Shown here: positions 1 to 42,706 of the stretch, piece by piece
Position numbering within the stretch: the first letter of the stretch is position 1
How the letters are laid out: every line of letters begins with the position of its first letter
Origin: Erysipelotrichaceae bacterium
GTDB lineage: Bacteria > Bacillota_I > Bacilli_A > Erysipelotrichales > Coprobacillaceae
DNA length: 42,706 nt
Assembly (NCBI GenBank): GCA_017633115.1
Contig: JAGBPZ010000031.1
Span: 1-42,706 of the forward strand
Reading direction: 5' to 3'
The notes under the pieces: model-generated
Told to the model about the DNA's origin: nothing
Databases searched by the model: none
The model's input: only the letters and a program-made list of their open reading frames with translations
Program-made: the position numbers and the translations under genes

Positions 1-458
<458 letters not shown>

Positions 459-998
459 CTATTGATTAACCTTGACTAACGTTGGACGAATAACACGTCC
501 TTTTAACATATAACCTTTTTGCAATTCTTCAACGACAATATTTGCTTCATAATTTTCATCATTGGCAGTCATAACAGCCTGATGGAAATTCGGATCGAAT
601 TCTTTACCTTGTGCTTCGATAACTTCAACACCATTCTTTTTCAAGATAGCCATTAACTGATCATAAATCATCTGATAACCTTTTAAGAATGATTCAATTT
701 CTTCATTATCAGCTTTCTGCGCTAATGAACGATCGAAATTATCTAATACAGGAAGCAGTTCTTCGATGAAAGACTGCATGATAAATTTCATCTGATTGTT
801 GTGTTCGTTCTGTAATCTCTTCTTTGTGTTTTCCATGTCAGCGAACACTTTATAATAATCGGTCTTCCATTTTGTGACCTGGTTCGTTAAGTCTTCAATC
901 TGCTTTGCAGTTTCATCTTCCTCAACGACTTCGACATCTTCTTTTACTTCTTCAACTTCTTCATTGATGTCTTCGTTTACTTTCTTTTCTTCAGCCAT
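459..998 (-). CDS. grpE: Nucleotide exchange factor GrpE
   Basis: A 179-residue protein with the GrpE layout. It has an acidic, disordered N-terminus (about residues 1-35, rich in Glu, Asp and Val), then a long coiled coil (about 35-90, with WKTDYYKVFADMENTKKR) and a C-terminal beta domain ending in GRVIRPTLVKVNQ. GrpE releases ADP from DnaK and acts as a thermosensor in many bacteria. The start has an AAGGAGA site about 7 bp upstream. It sits between hrcA (14 bp gap) and dnaK (12 bp gap), the usual order in Firmicutes. Length and motifs are ordinary for the family. Confidence 0.97.
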   Translation of the reverse strand: MAEEKKVNEDINEEVEEVKEDVEVVEEDETAKQIEDLTNQVTKWKTDYYKVFADMENTKKRLQNEHNNQMKFIMQSFIEELLPVLDNFDRSLAQKADNEEIESFLKGYQMIYDQLMAILKKNGVEVIEAQGKEFDPNFHQAVMTANDENYEANIVVEELQKGYMLKGRVIRPTLVKVNQ

Positions 999-1012
999 AA
1001 CACTGTCTCCTT

Positions 1013-2035
1013 TTAATCATCTTCGTCCAATAATGACTCTATGTTTTCACTTATATATTCTACAAGCGACACAACCTTTTCATAAGGCATTCGTGTTGGA
1101 CCAATTACTGAAATCGAGCCACGGTTGCTAACATCTGAGCCAAATGATGCGGTGATCACAGAGACATCATTCAAACCATTAAAAGGTGTTTCATTACCAA
1201 TACGCACTGAAATACCATCACCAAGTTCCATAGGCATAAGTGAATTCCAGGTTTCGGAATTTTCAAAGGCACTTACGAGTAAACGGAGCTTGTTGACATC
1301 ATTGTATGCTGGATGATAAAGCATATTTGAACGACCAGATAAGTAAATGTTTCTATTCGCGAATCGCATAAACGCTTCTAAGAAAGCATTGAATAATGCT
1401 TCATGTTCACGAATACGAATACTTAGAATTGGCTTAACCTGATTTTCCAGACGTTCAACCACTTCATCAATTGGCACACCTACCAGCGTTTCGTTCATGA
1501 CATCAACACATGCTTTTAAATCGTTCATCTTCGTTTGATTGTCAACTGTAAAGATACGATTTTCAACATGGCCTCTGTCAGTTACTATAATCGCTGTGAC
1601 ATTGGTGGTACTAAGTGGTACCAGGGTGATGTTTTGTAAACGTTCATAACTTGAATCCGGTCCCAAAGCAACAGTTGTCAAATGAGTTAATTCACTCAAC
1701 ATTTCACAACTCTGTCTGATAATTTCATTAAGCGAACGATTCTTATTGCTAAAGATCGTTGCGACCTGATTCTTGATCTGATCATCTACACTTGGCTGCA
1801 GTAATGTTTCAACATAGAAACGATAACCTTCTTTTGATGGCACTCTTCCAGATGACGTATGTGTCTTTTCCAGATAGCCAGCTTCTTCAAGACGGCTCAT
1901 TTCGTTACGAATTGTCGCACTTGAATAAGGAAGATTATATTTGACTTTTAAAGTTTTAGAACCAACAGGTTCAGCACTATCGATGAATTCTTCAACGATA
2001 TATTTAAAAATCAATAGTTGTCTTGCTGTCAACAT
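1013..2035 (-). CDS. hrcA: Heat-inducible transcription repressor HrcA
   Basis: About 340 residues. The N-terminal winged helix (LTARQLLIFKYIVEEFIDSA, then SSATIRNEMSRLEEAGYLEK) is the diagnostic HrcA DNA-binding segment. The remainder is the GAF-like and dimerisation region, ending in an acidic tail (ESLLDEDD). HrcA represses class I heat-shock genes by binding CIRCE and depends on GroEL for folding. Two GTG codons lie just upstream in frame, but ATG at 2035 is preferred: an AAGGTGGTGA Shine-Dalgarno, nearly perfect, sits about 6-9 bp before it and overlaps those GTGs. It is first in the operon with grpE and dnaK and autoregulated through the two CIRCE-like sites upstream. Confidence 0.96.
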   Translation of the reverse strand: MLTARQLLIFKYIVEEFIDSAEPVGSKTLKVKYNLPYSSATIRNEMSRLEEAGYLEKTHTSSGRVPSKEGYRFYVETLLQPSVDDQIKNQVATIFSNKNRSLNEIIRQSCEMLSELTHLTTVALGPDSSYERLQNITLVPLSTTNVTAIIVTDRGHVENRIFTVDNQTKMNDLKACVDVMNETLVGVPIDEVVERLENQVKPILSIRIREHEALFNAFLEAFMRFANRNIYLSGRSNMLYHPAYNDVNKLRLLVSAFENSETWNSLMPMELGDGISVRIGNETPFNGLNDVSVITASFGSDVSNRGSISVIGPTRMPYEKVVSLVEYISENIESLLDEDD

Positions 2036-2050
2036 CTCTTTCACCACCTT

Positions 2051-2077
2051 TTAGCACTCTTTCAATCTCTGTGCTAA
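2051..2077. promoter_or_regulatory. CIRCE operator 1 (HrcA-binding inverted repeat)
   Basis: Left arm TTAGCACTC is a perfect match to the CIRCE consensus. After a 9-bp spacer the right arm CTGTGCTAA matches 7 of 9. The site lies between the promoter and the hrcA start, over the expected transcription start and 5' leader, so bound HrcA would block initiation or early elongation. Confidence 0.93.
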
Positions 2078-2081
2078 CATT

Positions 2082-2109
2082 ATTATACTCGTTCTGCTAG
2101 CAGTGTCAA
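2082..2109 (-). promoter_or_regulatory. Sigma-A promoter of hrcA-grpE-dnaK
   Basis: Reading leftward, -35 TTGACA (2109-2104) and -10 TATAAT (2087-2082) both match the consensus perfectly and are 16 bp apart. The -35 lies within the upstream CIRCE-like repeat; the expected start point falls in the downstream CIRCE. This is a strong vegetative promoter under HrcA repression. Confidence 0.88.
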
Positions 2110-2123
2110 TAGTTAAGTGCTAA
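2097..2123. promoter_or_regulatory. Second CIRCE-like operator overlapping the -35 box
   Basis: Arms CTAGCAGTG and AAGTGCTAA, 9 bp apart, match the CIRCE arms at 6 of 9 and 8 of 9. The spacer and left arm contain the -35 hexamer of the hrcA promoter. With the better site at 2051-2077 it brackets the promoter. It is the weaker of the two, so real binding is less certain. Confidence 0.7.
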
Positions 2124-2145
2124 ATTTTTCGAGACATTTTCGGCA

Positions 2146-2175
2146 TTCAAAAACCGGCTCTATAATAACCGGTTT
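2146..2175 (-). terminator. Terminator after hemW
   Basis: Read leftward, AAACCGG pairs with CCGGTTT across an 11-base loop and is followed by a run of five U. It ends the aldo/keto reductase-holA-hemW transcript just before the hrcA promoter region. Confidence 0.8.
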
Positions 2176-2208
2176 GAGAAATATTTCAAGTCAAATGTTT
2201 GAAAGATT

Positions 2209-3303
2209 TTAGTCCAGAAAATCAATCAGGATACTGTTTAAATAACGTTGTGACTCCTTCGTGGTCGAAAGATAGTGACCATTAAGGACGAGCGTCCCCT
2301 GCTCAAGATGTTTCTTTAAAGGTATATGGTAATAGTCTAAGCAATCAACATGATAACGTCTTTTAAACTCTTCTAGATTCAAACCTTCATTGAGACGTAA
2401 TGACATCATTAAATGATTGAACATCGTATCTTCCGATGATTGCTTCTCAACAGAAATAATGGATTCATTTTTTAAATAACGTGTCAACGAACGGGAATGA
2501 ACAATAAGATCTTCATCAATCTTACCTGTTGCCCCTACCCCAGCACCATAATAATTATCATAATGCCAATAAGCTTTATTATGTTCCGATTCATAATCAC
2601 CACGGGCATAGTTAGAAACTTCATATTGATGAAAACCAAACGATGTCAATGAGTCATCAATAAGTAAATTGATTTGATAATCAAGATCTTCATCAAGCGC
2701 TTCATAGTTAGCGTTAGCGAGTTTAGTATGTGGTTCTAAAATCAATGCATAGTAAGAAACATGGGTTACCATCGATAAATCCTTGATAACCATTAAGTCC
2801 TGATGAACGTCAGTAATAGATTGTTCTGGCAATCCATACATCATATCAATCGATATATTGGTAAAGCCCACTTCTACTGCTTCTTCAAGCAGCTTTAATA
2901 CCTGAGATTTGGTATGATGACGATCGATTTTCTGGAGCAAATGATCGTTGAAAGTCTCTACACCTATACTTAAACGGCTAACACCACTTTGATAAATAAG
3001 TTCAAGTTTCTCTCTGTTCATAGACTCAGGATTAACTTCCATGGTCACTTCTACTGTCTTTTCACTTAAATAGGGTTGTATCATTGACATCAATAATGAT
3101 AGTTGTTCAATTGTCAGGCTGCTAGGCGTACCGCCACCAATATAGACCGTTCTCATTGAACCATGAATGTCACTCAATTCTTTTGAAAGACATGCAAGAT
3201 ATCGATCAACCATCGTCTTGTTGTAGAACACTTTGGGAAAATCACAGTAACTACAGATATGATCACAAAACGGAATATGGATATAAAGCGCTTCTGTTTT
3301 CAT
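2209..3303 (-). CDS. hemW: Radical SAM protein HemW (heme chaperone family; formerly HemN-like)
   Basis: About 364 residues. IPFCDHICSYCDF gives the CxxxCxxC cluster motif with the trailing aromatic, which binds the radical-SAM 4Fe-4S cluster. YIGGGTPS and EVNPES segments follow, as in HemW. Short N-terminus and C-terminal winged helix fit HemW rather than true coproporphyrinogen dehydrogenase HemN. HemW binds heme and loads it on target proteins; its role in organisms without full heme synthesis is unclear. The start at 3303 leaves 1 bp after the holA stop. An alternative ATG at 3318 would overlap holA; the Shine-Dalgarno is weak for both. It is last in its operon. Confidence 0.92.
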   Translation of the reverse strand: MKTEALYIHIPFCDHICSYCDFPKVFYNKTMVDRYLACLSKELSDIHGSMRTVYIGGGTPSSLTIEQLSLLMSMIQPYLSEKTVEVTMEVNPESMNREKLELIYQSGVSRLSIGVETFNDHLLQKIDRHHTKSQVLKLLEEAVEVGFTNISIDMMYGLPEQSITDVHQDLMVIKDLSMVTHVSYYALILEPHTKLANANYEALDEDLDYQINLLIDDSLTSFGFHQYEVSNYARGDYESEHNKAYWHYDNYYGAGVGATGKIDEDLIVHSRSLTRYLKNESIISVEKQSSEDTMFNHLMMSLRLNEGLNLEEFKRRYHVDCLDYYHIPLKKHLEQGTLVLNGHYLSTTKESQRYLNSILIDFLD

Positions 3304-3304
3304 C

Positions 3305-4264
3305 CTAGTTGCCTGCATTCATCAAAAAGAGTTCTAATCCACGATAGCGATCAATCAGACCACTCTTAACTTTCTGATCTAAATCTGCAAGATCATTAAG
3401 ATAGGCTGCAAGATCATTGAGTTCAAATGTTTCAGCATTTTTGCGTACTGGAAAAATCGCACGTGGGTTCATACCTAAAGTCTTGACGATATCCTTATCA
3501 TTATAGCCAAGACGGACCATGATTTTGACCTGATACAGCTGTCTGATGGCATTAGCCATAGTTGCAATCAACATGATTGGTTCATTATTCTGAATGATCA
3601 AGTCATTGTATATGCGCAACGTTGATTCAAGATCATGGTGTAAAAAGGCACTCGTCAACATATAAGCACGTTCTTCTACTAGTGGCTCAACTAAAGCGTT
3701 GACAGCTGCTACATCAATATGTGGAGTGTAGAGGGTGAGCTTTTCAACCTGTCGTAAAACCGTCATCAAATCATTGCCCGTTCTTTCTAGAAGCAAATCA
3801 AGAGCGTCATCATCAATTTGTGAGCCTCTTTTCTTAATGGCATCACGGGTTGCCTGATACAGCTGATGCGCTGTGACTTTTTCGAGCTGAATAAACTGAG
3901 CAGACTTTTTAAGTGTTTTAACAATTCCCTTACGACCATCAAAATCCATAACATCACGATAAATCACAAGTACGGTTGATGGATTGTCGTGTTTTAAATA
4001 ATTAGTTAAAGCTTTGATGTCTTCTTCACTCACATCTTTCTGTCTTGCCTTTGTCAAAAATAAGGGATCTTTAATGACGACCATCTTATACTCCGATAGA
4101 AATGGTTGTGTCAGAGCATCGGCTAATATTTCTGACATCGACGTTTCCTGAGGATAATACACAGAAAGATTCATCTGTTCATCAGAGATGTCATATCTTT
4201 CTTTTAATTCATCCAGTTTTTGTTCCAGTAATAATGGTTCATCACCATATAATACGATATTCAT
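3305..4264 (-). CDS. holA: DNA polymerase III subunit delta (clamp loader)
   Basis: A 319-residue protein starting MNIVLYGDEPLLLEQKLDEL, the typical HolA opening in which a degenerate P-loop-like region is followed by a RecA-like domain. The middle region LLLERTGNDLMTVLRQVEKL is a hallmark of the family, and the C-terminal helical collar domain ends the protein. Delta opens the beta sliding clamp as part of the clamp loader. The start has an AAGGTGATG Shine-Dalgarno. It follows the Fe-S aldo/keto reductase by 9 bp and precedes hemW by 1 bp, so all three are likely co-transcribed, although their functions look unrelated. Confidence 0.95.
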   Translation of the reverse strand: MNIVLYGDEPLLLEQKLDELKERYDISDEQMNLSVYYPQETSMSEILADALTQPFLSEYKMVVIKDPLFLTKARQKDVSEEDIKALTNYLKHDNPSTVLVIYRDVMDFDGRKGIVKTLKKSAQFIQLEKVTAHQLYQATRDAIKKRGSQIDDDALDLLLERTGNDLMTVLRQVEKLTLYTPHIDVAAVNALVEPLVEERAYMLTSAFLHHDLESTLRIYNDLIIQNNEPIMLIATMANAIRQLYQVKIMVRLGYNDKDIVKTLGMNPRAIFPVRKNAETFELNDLAAYLNDLADLDQKVKSGLIDRYRGLELFLMNAGN

Positions 4265-4273
4265 GTCATCACC

Positions 4274-5302
4274 TTATTGAACTTTGACTTCTCCTGCTAA
4301 AACGCGCTTATAGTCTTCGTAGTTTTTCTTTAATAATGCTGGTGTATCTAATCCGTAAGGACATTTTGAGACACACAGACGACAGTTAATACATTCTTCT
4401 GTTCGTTTCATTTCTTGCTGCCAGTAGTCATTAAGCCATGCACTTGATGGAGCTCGTCTTAACATGAGCGACATACGGGCACAGTTATTAATTTGAATAT
4501 GCTTTGGACATGTTGGCATACAATAGCCACAACCACGACAGAATTCACCTGACAGCTCGTCATGTTCTTTTTGAATATAGGCTTTCATTTCCTCAGTCAT
4601 TGAAGGTGTCTCATCCATGTAACTAAGCCATTCGTCCAATTCTGATTGTTTCTGAATGCCCCAGATTGGCATAACATCAAATTGAGTCATGAAAGCCATG
4701 GCAACATCAGAACGTGTAATTAAACCCCCAGCCAATCCTTTCATACAGATAAATCCCATATTGGCATCTAATGTTTCTTTGACTAACTGAATTTCTTTTT
4801 CGCTGGCAAGATAGCTGAATGGAAACTGCAATGTTTCATATAAACCAGAATGTACAGCATCAAAAGCAACCTGAATCAGATGAGCCGTAATACCAATATG
4901 ACGGATCTTACCCTGACGCTTAGCTTCAAGCATACATTCATACATTCCTGTGCCATCACCTGGGCGATAAACCTGCTGAGCCTGATGAAACTGATAAATA
5001 TCAATATAATCTGTTTGTAGTGTTTTTAATGATGTTTCTAAATCCTTCCAGAAAGCATCTGGTGTTTTAGCGCCTGTTTTAGTAGCGATAAAAACTTTAT
5101 CACGCATGTCTTTAAAAGCAATGCCCAACTTTTTCTCTGAATCACTGTAGGCACGCGCAGTATCAAAGAAACGCATGCCACCGTTATAGGCATTATGAAA
5201 TAATGATACAGCTTCTTCTACACTGACACGTTGTGCAGGTAAAGCACCAAAAGCATTTTGAACAGTTGTAATACCAGTTGATCCTAATGTAATATTTTTC
5301 AT
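4274..5302 (-). CDS. Aldo/keto reductase with C-terminal 4Fe-4S ferredoxin-like domain
   Basis: 342 residues. The N-terminal TIM barrel keeps the AKR catalytic set: Asp and Tyr in FFDTARAYSDSE, Lys in FIATKTG and His in YIDIYQFHQA. The last about 100 residues hold CRGCGYCMPTCPKHI and CINCRLCVSKCPYG, two CxxCxxCxxxCP motifs that should bind two 4Fe-4S clusters. Such proteins occur widely in anaerobes as oxidoreductases with unknown substrates; the clusters suggest ferredoxin-type electron input instead of, or besides, NADPH. The start has an AAGGAAGG ribosome site. It heads a run with holA and hemW. Confidence 0.9.
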   Translation of the reverse strand: MKNITLGSTGITTVQNAFGALPAQRVSVEEAVSLFHNAYNGGMRFFDTARAYSDSEKKLGIAFKDMRDKVFIATKTGAKTPDAFWKDLETSLKTLQTDYIDIYQFHQAQQVYRPGDGTGMYECMLEAKRQGKIRHIGITAHLIQVAFDAVHSGLYETLQFPFSYLASEKEIQLVKETLDANMGFICMKGLAGGLITRSDVAMAFMTQFDVMPIWGIQKQSELDEWLSYMDETPSMTEEMKAYIQKEHDELSGEFCRGCGYCMPTCPKHIQINNCARMSLMLRRAPSSAWLNDYWQQEMKRTEECINCRLCVSKCPYGLDTPALLKKNYEDYKRVLAGEVKVQ

Positions 5303-5501
5303 ACTCTCACACCTTCCTTAAAAACTAGTTTATCAAATGAAACTTTTATCGACAACAGAAAACCTTCAACTAATAGAGTTACATAATATTAATTTATACT
5401 CATTCTAAATAGACTTTAACTTATTAAATCAATACAACTACATGATCACTTTTGAAACAGAATTAAGACTGTATTTCCAATATCTCCAAAAGTCATCATA
5501 C

Positions 5502-5528
5502 AAAAAAAGAGGAAAAAATCCTCTTTTT
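5502..5528 (-). terminator. Terminator after the degenerate aldo/keto reductase gene
   Basis: Leftward, AAAAAGAGGA pairs with TCCTCTTTTT around a 5-base loop and runs into seven U. It ends the HAD phosphatase/aldo-keto reductase operon. The remaining 5303-5501 is AT-rich leader for the next gene, with no further feature that I can support. Confidence 0.82.
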
Positions 5529-5539
5529 CAATTATATAT

Positions 5540-6472
5540 TTATATATTGCGAATAACTTTTTTAACACTTCGATTGGCCAATGTGATAAGTCCATTAGAC
5601 AATGAAACGATATTGATATATGATGCCATTTTATCAATCAAAGCCATATCTTCAGCTTTTAAATCCACCTTCATGGCATCATCAAGCTCAATCAATTCTT
5701 CCATGTTCCAGATTCCAACAACAGGTACCATTCCATGACAATTGATATATGCCATTGCGACTTGCGCAGGTGTCAAATCATAGTCTCTGCCAATCATTCT
5801 AAGAGTCTGAATCATAGGCAGATAGGCTTTCGCTTCTAATTTATTAATACCCTTAGTTTTACCCGTTAACAAGCCATTTTCCAAGGTTCCCCAGGCAAAG
5901 AATTGGATATTGTTTTCATGACACCATGCGACTGTCTGTTTGACTTCTTCATCTTTCGTCATGACACTATATTGATGCATCACACCAAATAGAGGAATAT
6001 CTTCTGCATCTAAAATAGCTTTGGCTTTTTTGACATCTTCAAGTTTCATATTGGCAACACCAATATAACGAATCAATCCTTGACGGTACAGAATGATCAT
6101 ATCGTTCATGTAACCTGTTAGATTTGATGATTGACGTAACCAATAGATTGCAATTTTATCACGTTTGAAATCTCCTAAGTCTTCATAAAGAGATTGTTGC
6201 AAATCATCATCTTCATCTCCACCCTTTGTCAAAGGAATGAAGTGACTTGAAATCATGACTGAATCAGAAATGACCTTGGGAACGATGTGATTTGTTCGCC
6301 CTAAACCAAAACGCTGCGATGTATCAATAATCAGATAATTGCGTTTGACAGCTTCCTCCATCATTTCCGAAATCGTTTGAATAACTTTTACTTTTCCTTT
6401 AGGTGTCTTGCCGTAGGTCTTAGTGCCCCAGGCATTCGTTCCTATGACAGCATGTATGACCTTTGCTTGCAC
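5540..6472 (-). CDS. Aldo/keto reductase-fold protein lacking catalytic residues
   Basis: 310 residues with AKR barrel landmarks: VIGTNAWG at the N-terminus, YIGVANMKLEDVKKA, FFAWGTLENGLLTGK and MVPVVGIWNMEEL. The catalytic positions are changed: the Asp remains in IIDTSQRFGLG but the Tyr is Phe; the strand that normally ends in the active Lys reads VMISSHF; the His position reads IYWLRQ. This is seen directly by comparison with the intact homologue at 4274-5302. It may be inactive as a reductase, a binding protein, or use other chemistry. The start is GTG with GAGAGGAC about 8 bp upstream. It follows the HAD gene by 15 bp and should be co-transcribed with it. Confidence 0.78.
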   Translation of the reverse strand: MQAKVIHAVIGTNAWGTKTYGKTPKGKVKVIQTISEMMEEAVKRNYLIIDTSQRFGLGRTNHIVPKVISDSVMISSHFIPLTKGGDEDDDLQQSLYEDLGDFKRDKIAIYWLRQSSNLTGYMNDMIILYRQGLIRYIGVANMKLEDVKKAKAILDAEDIPLFGVMHQYSVMTKDEEVKQTVAWCHENNIQFFAWGTLENGLLTGKTKGINKLEAKAYLPMIQTLRMIGRDYDLTPAQVAMAYINCHGMVPVVGIWNMEELIELDDAMKVDLKAEDMALIDKMASYINIVSLSNGLITLANRSVKKVIRNI

Positions 6473-6487
6473 TTAATAGTCCTCTCA

Positions 6488-7339
6488 CTAATCAATAAGT
6501 TTTAAGTATTTAAAGGCATTATATAGACCATCATCATCAACATCATCTGTAATGTAGTCTGCAGCAGCCTTAATTTCTGGTCCACCGTTACCCATTGCAA
6601 CATTAAATTTACAGCATTCAAACATTGATAAGTCAATTTTAGCATCACCAAATGAAATAGTATCTTCAACAGATGCGCCTAAATAATCCAATAATACTTC
6701 GATGGCGTGTTTTTTGGTAATACCTTTTGGTCCTAAGTCACCAAATAAAGCAGCTTCACCTTTACCACCCCAAGTATTGGCAATCAAATTTGGAAAATCA
6801 ACTTTAGAATCAAGATGATCTTGATAATCACGTAAGACAAAACTGATCTTATTGACATCTTCACGATATAAATCTTCACCCTTTAAATGGATATACTGAT
6901 TCATTGCTTTAACACCAAATGATTCAGCTTCTTCTAAAGTAGCACCTTTACCAAGAACATACTGTGCTAACGCCTTAGGTCCTTGATCTAAGTAATAATC
7001 GTTAATATACATACCTGAATTAGCTTCCAGATAGAAGCCAATCTGACGATCATTACACCAGTCAACAATTGCCTTAACATCATCACGAGATAGTGATTGA
7101 TGCATGACAACATGACCATTATCTTCAACATAACCACCGTTAGCACCAATCATACCATCAAGTTTCATGTCCTTAAAATCACGCTGCTCAATTTCAGCTT
7201 TAGAGCAACCTGTACAAATATAAACTTTGTGCCCATTGGCTCTTGCCATATTAACAGCTTTAGCGGCTGAATCAGGCAGAATTGTTTCATAATTAATCAA
7301 TGTTCCATCAACATCTAAGAATATAATTTTTTTCTCCAT
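6488..7339 (-). CDS. Cof-type HAD-IIB family hydrolase
   Basis: About 283 residues. Motif I is FLDVDGTLI (nucleophile Asp and acid/base Asp), motif II a Thr/Ser in YICTGCS, and the C-terminal motif SFGDAKIDLSMFECC supplies the metal-binding Asp pair, followed by VAMGNG as in the Cof/YidA group. These enzymes dephosphorylate sugar phosphates, FMN or similar small molecules; the substrate cannot be read here. The start at 7339 was chosen because AGAGGTGA sits about 6 bp upstream; an in-frame ATG six codons earlier has no such site. It is the first gene of a two-gene unit with the degenerate aldo/keto reductase. Confidence 0.92.
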   Translation of the reverse strand: MEKKIIFLDVDGTLINYETILPDSAAKAVNMARANGHKVYICTGCSKAEIEQRDFKDMKLDGMIGANGGYVEDNGHVVMHQSLSRDDVKAIVDWCNDRQIGFYLEANSGMYINDYYLDQGPKALAQYVLGKGATLEEAESFGVKAMNQYIHLKGEDLYREDVNKISFVLRDYQDHLDSKVDFPNLIANTWGGKGEAALFGDLGPKGITKKHAIEVLLDYLGASVEDTISFGDAKIDLSMFECCKFNVAMGNGGPEIKAAADYITDDVDDDGLYNAFKYLKLID

Positions 7340-7478
7340 TAACTTCACCTCTTGCATTTATTGTAACATAAAAATAAAAACATAAAAAGGCATCTGTATA
7401 TGGTTGTTCTCTCAACTTCATTCATTAATATTTTTCAATTAAATCAGACTTTCTATCAGCAATCAATTGAAACGACTG

Positions 7479-7635
7479 CTGTAGAGTCTTGCAAGATAAG
7501 CCTGTGATTTGTCTCTGAAAGCATCACCGAAGGATGAGCTCTGCATTTAGGTATTGATATAGATACCTTCCTACGTTCTCAAAAGAACATCGAGATACAT
7601 GTTTTTGAAATCAGCCTTTTCCGGGAGGACTTCAG
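7479..7635 (-). ncRNA. Possible structured RNA in the mgtE-HAD gap (unassigned)
   Basis: The 334-base gap between mgtE and the HAD gene is more structured and less AT-rich than its surroundings. Leftward, CTG-A-AGTC (7635-7628) can pair with GACT-CTA-CAG (7488-7479), closing a domain; TGATTT (7613-7608) pairs with AAATCA (7510-7505). Inside are hairpins GTTCT/AGAAC (7588-7575), AGGTAT/ATACCT (7568-7549) and a C(UUCG)G-capped CATC/GATG stem (7536-7522). The UUCG loop favours the minus strand. I cannot match it to a riboswitch class; it lacks M-box, T-box and TPP signatures. It could be a leader of the HAD operon or a free RNA. No clear promoter or own terminator is visible. Confidence 0.35.
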
Positions 7636-7636
7636 A

Positions 7637-7659
7637 TAAAAAAAGGATGCAAAGCATCC
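7637..7659 (-). terminator. Terminator after mgtE
   Basis: Leftward, GGATGC and GCATCC form a 6-bp stem with a 3-base loop followed directly by seven U. It separates mgtE from the possible structured RNA. Confidence 0.85.
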
Positions 7660-7673
7660 ATAATTGAAACAGT

Positions 7674-9065
7674 TTATATACCTAACAGAACAATCGCAAA
7701 TGTGAAGTAAATCAATAAGCTGACAGCGTCTACAATTGTTGTGATAAATGGTGATGCCATAACCGCTGGGTCGAATCCTAATTTATCAGCTATCATTGGC
7801 AATGTACATCCAACAAATTTTGCGCAAATAATTGTAAAACATAATGTCAGACATACAACAAGATCAACCATTAAAGTAATGCTGGCGTTGTGGAATAGTA
7901 AGTGATCAATCAGAAAGATTTTGAGAAAGTTAACTGCTGATAAGCTTACACCACAAAGGAAAGCAACACGTACTTCTTTAAAAACAACTTTCGCAATATC
8001 TTTGAATTCAACATCACCAAGCGACAATGCACGAATGACAGTAACACTTGCCTGAGAGCCACAGTTACCAGATGTATCCATCAACATTGGAATAAACCCT
8101 GTCAATGCCACACAGGCAGCCAACGCTTCTTCAAAGCTATTAATAATAATACCAGTAAATGTCGCAGAGACCATCAAAAGCATTAACCATGGGATACGGG
8201 ATTTCCAGGTTTCAATGACACTAACCTGAAAATATTCACGTTCCGTTGGCACGATTGCGGCCATCTTTTCGATATCTTCTGTTGCTTCATCTTCGATGAC
8301 ATCAACGATATCATCGACAGTAACGATACCAACAAGACGATTTTCCTGGTCAACAACTGGAATACTCAGCAAGTCATAGTGAGTGAATAAATCAGCAACT
8401 TCTTCCTGGTCATCAATCGTTTCGCACTTAATAACGTTATCTTCCATAATATCATTTAAAACGGCATCCATTGGACTCATCAATAAGTCTTTGACTGTCA
8501 ATACACCTTTTAAATGACGCTGTGAATCGGTAACATATAAAACATAAATTGTTTCCGTACGATCAGCATGTTCACGAATATAATCAAAAGCTTCTTTAAC
8601 TGTCATACGGCGCTTCACTGACAGGAATTCTGCCGTCATGATACTACCAGCTGAATCTTCTGGATATTTTAAGAACTGATTGATCAGCTTTCTTGTCTCT
8701 GGCTTTGCATTTTGAAGAACACGGTTAACGATAATAGCAGGTAATTCTTCAAGCATATCAACCGCATCATCGACATTCAGTTCTTCAACGATTGAACTTA
8801 ATTCTTTATCATTAACTTCATTAATGAGACCTTCCTGAACATCAACTTCCAGGAATGAGAATACATCAGTGGCGATATCTTTATGCAACATTCTAAAAAC
8901 AAGTAGTCGCATTTCAGGAGCCAGCGATTCAATATAGTCGGCAATATCAGCTTCGTTAAGGTCATTCAGTTTTTCCGTAAACGCTCGGTATTTCTTCTCC
9001 TTTAGCAACTGATTCAGATCCGCTAAATTAAAGCCATATGTTTCTACGAAATCTTCGCGATCCAT
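7674..9065 (-). CDS. mgtE: Magnesium transporter MgtE
   Basis: 463 residues in the MgtE order: N-terminal superhelical domain (about 1-130), two CBS domains (about 135-260, with EDSAGSIMTAEF and IVTVDDIVDVIEDEATEDIEKMAAI), then five membrane helices (about 285-463) including the pore region with GNCGSQASVTVIRALSLG. MgtE is a homodimeric Mg2+ channel gated by cytosolic Mg2+ bound to the N/CBS domains. The start is preceded by AAAGGAGGTG. No M-box riboswitch is visible in the short leader (9066-9227). A single-gene transcript is likely, from the promoter at 9098-9127 to the terminator at 7637-7659. Confidence 0.97.
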   Translation of the reverse strand: MDREDFVETYGFNLADLNQLLKEKKYRAFTEKLNDLNEADIADYIESLAPEMRLLVFRMLHKDIATDVFSFLEVDVQEGLINEVNDKELSSIVEELNVDDAVDMLEELPAIIVNRVLQNAKPETRKLINQFLKYPEDSAGSIMTAEFLSVKRRMTVKEAFDYIREHADRTETIYVLYVTDSQRHLKGVLTVKDLLMSPMDAVLNDIMEDNVIKCETIDDQEEVADLFTHYDLLSIPVVDQENRLVGIVTVDDIVDVIEDEATEDIEKMAAIVPTEREYFQVSVIETWKSRIPWLMLLMVSATFTGIIINSFEEALAACVALTGFIPMLMDTSGNCGSQASVTVIRALSLGDVEFKDIAKVVFKEVRVAFLCGVSLSAVNFLKIFLIDHLLFHNASITLMVDLVVCLTLCFTIICAKFVGCTLPMIADKLGFDPAVMASPFITTIVDAVSLLIYFTFAIVLLGI

Positions 9066-9097
9066 AATGCCACCTCCTTTTATTTTTCACACATTTT

Positions 9098-9127
9098 ATT
9101 ATAAATCAAATAGACTCATAAAGGCAA
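9098..9127 (-). promoter_or_regulatory. Likely promoter of mgtE
   Basis: Leftward, a perfect -10 TATAAT (9103-9098) with TTGCCT (9127-9122) 18 bp upstream as a partial -35. It lies about 33 bp before the mgtE start, leaving a very short leader. Confidence 0.5.
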
Positions 9128-9227
9128 TTTGATTTGTTTAAAATACGATATTAATTTGTAACATTCACAAAACAACATCTTTTCATCAATATATTGTGAT
9201 TCGAAAAAACATACCTGATAGCATCAA

Positions 9228-10649
9228 TTACTTATGGCTCAATTGAGCTCCCTTGTCTGGAAGCTGTACATCAAGTTTGTCTCCATGCCATTGTACTTTT
9301 TTTAATATGATTGATGAATTTTGCTCATCAAAATCCAACTCATAATGGTGACCAAATGAAACTGCCATATAATCATCATCAGGAGATTCTTTGATCCACC
9401 AAATCCCTTTATCATGAAAATCTCCATAGTCAAGTTTATAAAAATAATCAAACCAATAATCCCAACGGACTTCATCGTTCACTTTGAAAACTGTAAGCGT
9501 TCCTTTATGTTTGGCATTAGTTATGACATAACGTTGATATAGAGTTGAATTCTTAGGTGTGTTTTCAATGATTGGCGCAGGTTGAGTACTTCCTAAAGAT
9601 GCATACCCAGTACCTTCGATGATTGCTTGACCATCATCAGATAATAAAAAGTCAATTATTTTATTAACATAAGGATTTTGATTAGATGTCAAAGTCGCAC
9701 ACATCAGATAAGTTGTAAGTGGATAAGAGCCATCTTTAATGGTTTCTGTCGTTGGCGCAACACCATCAATAGAAATCATTTTAACATTCTTTTCCTGGCT
9801 AAGACCTGTCAAAAAATATTTGAATGTGTAACCTAAAGCGCCCTTCTCATTATGATATTGTGCGACTTCAGAAACAACTTCACCCATACCACCAACATAT
9901 TCAACCTTTTTTGGTTCTTTTAAGCTGACATCCCCCATAAAATATTTCATCATGACTTGAGAGCCAGAATCTTCCGGTCTCTGGAAAGCAACAATTTCCT
10001 GATCTTTTCCCCCAACTTCTTTCCAGTTGGTTATATCACCATGATAAATAGCACGTAACTGCTCAGAGGTTAAGTTATCAACTGGGTTGTTTTTTTCAAC
10101 AAAGAAGACAAAGGCTTCTTTGCCAATTGGTGTCGTTTTGATTTCTTCTTTCAACGTTGAAGCCAGGTCTTTTTGCGATTGCGATGGACGTGCGGCAAAA
10201 ACCATGTCGACAGAACCTTCGACTAATCGTTCATAAGCCATGACTGTATTGGAAAAAGTCACTTTCTTGCCGTTGTAATAAATGATATCGCTATCTTCGT
10301 CCGCTGTCTTTTTGGCTTCTTTTTCAATCTCTCCAATGTCTTTATAGATTGTTTTTGCCACAGCGCTATAAACCGGATAACATGCCTCAGCACCATCAAG
10401 TACAGGCATATCCTTTTCGTTTTCAATCATCAATGAAGGTTGATGATCTAAATGAAAAAGCTTAGCATCGTCATAAACATGATAACCCTTAAAGTCAGTC
10501 GTACTATAGCCATTCATATAGTTAAATCCATGCCCTAAATATTTGTGATAGTCATTGCGTGTTAGAAATTTATAGATACCAAAACTGCTGATGATAAGCA
10601 GTAGGACTATGATAATAATAAAACGCTTCTTTCTTAAAAATTTAAACAT
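9228..10649 (-). CDS. PstS-like substrate-binding protein with N-terminal membrane anchor
   Basis: About 473 residues. FIIIIVLLLIISSFGIYKFL (residues 10-30) is a membrane anchor or uncleaved signal; no lipobox follows. The middle (about 70-350) is a PstS-type periplasmic-binding fold: NLTSEQLRAIYHGDITNWKEV, then FQRPEDSGSQ with the phosphate-binding Arg/Ser cluster, and GALGYTFKYF. About 100 extra C-terminal residues, rich in Trp and Asp, are not part of classic PstS. No pstCAB genes are nearby, so it may be a stand-alone phosphate sensor or scavenging protein. The start at 10649 has AAGGAGTTGA upstream. It is transcribed divergently from the carboxylesterase operon. Confidence 0.8.
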   Translation of the reverse strand: MFKFLRKKRFIIIIVLLLIISSFGIYKFLTRNDYHKYLGHGFNYMNGYSTTDFKGYHVYDDAKLFHLDHQPSLMIENEKDMPVLDGAEACYPVYSAVAKTIYKDIGEIEKEAKKTADEDSDIIYYNGKKVTFSNTVMAYERLVEGSVDMVFAARPSQSQKDLASTLKEEIKTTPIGKEAFVFFVEKNNPVDNLTSEQLRAIYHGDITNWKEVGGKDQEIVAFQRPEDSGSQVMMKYFMGDVSLKEPKKVEYVGGMGEVVSEVAQYHNEKGALGYTFKYFLTGLSQEKNVKMISIDGVAPTTETIKDGSYPLTTYLMCATLTSNQNPYVNKIIDFLLSDDGQAIIEGTGYASLGSTQPAPIIENTPKNSTLYQRYVITNAKHKGTLTVFKVNDEVRWDYWFDYFYKLDYGDFHDKGIWWIKESPDDDYMAVSFGHHYELDFDEQNSSIILKKVQWHGDKLDVQLPDKGAQLSHK

Positions 10650-10824
10650 ATGTCTCAACTCCTTATACAATTACAATATCATGATAAAGACTCTTCTACA
10701 CTAAAGATTCTCTTAAAACACAGGCAAATAATAATCCCAATTGTTTCATGTTTTTTGTTTCTATAGACTTCTCAAATAGAATAAAACTGTTAAAATAAGA
10801 GTAGTACATAAAGGAACAATTATT

Positions 10825-12513
10825 ATGAAGTATACTATTGACAACATCCGTAAAGACCCACGTCTACAATACATTCCCAATCATCAAATCACTGATCACT
10901 ATGATCAGGCGTTAAGTGTCAAAGCGCATAACGGGACTTTTGTCGGCTTAAAAACGGGGTCTGTTTTATCATTTAAAGGTATTCCTTACGCCATTCAACC
11001 TGTTGGTGACTGGCGTTTTAAGCGTGTTGATTTACCATCAGATGATGATGGCGTTTACGAGGCTTATCATTTTGGACATTCATGTCTGCAAACTGAATTG
11101 TTTTCTGAACGTGCCTCCTTTTATGAACAGGGAGAGGATTGCCTGACCCTTAATATTTGGACAAACACCAAGAACACATCATCTAATAAACCAGTTATGG
11201 TATTCATCCATGGTGGTTCTTATGGTTGGGGAGGCACTGCTGATCCATTATATGATGGACATAATCTAATCAATAAGTTTGATGATATTATTCTCGTAAC
11301 AATCAATTATCGCGTTGGCTTATTAGGATTCATCGATTTATCTTCCTATAGTGACAGTGAAGGTTACGAAGAAAGCACGAATCTAGGACTTTATGATCAA
11401 ATCACAGCCCTTAAATGGATCAACAAAAATATTGCTGCATTTGGTGGGAATCCTGATAATGTCACAATCTTTGGTGAATCAGCTGGTGGTGGCAGTGTGT
11501 CACTGCTGGCGGTCATAGATGAAGCACGCCCTTACTTTAAACGTTTCATTGCGGAAAGTGGATCAATTGCCTTAACTTTCAGTAAGAAAGAAGCACAGAA
11601 ACTGACGTATAAAATCAGAAAAGAACATCACGTTAAAAGCGTTAAACAGTTTAAGGAGATGTCATTCGATGAATTGAAAACCATGAACCTGACTCTTAAC
11701 GAATATAACAATTTTCCAATTCGTGACAGCCGTTTGATTCCTGTCGACCTCTACAATGAATACTATCAAGGTAAGGCATCAGACAAAGATATGATTATTG
11801 GAACAATGCAGGATGAGGTTCGCTACTGGATCAATGAGATTGGTGGCATAGGTCCTTATCGTCTTTCTATTCCGGTTGTATTCGAAAACAATATTGAACG
11901 TCTTTCTAAGAAAGACAAAAAAATCGTCAATGAATTCATGGCTATGCTGGATATGAACCAAACCTGGAAGCTGACCGAATTCTACAATGAAGTCATGTTC
12001 CGTGTACCGGCAACGACTCAGGCCTGGTATCATCATGCACAAGGTGGCCGTACTTATATGTATTATTGGAAATACCCATCTGCCAACCGTCACAGTGGTG
12101 CTTGCCATGCCGTTGAACTCTCTTATGTTTTCAACAACCTTGATGAAACCATCTATACTGGAAACAATCCAAGTCAGGCTATAGCTGATAAGATTCAGGC
12201 TATGTGGGTCAACTTTGCTCGACATGGTGATCCGTCAATCAATGAACAGCATTGGCCACAATATGATAAAAATCGTGAAACCATGATTTTTGATGAACCA
12301 TGTTCATTAGTCAACAACCCTCTCGCAAAGCAGCGAGAGCTCATCGAACCAATCAATAAATATCATTTCAACGGCAGTTATGTCGATCTCAATTACAATG
12401 TTCCTAGCGTTAGACGCTATATCCGTTTCATCATCTATTTCATCGTCTTATTCGTCATGATTATTAAAGGCGTTAATCACTTATTAAAGAAAGGATCAAA
12501 GGATAAAAAATGA
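10825..12513 (+). CDS. Type B carboxylesterase with C-terminal membrane anchor
   Basis: 562 residues. GIPYAIQPVGDWRF near residue 53, EDCLTLNIW (104-112), the oxyanion HGGSYGWGG (129-137), nucleophile Ser219 in FGESAGGGSV, and catalytic His in GACHAVELSYVF define the carboxylesterase/lipase family. There is no signal peptide. A hydrophobic segment near the C-terminus (IRFIIYFIVLFVMII) followed by Lys-rich residues suggests a tail anchor with the enzyme on the cytoplasmic side. It overlaps the NRPS gene by ATGA, so the two are translationally coupled. By inference it may release or edit the NRPS product, since that protein has no thioesterase domain. The start has AAAGGAAC upstream. Confidence 0.88.
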   Translation: MKYTIDNIRKDPRLQYIPNHQITDHYDQALSVKAHNGTFVGLKTGSVLSFKGIPYAIQPVGDWRFKRVDLPSDDDGVYEAYHFGHSCLQTELFSERASFYEQGEDCLTLNIWTNTKNTSSNKPVMVFIHGGSYGWGGTADPLYDGHNLINKFDDIILVTINYRVGLLGFIDLSSYSDSEGYEESTNLGLYDQITALKWINKNIAAFGGNPDNVTIFGESAGGGSVSLLAVIDEARPYFKRFIAESGSIALTFSKKEAQKLTYKIRKEHHVKSVKQFKEMSFDELKTMNLTLNEYNNFPIRDSRLIPVDLYNEYYQGKASDKDMIIGTMQDEVRYWINEIGGIGPYRLSIPVVFENNIERLSKKDKKIVNEFMAMLDMNQTWKLTEFYNEVMFRVPATTQAWYHHAQGGRTYMYYWKYPSANRHSGACHAVELSYVFNNLDETIYTGNNPSQAIADKIQAMWVNFARHGDPSINEQHWPQYDKNRETMIFDEPCSLVNNPLAKQRELIEPINKYHFNGSYVDLNYNVPSVRRYIRFIIYFIVLFVMIIKGVNHLLKKGSKDKK

Positions 12514-15500
12514 GTCAAATCACAAGAGGATTTATTGAACAATTAAATGAAAACAACCGTCGTTCTCCTAATGAAGCCACACTTTTCGATGATATTTATG
12601 TACATGGTCTCACAAATGCAACCCTTGATGATATGTCTGGTAAAGTCTACCGATATCTCAAAGAACAAGACATCGGCAGAGATGACTTTATACTCTTAAA
12701 TATGCCACGTGGGGCAACCTGTATCATCGCTATGATTGGTGTTTGGAAAGCTGGTGCTGCTTTCGCCTTGGTTGAAGAAACTTATGCTCCTGAACGTATC
12801 AACTATATTCGTAAGGACTGTGGCTGTATTGCTGAAATCAACAAAGACAACTGGACCGAAATCATGAGCATGGATACACTCTCAGGTTATGAAGATGTTG
12901 ATGATCATGACCTTGCTTATGCCATCTATACATCTGGAACAACTGGTAATCCAAAAGGTGTTCTCCATGAATTCGGCAATCTAAAACGTATGATTGAGTC
13001 AATCAACTATCAGGGCATGCCATTTATCAAGCCTAAAGATCGTGGTGCATTATTAGCACCCCTCAACTTCGTCGCCAGCATGATGGTCATTGTTTATGTA
13101 CTTTACATGGGTGGCTGTCGTCTTTACGTCGCTTCTTATGAAACAATCAAAAATCCTGCAAAATTAGCAAAATTCTTCTTGAGCAAGCGTATCTCAATCA
13201 CATTCCTGACGCCTTCATATGTCAGAATGTTGAATGGTAAGACCGGACCATTCTTAAAAACACTGATCGTTGGTAGTGAACCTGCCAATGACCTTTATAT
13301 CAAAGGTGTTAATATTTATAATCTTTATGCGATGAGTGAAAGCGGCTTTATTGTCAGTTCTTTCAAGATTGACCGCACTTATGATGTTTGTCCAATCGGT
13401 CAGCCTCAATTTGATTTAGATATCAAGCTCCTCGATGAAGATGGTAAAGAATGTCCTCCAGGAGAAACTGGTGAATTATGCTTCGTCAATCCATATGTCC
13501 GTGGTTATATCAATCTTGAAGAAGAAACGAAGAAAGCTTTCTATGACGGTTACTATCATACCGGCGACCTGGCAACATGCAACAGCAATGGCGATTATAT
13601 CCTGCTTGGAAGAAGCAATGATATGATCAAAATCAACGGTAACCGTATTGAACCTGCAGAAATTGAAGCTGCAGTTAAAAAAGTACTCAACATCGAATGG
13701 TGTGCCGCTAAAGGCTTTAACGAAAAGAATCAATCATTTATCTGTGCCTACTACACTGATGATATTGATATCGATCTTAACTATGTCAGAGATGAACTGT
13801 TAAAACGTCTGCCTTACTATATGCTGCCAGCCCACTTCGTTAAAATTGACGAAGTGCCATTAAAAGCAAACGGTAAATTTGACCGTAAAGCCTTAAAGGC
13901 ACCAGAAATCAAAGATATGTCTGCAGGCTATGTTGCTCCTGAAAATGAAACAGAAGAAGCATTATGCAAGGCATTTGAAAAAGTATGTAAACTTGAACGT
14001 GTTGGTGTCCTTGATGACTTCTATGAATTAGGTGGCGATTCCCTAAGTTCAATTCAGGTCATCGTTGAAAGCGGACTTCCTGGACTTAATGCATCTCATA
14101 TTTTCCGTGGTCGTAATATTAGAAATATTGCAAAAATCTATCAGGAAACATTACGATCTAATGGTGGTGAGTCACCAGAAATTCGTAACGCAGAATCTAT
14201 GAAACGTGAGCATCCACTGACAGTTGAACAATTGTACATGATCAACTATCAGCTCTACACCCCACGTTCAACAATGTATAACCTTAATTCAATGCTCAAG
14301 TTCAGTCTTGAACAGTTTGATATGAGAATGCTTGCCAAAGCACTTTATGCAGCTATACGTAACCACCCTGCACTGTTAACAACTTATCACTTCAATGAAG
14401 ACGGCAACATTATGCAGAGTTATCACCCGGAAATATTAAAGGAAATCAACGTTGAACATATGCTTGACAAAGAGTTCTATTTCTTAAAAGATACTCTTGT
14501 TCAGCCATTCAAGATGTTTAATTCACCACTCTTTAGAGTCAGGGTCTTCCAGACTGAAAAGAATGGTTATGCTTTCTTCGATGTGCATCACACAGTCTTT
14601 GATGGATCTTCATTTAAAGTATTCCTCAATGATGTTGTCAATGCCTATATGGGTCAGCCAATGTCCAATGACTACTATTATTTGATGCTTGAAGAACGTG
14701 AACATGACGAACAAACAGAATTCTATCAGGAAAGTAAAGAATACTTTGAAGACATCTATAGTGATGATGACTTTATGTGTGCACCTCGCATAGACTATAA
14801 TTCACGCAATAATAATCTTGGAGAATTCATCAACTCTCTTGGCATCAATCAAATAGATATTTCTGATTTTGAAAAGAGATTACGTATCTCTCGTAACGAG
14901 TTCTTCTTGATTGTGGCCTGCATGGCGACAGCAATCTATAACAAAAACAACAATATCAAGTTGTCATGGATTTACAATGGCCGTGAGGATGCTAACTCCT
15001 TCAACACCGTTGGCTTGTTGTTTAGAAATCTGCCAATTGCCTTCAGATTTAAAGATGATATGACCTTGCGTGAAATCTGTGCTTCAGCCCATGAACAGGT
15101 ACAGGAAGGTATCAAACATAGTATCTATCCATATGTTGAAAAAAACCCTTCACAAATCGTCTCTCGTAATGAATTAGGCTGCCTGCTCTATCAACAGGAT
15201 ATCCGTGACTTAGGTGGCATGGAAGATTACGATATCGAAACAATCAGTATCAAGCAGAATAAACAGGCATCACAATCCATCATTGATATGGAAGTTCTCG
15301 ATGGCAGTGATGGTCTACAAATCTTTATTGATTACGCTGCAAGCCGTTATAAAAAGCAGAGCATGGAAGCTTTCAACCGTATCTTCATCGCTACTGGTCA
15401 TATCTTGCTGTTGAACACCCAAAATAGTGAGATTACCTATAGTAAATTGAAAAAAGATATATTGGCAGATATTGGAGTCTTTGATAAAATATTAAGTGTA

Positions 15501-15515
15501 TTCAAAATCAAATAA
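12510..15515 (+). CDS. Mini nonribosomal peptide synthetase, adenylation-thiolation-condensation
   Basis: 1001 residues in three domains. Adenylation (about 1-465): AIYTSGTTGNPKG (138-150), NLYAMSE (271-277), YHTGDLA (349-355), GRSNDMIKINGNRIEPAE, and the catalytic Lys456 in ANGKFDRK. Thiolation (about 475-550): LGGDSL with Ser511 for phosphopantetheine. Condensation (about 565-1001): HHTVFDG (693-699), the active-site HHxxxDG, then NTVGLLFRNLPI. There is no thioesterase or reductase; chain release must come from the terminal condensation domain with a free amine, another protein, or the coupled esterase. The substrate pocket reads FVAS (187-190), where alpha-amino-acid-specific domains have Asp in the second position. 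No phosphopantetheinyl transferase is nearby. Confidence 0.93.
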   Translation: MSQITRGFIEQLNENNRRSPNEATLFDDIYVHGLTNATLDDMSGKVYRYLKEQDIGRDDFILLNMPRGATCIIAMIGVWKAGAAFALVEETYAPERINYIRKDCGCIAEINKDNWTEIMSMDTLSGYEDVDDHDLAYAIYTSGTTGNPKGVLHEFGNLKRMIESINYQGMPFIKPKDRGALLAPLNFVASMMVIVYVLYMGGCRLYVASYETIKNPAKLAKFFLSKRISITFLTPSYVRMLNGKTGPFLKTLIVGSEPANDLYIKGVNIYNLYAMSESGFIVSSFKIDRTYDVCPIGQPQFDLDIKLLDEDGKECPPGETGELCFVNPYVRGYINLEEETKKAFYDGYYHTGDLATCNSNGDYILLGRSNDMIKINGNRIEPAEIEAAVKKVLNIEWCAAKGFNEKNQSFICAYYTDDIDIDLNYVRDELLKRLPYYMLPAHFVKIDEVPLKANGKFDRKALKAPEIKDMSAGYVAPENETEEALCKAFEKVCKLERVGVLDDFYELGGDSLSSIQVIVESGLPGLNASHIFRGRNIRNIAKIYQETLRSNGGESPEIRNAESMKREHPLTVEQLYMINYQLYTPRSTMYNLNSMLKFSLEQFDMRMLAKALYAAIRNHPALLTTYHFNEDGNIMQSYHPEILKEINVEHMLDKEFYFLKDTLVQPFKMFNSPLFRVRVFQTEKNGYAFFDVHHTVFDGSSFKVFLNDVVNAYMGQPMSNDYYYLMLEEREHDEQTEFYQESKEYFEDIYSDDDFMCAPRIDYNSRNNNLGEFINSLGINQIDISDFEKRLRISRNEFFLIVACMATAIYNKNNNIKLSWIYNGREDANSFNTVGLLFRNLPIAFRFKDDMTLREICASAHEQVQEGIKHSIYPYVEKNPSQIVSRNELGCLLYQQDIRDLGGMEDYDIETISIKQNKQASQSIIDMEVLDGSDGLQIFIDYAASRYKKQSMEAFNRIFIATGHILLLNTQNSEITYSKLKKDILADIGVFDKILSVFKIK

Positions 15516-15536
15516 TAAAGATAGGAGTAGTTAATA

Positions 15537-15824
15537 ATGGAAATCACTAAGGTTAAAGCTGGCCATCAATTAAAACTATTTATCGTTGGACGTATTGACG
15601 CAATCACTTCAACTCAGCTAAGTGAAGTAATTGATCAGGAAATTGAAGGTGTTGATACAATTATCATGGACTTCTTAGGCGTTGACTATATCGCATCAGC
15701 TGGCTTAAGAGTATTATTATCAACCAAGAAAAGAGTTAAAGAATTAACTGTCGTTCACACCAGTGAAAATGTGAGAGAAGTATTTGAAATGACAGGCTTT
15801 GATCAATTCATCACTCTCAAATAA
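15537..15824 (+). CDS. STAS-domain protein (anti-sigma factor antagonist family)
   Basis: 95 residues forming a single STAS domain: LFIVGRIDAITSTQL at the N-terminus and DYIASAGLRVLLS around residues 50-62, where Ser54 occupies the position phosphorylated in SpoIIAA/RsbV. Relatives bind anti-sigma factors or act as small binding partners in phosphorylation switches. It follows the NRPS by 21 bp with a GATAGGAG ribosome site and precedes a strong terminator, so it is the last gene of the esterase-NRPS-STAS operon. No partner kinase, RsbW/SpoIIAB-like protein or sigma factor is nearby. The role in the pathway is unknown. Confidence 0.88.
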   Translation: MEITKVKAGHQLKLFIVGRIDAITSTQLSEVIDQEIEGVDTIIMDFLGVDYIASAGLRVLLSTKKRVKELTVVHTSENVREVFEMTGFDQFITLK

Positions 15825-15858
15825 GTATTGACTCTCACTATGTAAAAAGTAAAACAAT

Positions 15859-15892
15859 AACGGTATAACTTTTAGGAAGTTATACCGTTTTT
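15859..15892 (+). terminator. Terminator of the esterase-NRPS-STAS operon
   Basis: A perfect 13-bp stem, AACGGTATAACTT with AAGTTATACCGTT, with a 5-base loop and a run of five U on the plus strand. It is one of the strongest terminators in the window. Confidence 0.93.
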
Positions 15893-15900
15893 GTTTGCAC

Positions 15901-15929
15901 AAAAAAACTGATGCTCATTTAGCATCAGT
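15901..15929 (-). terminator. Terminator after the metallo-beta-lactamase/rubredoxin gene
   Basis: Leftward, ACTGATGCT and AGCATCAGT form a perfect 9-bp stem with a 5-base loop and seven U. Confidence 0.9.
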
Positions 15930-15939
15930 TATTAAATCT

Positions 15940-16881
15940 TTATGCAGCATTAAATTTTTCTTTGCCCTGGCGGCAGCGAGGACATTTCCAATCATCTGGT
16001 AAATCTTCAAAAGCGACTCCATCATGTTCAGCTGGATCATAAACATAGCCACAAATTGAACATACATACTTACCTGATGCTTCTTTATCACCAAAGTCTA
16101 CTTCGGCAAGAACAGTTTCTTCTGGATGATCTAAATCGATAACTTTCTTGCTTTCGAGATTTTCATAACCTTGAGGTGTATGTGTACCTAGATAGACAGT
16201 TGGATGATTGCGAATAAATTCACGTACTCTATCAAGTGTCTCTCTTGCAGCTGGCAAATCATCATAAACAACGGAAAGCTTGTTTTCATATAAAGCCTCA
16301 TCAATATAAGTGATATCTGCCTGCATCATGTAGAAAAGCCCTTCGTTTTCAACAATCATAAGACTATTGCCTTTAGTATGACCTTTCGCTTTAACCATAT
16401 AGATGCCATCGATAATCTTTTGTGATTCAGGGAAGTTATAATAAGCACCATCAGTAAACTTGACGGGAACGATATTATTAAGTCCTTGTAATTCAAGAGC
16501 ATCCAGTTCTTCTTCATTTACATAGATTTTTGCATTAGGGAACTGATTCAGACATCCTGAATGGTCAGCATGCTTGTGTGTTAATAAAATCTTCGTGACC
16601 TGTTCAGTTTTATAACCAAGTGCTTCAAATGCTTCCATATAACTGCAAATATCTTTTCCCGTATAAACTGCACTAGTCTCGTTTGGTGATTCTTCAGGTG
16701 TTCCTGCAGGTAAACCTGTATCAAGAAGAATGACTTCATCTCCTGTGTCTACCAGATAATTCTGAAGACTGCCACGATAGCGTACATTTGGATCAAACTT
16801 TTCAATTCCTTCTTCACCACCAAATGCGAATGGTTGTGAATAAAAGCCATCTTTTCTAAATTTTACTGCTTTAATTTCCAT
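15940..16881 (-). CDS. Metallo-beta-lactamase-fold hydrolase fused to rubredoxin
   Basis: 313 residues. The N-terminal 260 are a metallo-beta-lactamase fold with THKHADH (residues 101-107, the HxHxDH dinuclear site), a later GHTKGN His, an Asp in ADITYID and His in LGTHTPQ. This is closest to the lactonase/hydrolase type; flavodiiron proteins instead have HxExDH. The last about 45 residues are a complete rubredoxin: [10 protein letters not shown] and CPRC knuckles, with DDWKCP between. No flavodoxin domain lies between the two, unlike flavorubredoxin. The rubredoxin iron suggests a redox or oxygen/NO-related function, but the metal site suggests hydrolysis. The start has AAGGAGAG upstream; it is a single-gene unit. 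Confidence 0.88.
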
Positions 16882-17023
16882 CTTTTTACTCTCCTTCCGT
16901 TACTTTTTTGTAACCTAACAACAATGCCTGTTTCCTTTTCTTTTAAAAGTTTGTTTCTATTTCAATTATATCGTATGCACTATTCGTTACAACACTTTTC
17001 TAAAAATGGAGCTTTTAGATCAT

Positions 17024-17051
17024 AAAAAAAGGCTATGATTGACATAGCCTT
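17024..17051 (-). terminator. Terminator after the 6-phospho-beta-glucosidase gene
   Basis: Leftward, AAGGCTATG and CATAGCCTT pair perfectly over 9 bp with a 5-base loop and a seven-U tail. Confidence 0.92.
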
Positions 17052-17058
17052 AAGTTGC

Positions 17059-18537
17059 TTATTTAAGCAGGATTTCACCGTTAGATTCGATGATATCTTT
17101 ATAATGATAATATGATTTCTTGAACTTACGTTCGAGTGTACCATGACCATCATTGAAACGATCGACATAAACGAAGCCATAACGTTTCTTCATTTCACCA
17201 GTACCTGCAGAGACAACATCAATTGGACCCCAATAGAGGTAACCACGACAGTCAACACCATCTTCAATAGCTGCATGAACATTCTTCAAGTGTTCATCAA
17301 TATAGTGTTCACGGAAGCTGTCTTCAATAGTGCCTTCTTCATTAATATTTTCGTCCAAGCCAATACCATTTTCAACGATCAATAATGGCATATGATAACG
17401 ATCATATAAAATATTAAGAGTATAGCGTAAACCTTCTGGGTCAACTGCCCAGCCCCAAGGTTTTGGTGCCTTATCTACAAGATAAGGATTTTCACGACCA
17501 GTTAAACCACCTGTATCACCAGTGACATTAACACCAACATCATAAGTTGTGCTGCGATAATAACTGAATGAGAAGAAGTCAACTGTATATTCCTTAATCA
17601 ATGCACGTTCTTCATCAGTGAATTCAACTGTGACGCCCTGTTTCTTCCATACTTTATTTAAATATGTTGGTACATAACCAAGGCAGAATGGATCACCAAA
17701 GTAGAAAACGCCTTCTCTTTGAACATCAAGTGCACCTAAAATATTCTTAGGATTACAGTTATAAGGATAAGTAGCAATACCTGAGCAAGTTAACATACAG
17801 CCGATTTTAGCATCTGGGTCAATTTCATGACCTGCTTTGACTGTATTAGCATTGGCAACAAGGAAATTGTGATAAGCATCCCACTGATCTTGTAAAGTTG
17901 TTGAATCAACTGGTTTTGTTGGATCAGCTGGATCTTTAATTGTGAGGACACCACCAGCAACAAATGGCATTCTGAATAATGCATTGACTTCATTGAATGT
18001 CAAATAATACTTAACAAGACCTTTGAATTCTTTGAAGCAAACTCTGACATAACGATCCCAGAATTCAATCAGTTTTGGATTTGACCATCCACCATATTCA
18101 GTCAACAGATAAAGTGGTGTTTCATAATGTGATAATGTAATGACTGGCTCCATGCCCAATTCTTTCATAGTAGCGAAGAAATCTTTATAGAATTCAACAC
18201 CTTTTTGGTTAACTTCTTCTTCATCACCCTTAGGGAATAAACGACCCCAGGCAATTGAAGTTCTGAATGTATTGAATCCCATGCCGGCCATCAATTTCAT
18301 ATCTTCTTTGTAACGATGATAACCATCAACAGCTGTATGTGATAAATAAGCAAGATTTGGATCTAAAGCCATTTCATATTTTTTGGTTTCTTCATTCCAT
18401 TTCAAGCCAGGATTTCTTGACATAATACCAACGACAACATCAGTGACGTTTGGCAACTTGCCATCGGCATCCCATGCACCTTCATACTGATTAGCGGCAA
18501 TAGCGCCACCCCACATAAAATCTTTTGGAAAACTCAT
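17059..18537 (-). CDS. 6-phospho-beta-glucosidase, glycoside hydrolase family 1
   Basis: 492 residues of GH1 type. MSFPKDFMWGGAIAANQYEG opens it, TFNEV holds the acid/base Glu and LLIVENGIG the nucleophile Glu. Near the C-terminus, VSAGTGEMKKRYGF has the Ser, Lys and Tyr that bind the 6-phosphate, pointing to phosphorylated glucosides imported by a PTS rather than free cellobiose. No PTS gene is nearby, so the sugar would come through a transporter encoded elsewhere. The start is preceded by AGGAGG. It is a single-gene unit; no LicT-type antiterminator site is visible in the short leader. Confidence 0.94.
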   Translation of the reverse strand: MSFPKDFMWGGAIAANQYEGAWDADGKLPNVTDVVVGIMSRNPGLKWNEETKKYEMALDPNLAYLSHTAVDGYHRYKEDMKLMAGMGFNTFRTSIAWGRLFPKGDEEEVNQKGVEFYKDFFATMKELGMEPVITLSHYETPLYLLTEYGGWSNPKLIEFWDRYVRVCFKEFKGLVKYYLTFNEVNALFRMPFVAGGVLTIKDPADPTKPVDSTTLQDQWDAYHNFLVANANTVKAGHEIDPDAKIGCMLTCSGIATYPYNCNPKNILGALDVQREGVFYFGDPFCLGYVPTYLNKVWKKQGVTVEFTDEERALIKEYTVDFFSFSYYRSTTYDVGVNVTGDTGGLTGRENPYLVDKAPKPWGWAVDPEGLRYTLNILYDRYHMPLLIVENGIGLDENINEEGTIEDSFREHYIDEHLKNVHAAIEDGVDCRGYLYWGPIDVVSAGTGEMKKRYGFVYVDRFNDGHGTLERKFKKSYYHYKDIIESNGEILLK

Positions 18538-18558
18538 TATTCTCTACCTCCTGATTTC

Positions 18559-18588
18559 ATTATATCGTGTCTAAACAATTAAAAACAA
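18559..18588 (-). promoter_or_regulatory. Likely promoter of the 6-phospho-beta-glucosidase gene
   Basis: Leftward, a perfect TATAAT (18564-18559) with TTGTTT (18588-18583) 18 bp upstream, about 20 bp before the start codon. Confidence 0.55.
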
Positions 18589-18595
18589 CTTAAAC

Positions 18596-18627
18596 AGAAG
18601 AAACCGCCACTTTTCATAAGTGACGGT
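18596..18627 (-). terminator. Terminator after the FtsX-type permease gene
   Basis: Leftward, ACCGTCACTT pairs with AAGTGGCGGT (one G-U) around a 5-base loop. The tail is only partly U-rich (TTTCTTC), so efficiency is uncertain. Confidence 0.6.
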
Positions 18628-18637
18628 ATAAAATCAA

Positions 18638-21600
18638 TTATTCAACACTCTTTAAGGCAACGATTGGATCAATATCATTAAGCGTTTGATTGGTCATGAT
18701 GTTGACAGCCAACGCAAAACCAGCTGCAATAGCTATCGAAATAAAGTAACTAAATGGTTTAATATAGACCGCAAAATAGAGCGATGGCATTTTTAATGCA
18801 GTCGTTAAAGAATGTGAGAATAGAATACCAAAAGGAACACCTAGTATGATTCCAATTGAAGTCAGGATCAAGGTTTCTTTATTGACATACAAATGAACTT
18901 CAGGATCAAAGAAACCCAATACTTTAATTGTCGCGAGCTCACGAACACGTTCAGAAATATTGGTTGCTGACAAGGTGAATAAAACCGCAAAAGCCAGTGC
19001 CGCTGACATCACTACCAATAAAACAACAACGACATGGATCAGCTTCACTGATTCACTAAAAGTATCACGCAATTCATCCGTTGAAACCGAAGATATTAAA
19101 TCATCGTATTGCTTGATTTCATCAATAGTCTTAGCAGCATCTTCGTGATCTTTGAATATAACCATCTGAGCATTTGTTTCAAAATCATCAAACAAAGATT
19201 CATAGAAAGATTGACTCATATAAAGGGCATTGCCAAGATAATTTTCAACAAGTGCTGTGACTTTCACATCACGACTTTCAAATTTTAAATTTTGAACAGT
19301 CACTGTATCCCCTTTTTTGAATCCAAGAATAATACCGGCATTCTTAGTTGTATATAAGCCTTCTTTTCCCAGCTTCAGAGTCTCATGGGAATCATGATCA
19401 TTGAGTGAGATGTAGTCGCTCAACGTCACGTCATCTGGGAAGACATACAACGTCATGACCTGCGTATCACCGTGATTTTTAAGTGTTACAGATTCGACTG
19501 TTAATGCTGTTCTTGCTTTGATTTCATCATGACCATCAAGCATTTTTCCAAAGTCATCGTTATCCTTTGACACAATACCTAAATAGTCATAATGATTAAT
19601 AACATCATACTGACGATAAATCAAATTATTGACGGAATCATTGATCGCAAAACCAACAACAAGTAATGATGTACAGCCAGCTATACCAATGATAGTCATG
19701 AATAATCGCTTCTTATATCTAAACAAATTACGGGCAGTGACTTTATTCAAGAATGATAAGTGATTCCATATTGGTGTAATACGTTCTAACAACACGCGGG
19801 AACCAGCTTTTGGCGATCTTGGACGCATCAAAGAAGCTGGCATCTCTTTCAGAGTTGCACGACACGTCCAGGCAACCGTTGCCACAACACTCAACAAGAA
19901 CAGAAGTGAACCACCTATTCCATAGAGTGGCAGATAATGCATCGTATAATATGGGAATTGATACATAGAGTGGAAAATGGTAAAGATGATGACTGGGAAG
20001 CCAATAAAGCCAGCCAGATTACCAAGTATACAGCCCACAAATGCCGCTATACCAGCATAAGCCATATATTTTAATCTGATTTCATGGTCATTAAAGCCTA
20101 ATGCCTGATAAGTACCAATTAGTCCTCGTTCTTCATCAACAAGACGGTTGACGGTGGTCATGCACATCAATAATGCCACAATGATAAACAGTATAGAAAA
20201 GATAACAGCTAAAGACTCAATCGAACCTGCATCACTGATGACATTTGTATAACCAGACATATAAGAACGGTTTTGTAAATACCATTGAGCTTTGTCCAAA
20301 GAAGCGATATCTTCTCTGGCATCAGCGACTTCTGCAATTGCATCTTTCTTTTCTTTTTTGTATTTTTTGGCATTCTTTTTGTACTTTTTTAAACCTTTTT
20401 GATAGTCTTTCAAACCATCATTGTATTCCTTGACACCTTTGTAATAATCTTTATATCCTTTATCGATTTGTTTCTTCGCTTTCTTCAACTTAGCCTTAGT
20501 CGTTTTCTTTTGACGTTTAAGGGTCTTTAATCCCTGAGTGATTTTTCTCTTATTGGATTTTAAAGATTTCGATTGTCGATTAAGTTCTTTTTCTCCAGCA
20601 TAAATCTGTTTCAAGCCTGCTTCGACTTGCTCCTTTTGTGCATAATAAGCAGCTTTTTCTTCTTCAGACATGTAGTCGACATAAGCACTTTGGGCATCAA
20701 TTTGAGCTTTAGCATTAAGTAATTGTTTCTTTTGGGCAGACAGCTGCTTTTTCGCCTTTTTCAATTGTTTTTCACCAGATTTAATCTGTTTTTTGGCTTT
20801 CGTTAATTTCTTCTGTGCTTTCTTGAATTCACGGTTAGCCTTTTTTTCGTTATCAGCTAATTTTTTCTTGTTTTGATCAAGTTCCTTTTTACCGTCATCA
20901 AGTTCTTTTTTGCCTTTGACAAGATCTTTCTTGGCTTTGTTCAGCTTCTTTTTAGCCTTATTGAGTTTCTTTTCGGCTTTTGCAAATTCCTTATACATAT
21001 CTGCTTCAGCGTCATCGAGTTTTTCCGTAGCAGTCTTTTTAACTTCCTTAGTGCGTGCTGATTCACGTTCTGATTTAATCGTTTGAGTAATTCGATTCAG
21101 AACATCATCACAGTGAACACTATAGTCATCCTGGTGGCGCAATGAATCATCATTATCTGTAATAGCCATACCGATTGCCGTATAGACATCACTATCGATG
21201 GCTTCAAAAGGCACATAAAACACGTAGTCAGTGGTTGCGGTCGATCTAAATGAGGTACCGCCATCATTCTGATTGATATCTGTAGGATCAACACAAATAC
21301 CAGAAATTGTATAAGTGGTATGTTTAAAGTTAGGCTCATCGTCTTCGAGTTCGAAATCGTCATCGTCTTCATCTTCTGAATGTTCTTCTTCAATGACAAC
21401 CTGATCACCTATACCTTGTCCACTATGTTTGATATATAAAGCCGATACAAGTATCTCCGTCGGCTTTTTTGGATAGTCGCCTTCGATGAGATAAGGGGTA
21501 TCAATTTGTCCGTCAACAAAACTTTTAACAGTGGCTGAATGGTTGTCCTGATCAATTTTCACATGAACATTTTCTTCATAAAATCCTGATACCTGAACGA

Positions 21601-21841
21601 CATCTTGCTGCTGACTCAAGATTTTAAGATCATCATCAGTTAGACCAAGAGTTGACTGCACAAGAATATCATGCAACTGCTGTTGAGCAAAAAAGTGATC
21701 TGCTGAACATCTCAAATCATAGCAACACGCTTGAAGTCCACTTAACATCGTGATTGACAATGCTGAGATGACGACGATAGCGAAAAATCGTTTCCACTCG
21801 TGTCGGATCGTCCTTAAAATGTCACTTCTATAACAACCCAT
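18638..21841 (-). CDS. Large FtsX/MacB-type ABC permease with Lys-rich coiled-coil insertion
   Basis: About 1067 residues. A membrane helix near residues 18-40 is followed by an extracytoplasmic MacB-like region (about 45-250). About 250 residues of Lys/Leu heptads follow (about 255-510, many KKxLxKAKK repeats), then an FtsX domain with several membrane helices (about 545-680), a second extracytoplasmic region and a second FtsX domain (about 930-1067, ending DIDPIVALKSVE). Such permeases with LolD-type ATPases act as mechanotransmission machines in antimicrobial-peptide resistance, lipid handling or wall-hydrolase control. The start at 21841 (GGTGATG upstream) leaves a 4-bp gap after the ATPase gene; an earlier in-frame ATG at 21865 overlaps it. 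Confidence 0.9.
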   Translation of the reverse strand: MGCYRSDILRTIRHEWKRFFAIVVISALSITMLSGLQACCYDLRCSADHFFAQQQLHDILVQSTLGLTDDDLKILSQQQDVVQVSGFYEENVHVKIDQDNHSATVKSFVDGQIDTPYLIEGDYPKKPTEILVSALYIKHSGQGIGDQVVIEEEHSEDEDDDDFELEDDEPNFKHTTYTISGICVDPTDINQNDGGTSFRSTATTDYVFYVPFEAIDSDVYTAIGMAITDNDDSLRHQDDYSVHCDDVLNRITQTIKSERESARTKEVKKTATEKLDDAEADMYKEFAKAEKKLNKAKKKLNKAKKDLVKGKKELDDGKKELDQNKKKLADNEKKANREFKKAQKKLTKAKKQIKSGEKQLKKAKKQLSAQKKQLLNAKAQIDAQSAYVDYMSEEEKAAYYAQKEQVEAGLKQIYAGEKELNRQSKSLKSNKRKITQGLKTLKRQKKTTKAKLKKAKKQIDKGYKDYYKGVKEYNDGLKDYQKGLKKYKKNAKKYKKEKKDAIAEVADAREDIASLDKAQWYLQNRSYMSGYTNVISDAGSIESLAVIFSILFIIVALLMCMTTVNRLVDEERGLIGTYQALGFNDHEIRLKYMAYAGIAAFVGCILGNLAGFIGFPVIIFTIFHSMYQFPYYTMHYLPLYGIGGSLLFLLSVVATVAWTCRATLKEMPASLMRPRSPKAGSRVLLERITPIWNHLSFLNKVTARNLFRYKKRLFMTIIGIAGCTSLLVVGFAINDSVNNLIYRQYDVINHYDYLGIVSKDNDDFGKMLDGHDEIKARTALTVESVTLKNHGDTQVMTLYVFPDDVTLSDYISLNDHDSHETLKLGKEGLYTTKNAGIILGFKKGDTVTVQNLKFESRDVKVTALVENYLGNALYMSQSFYESLFDDFETNAQMVIFKDHEDAAKTIDEIKQYDDLISSVSTDELRDTFSESVKLIHVVVVLLVVMSAALAFAVLFTLSATNISERVRELATIKVLGFFDPEVHLYVNKETLILTSIGIILGVPFGILFSHSLTTALKMPSLYFAVYIKPFSYFISIAIAAGFALAVNIMTNQTLNDIDPIVALKSVE

Positions 21842-21845
21842 AACA

Positions 21846-22547
21846 TCACCACTCAATCTCAGCAATAGGACGAGGTGATGGATTTAAGGTTTGTTCAATC
21901 ACCTGGCCATTTTTAAAACGAATCAGGCGATCAGCCATTGGTGCTAAAGCAGAGTTATGAGTGATTAAGACAACGGTTATCTCCTCTTTACGACAGATGT
22001 CCTGAAGCAATGATAAAATTTGTTTACCTGTTTCATAGTCAAGAGCACCTGTAGGTTCATCACACAATAACAATTTAGGATTTTTAGCGATAGCACGAGC
22101 AATAGAAACACGCTGTTGTTCCCCACCTGATAATTGAGATGGGAAATTGTTCTGACGTTCACTTAAGCCAACCTGAGTTAATATTTCACTGGCATCTTTA
22201 GCACCTTTTCTAATTTGTGCTGCCAACTCCACATTTTCAAAAGCAGTCAGATTAGGAATCAAATTATAAAACTGAAAAACAAAACCAATCGCATCACGGC
22301 GATAACCGATTAACTGTCGTTTATTAAAGGTCGTAATATCCACGCCATCAATCCATACATGTCCTGAAGTCGTATAGTCCATACCTCCAAGAATATTGAG
22401 AGCGGTCGTTTTACCTGCACCTGAAGAACCTAAAATAACTGCAAGCTCACCTTTCTCAATAGAAAAAGAAGCCTGATCAAGGGCGTTGATACTGGTTTCA
22501 CCAGTAATATATGTTTTTGTAACCTGGTCAAATTCTATATAACTCAT
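21846..22547 (-). CDS. ABC transporter ATP-binding protein, LolD/MacB type
   Basis: About 233 residues: Walker [11 protein letters not shown]-loop region [20 protein letters not shown], signature LSGGEQQR, Walker [13 protein letters not shown] and the switch His in [21 protein letters not shown] and DEPTGALD are typical of the MacB/LolD/FtsE group that pairs with FtsX-type permeases, here the next gene 4 bp downstream. An open frame continues upstream with a hydrophobic stretch, but that is the neighbouring gene read in another frame. ATG at 22547 has GGAG upstream and matches the usual start MSYIEF. Confidence 0.94.
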
Positions 22548-22563
22548 ATAGTTGTCACTCCTG

Positions 22564-23019
22564 TTACTCAAGCTCCTGAATCGCCTTGACGGCAATAACG
22601 AATAATAAAATCTGTTGATGATATTTTGGCTGAAGAATATCAAATACATGACGACCGTTAATACAATCATAATGAGCCAATAACTTACCATGACGATCGA
22701 CAATATCAAAATGATCTTCTTCCATCAAGCCTCTAATCATCCATCCTTGAAAATGGATATCATAACGTTTTTGTTTAAGTGACAGGACACGTTTAACATA
22801 TCCTGCATCTTCATCATTTATGATAATTTTGAAGACTGGCATAATATTGGTAATACCATCATCAATGCGGCCAATCTCTTCATCATGAATATTCTTCATG
22901 ACAATCTGGTGGCCCCACCATAATTTGGATTCAATGCCATAGAGTTTATGATTCTGTTCATCCACAACGATGAACTCATCGGGAAATGTAATATGATGAT
23001 GATTAATTGTCAGTTTCAT
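22564..23019 (-). CDS. LURP-one-related (Tubby-like fold) protein
   Basis: About 151 residues. The pattern of short beta-strands with IVVDEQNHKLYGIESK, GWMIRGLMEEDHFDIVDRHGKLLAHYDC and a hydrophobic C-terminal helix (QQILLFVIAVKAIQELE) matches the LURP-one/YxjI group, which has a Tubby-like beta barrel around a central helix. The function of the bacterial members is unknown; scramblase-like lipid binding has been suggested for the fold. The start at 23019 has AAGGAGAC upstream. It comes 16 bp before the ABC ATPase, so it is the first gene of the ABC operon. The assignment rests on pattern only. Confidence 0.72.
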   Translation of the reverse strand: MKLTINHHHITFPDEFIVVDEQNHKLYGIESKLWWGHQIVMKNIHDEEIGRIDDGITNIMPVFKIIINDEDAGYVKRVLSLKQKRYDIHFQGWMIRGLMEEDHFDIVDRHGKLLAHYDCINGRHVFDILQPKYHQQILLFVIAVKAIQELE

Positions 23020-23092
23020 TGTCAGTCTCCTTATCAAAATAATTATAACATTAAATATGTTGCTTTTATATGTACAAAAAGAAAGAGAACAC

Positions 23093-23119
23093 AAAAAAAG
23101 GATGAGCCAGAGCTCATCC
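23093..23119 (-). terminator. Terminator after the amino-acid-binding lipoprotein gene
   Basis: Leftward, GGATGAGC and GCTCATCC pair over 8 bp with a 4-base loop, followed by seven U. It separates the amino-acid uptake genes from the LURP-one/ABC operon. Confidence 0.92.
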
Positions 23120-23131
23120 CATTATGACTTA

Positions 23132-23902
23132 TTAATCAACTTTAGTATATTTATCTACGATTTCGTCATATTTACCGTTAGCTTTTAAGTTAGCTAAACC
23201 TTTATTGAAAGCAGCTAATAATTCAGCGTTTTCACCTTTCTTGACTGCGAAACCATATTCACATGGAGATTCATTTTCGCAAGGTAATTTGAAATCCTGC
23301 TGACCAGTAGCGATTGCATATTTGATAACTGGAGTGTCTTCGAATAATGCATCTACTTCACCATTCTTAAGATCTTCATACATAACTGATGACTGTTCAA
23401 CAACTTTGATTGAGAAGCCATATTTCTTAGCGATAGAATCAGCGAATTCATAACCAGAAGTACTTGTTTTAGCAACAACTGTTTTGCCTTTCAAGTCTTC
23501 ATAACCTTTGATGTTAGAATCTGCTCTTACTGCTAAAGTAACACCTGAAGTATAGTATGGATCAGAAAAATCATATTTTTCTTTTCTTGCATCGTTGATT
23601 GTCATACCAGCGATCATACCATCAGCTTCACCAGATTCAACAGCTGTCATAGCAGCATCGAAACCAACTGAATTGATTTTGATAGCGATACCCTGATCTT
23701 CAGCGATAGCTCTGATCAAGTCCATATCAATACCAACCATTTCGCCTGCATCGTCAGCGAATTCAAAAGGTGCGAATGTAGTGTCAGTAGCAATTGTATA
23801 TGTTTTAGCATCTGAAGAGTCTGAAGAGCTTGAAGATGAACCACAAGCAGCTAAGCACATTACCATTGCTAAAGCAACTAAAAGTTTAAATAATTTCTTC
23901 AT
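23132..23902 (-). CDS. Polar amino-acid ABC transporter substrate-binding lipoprotein
   Basis: 256 residues. A lipoprotein signal (MKKLFKLLVALAMVMCLAACGSS, lipobox LAAC) is followed by a Ser-rich linker. The binding fold has FAPFEFADDAGEMVGIDMDLIRAIAED and FDAAMTAVESGEADGMIAGMTI, characteristic of the family 3 (glutamine/arginine/cystine) binding proteins. It catches amino acids at the outer surface and hands them to the permease at 25222-25920. AAAGGGGAC precedes the start. It lies 106 bp after the YunG-like gene and seems to have its own promoter, giving extra copies of the binding protein, as is common. Confidence 0.95.
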   Translation of the reverse strand: MKKLFKLLVALAMVMCLAACGSSSSSSDSSDAKTYTIATDTTFAPFEFADDAGEMVGIDMDLIRAIAEDQGIAIKINSVGFDAAMTAVESGEADGMIAGMTINDARKEKYDFSDPYYTSGVTLAVRADSNIKGYEDLKGKTVVAKTSTSGYEFADSIAKKYGFSIKVVEQSSVMYEDLKNGEVDALFEDTPVIKYAIATGQQDFKLPCENESPCEYGFAVKKGENAELLAAFNKGLANLKANGKYDEIVDKYTKVD

Positions 23903-23930
23903 GTTAGAGTCCCCTTTCTAATATGGAATC

Positions 23931-23959
23931 ATTATACAACGAATAAAAATGAAACAAAA
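23931..23959 (-). promoter_or_regulatory. Likely promoter of the amino-acid-binding lipoprotein gene
   Basis: Leftward, a perfect TATAAT (23936-23931), with a weak TTTTGT (23959-23954) 17 bp upstream, about 29 bp before the start codon. Confidence 0.45.
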
Positions 23960-24008
23960 CAATTAATTATGAAAATTTGAAAAAAATTTATTAATTTAAT
24001 AAAACATG

Positions 24009-24440
24009 TTATGCCACAAATTTTTGATTAAACTGCTGTTTTAAATACAAATAACGTTCCTTTTTCTCCTGTTTTGAGAAGTGAATGTCTCTGCTTTGAA
24101 GAGGATTATTATCATAATCAAGCACTTCATCATGGAACTGTTCACTAGTCAGATCAAAAACACAGCCATCAACGACATTGTAACAATGGTAATTACCTCC
24201 AGGACGAAGGATTCCATAAACATCACCACCTATTAAATCCTGAACCAGAAAGGCAGTTATAGAGCACTGACCAACTGTTTTATCAGTTTCACTCCAGCTA
24301 TTTCTTAAACGTGGTGCACATGTATATTCACACCATAACTGATCTAAAGCATCATATAAATCTCTAGGGGTATGTATATCTGGACAACCTTTAATATCAA
24401 AATGCAAAGGTGTATCATGGCCATAAAAATGATAAGTCAT
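24009..24440 (-). CDS. YunG-like small protein of unknown function
   Basis: 143 residues, soluble. KTVGQCSITAFLVQDLIGGDVYGI and NYHCYNVVDGCVFDLTSEQF resemble the YunG family, which has a papain-like arrangement: Cys in GQC, a His in the HxxN segment and an Asp/Asn in the DLT segment. In this copy the order Cys-His-Asp is present, so a thiol hydrolase or transglutaminase-like fold is possible but unproven. It lies between the ATPase gene of the amino-acid transporter, after a terminator, and the binding-protein gene. The ribosome site is weak (AGAGAAG). Family assignment is by recognisable motif only. Confidence 0.65.
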   Translation of the reverse strand: MTYHFYGHDTPLHFDIKGCPDIHTPRDLYDALDQLWCEYTCAPRLRNSWSETDKTVGQCSITAFLVQDLIGGDVYGILRPGGNYHCYNVVDGCVFDLTSEQFHDEVLDYDNNPLQSRDIHFSKQEKKERYLYLKQQFNQKFVA

Positions 24441-24456
24441 AAAAATCTTCTCTCTT

Positions 24457-24484
24457 AAAAAATAGATCCTTGAAAGGATCTATT
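24457..24484 (-). terminator. Terminator after the amino-acid ABC ATPase gene
   Basis: Leftward, AATAGATCC and GGATCTATT form a 9-bp stem, extendable by two pairs, followed by a U run. It cuts the permease-ATPase unit from the YunG-like gene; read-through or a weak separate promoter would be needed for the latter. Confidence 0.85.
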
Positions 24485-25235
24485 ATAATACCTGATTGAG
24501 GAAGTTAATGGTACGTGGTTCTTTTGGATTATTGATAACTTCTCGAGGATCGCCTTCTTCCACGATATAGCCACCATCCATAAAGATCAAACGGGTACCA
24601 ACTTCACGGGCAAAGCCCATTTCGTGAGTGACAACAACCATTGTCATACCTTGTTGAGCCAAGTCTTTCATAACGTTAAGAACTTCACCAACCATTTCTG
24701 GGTCAAGGGCACTTGTTGGTTCATCAAACAACATGATATCAGGATTCATTGCCAAAGCACGAGCAATAGCGACACGCTGTTTCTGACCACCAGATAATTG
24801 CGAAGGATAACGATCCGCAAATTCTTTTAAACCAACACGTTCTAATAATTCATGGGCTCTGACCTTAGCTTCATCCTTAGTCATTTTTTTCAATTCAACA
24901 GGTGCCAAAGTAATATTTTCTAAGACAGTCATATGAGGAAACAGGTTAAAGTGCTGAAACACCATACCAATGTTTTCTCTAATTTTATTGATATTGATCT
25001 TAGTATCAGTGATATCTACACCATCAACGATCATCTGACCAGCTGTGATGTCTTCCAGACGGTTAATACAACGCAGGAATGTTGATTTACCACTGCCAGA
25101 AGGACCAATAATACAAAGAACTTCACCTTTGTGAACAGTTGTAGAAATGTCTTTAAGAACCTCTGCTTTACCAAAGTTTTTCTTTAAATTTTTGACAACG
25201 ATTTTTTCTTCAGCGTTTTTATTAATCTCTACCAT
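24483..25235 (-). CDS. Polar amino-acid ABC transporter ATP-binding protein (GlnQ type)
   Basis: 250 residues: Walker [11 protein letters not shown]-loop [19 protein letters not shown], signature LSGGQKQR, Walker [20 protein letters not shown] and the switch region [13 protein letters not shown]. These segments are characteristic of GlnQ/HisP-type amino-acid importers. The gene overlaps the 3' end of the permease gene by 14 bp, so it is translationally coupled. AAAGGAAG precedes the start. The amino acid carried cannot be read from the ATPase. Confidence 0.95.
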
Positions 25236-25920
25236 AAGACATCTTCCTTTCTACAAACTTAGACAGTTGGGCAAGTGATAAACAAATGATCAGATAATAA
25301 CATGCCAAATAACAATACAATGCCAGAGTCGCACTTGACCAGTTAGCGTTGATTGTTTTAGCAACATTAGTCAATTCTGCAAGACCAATTGTTGACATCA
25401 AAGAGGTATCTTTAATAGAAATAATGAACTGGTTGATGATACTTGGAAGCATTGTACGTAACGCCTGAGGCAAAACGATACGACGCATTGTCTTACCATA
25501 ACTTAAACCAAGAGAACGAGATGCTTCAATCTGTCCTGGATCTACGGCTTCGATACCAGCTCTAACAATTTCCGCCATATAGGCACCAGCATTAAGTGTC
25601 AATACAACAACTGAAGCTGGGAACATACCACCTAAATCAACCCAGCGGAAACCTAAAAATTGAGGGATACCATAATAAATAATCAAAATCTGTACCAGCA
25701 TTGGTGTGCCACGAATGATATTGATATAAACATTACAGAGAATGCGCAAGAAACGCATAATGATATTTTTAGATTTTGATGTGTTGATCAGGCCGACAAT
25801 AATACCTACAATTGTTGCAAAGATTAAAGAAATAACGGCTAATTCAATCGTAATTCTAAATGCCGCAAGAAATCTAGGTACAAATTTTTGTACATTTCCT
25901 AAAAAACTAATGATATTCAT
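25222..25920 (-). CDS. Polar amino-acid ABC transporter permease
   Basis: 232 residues with about five membrane helices. [24 protein letters not shown] near the N-terminus and the EAA loop [28 protein letters not shown] (about 135-162) are typical of the His/Glu/Gln/Arg/opine permease family. It contacts GlnQ through the EAA loop. A very strong AAGGGGGG Shine-Dalgarno precedes the start. It is the first gene of the transporter unit, followed by the ATPase. A homodimeric permease is likely because only one is present. Confidence 0.95.
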
Positions 25921-26027
25921 TAAAATCCCCCCTTAATGAGTTAATTTTACATGATATGTTTTTTCTTGTCAATTTACTTCTCACCCCCGACAAAATGTAT
26001 CAGTGAACCTACGTAAACCATAAAGGT

Positions 26028-27272
26028 TTAAAAATAACCCACCGGATGAATAATATGGTCTTCAAGAGGATCAAAGCCAGTCAATTCTTGATCTTGCATG
26101 GTGACCAGTCTTTTAATTTTATCATGACCATATTTCTCTCTGATTTGATCTATGACCTCATCAAGATGCTTTTCCTTCTGGCGTTCTTCATCACTCACAA
26201 AAAATGACAGCTGTTCCCTGCCATCATCAGGACCAAGATGAGCAACCGTGACATTGATTGAACGATATCTAACGCCCTCCTGGTAATATTTATGAACTAA
26301 GAACATAACTGTTTCCATGATTTCTGATGCCGTATTAGTGGGAATATCGATTTTCATTTGACGGCTGAATGACGCAAGGTCTGAATTGCGCAAAGCAATA
26401 GAAATAACATCTCCCTTTAATCCCTGCTCCTTTAAACGTGTCGCCACACTTTCAACTAACACATAGAAAACCATTTTCAAGTCTTCAATCGACTCCATAT
26501 CACGAACAGCAGTGATACCATTACCAATCGACTTGATATCTTGTGTCTGATTGATCAGTGACACATCAACACCATCATAACCATTCGCAAAACACCACAA
26601 GGTATCACCAAACTTGCCAAGAAAGCTATGAAGATAAGCTGATGACTTTTTTGCAAGATCACCGATTGTTCCAATACCTCGTGCCCTTAGCTTTGGCGCC
26701 GTACGATAGCCAACATAAAACAAATCTTCAATAGGTAAAGGCCATATAATGTCCTGATAATTATCCTTGGTGACGACGAGAAAACCCTGATGTTTACTAA
26801 TATCGGAACCAATTTTGGCAAATACCTTATTGTAAGAAACACCCATTGACACTTTCAATCCCAATTCAATTTCAACTTGTTTTTGAATTTTTCTTGCGAG
26901 AAGAACCGGATCTCCAAACAATTGTGCTGAATGGGTAATATCGATCCAGGCTTCATCTAAACCAAAGCTTTCAACACGATCACTGTATCGACGATAGATA
27001 TCCTTTACCGCATTCGTGTAATAAATATAATCATCATAGCGAGGATGAATGATCAAAAGATCAGGACACTTTTTTATCGCTTCACGTAGTGATTCTCCTG
27101 TTTTGACCCCACACGCTTTAGCGAGATCATTTTTTGCTAAAATAATGCCATGACGTGATTCTTCATGACCACCTACTGCCATTGGGACAAGACGTGTGGA
27201 GGGGTACTTCATCTCTTCAATCTGTGCATAACAATGATTGATATCACTATGTATGATCCATCTTTCTGCCAT
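26028..27272 (-). CDS. dinB: DNA polymerase IV / Y-family translesion polymerase
   Basis: About 414 residues. Palm and fingers: WIIHSDINHCYAQIEEM (first catalytic Asp), GIILAKNDLAKACGVKTGESLREA, and SFGLDEAWIDIT with the DE catalytic pair. The thumb helix-hairpin-helix contains FYVGYRTAPKLRARGIGTIGDLA, and a little-finger domain follows. Y-family enzymes copy past DNA lesions with low fidelity. The C-terminus has no obvious clamp-binding QLxLF-like peptide that I can single out. The start was moved to 27272 because GGAGGTGA lies about 7 bp upstream. It is a single gene under the promoter and palindrome described at 27292-27336. Confidence 0.93.
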   Translation of the reverse strand: MAERWIIHSDINHCYAQIEEMKYPSTRLVPMAVGGHEESRHGIILAKNDLAKACGVKTGESLREAIKKCPDLLIIHPRYDDYIYYTNAVKDIYRRYSDRVESFGLDEAWIDITHSAQLFGDPVLLARKIQKQVEIELGLKVSMGVSYNKVFAKIGSDISKHQGFLVVTKDNYQDIIWPLPIEDLFYVGYRTAPKLRARGIGTIGDLAKKSSAYLHSFLGKFGDTLWCFANGYDGVDVSLINQTQDIKSIGNGITAVRDMESIEDLKMVFYVLVESVATRLKEQGLKGDVISIALRNSDLASFSRQMKIDIPTNTASEIMETVMFLVHKYYQEGVRYRSINVTVAHLGPDDGREQLSFFVSDEERQKEKHLDEVIDQIREKYGHDKIKRLVTMQDQELTGFDPLEDHIIHPVGYF

Positions 27273-27291
27273 CACTATCACCTCCATACTT

Positions 27292-27321
27292 ATTATAAAT
27301 TCAAAAAGTTGCATATATCAA
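27292..27321 (-). promoter_or_regulatory. Promoter of the Y-family polymerase gene
   Basis: Leftward, -35 TTGATA (27321-27316) and -10 TATAAT (27297-27292), spacer 18 bp. The -35 falls inside the inverted repeat at 27306-27336. Confidence 0.7.
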
Positions 27322-27336
27322 TATATTATGCAACTT
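27306..27336. promoter_or_regulatory. Inverted repeat over the polymerase promoter, candidate operator
   Basis: AAGTTGCATA and TATGCAACTT, a perfect 10-bp inverted repeat with an 11-bp spacer, overlap the -35 box of the polymerase gene. No U run follows on either strand, so it is not a terminator. It does not match the Gram-positive LexA box (GAAC-N4-GTTC). It may bind another repressor. Confidence 0.55.
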
Positions 27337-27367
27337 TATCAAGATATGAAAATGAATTGTCGCAAAT

Positions 27368-27393
27368 AAAAAGCGTCTATTTTACTAGACGCT
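27368..27393 (-). terminator. Terminator after glmM
   Basis: Leftward, AGCGTCTA and TAGACGCT form an 8-bp stem with a 6-base loop and a five-U run. Confidence 0.88.
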
Positions 27394-27398
27394 AGTGA

Positions 27399-28751
27399 TT
27401 ATTTCATATAACCTTTATCTTTGATGACACGGACTACATCAAGTACCTTATCACGGCAAATTTCATCAGTTGTTGCTTCTACCATGACACGTACTAATGG
27501 TTCTGTACCAGATGGACGCACCAGGATACGGCCATCATTGCCAAGTTCTTTTTCAGCTTTTGCGACTGCTGCCTGAACATCTGGATCAGCCTGTGCTGCT
27601 TCTTTATCAGTTACATGGACATTACGCAAGTACTGTGGATAGATTTTAACTTTTTTAGTTAAACGCATCAATGAAGTCTTGTTTTCAAGCATCGCTTCAA
27701 GAATCTTCAATGAAGTTAAGATACCATCACCGGTTGTTGCATGCTTCGCAAAGATGATATGACCTGACTGTTCGCCACCGATCATATGACCATTCTTGAC
27801 CATGTTTTCGTAAACATACTTGTCACCAACTGCAGTTTTTTCATAGTTGATACCAGCTTCATCTAAGGCTTTGTATAAACCAATGTTACTCATAACAGTG
27901 GTTACAATTGTATTGTTGGCAAGTTCGCCATGTTTCTTCATTTCCAGACCGCAGATATAAAGAATCAAGTCACCATTGATTTCACGGCCAAATTCATCAA
28001 CTGCAAGACATCTGTCAGCATCACCATCATAAGCGAAACCAACATCAAGACCATTTTCAGTAACAAAACGTTTTAATGAATCAATGTGTGTTGAACCACA
28101 ACCATTATTGATATTGATACCATTTGGTTCATTATTAATGACATAAGTCTTAGCACCTAAGGCATCAAAAACGCTTTTTGCAATCATGAAAGCTGCACCA
28201 TTAGCGCAGTCAAGACCTACTCTTACATCCATGAAAGCACGTTTAGGAATACTCATCAAATAACCGATATAACGGTTACGACCTACTGAATAGTCCTGAG
28301 CACAACCGATGTCTTCTCTTTTTGCCATTGGGATTTCACCCATTAAGCCATCGATATATTCTTCAATCTGGCTTTCAATACGGCCGTCCATTTTCTGACC
28401 CTGATTATCAATAATTTTGATACCATTATCCCAATAAGGATTGTGAGAAGCAGAAATCATGATACCACAATCAAAACCATCAGCACGTACGATATAAGAG
28501 ACTGAAGGTGTTGTTGTAACGTGCAGCAAATAAGCATCGGCACCTGAAGCAGTCAAACCAGAAACTAAGGCATATTCAAACATATAGCTTGAACGTCTTG
28601 TATCCTTACCAATTACGATTCTTGCTTTACGGTGTCTGTTATGGCGATTGAAATACCAACCTAAAAAACGACCAACTTTATATGCGTGTTCTACGGTTAG
28701 ATCAACATTTGCTTCACCGCGGAAACCATCTGTTCCAAAATATTTACCCAT
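27399..28751 (-). CDS. glmM: Phosphoglucosamine mutase GlmM
   Basis: 450 residues. MGKYFGTDGFRGEAN opens the protein, the phosphoserine loop is MISASHNPYWDNGIK (about residues 97-111), the metal loop is DGDADRCLAVDE, the sugar loop GGEQSGH and the C-terminal phosphate loop RPSGTEPLVRVMVE. GlmM converts glucosamine-6-phosphate to glucosamine-1-phosphate for UDP-GlcNAc and peptidoglycan synthesis. TAGGAGGT precedes the start. It is a single-gene unit with its own promoter and terminator. All diagnostic motifs are intact. Confidence 0.97.
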   Translation of the reverse strand: MGKYFGTDGFRGEANVDLTVEHAYKVGRFLGWYFNRHNRHRKARIVIGKDTRRSSYMFEYALVSGLTASGADAYLLHVTTTPSVSYIVRADGFDCGIMISASHNPYWDNGIKIIDNQGQKMDGRIESQIEEYIDGLMGEIPMAKREDIGCAQDYSVGRNRYIGYLMSIPKRAFMDVRVGLDCANGAAFMIAKSVFDALGAKTYVINNEPNGININNGCGSTHIDSLKRFVTENGLDVGFAYDGDADRCLAVDEFGREINGDLILYICGLEMKKHGELANNTIVTTVMSNIGLYKALDEAGINYEKTAVGDKYVYENMVKNGHMIGGEQSGHIIFAKHATTGDGILTSLKILEAMLENKTSLMRLTKKVKIYPQYLRNVHVTDKEAAQADPDVQAAVAKAEKELGNDGRILVRPSGTEPLVRVMVEATTDEICRDKVLDVVRVIKDKGYMK

Positions 28752-28781
28752 AAAAGTACCTCCTAAAAAGTTCTTATCGTC

Positions 28782-28809
28782 ATTTTATCACGTTTTAAAC
28801 TTTACGCAA
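28782..28809 (-). promoter_or_regulatory. Promoter of glmM
   Basis: Leftward, TTGCGT (28809-28804), a 16-bp spacer ending in an extended TGA, and TAAAAT (28787-28782). Confidence 0.6.
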
Positions 28810-28870
28810 TAAATTGCATGAAAATATGTATTCTAACTCAATTTTGCCACATTTCTATTGATGAGAAAAC

Positions 28871-28899
28871 TTGATTTTTCGTAAAGTATCTATCATAAT
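28871..28899 (+). promoter_or_regulatory. Promoter of the PHP-like gene
   Basis: TTGATT (28871-28876), 17-bp spacer, CATAAT (28894-28899), about 22 bp before the start codon at 28922. Confidence 0.6.
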
Positions 28900-28921
28900 G
28901 TTGTCTTGAAGGAGACTAAGG

Positions 28922-29704
28922 ATGAAATATATTGATTTATATGGACACTATGCCTGGAATATTGATAAAGGCGTTCGCAATCGTGAAGAAGCTTTAAGAC
29001 TCTTAGAAATTGCCCATCGCCATAACATCACCCGCATTGTTGCAACCCCAGAACTCGTGCCCTCCAAATTTGAATTAGAAGACATTTATAATGCCAAAGG
29101 CCGCATGAATGAATTACGTCTGCTTGCAAAACGTCATCACATCAGAGTTTACGATGGCAGCATCGTCATTCTTAATCGCCATACTATTACTGTTATGGAT
29201 CAACGCCTTTTCATCCCTGTTGGCAATTCCCGTTACGTTTTGTGTGCCTTGATGCCACAAGATCAGTACATGGATTTCCATAAAGAAGTCGCACTTTATC
29301 TATCGAGTATCATCAATATCGAATACAAACCAATCATCACTAATGTCAATGAACTATGTCAAAGTGACGAAGATCTCAAATGGATTACATCCCTTGCCAA
29401 GGCTGGTTGCCTGCTTGCTATCTCTGCCGAAAGTCTCGTCTCTAAAGACCGTGCATTGAAAAAACGATTATATAAATTGCTTGATGCCAACCTTATTACC
29501 CTTATTGCCTCCGGTGTTGTTGATAGTTCACATCAGGTTGATGCTCTTTCTCAGGCATGCCATCAGCTCGCTAAACGATATGAATATCAAGGTATCAAGG
29601 ATTTGTTCTATGACAACCCAAAACTCATACTCCATGATGAAGAGGTCAACCATCGCCTGGTCATCAAACAATCACTTATATCAAAAATAAGAGATATCAT
29701 CTAA
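28922..29704 (+). CDS. PHP-fold protein related to CpsB/YwqE-type tyrosine phosphatases, metal site altered
   Basis: 260 residues with the overall pattern of the CpsB/CapC/YwqE phosphatases: N-terminal strand MKYIDLYGHYAW, then NREEALRLLEIAHRHNITRIVATPEL, then YRPIITNVN-like and LIASGVVDSSHQ segments. Active members have DxHxH at the N-terminus, ATPH after the first helix and SDAH near the C-terminus. Here these read DLYGH, ATPE and VVDSSH, so several metal-binding His are missing. It may be inactive or use fewer metals. GAAGGAGAC precedes the start. No capsule or tyrosine-kinase genes lie beside it. Family call is by motif pattern; function is uncertain. Confidence 0.62.
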   Translation: MKYIDLYGHYAWNIDKGVRNREEALRLLEIAHRHNITRIVATPELVPSKFELEDIYNAKGRMNELRLLAKRHHIRVYDGSIVILNRHTITVMDQRLFIPVGNSRYVLCALMPQDQYMDFHKEVALYLSSIINIEYKPIITNVNELCQSDEDLKWITSLAKAGCLLAISAESLVSKDRALKKRLYKLLDANLITLIASGVVDSSHQVDALSQACHQLAKRYEYQGIKDLFYDNPKLILHDEEVNHRLVIKQSLISKIRDII

Positions 29705-29734
29705 GAAGGAATCGCAGCGATTTCTTCTTTTTTT
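29704..29734 (+). terminator. Terminator after the PHP-like gene
   Basis: AGAAGGAATCG pairs with CGATTTCTTCT (one G-U) around a 3-base loop and continues into seven U. Confidence 0.9.
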
Positions 29735-29738
29735 CGCC

Positions 29739-29766
29739 AAAAAAAACAAGGTCGATTGACCTTGTT
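29739..29766 (-). terminator. Terminator after the NlpC/P60-SH3b gene
   Basis: Leftward, AACAAGGTC and GACCTTGTT form a 9-bp stem with a 4-base loop and a run of eight U. The stem's right arm overlaps the stop codon region of the gene. Confidence 0.9.
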
Positions 29767-31063
29767 ATTTTGCGTTTGTACTTGGTAAATAGATCCAGCC
29801 AGTCTTGCCACTGTAAGAAGCCTTACCCCAGTTACCACTGACTTTCGTCACTTTCACTTTAACACCTTTTTTGATTGTCTTCAGTGATTTTGATGAAGAT
29901 GAGTTGCTCTTGCGAAGATAAGTTTTCTTTGATGTCTTCCAAGTGCCAGTTGAATACTTTGTAGTCTTAGAAGAATAAGTTAAAGCAATCCAACCAGTTT
30001 TAGACTTGTAGGTAATCTTACCCCAGTTGCCACTGACTTCAGTAACATAAACTTTCGTACCTGGATTGATTGCCACAAGAAGCTTATATTTTGTTGAAGG
30101 ACCAGTTCTTAAATTCATTTCATCATTTAGCTTATAATAACCTGTTGAATATTTTGAAGCTTTAGCTTTTGTTGATGAACTTGATGATGAAGTAGATGAA
30201 GAAGTCGTCGAATTAGAAGTTGTTGCCTTTGTAGCAGTAGCAGTTGCTGTTGTCTTTGTTGCACTAACTAAGTCAGCATACAACAATGAAACATAACCAG
30301 TTTTACCACTGATTGTTGTTTTACCAAAACGTCCAGAAACTGAAGTAACAGTAAACTTTGTTCCCTTAGAAACAACTTTTAAGACAGAAGAAGTTGTATT
30401 AGCTGCTGATCTCATATTGACATCACCAGTTGTTTTATAAGTTCCAGTTGAGAAATTATAGCTTTCAGAGTTTGTTGATTTTGCAGTAGTTGTTGTTGTT
30501 TTTGTGTTTGTTGCTTCAGTTGTTGTTGGAGTTGAAGTTGAACCATAGCGGAAGATACCTGACCACTTATTGTCATAGTAAGTTTTAATGTTGATTTCCT
30601 TACCACTGCCATCACCGACTTTACCATCATAGTCGAGATGAGCACCACACAATTGATTGGAACCGATATAGATTTCAGTATGACCACTGCGCCATAAAAT
30701 ATCACCTTTCTGTAACTGAGAAGATGAAGACAAGTTCAAATTAGAAATATAAGTAAATCCTGCTTTTTTAAAATCAGATTTCATTGTGGCTGTACAACCC
30801 ATCGAAACTGAAAAACCAGCAGCACGATAAGCAGCATAAACTAAAGCGCTGCAATCATATTCAACGCCTCCAAGCTTATTGCTTTTATTTCTTTTAGATT
30901 GAGAATAACCATTGCGGTCATCGTTAGCGACAGCTACTGCCCAATTAATCGCAGTTGATACCTTAGCTGCAGCTAATGCTTTTGTCATCATTGCGCCATT
31001 CACAAGTGATATCGCAAATAGACAAACAAACATCTTGATAAACAGACTTCTAATCGCTTTCAT
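29765..31063 (-). CDS. Secreted NlpC/P60-type wall hydrolase with three SH3b domains
   Basis: 432 residues. A signal peptide (about 1-32, ending near ALAAA) is followed by an NlpC/P60 domain (about 33-175): EYDCSALVYAAYRAAGF supplies the catalytic Cys and SGHTEIYIG the His. Thr/Ser-rich linkers then separate three SH3b repeats, each with a MRSAANTTSSV or LRTGPSTKYKL type opening and GNWGKITYKSKTGWI type ending (about 205-265, 310-365, 370-432). SH3b domains bind peptidoglycan, so this is probably an endopeptidase or amidase acting at the cell wall. AGAGGGA precedes the start. It is a single gene. Confidence 0.92.
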   Translation of the reverse strand: MKAIRSLFIKMFVCLFAISLVNGAMMTKALAAAKVSTAINWAVAVANDDRNGYSQSKRNKSNKLGGVEYDCSALVYAAYRAAGFSVSMGCTATMKSDFKKAGFTYISNLNLSSSSQLQKGDILWRSGHTEIYIGSNQLCGAHLDYDGKVGDGSGKEINIKTYYDNKWSGIFRYGSTSTPTTTEATNTKTTTTTAKSTNSESYNFSTGTYKTTGDVNMRSAANTTSSVLKVVSKGTKFTVTSVSGRFGKTTISGKTGYVSLLYADLVSATKTTATATATKATTSNSTTSSSTSSSSSSTKAKASKYSTGYYKLNDEMNLRTGPSTKYKLLVAINPGTKVYVTEVSGNWGKITYKSKTGWIALTYSSKTTKYSTGTWKTSKKTYLRKSNSSSSKSLKTIKKGVKVKVTKVSGNWGKASYSGKTGWIYLPSTNAK

Positions 31064-31242
31064 AACTTTTTCCCTCTAAATATATCGATAATTTCTAACT
31101 ACATTTATAGAATAACCGAAATATTTATTCTAAGCAATAGTTTCTTAAGATTTTCTTAGTTTTTCCTTTAAAAAGTGTTCATTTTTCTGTTTATCGCATC
31201 CTATTTTTAGGTTTATCCTATATATTTCTTATGTAATTAAAA

Positions 31243-31281
31243 AAAGCACCATTTTTTCAACGCTTTTTCGTATGGTGCTTT
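31243..31281 (-). terminator. Terminator of the wall-signalling operon
   Basis: Leftward, AAAGCACCAT and ATGGTGCTTT pair over 10 bp with a 19-base loop and are followed by seven U. The loop is long but the tail is good. The stretch 31064-31242 holds only the AT-rich leader of the NlpC/P60 gene. Confidence 0.75.
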
Positions 31282-31287
31282 TTGAGT

Positions 31288-32412
31288 TTAATCTGCTTTC
31301 TTTGTTTTTGTTTTTTTAGACTTTTCTGTAGCACTTTCTATTTCTTCAATCAGTTTATCTAGTTCGTCATTAACTTCCCTATAGTCTTTCTGCAACTGAC
31401 GATTTGTTTCCTTTTGAGCTTTAAGCTGAGCCTGAATTTGTGTGTAACGATAATACTGGAAGCCATTAGCTCCAATGGCCCCAAGCAATAAGACAACTGT
31501 TAAGAATCTGATAAAAGCCTTTAATTTTGGATGGCCTTTCTTACGTTTGTCCTTCTCTGTCTGAACATCAACTTTCGTATCTTCTTGAGTCAATGATGTC
31601 TCTTCAATAGCACGTGTGATTGGCTGTTGAATTGTATCAGTCTGATAAGTAAAGTTTCTAACTTTTGTGTGTGTCAGTTCTGGAACTGTATGGAGATGAA
31701 TAATGACGGCTGTAATATCATCAGTAATCATATGCTCACGCAAATGATTATTATCTACGATTGACTTAAGTTCCTGGTCATCTGCAGTAAACACTTCTTT
31801 CATTGAATTAGGATCATAGCCTTGATATGAAGGTTCTAGATAAGCGTTAGTAAATCCGTCCGTACCTAAGCAGATGGCACTGAAGTCATCTTTGTTGACA
31901 CGGATGACACGCATACGTTTAGACGTTTCGCGATGGGCAGCCTGATAAACCTGATCCTGAGCATTATTGTCTGGATATGACAGGATGACTGGTGCCACCA
32001 TAGCATCAGTATGTGGTAAACCAATAACGGCACCATCACCGGCATGGATGATGGTTAAGACATTACCTTCATAAAAACAAGCTAAGAAGGTCGATGAAAA
32101 ATCATTTTCTGTTGCGCTAGGTTCTTGCTTGATCAAACGAGCTATCAGCTGTCTGAATTTTTCTGCAAAGTCATCACGGATTTCTTCACAGGTCATTGAA
32201 TTATAATGAGTGATAACCCCATTCCTTATCAAATATTTCCCCATGCCTTGAACAAGTGCCTGGGCGCCAACTCCACCATACATTGAATGTGAAACGCCAT
32301 CAGCCACGCAACAGACAACCGGCTGATCATGGATGAAGAGGGCATCTTCACAATCCTTATGATCAATCGCATGAGCCGTACCGGTCAGGTTGATTGAATT
32401 AATTCTTGTCAT
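31288..32412 (-). CDS. PP2C-family protein phosphatase with C-terminal membrane anchor
   Basis: About 374 residues. PP2C motifs in order: DCEDALF, CCVADGVSHSMYGG (metal Asp), IHAGDGAVIGL, CLGTDGFTNAYL (Asp) and DDITAVIIHL. A linker with many charged residues leads to one membrane helix (FLTVVLLLGAIGANGFQYY, about residue 310) and a C-terminal coiled coil with a Lys-rich end, so the catalytic domain should be cytoplasmic. It is the last gene of the PBP-SEDS-vWA-kinase-PP2C operon and should reverse the phosphorylation made by the kinase one gene upstream (13-bp gap). The start was set at 32412 by AAGGAGGAGG; an upstream in-frame extension overlaps the kinase gene. Confidence 0.92.
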   Translation of the reverse strand: MTRINSINLTGTAHAIDHKDCEDALFIHDQPVVCCVADGVSHSMYGGVGAQALVQGMGKYLIRNGVITHYNSMTCEEIRDDFAEKFRQLIARLIKQEPSATENDFSSTFLACFYEGNVLTIIHAGDGAVIGLPHTDAMVAPVILSYPDNNAQDQVYQAAHRETSKRMRVIRVNKDDFSAICLGTDGFTNAYLEPSYQGYDPNSMKEVFTADDQELKSIVDNNHLREHMITDDITAVIIHLHTVPELTHTKVRNFTYQTDTIQQPITRAIEETSLTQEDTKVDVQTEKDKRKKGHPKLKAFIRFLTVVLLLGAIGANGFQYYRYTQIQAQLKAQKETNRQLQKDYREVNDELDKLIEEIESATEKSKKTKTKKAD

Positions 32413-32425
32413 ATGACCCTCCTCC

Positions 32426-34126
32426 TTACATGAAAATAAATAATATGAGTAATACGATGATGGCAACAATACAGCCAATACCATACATCAATGGTTTCTT
32501 ATATTCACCAGTTTTAATGAATCGTTCCCAACGTTCTTCGTCAGTTTCACCTTCAATTGAAGTTGCTGCCGTTGCTAAGAAGATCTCAAGGATTTTTTTC
32601 TGCCATTCTGGAAGAACGACTTCTTCTTCATCTTTGTGATAGTCGAATATTTCTTTCGTCTTCTTCTTTTCTGTTTTTTCAACTTTATGTTCAACCTGAT
32701 CTGTTTTCTTGGTATCATTAGTTTTCTTTAAGCTGAATGGCAGCTTCAATTTTGGAAATTCAATTTCCTTGTTTGACTGATGGCTGGTAACAACTTCTTC
32801 TTTGACATCTTCTTCGTCTTCATCTGCGTTGAACGCAAATACATGGTTGAAATAGTCTTCATTACGTTTCTTGATATCAAGATTAATTGCTGCCAGTTGC
32901 TGAGCACAGCTTGCTGGGATTGCTTCTTCATAAGCTGCAACGACAAGACGTGCCAGGTGTGGAGCTTTTTCACGAAGATAGTTTTTACCATCTTCATCAA
33001 GAATGACATGACCACGATCATCATAGAGTCCCAATAAATCTGCAGGATTCATATAGGCTGAGATCATGATTGTCAACATTGTATAGGACAAATCAATTGA
33101 GTGATAGAACAATAAATCATTATCGAATTCAATTGGTACACCATTTTGTTTATCAGCTGACTTAGTCGTTGCTGGATAATTCAAATACTGCGTTGAATCG
33201 ATATCGATGACATGAGCCAGACAATTTTCAAAGTTACAAAGAATATTGTGAGCAAGGTCTTTATGATAAATACCATAAAGCTGCATTGCGATAACTTGTT
33301 TCATGATTTCTCTTGCCACTGTTTCAGCGTTGATTTGTTGGTGGAAGGATTTGAGATTAATAGTTTCCCCTTCAAAGTTACGCATGACAATACCAATTGG
33401 CTGATCTTTTTCATCATAAACAACAGCCAGTGGAATGGCAGTTAAAGGTAAGTCATCAACGATTTCGGTAAACTTTTTCAATTTTGTGACTTCAAATTGA
33501 TACAGTGGACGGTCATAAATCTTCACACGCCATTTTGGATTATCCTTGACAACAAATGTAATACCTTCCTGTCCAGATTGAATGTTGCGCTGTTCACCAA
33601 TATGCTGGAAATAGACCTGATCACCAATCATAAAATGACACAAGCCACGATAACCGATTGGGTTATTAATTGGTTCACGCTGCAAGCCCTTGGTTCCGAA
33701 TGACTTTGAAGTCAAATAGTTAACTGCATAAGGTTGAACATTCTGGAACTTTGGTGATTGCGCTGAACGGTTATAACCAATGCAAGCAAAGACATTACCT
33801 TTATAACGTGTCATTGCGACTGAAGAGATAATTGGATTAATCGCATTTGTAGGCGTCAGATATAAATCTTCTTCACTATCTCTGTTAGCATATAAATATT
33901 CATCAAGATCAAAAGCATCAACTGTCATCGTATCGATATTGGCAGCATCGAAAGCAGCAAGCAAATGCTGGTAACGATTTGTCGCATGAATGCATTCAGC
34001 GATTTCCTGCATACCAGTAAAGATCATGATGACATCACCGCTCGCACCAAAATCAGGAAGAGACTTTTCTAAAGTCTCATACTGAGGTGATAGCAGGCTT
34101 TGACCTAATAAAAGAATTTTCTTCAT
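32426..34126 (-). CDS. YegI-like protein kinase with C-terminal membrane anchor
   Basis: About 566 residues. The first about 185 residues match no family that I know. A kinase-like domain follows: WRVKIYDRP (Lys of the KIY strand), the hinge region IGIVMRNF, the catalytic loop YHKDLAHNILCN (HxD, Asn) and VIDIDSTQY in place of DFG, very like the D-[IT]-DS pattern of YegI/TerY-P triad kinases. A charged linker rich in Glu and Lys leads to one helix at the very C-terminus (GIGCIVAIIVLLILFIFM), so the kinase is anchored with its catalytic part in the cytoplasm. The ATG at 34126 is preferred over 34135 because AAGGG sits about 9 bp upstream; it leaves a 1-bp gap after the vWA stop. Eukaryotic-type kinase residues are complete, so activity is plausible. 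Confidence 0.8.
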   Translation of the reverse strand: MKKILLLGQSLLSPQYETLEKSLPDFGASGDVIMIFTGMQEIAECIHATNRYQHLLAAFDAANIDTMTVDAFDLDEYLYANRDSEEDLYLTPTNAINPIISSVAMTRYKGNVFACIGYNRSAQSPKFQNVQPYAVNYLTSKSFGTKGLQREPINNPIGYRGLCHFMIGDQVYFQHIGEQRNIQSGQEGITFVVKDNPKWRVKIYDRPLYQFEVTKLKKFTEIVDDLPLTAIPLAVVYDEKDQPIGIVMRNFEGETINLKSFHQQINAETVAREIMKQVIAMQLYGIYHKDLAHNILCNFENCLAHVIDIDSTQYLNYPATTKSADKQNGVPIEFDNDLLFYHSIDLSYTMLTIMISAYMNPADLLGLYDDRGHVILDEDGKNYLREKAPHLARLVVAAYEEAIPASCAQQLAAINLDIKKRNEDYFNHVFAFNADEDEEDVKEEVVTSHQSNKEIEFPKLKLPFSLKKTNDTKKTDQVEHKVEKTEKKKTKEIFDYHKDEEEVVLPEWQKKILEIFLATAATSIEGETDEERWERFIKTGEYKKPLMYGIGCIVAIIVLLILFIFM

Positions 34127-34127
34127 C

Positions 34128-34916
34128 TTATGCATCCCTTCCCGTCAGGTTGTTGAAGTAGAATAAGACATTAGTTGCCAGGATATGGCTTAAATATTCA
34201 CCATAGGCAACACGGTTGTTCTTAGGTGGTCGGCTGACCTGGTCAAAAGGACCATTAGTCGCATCGACATCTGTAGATGAAGCCAGCTGTAAAGCTTTCA
34301 TACAATTGATAATTGTCTTTTCACTGTCTTCCTGGTCCATTAAAATTTTGTAGCCACCAAAGTCTACGCCATCTTCATTATCGCTTGTAACGCATTCAAC
34401 AATGATTTTACGGTTATAAGCCATATCTTCAGATAAAGTCTTAAGGATACCAGTATATCGTTCAGTGTTTTCTGTGCATTTTGCATCTGTCACAATGAAG
34501 AAGAATGGAATTGTACAAATCTGCTTACTGACTTCACAAGCCTTCATGACTTCACCAAGGTAAGTATCGGCTTTTCTAAAAGCTGAAACAAGTGGTGAAT
34601 GACCTCGGCACATTAAAGGTAGAGTACCAATAAAAGCTTCAGCATCAAAATCACGAAGTTCACCAAAATAGAGAACGCGGCTGCGATCACGATAAATGCC
34701 AATAATAATTAATGTGAAGTAACGTTTACCAACTGCTTTCAGATGGTTGACCGTCTGTCTGACAATCGATTTGATTTGATCCTTATAAAGTTCCATTGAA
34801 CCAGATAAATCAAGAATAATGCAAAGAGGTGTACGAGGATTAGTCATGACCCCTACTTTCATATTTTCGAGACGATAAATCTGTTCACTGATTTCAACAC
34901 TTGATAATTCATTCAT
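34128..34916 (-). CDS. von Willebrand factor A (TerY-like) protein
   Basis: 262 residues, soluble. The MIDAS motif is DLSGSM (about residues 35-40), a Ser in GHSPLVSAF and an Asp in FIVTDAK, so a divalent metal site is complete. The vWA fold ends near residue 220; a tail of about 40 residues follows. TerY-like vWA proteins form a conserved trio with a PP2C phosphatase and a YegI-like kinase, thought to be a phosphorylation switch; both partners are the next genes here. It overlaps the SEDS gene by 8 bp and the kinase gene follows after 1 bp, so its translation is coupled to both. Confidence 0.85.
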   Translation of the reverse strand: MNELSSVEISEQIYRLENMKVGVMTNPRTPLCIILDLSGSMELYKDQIKSIVRQTVNHLKAVGKRYFTLIIIGIYRDRSRVLYFGELRDFDAEAFIGTLPLMCRGHSPLVSAFRKADTYLGEVMKACEVSKQICTIPFFFIVTDAKCTENTERYTGILKTLSEDMAYNRKIIVECVTSDNEDGVDFGGYKILMDQEDSEKTIINCMKALQLASSTDVDATNGPFDQVSRPPKNNRVAYGEYLSHILATNVLFYFNNLTGRDA

Positions 34917-36561
34917 TCGTCATCCCTGCCTTTCTCTCATTGATTAGTTTATAGTAAGATGATGAGACACCGCTGGCACATATAATGCCAAACATGCCTC
35001 CATAACATATTGCTGCCGATATACCTTTGGAAATACCTGGTAAAACAACGCCTGTCAATGGGATGATAGAGAATGTACCACCCATATTGAGGATAATCGC
35101 AAAGATAATACCCGCAATCGATAAAGCTGTCATAACTTGCTGGAATCGATTTTGCTGCTGAAGAGAATTAAATGTCGTATAGATCAGCAACATAACCATA
35201 AGCAGCATAATAAATAAGAAGATTGCTCCGTGTCGTTGCGCTAATAAGCCCATGACAAGGTCACTGTTGGCAGCCATGACACCTTTTAAAGTATCAAAGC
35301 TTGAATTACCTAAAAGTCCGCCATTAGAAAATGCGGCGACAAGAGCATGGACCGACTGGTAACCATAACCATTATGCGTCGCCAGCGAACCACTTCCTGT
35401 TAAAATTTGGAAAATAGTATTGCCTTCACCCATCCAGTTTGTGAAACGGTAAGCAGCTGTAGAAGAAAGCTTTAAGATTGCTTTGGCTCCTACCATTGTT
35501 GAAAGGATGATGATCGCAATTAATAGTAAATCGGTATTCTGCAGCCAGACGGAAATAATAAACAAACAACCTAACTGCATCAAAAGACCACTGTCTTTAA
35601 TCAGTACTGCATAAGCAAATACGATTGATGTCATACCGAATGTATAAATAAGATTTGTACGGTCGTTGAATAATTGTCTTTGTGGGACAACCAATGCCAA
35701 CAGATAAACCAGTTTGACAATTTCTGAAGGCTGGAATGTCATGCCACCAATTGTAATCCAGTTATAAGCACCATATTTCACTTTTGCCAAAACAATGTTC
35801 AAGACAATTAAACCAATAATACCTGCCAAAGCCATGATTCTTAAATATTGATGTAAAGATTTTTTCCCAATTGCTTTATTGACGTCCAATTTCATGAAAT
35901 TTGAGAAAATCAAAGCCATGCCAACATAGACGCCTACCCCAATTAAGCTGTCTCGTAAACAACCAGCCAGCGCTTCACTGTTTGTCAAAGCAGGATAAAG
36001 AGTTGCTTCAATATAGTAAGTCAAAAAGATGGCGAAAATTGATTCAATAATAGGTGCGTGATCACTGCGCAGAATCATCGATAATAAAACATACGCGATC
36101 AAAATGCCATGAATAATGAACATTGATGTTAATGGAAATTCCTGATACATACAATAAGCTTTAAAACCAATAAAGCCTATCGTAAAGAATACCGGCATCA
36201 TTCCTGACAAACGGAATTGATTATTGACTGGCAATGAGAAATGGAATCGCTGCCCACCAATAATATAATCATTATTTTCATAGCGGCCACCCTTAGAAAG
36301 AGTTTCAACTTCCATCGTGTGACCTTTTTGATCAAATGTCAGAGCAGCTGCTTTTCTTGGTACATCAGGTTTATTGATATGAATATCATTGATGCGTAAT
36401 CGACCAATCATCGTTGTCAAACCCTGACTGCCATCAAGAACTACTTTTTCTTCTTTACGGACGACAAAGCCATAAACATCACGATGTCTTTGGCTCACCA
36501 CCTGAAAAGCAGAAATAAGAAATAGGAGCAATAGGACATCCTGTATTAAATTAAAGAGCAT
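34909..36561 (-). CDS. SEDS-family (RodA/FtsW) protein with N-terminal FHA-like domain
   Basis: 550 residues. An N-terminal membrane helix (about 1-22) is followed by a FHA-like beta domain (about 40-125: IGRLRINDIHINKPDVPRKAAALTF, then NNDYIIGGQRFHFSL). About ten membrane helices then follow in the RodA/FtsW pattern, with YNWITIGGMTFQPSEIVKLVYLLALV, NGYGYQSVHALVAAFSNGGLLG, SDLVMGLLAQRHG and GVVLPGISKGISAAICYGGM. SEDS proteins polymerise glycan strands with a partner transpeptidase, here the gene just upstream (2-bp gap). The FHA core Gly-Arg is kept, but the Ser and His that read phosphothreonine are Pro and Ala. TAGGAGG precedes the start. Fusion of FHA and SEDS in one chain is unusual. Confidence 0.88.
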   Translation of the reverse strand: MLFNLIQDVLLLLFLISAFQVVSQRHRDVYGFVVRKEEKVVLDGSQGLTTMIGRLRINDIHINKPDVPRKAAALTFDQKGHTMEVETLSKGGRYENNDYIIGGQRFHFSLPVNNQFRLSGMMPVFFTIGFIGFKAYCMYQEFPLTSMFIIHGILIAYVLLSMILRSDHAPIIESIFAIFLTYYIEATLYPALTNSEALAGCLRDSLIGVGVYVGMALIFSNFMKLDVNKAIGKKSLHQYLRIMALAGIIGLIVLNIVLAKVKYGAYNWITIGGMTFQPSEIVKLVYLLALVVPQRQLFNDRTNLIYTFGMTSIVFAYAVLIKDSGLLMQLGCLFIISVWLQNTDLLLIAIIILSTMVGAKAILKLSSTAAYRFTNWMGEGNTIFQILTGSGSLATHNGYGYQSVHALVAAFSNGGLLGNSSFDTLKGVMAANSDLVMGLLAQRHGAIFLFIMLLMVMLLIYTTFNSLQQQNRFQQVMTALSIAGIIFAIILNMGGTFSIIPLTGVVLPGISKGISAAICYGGMFGIICASGVSSSYYKLINERKAGMTNE

Positions 36562-36563
36562 CG

Positions 36564-37823
36564 TTAGCCTCCTAAAATAGTATTATTGACAAATCTGGCA
36601 GTCATTTTAATCGCATTTGTTGATGAACCGCCATCTTCAAGCATTAATACAACAACATAAGTTGGTGCCTTTGTATCAGTTAATGAACAAACAAACCAGG
36701 CATGATCAGTACCACGTCCTGTTTCAGCAGTACCCGTCTTACCAAAACATGAACAATTAAACCTGGTGCTGTACCAATTTGTCATCCCCTTAGTTAAAGC
36801 ATTTTTAAGGAATAGAGATGTTCTGAATTCCATGATACGTTTAGCACTAGTCTTCGCGTTTGATTTTTGATAGTAGAATGTCTGACGACGACCATTATTG
36901 GCGATTGCACCATAGTAACTCGCAATCGTCACTGGTGTCACTAAGTCTTTTGACTGGCCATCACTTGACCATCTGATTGAATCATTGGCATCGACCTCAC
37001 CAGCCTTAACCGGATAATCAACCATCAAATCAGTTGATTTGACCCCTGCCTTTTTCGCAAAGCTGTTCAATTCTTCAGGTGTCAGATGTTCAGAAACAAA
37101 TTTCGCAATGCCACAGTTACAGCTTTTATAAAGAGCTTCTTCTAATGTGACAGTTCCGTGAGCTGATGAACAAGAAACTTCTTCATATTTACCAGTACAA
37201 TTAAATGTCAATGATTGATAGCTCTGACTCTTCTCAAGTAATGCCCCTACCGCAATAGCTTTAAATACAGAACCCGGTGTATAAGCCTGAGCTGCTTTAT
37301 TAAGGTAAGCTTTATCAGCTGCTTTTTTCTTTGATTTAACATCAACACTTGGTGTTGAAACCATTGTTTTTACTTCACCAGTATTATAATCAGCCACGAA
37401 TAGCGTTCCGTTAACACCTGATGATTTCAATAATTTATAAGCAGCTTTTTGCATATCAAGATCAATCGTTAAATTGATCGTATGTTGTTCAGAATGATAA
37501 CCATCTAATAATGATATATTAGCATCATTCGATAAATAGGTTGATAAAAGTGACGAAGGCAAACTGCCGTTTAAATCACCAACAACATGGAAAGTGGACT
37601 CGCGAGTCAATTCATCCTTGCTAAAACCACCATCATAGATGATTGCTCCTTTGGCATCCTTGATTACTAAATTATTGATGCGGTCATTTTTGATATAGTC
37701 ATAAAAATGTTCAGAGATTTTCTTCTTGTTGATGACCGGTGTTAATCCTATTAAAAGGGACATGACAATGGTAAGAATTAACATCGCCGTCAACTGTAAT
37801 TTCATTTTAGTTATAATTTTCAT
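36564..37823 (-). CDS. Penicillin-binding transpeptidase (PbpA/class B type)
   Basis: About 419 residues. One N-terminal membrane helix (about 10-30) anchors the protein. The transpeptidase domain has the active Ser185 in PGSVFK (SxxK), Ser234 in KSCN (SxN) and KTG at 362-364 in FGKTGTAETG. A short pre-domain between the anchor and residue 120 replaces the long N-terminal module of FtsI/PBP2, as in the actinobacterial PbpA and Firmicute PbpA-like short proteins. It crosslinks peptidoglycan and is expected to pair with the SEDS protein 2 bp downstream. The start at 37823 has AAGGAGGTG upstream; a clear promoter lies at 37849-37877. First gene of the operon. Confidence 0.93.
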   Translation of the reverse strand: MKIITKMKLQLTAMLILTIVMSLLIGLTPVINKKKISEHFYDYIKNDRINNLVIKDAKGAIIYDGGFSKDELTRESTFHVVGDLNGSLPSSLLSTYLSNDANISLLDGYHSEQHTINLTIDLDMQKAAYKLLKSSGVNGTLFVADYNTGEVKTMVSTPSVDVKSKKKAADKAYLNKAAQAYTPGSVFKAIAVGALLEKSQSYQSLTFNCTGKYEEVSCSSAHGTVTLEEALYKSCNCGIAKFVSEHLTPEELNSFAKKAGVKSTDLMVDYPVKAGEVDANDSIRWSSDGQSKDLVTPVTIASYYGAIANNGRRQTFYYQKSNAKTSAKRIMEFRTSLFLKNALTKGMTNWYSTRFNCSCFGKTGTAETGRGTDHAWFVCSLTDTKAPTYVVVLMLEDGGSSTNAIKMTARFVNNTILGG

Positions 37824-37848
37824 AGGACAACACCTCCTTTTCAAATTA

Positions 37849-37877
37849 TTTATACACTGAAATTTTATGAACGTCAA
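37849..37877 (-). promoter_or_regulatory. Promoter of the PBP-SEDS-vWA-kinase-PP2C operon
   Basis: Leftward, -35 TTGACG (37877-37872), 17-bp spacer ending in TG, -10 TATAAA (37854-37849). It lies about 26 bp before the PBP start codon. It matches a vegetative sigma-A promoter well. Confidence 0.82.
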
Positions 37878-37930
37878 TTAACTAAAGTTTAAACTATTAT
37901 TAAGGTTTTTAAAAAATCTTAAAAAAAGGC

Positions 37931-37954
37931 AAAAAACGTTGATTTTATCAACAT
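37931..37954 (-). terminator. Second terminator between the SPFH module and the PBP operon
   Basis: Leftward, ATGTTGAT and ATCAACGT pair (one G-U) around a 3-base loop with a six-U tail. It would stop residual read-through into the PBP operon, so the two operons seem to be insulated. Confidence 0.75.
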
Positions 37955-38011
37955 TTATTTCTTAATAAAATTACCTTTTGATTCGCTCCTTAAGGAAAAA
38001 TTTAGGTTATA

Positions 38012-38051
38012 AGGACAAAAAATAAACAAGTGGAGTGTGACCACTCCACTT
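38012..38051 (-). terminator. Terminator after the SPFH/zinc-ribbon module
   Basis: Leftward, AAGTGGAGT and ACTCCACTT form a perfect 9-bp stem with a 6-base loop, followed by a U-rich tail (GTTTATTTTTT). Confidence 0.82.
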
Positions 38052-38064
38052 CATTTAAACGGTA

Positions 38065-38418
38065 TTAGAACCTTGGACCATGAGGCATCCCTGGACCACC
38101 AAAACCAGGACCACCACCATGTCGCCCATTTTGGCGATTAATCGGTGTACGAATATGATCGGTACGCAAATAGACATCATCTTTCTGATAAAGATGGGTA
38201 GCATCACTTTTTAAATAATCCATGGCGCTGTTAGCTTTATGAACATTGTTGAGTTTTGATTTCTTATCAAAAGCAATGATAAATGCCATCAAAAATCCCA
38301 ACCCCAAAGAGATCAAGACATAAGTACCAATAGAATTGATGAATTCAGATATATTAAACTCAATAAAACTGAACAACACAGACATTATTGTGTTGGGTAA
38401 TAAAACTGTAAAATCCAT
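38065..38418 (-). CDS. Small membrane protein resembling the C-terminal part of YdjH-type TPM proteins
   Basis: 117 residues. A hydrophobic N-terminal half with a helix (about 30-50, TYVLISLGLGFLMAFIIAF) leads into KSKLNNVHKANSAMDYLKSDATHLYQKDDVYLRTDHIRTPI and a Gly/Pro/His-rich tail ending HGPRF. The A-x-x-Y...D-x-x-L-x-T-x-I-R-T-P pattern followed by a Gly-rich tail resembles the region after the TPM domain in YdjH/YgcG-type proteins. The TPM domain itself is absent here. It is 3 bp downstream of the zinc-ribbon gene and shares its operon, so a role in the same membrane complex is likely. Resemblance is by motif only. Confidence 0.6.
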   Translation of the reverse strand: MDFTVLLPNTIMSVLFSFIEFNISEFINSIGTYVLISLGLGFLMAFIIAFDKKSKLNNVHKANSAMDYLKSDATHLYQKDDVYLRTDHIRTPINRQNGRHGGGPGFGGPGMPHGPRF

Positions 38419-38421
38419 GTC

Positions 38422-39483
38422 CTATCCTCCCATAAACGTCATAAAGATCATCATTAAGCCAAAGATAAATAAAGCAAATAAAGGACCATGTATCAAAACA
38501 TAACGATTGAATGCCTTTTGATCAAATGGAAAACTACCTACAAGTTTACCGGTTTCACCATTCATCGCAAAAGTATAAATGTCATTATTCCATTTAACGT
38601 TAAGTATCCATACTGGATAAAGAGCATAATGACCTTTGGTATCGAGAATGTTGATTTGGTATCCCGTACTTGAATAACTTGAATAACCAGTGACAGTTGC
38701 ATCAAGTGCTGCTTTAGTTGTCGAATTGATACGATCCTGAATACGCATGCGACATTCTTCTTCAGACACGTCATAACGTGATGCATAGTAACCAGCCATA
38801 TAACCACGTTCAAATTGTTTGACTTTAAAGAAACTGATTGGTTCTAATGAATCCATCAGTTGATCATTCATTTTTCGCGATGCATCAGCAGGTATTTTGT
38901 TAAATTCAAACTTTCCGTGTCGGTTAACCACAAAGTGTCTTGTTTCCTGTACATTAAAGTCACCTGAAATATAGGAACGTGTCATGACCGCATTATATTT
39001 TGCAGCACCTTCTGTTGTCACATCAAATACCCAGAATGGTACATATAAACCTGTGATTTCGTCAAATCGTGCATCTGCTTTAAAAATATCAGGAATAAAA
39101 TCCAGATGTTCCATATGTTCGCGATAAGCATCTTTTGCCTGTCTACGATCAAACTGAAATGGCACAATAAATTCTGGCTCAAATTTTCCTTCAAACTGCG
39201 AAGGGACAATAACCTTATTGCCACAATAAGGACAAATTGTTGCACCGGTGTTGATATCCGTTAAAATCTCACCAGCACATGATTGACATACATAAGCTTT
39301 AACTAATGGATCAGCCTCTTCAGTTTGTGAGTGACTTATAGCAGAATGAGACATTTGATTAGGATCAAATGTCTCAACATCATATTCTGAGTCACAATAA
39401 GGACATTTCAGTTTTTGTGAATGACTATCAAAGGCTAATGCACCGCCACAGGCTGGGCATTTATACTCAATGATTTTCGTCAT
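38422..39483 (-). CDS. TFIIB-type zinc-ribbon membrane protein (YdjG-like)
   Basis: 353 residues. Two zinc ribbons open the protein: YKCPACGG with KLKCPYCDSEYD (about 7-40) and YVCQSCAGEI with ATICPYCGNKVI (about 65-95). A beta-rich domain (about 110-320, with VPFWVFDVTTEGAAKY and HYALYPVWILNVKWNND) and one C-terminal membrane helix (LFALFIFGLMMIFMTFMGG) follow. YdjG/YdjH/YdjI of Bacillus form a membrane-stress module with PspA-like partners; this is the YdjG member by domain order. It is 6 bp downstream of the SPFH gene. The zinc ribbons probably mediate protein contacts rather than DNA binding. Confidence 0.82.
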   Translation of the reverse strand: MTKIIEYKCPACGGALAFDSHSQKLKCPYCDSEYDVETFDPNQMSHSAISHSQTEEADPLVKAYVCQSCAGEILTDINTGATICPYCGNKVIVPSQFEGKFEPEFIVPFQFDRRQAKDAYREHMEHLDFIPDIFKADARFDEITGLYVPFWVFDVTTEGAAKYNAVMTRSYISGDFNVQETRHFVVNRHGKFEFNKIPADASRKMNDQLMDSLEPISFFKVKQFERGYMAGYYASRYDVSEEECRMRIQDRINSTTKAALDATVTGYSSYSSTGYQINILDTKGHYALYPVWILNVKWNNDIYTFAMNGETGKLVGSFPFDQKAFNRYVLIHGPLFALFIFGLMMIFMTFMGG

Positions 39484-39489
39484 TATTGA

Positions 39490-40758
39490 TTATCCTTCTA
39501 AAGGTTGACCACATTCAGGACAGAATTTTCCGCCACCTACTTCAGCACCACAATTTGGACAAATTTTCTTAACTGGTTTTGGTTTACCACATTCAGTGCA
39601 GAATTTACCTGTATTTTCTGTACCACAGACACAAATCCATTTATCAACAACTGGTTTTGGTTTGCCACATTCAGTACAGAATTTACCATCGTTCTGAGCA
39701 CCACAACTGCATACCCAGATTTTCTTGTCATCAACTTTTGCCTGATTATGTTTTGCTGCCTGTTCGAATAGAGCAGCTGCATTTGTACCATCCTGATTCA
39801 TAGCCATACCCATGCCCATGAAACCAGTCATAGCACCTGCAGAATTGTTTGCTGCATCTCTCATTGCATCAGCTTTAGCACCTACTAAAGTAGCTGCTGC
39901 CATGCTTGGATCTCTGTTGATAGCTGAGAATTGTGCATCTTTAAGTTTCTGAGCATCTTCATCAGGAATAGTGACACTGTTAATTGCGATAGAAACAATT
40001 GTCAATCCTCTTAAATCTGCCCATTTCTTTGCTAATTCAACGTTCATAGCTTCTTTTAATTCAGCAACATGACTTGGCAATGCGCTTGGTCTGATATTCA
40101 ATTCAGAGATTTTGCCAAAAGCAGGCTGTAAAGCATCAATGAATTCAGTTTTTAACTGATTGTCGATTTTTTCTCTTCTGTATTCACCTTCGACATTACC
40201 ACAGACATTCTTATAGAATAATAGTGGATCACTGAGCTTGTATGAATAGATACCATTACATCTGACAGCAGTATCAAAGTCAAGATTGATATTGCGGTCT
40301 ACAATTTTAAATGGAATTGGTGTTGCTGTACCAAATTTATTATCGACGATTTCCTTAATATTGAAATAATAAACGCGTTGATCTTTACCTGTATCTCCAC
40401 CATAAGTGAAACGTTTACCAATTGTCTTGAATGTTTCTAAGAGTCCTTTACCTAAGCTGCCTGTAAATAAGCTAGGTTCACTTGATGCATCCCATGTAAA
40501 CTGACCAGGTTCAGCACAGAATTCAACGATTTTACCCTGTTCAACAATAATCATGCACTGACCATCAGCAACGACGATACCAGAGCCATTACTAATGATA
40601 TTATCGTTACCTCTAGTATTTGATGAACGAGATGTTATACGTTTCTGTCCTTTTTTTACTAATACGTTTGCTTCTAATGCATCACAATAGAAATATTCTT
40701 TCCACTGATCTGCAAATGTGCTGTTAGCTGCACCTATGATTGCTGTAATTAATCCCAT
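39490..40758 (-). CDS. SPFH-domain protein with three C-terminal zinc ribbons (YdjI-like)
   Basis: About 422 residues. MGLITAIIGAANSTFADQWKEYFYC is the typical YdjI opening. The SPFH/Band 7 domain covers about 30-290, with VRCNGIYSYKLSDPLLFYKN and LTIVSIAINSVTIPDED. An Ala-rich stretch follows. The end holds three zinc-binding units: CSCGAQNDGKFCTECG, CVCGTENTGKFCTECG and CPNCGAEVGGGKFCPECG. SPFH proteins form membrane scaffolds; in Bacillus YdjI recruits a PspA-type protein under membrane stress. AAAGGAG precedes the ATG at 40758. It is first in a three-gene operon with the YdjG-like and small membrane proteins, and divergent from the regulator at 40965. Confidence 0.88.
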   Translation of the reverse strand: MGLITAIIGAANSTFADQWKEYFYCDALEANVLVKKGQKRITSRSSNTRGNDNIISNGSGIVVADGQCMIIVEQGKIVEFCAEPGQFTWDASSEPSLFTGSLGKGLLETFKTIGKRFTYGGDTGKDQRVYYFNIKEIVDNKFGTATPIPFKIVDRNINLDFDTAVRCNGIYSYKLSDPLLFYKNVCGNVEGEYRREKIDNQLKTEFIDALQPAFGKISELNIRPSALPSHVAELKEAMNVELAKKWADLRGLTIVSIAINSVTIPDEDAQKLKDAQFSAINRDPSMAAATLVGAKADAMRDAANNSAGAMTGFMGMGMAMNQDGTNAAALFEQAAKHNQAKVDDKKIWVCSCGAQNDGKFCTECGKPKPVVDKWICVCGTENTGKFCTECGKPKPVKKICPNCGAEVGGGKFCPECGQPLEG

Positions 40759-40881
40759 AATAAGAAACTCCTTTCTATTTATTACTATTTTACCTTGTTT
40801 CATAGACTATCTCAAGAGAATAAGACTTCTGCCGATATTTCCCTTGTGTTTAAAAATATCATTTTTATTTAACCTATTTTC

Positions 40882-40901
40882 ATATGTAACTATTTACATA
40901 T
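40882..40901. promoter_or_regulatory. Palindrome over the regulator promoter, candidate operator
   Basis: ATATGTAA and TTACATAT form a perfect 8-bp inverted repeat with a 4-bp spacer. It overlaps the -35 of the regulator gene and lies between two divergent operons, so it may be a binding site for autoregulation or for control of the SPFH module. Confidence 0.5.
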
Positions 40902-40921
40902 CTGACAATAAGTAGTATACT
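40893..40921 (+). promoter_or_regulatory. Promoter of the pseudo-receiver regulator gene
   Basis: TTTACA (40893-40898), 17-bp spacer, TATACT (40916-40921). The start codon is 43 bp beyond the -10. Confidence 0.6.
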
Positions 40922-40964
40922 ATGTGTGTTAAATGTATATAATTAAATAATTGTAAAGGTATTA

Positions 40965-41741
40965 TTGAAAGTTATAATAGTAGAACCAAACATCACCCTG
41001 GCAAGGGAAATAAAAGAATTGATCAAGTCTTGCTATGGTGATCATACCGTATTGAACACTTATACCAAGTGGATGAACGCACTTAATGCCTGCGAACTTG
41101 AACAATATGATATCGCTATGATTAATTTTCATCAAAATCGTGAAGACGGCATAGAACTCGCACAAAAGATAATGTTGTATAGACCCACAATTAATATTAT
41201 CTTTTACAGTGATGAACCGCCATTGCTGAATCATATCAGTCATTTGTTTATCAGTGATTTTATTCAATTACCAATCACTGTTGACAAGATCATGGTTTCG
41301 TTTAGTCATTTGCGCTACCATATTAAAGATCCTCCAGGATTGCAGATACAGACTTTTGGCTATTTTGAAATTTTCTACAAGGGTATGCCACTTAAATTCA
41401 AGTATACCAAGTCGAAAGAAGTACTCGCCTATCTAATTGACCGCCAAGGTGCTATGTGCACTTCAAATGATTTAATGGCAGTTTTATGGGAAGATGATGA
41501 TTTTAACTCTCATCGAGAGTATTTCAAAAAAATACGCCAGGATATAATGACAGTTCTAACTTCAATTGGCTGTGAAAACTTAATAATATTACAAAGAGGT
41601 GCCATAGGCATCAAAGCCAATGAAATCGACTGTGACCTATATCGTTATCTGTCGCGCTATCATAATCCATTGTATGTTTATCGTGGTGAATATATGGCAC
41701 AATACAGCTGGGCGGAATTAACGCACGCCACGATTCAGTAG
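40965..41741 (+). CDS. Atypical response regulator: pseudo-receiver plus SARP/BTAD-like DNA-binding domain
   Basis: 258 residues, starting at TTG with AAAGGT 4 bp upstream. The first about 120 residues follow a receiver fold: KVIIVEPNITLA, DIAMINFHQNREDGIELA, NIIFYSDE and FIQLPIT. Key positions differ: the acidic pair is Glu-Pro, the phosphorylation Asp is Asn in MINF, and the conserved Lys-Pro is Leu-Pro. Phosphorylation is therefore unlikely. The C-terminal half (about 125-215, LQIQTFGYFEIFYKGMPLKFKYTKSKEVLAYLIDRQGA) resembles the winged helix of SARP/BTAD regulators. No cognate histidine kinase is present. It is divergent from the SPFH module. Confidence 0.8.
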   Translation: MKVIIVEPNITLAREIKELIKSCYGDHTVLNTYTKWMNALNACELEQYDIAMINFHQNREDGIELAQKIMLYRPTINIIFYSDEPPLLNHISHLFISDFIQLPITVDKIMVSFSHLRYHIKDPPGLQIQTFGYFEIFYKGMPLKFKYTKSKEVLAYLIDRQGAMCTSNDLMAVLWEDDDFNSHREYFKKIRQDIMTVLTSIGCENLIILQRGAIGIKANEIDCDLYRYLSRYHNPLYVYRGEYMAQYSWAELTHATIQ

Positions 41742-41860
41742 TAAGGATGTTTATAATCTGTTTTCCAATTTACAATTCGGATTAATCCTCAATGGAAACT
41801 GTCTCATGGAGAAAACAGGTTATGACATATCCACAGCAAACACACTTTTAATTTGTTATA

Positions 41861-41884
41861 AGGGCATCAATCGATGCCTTTTCC
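41861..41884 (+). terminator. Terminator after the regulator gene
   Basis: GGCATC and GATGCC pair with a 4-base loop and are followed by TTTTCCTTT. Moderate strength. Confidence 0.7.
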
Positions 41885-41888
41885 TTTG

Positions 41889-41931
41889 TAAAAAAATGTT
41901 CATAAAGCTTAATAAGCTTATGAACATTTTT
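41889..41931. terminator. Bidirectional terminator between the regulator and surface-protein genes
   Basis: AAAATGTTCATA and TATGAACATTTT form a long stem with inner AAGCTT pairing. A-runs before and U-runs after allow termination in both directions. Confidence 0.8.
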
Positions 41932-41933
41932 AT

Positions 41934-42131
41934 TTACAACTTTCTGAATTCTTTCATCAATGCAGCCTGAAGAATAATTAATTCATCTTTTAGTTTATTG
42001 ATACACTCTAAAATTTCGGATAAATCATCTTCACTTAAATCATCATCTTTAAGTTCCTGAATCACTTTACGACATAATCGGCGTCCACTTTTTAAAAGCT
42101 CAATGAAATGCTTATATAAATCTTTGGTCAT
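41934..42131 (-). CDS. Small helical protein coupled to the surface-protein gene
   Basis: About 65 residues, predicted to be all helical: MTKDLYKHFIELLKSGRRL, an acidic DDDLSEDDLSEIL patch, then INKLKDELIILQAALMKEF with heptad-like Leu/Ile. There is no signal or membrane segment, and I recognise no family. The ATG at 42131 overlaps the surface-protein stop as ATGA and has GGAGAA upstream; the extra upstream frame overlaps the surface-protein gene. The coupling suggests it is made in step with the surface protein, possibly as a cytoplasmic partner, but its function is unknown. Confidence 0.55.
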   Translation of the reverse strand: MTKDLYKHFIELLKSGRRLCRKVIQELKDDDLSEDDLSEILECINKLKDELIILQAALMKEFRKL

Positions 42132-42706
42132 CTTCTTCTCCACACAAACCATAAAATGCCAAAGAGTAATAAAACACAAATGTTTCTAATCTGATGATGA
42201 TTACGACCTGTAACAACGATTTCTTCATTGTCATCGATAATAGTCACTGATGTCGTCTCCTGATCAGCTATATGAATTGTCATTGGACTTGCAATTTTAT
42301 AGCCTTTTGGTGCCTTGACTTCAATTAATGTATACTCCCCTGCTTCTAAGTTGCCAAGTCTGATCATACCATCATCATCACTCATGACGACATCACCTTC
42401 AATACCATTAACGACTTGATAGATGTCCCCAGACTTTTTAAAAGTCAGGATTTGGTTGTTGTGAGAAACCTTAAAAAGAGCTCCAGAGAGTGGCTGATTC
42501 TGTAAGTTGGATTTAAATAGTAGGCAGCTAAGATGCTGCTTCAATGGTGCATTAGTTATTGTAAAATGATGCGTTATAGTTTCATGTTCTGTACTATAGT
42601 GATAAATTGTTGTTCCATCATTTGTCAGAGATGTTGTGAATAGACCATTTTGGATTGTCAAGTAACGTTTAACACCATTGATATCACTATAAAGACCATC
42701 ATCAAA
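42128..42706 (-). CDS. Cna-B/SpaA-type surface protein, C-terminal part
   Basis: The frame is open to the right edge, so the start lies beyond the window; 192 codons are seen. The last domain (about 75-155 of the visible part) has SGALFKVSHNNQ, GNLEAGEYTLIEVKAPKGY and a closing TTSVTIID strand, the typical SpaA/prealbumin-like fold with EVKAPKGY as its hallmark. The C-terminus has IVVTG, a membrane helix (ICVLLLFGILWFVW) and Arg-Arg-Arg, the layout of a sortase anchor, but with IVVTG instead of LPxTG. It is probably a pilin-like or adhesin protein. No sortase gene is visible in the window. Confidence 0.8.
   Translation of the reverse strand, partial: FDDGLYSDINGVKRYLTIQNGLFTTSLTNDGTTIYHYSTEHETITHHFTITNAPLKQHLSCLLFKSNLQNQPLSGALFKVSHNNQILTFKKSGDIYQVVNGIEGDVVMSDDDGMIRLGNLEAGEYTLIEVKAPKGYKIASPMTIHIADQETTSVTIIDDNEEIVVTGRNHHQIRNICVLLLFGILWFVWRRR

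Follow-up and report, generated by a model that had tools for sequence, protein, structure and literature searches.

In Actinobacteria, SEDS glycosyltransferases and penicillin-binding proteins (PBPs) are encoded beside a PP2C phosphatase, Ser/Thr kinases and FHA proteins (pstP-rodA-pbpA-pknA-pknB, with fhaA/fhaB), and pstP is cotranscribed with rodA and pbpA (PMC6554272). Triads of a vWA protein, a Ser/Thr kinase and a PP2C phosphatase, referred to as TerY-P, have known associations with restriction and tellurite resistance, and related, TerY-P-like modules function in antiphage defense (PMC11090510). The E. coli genes yegL, pphC and yegI encode a vWA protein, a PP2C phosphatase and a kinase of this type, with no wall genes beside them and with the kinase gene outside the run of the other two. 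To our knowledge, the direct targets of TerY-P triads are largely unknown. In the Firmicute Bacillus subtilis, genes for a PP2C, a vWA protein and a kinase are neighbors in spoIIE-yabS-yabT. The PP2C, SpoIIE, is membrane-bound and interacts with RodZ, a wall protein (PMC4945075).

Here we describe a locus in which a SEDS-PBP pair and a TerY-P-like triad stand together. Each half is known, the former with FHA, PP2C and kinases from Actinobacteria (PMC6554272) and the latter as TerY-P triads (PMC11090510). We found no paper on both halves together, in a search whose coverage of TerY-P was incomplete, and priority is hence not certain. The locus lies in the window, i.e., the whole stretch of 42,706 nucleotides that was analyzed (contig JAGBPZ010000031.1 of Erysipelotrichaceae bacterium, a rare bacterium of the gut, assembly GCA_017633115.1). 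Its predicted features are, in order of transcription:

38028..38051 (-), terminator of the upstream ydjI/ydjG/ydjH-like operon, lying before the five-gene promoter and separating both operons
37849..37877 (-), promoter TTGACG-N17-TATAAA, 5' of the operon, 2 mismatches to consensus
36564..37823 (-), short class B PBP (transpeptidase), 419 aa; Pfam PF00905, E 1.2e-30
34909..36561 (-), SEDS glycosyltransferase, 550 aa, with N-terminal helix and degenerate FHA; Pfam PF01098, E 8.4e-30
34128..34916 (-), vWA protein, TerY/YegL-like, 262 aa; MIDAS DxSxS...S/T...D and hhalign to YegL
32426..34126 (-), YegI-like protein kinase, 566 aa; hhalign to YegI, catalytic columns, structure model and weak fold matches
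31288..32412 (-), PP2C phosphatase, 374 aa; Pfam PF13672, E 1.6e-20, and hhalign to PphC, E 5.3e-6
31239..31283 (-), intrinsic terminator just after the PP2C gene; hairpin fold -14.9 kcal/mol, z = -4.15

The five genes are intact open reading frames that follow one another on the minus strand (31288-37823), with intergenic distances of 2, -8, 1 and 13 bp from PBP to PP2C, exactly as a first-pass annotation of this DNA had claimed. That annotation placed the right end at 37877, which is an upstream in-frame TTG; the ATG at 37823, preceded by a GGAGG Shine-Dalgarno sequence, is the better PBP start. Promoter-quality matches occur across the whole window at about chance level (16 seen vs. 13.6 expected), and the operon promoter is therefore credible because of its position rather than its match statistics. 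Judged by this anatomy, the five genes appear to form a single transcription unit. Upstream of it (38065-40803) lie genes for an SPFH/Band 7 protein, a zinc-ribbon protein and a small membrane protein that resemble Bacillus ydjI-ydjG-ydjH; 6/43 genomes of the family have ydjG kin. A functional tie between these genes and the operon was considered but not supported, given the intervening terminator and the presence of ydjG kin in relatives in which no triad turned up.

The identities that had been proposed for all five proteins were upheld, by Pfam for the PBP, the SEDS protein and the PP2C, and by motifs and profile comparison for the vWA protein and the kinase. The PBP and SEDS matches are above the Pfam cut-offs, and the PP2C is above that of PP2C_2. 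The PBP has a transpeptidase domain with SVFK, SCN and KTG in the window copy (SxxK, SxN and KTG are kept in all three known copies) and no glycosyltransferase domain, as in class B. At 419 aa, the usual large N-terminal module would not fit, and hydropathy indicates one N-terminal helix in each of the three copies. The SEDS protein has an FTSW_RODA_SPOVE domain whose D434 aligns with the HTDF of E. coli RodA as the catalytic Asp, kept in 6/6 sequences. The host genome additionally encodes two canonical SEDS proteins, two other class B PBPs, two large class A-type PBPs and, elsewhere in the genome (contig C85), a 601-aa PASTA protein of kinase size. Since the host already has its own SEDS proteins, PBPs and PASTA protein, the operon would represent an added synthase with an added switch.

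The N-terminal part of the SEDS protein (about residues 30-110) is FHA-like, the single such site found in the window's genome. Its assignment as an FHA fusion is supported by hhalign, which aligned it with the FHA of a true FHA-SEDS fusion on the faecal contig L021 (52% over 33 residues), but the Pfam FHA match is below cut-off (E 0.055; sub-threshold in two of the three copies) and the predicted structure of the region has a pLDDT of 38. The conserved GR is kept; of the phosphothreonine-binding residues (GR, S-x-x-H, N), S-x-x-H is replaced by P-R-K-A, A-R-K-Q and S-R-M-Q in the triad-linked copies. The domain is thus degenerate and probably does not bind phosphothreonine. As S-x-x-H is lost in 3/3 copies, the simplest model, in which the FHA reads phosphorylation by the operon's kinase, fails and was set aside as the leading one.

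The operon holds a vWA, a Ser/Thr kinase and a PP2C gene, the gene content of a TerY-P triad. The vWA protein and the kinase have no match above a curated cut-off and were identified by motifs and by profile comparison with YegL and YegI, in an hhalign set of about 25 proteins, mostly unrelated controls. The vWA protein matched E. coli YegL best (E 1.2e-5 vs. 0.08 for the next match, the best control); it keeps the MIDAS-type residues DxSxS and D, with S or T between, and lacks a membrane helix by hydropathy, in all three copies. The PP2C matched E. coli PphC best (E 5.3e-6; next 0.047; PstP 0.07), and its metal-binding Asp residues are kept in 3/3 copies. For the kinase, its own degenerate paralogue aside, the best match was YegI (E 0.0032), followed by another kinase (0.033) and the best non-kinase (0.055), consistent with the earlier claim that it is of a type other than PknB. 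By profile comparison, then, the triad appears nearest to YegL, YegI and PphC, not to PstP and PknB: the window kinase and PP2C scored hardly better than controls against PknB and PstP, and do not qualify as a PASTA kinase and a PstP.

Of the three putative identities in the triad, that of the kinase is the weakest supported. The protein appears to comprise an N-terminal Rossmann-like domain, a kinase domain, a disordered linker and a C-terminal membrane helix, and it carries the residues expected for catalytic competence, i.e., Lys, Glu, HxD...N and metal Asp (K202, E212, HKD 288-290, N294 and D308/D310). These columns are kept in 3/3 copies, with the H of HKD replaced by P in one. The kinase fold on which the first-pass annotation depended was weakly borne out: the AlphaFold model predicts the Rossmann-like domain confidently, with its elements ordered much as in kinases, and kinases are among the best Foldseek matches, but the overall pLDDT is 55 and none of these kinase matches is below E 0.04 (about 0.05 or worse). 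The C-terminus consists of a charged linker and the membrane helix, with no Cys cluster. The zinc ribbon or OB-fold of classic TerY-P kinases is absent there, and we therefore call the triad TerY-P-like rather than classic TerY-P.

Hydropathy indicates the C-terminal helix of the kinase and a single PP2C helix (297-315) in all three copies, with a second borderline stretch in one kinase copy. The charge pattern at these helices is of the cytoplasmic type in 3/3 copies, albeit weak for the kinase of one, and from these charges we infer the side of the membrane that each part faces, which would place the short coiled-coil-like tail that follows the PP2C helix outside. In having these helices, and in the extra N-terminal domain of the kinase, the window proteins differ from the E. 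coli members. The likeness to the B. subtilis operon is one of gene type; that operon has no SEDS-PBP pair, and SpoIIE has ten N-terminal membrane helices.

In SEDS trees, which have long branches and some support values below 95, the three triad-linked proteins form a group with two from Clostridia (100/99 and 95/97), close to RodA of Actinobacteria, and a grouping with the host's own SEDS proteins is rejected (p-AU 0.027). The PBP tree agrees (80/100; p-AU 0.0009). These trees place the PBP-SEDS pair among the FHA-SEDS-PBP clusters seen in Clostridia and Actinobacteria and apart from the host's FtsW/RodA. The proposed joining of a RodA/PbpA-type pair to a TerY-P-type triad is thus backed by trees and profile comparison alike. 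Such wall clusters had been regarded as actinobacterial, which is correct but not exclusively so, since FHA-SEDS-PBP sets without the triad are present in Monoglobus pectinilyticus and on two faecal contigs (L021 and L022). These Clostridial clusters contain the nearest SEDS and PBP kin, and L021 encodes a helix-FHA-SEDS fusion followed by a short PBP. By contrast, their neighboring genes, as far as read, include no vWA protein, kinase or PP2C, and the L021 FHA keeps its motif (SRSH). No other FHA-SEDS fusion was found among the matches in 296 class genomes, and the best plasmid matches of the Clostridial PBP were mostly actinobacterial, together with general PBPs. In Actinomyces oris we read the classic run FHA-FHA-PP2C-SEDS-PBP-kinase-PASTA kinase, and the Tsukamurella cluster was read in part. 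The actinobacterial cluster has kindred SEDS and PBP genes beside PP2C, Ser/Thr kinase and FHA genes, but it lacks a vWA gene, its FHA proteins are separate and annotated as such, and its kinase and phosphatase are of the PASTA-type PknB and PstP types.

Two further loci, both in Clostridiales bacterium CHKCI006, have this set of five genes in unchanged order, with about 30-53% protein identity. Whether the genes travel together, a question raised by the first reading, is answered in the affirmative by the presence of all five in constant order at 3/3 known loci. The set is very rare, yet complete wherever triad markers were found. In a search of relatives, the vWA protein was found in two genomes, that of the window and CHKCI006, and beyond the window's own genome it is absent from samples of 296 class and 392 phylum genomes. 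The kinase is present in 2/43 family, 2/295 order and 1/392 phylum-sample genomes, the window's genome being counted each time. There is overlap among these samples, which do not extend to Clostridia as defined by GTDB; a contig scan with two short peptide patterns reached close relatives only. No triad relatives were found in plasmids, phages or IMG/VR. With only two carrier genomes, the evidence for conserved linkage comes from three loci, and a single genome supplies two of these. The second CHKCI006 copy (L008) lies in a conjugative-element region with a MobL relaxase, two VirD4/TraG proteins and two integrases, and near E1/JAB and ClpP genes. No mobile genes adjoin the window copy, whose G+C content (0.36-0.39) matches that of the DNA around it; a recent foreign origin of the window operon was considered, but base composition gave no sign of it.

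Overall, we lean, somewhat above even confidence, toward the operon encoding a peptidoglycan synthase that is accessory to the host's machinery and can be switched by a TerY-P-type system of its own. The SEDS protein would polymerize glycan strands and the short PBP would crosslink them, bringing the number of SEDS proteins to three and adding one class B PBP to those of the host. Both enzymes of the triad, the PP2C and the YegI-like kinase, would be held in the membrane that carries the synthase, their catalytic domains facing the cytoplasm, and the soluble vWA protein may serve as a metal-dependent adaptor that brings them to their target. The triad may phosphorylate the SEDS protein, the PBP or the vWA protein; in particular, the kinase and the PP2C may determine whether the vWA protein, the cytoplasmic portion of the SEDS protein, or both are phosphorylated, with the FHA remnant as a platform. 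The phosphorylation state would turn the synthase on or off, and the outside PP2C tail would be the likeliest wall sensor. This scheme presumes the orientation of the anchors, a physical interaction, the substrates, the direction of the switch and the signal. A shared operon alone is no proof that the triad acts on the synthase. We favor a switch because the five-gene linkage is kept over long divergence, including in a mobile-region copy; because all five genes lie between a single promoter and a single terminator; and because catalytic residues and the kinase and PP2C membrane helices are kept in three copies. The scores of the triad against YegL, YegI and PphC, above all controls, the nearness of the pair to Clostridial FHA-SEDS-PBP and the actinobacterial precedent of pstP cotranscribed with rodA and pbpA argue in the same direction.

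The mobile setting of the second CHKCI006 copy suggests another reading, that the operon is mobile-element cargo, a spare SEDS-PBP pair for tolerance of wall stress (beta-lactams, bacteriocins or wall changes during conjugation) that the triad activates only when the host enzymes fail. This is compatible with a switch, though we consider it rather unlikely. Its patchy distribution (2/43 family genomes), the SEDS proteins and class B PBPs that the host already has, and the presence of the mobile PBP2M of Corynebacterium diphtheriae plasmids among the plasmid matches of the PBP fit such cargo, whereas the window copy, with a G+C content like that of its surroundings and no adjoining mobile genes, does not. 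It is less probable still, and in our view improbable, that the triad serves general stress or defense signaling as a TerY-P-type module with targets elsewhere and merely has its promoter in common with the wall pair. TerY-P triads are tied to tellurite resistance and DNA/RNA restriction, TerY-P-like modules are stand-alone antiphage systems (PMC11090510), and PADLOC PP2C-type models weakly match the phosphatase; however, this triad subfamily was found solely with the wall pair (3/3 loci), the operon has no nuclease, helicase, zinc-ribbon or Ter gene, and the kinase and PP2C appear membrane-anchored. That the five genes are chance neighbors without a functional link is very hard to credit: the set is in two genomes only, but its order is identical in three diverged loci, with overlaps or very short gaps and a common promoter and terminator.

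A broader view, which we hold with slightly less than even confidence, is that a TerY-P-type triad became a dedicated membrane-bound regulator of a SEDS-PBP pair, a third phospho-control beside PASTA kinases and SpoIIE, spread at least partly by mobile elements. In every locus found, the triad is tied to one enzyme machine with assayable output, and the wall pair offers a concrete target for asking what such triads act on. It might represent a new kind of phospho-control over SEDS-PBP synthases.

Several other genes in these regions are worth noting. On L008, a degenerate second YegI-like kinase (4079-5365) has lost HKD...N but kept K and E, and is likely a pseudokinase; a transglutaminase-like gene (3091-4095) follows it. 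Beside the second operon copy (L008, 12518-17705) are genes for a JAB-ThiF (E1-like) fusion and a 197-aa protein in the E2 position, near-identical tandem 112-aa ORFs (14838-15176 and 15194-15532), TraG/VirD4 and ClpP, possibly a bacterial ubiquitin-like system on the mobile region. The mobile region of CHKCI006 also contains an ORF of 2830 aa (L054, 2791-11283), part of which is ATPase-like. In the window itself, a carboxylesterase-like gene is followed by a single NRPS module (adenylation, carrier and condensation; 10825-15515), unusual for so small a genome, and an FtsX-type permease (18638-21865) has a very long lysine-rich insert that is probably coiled-coil.
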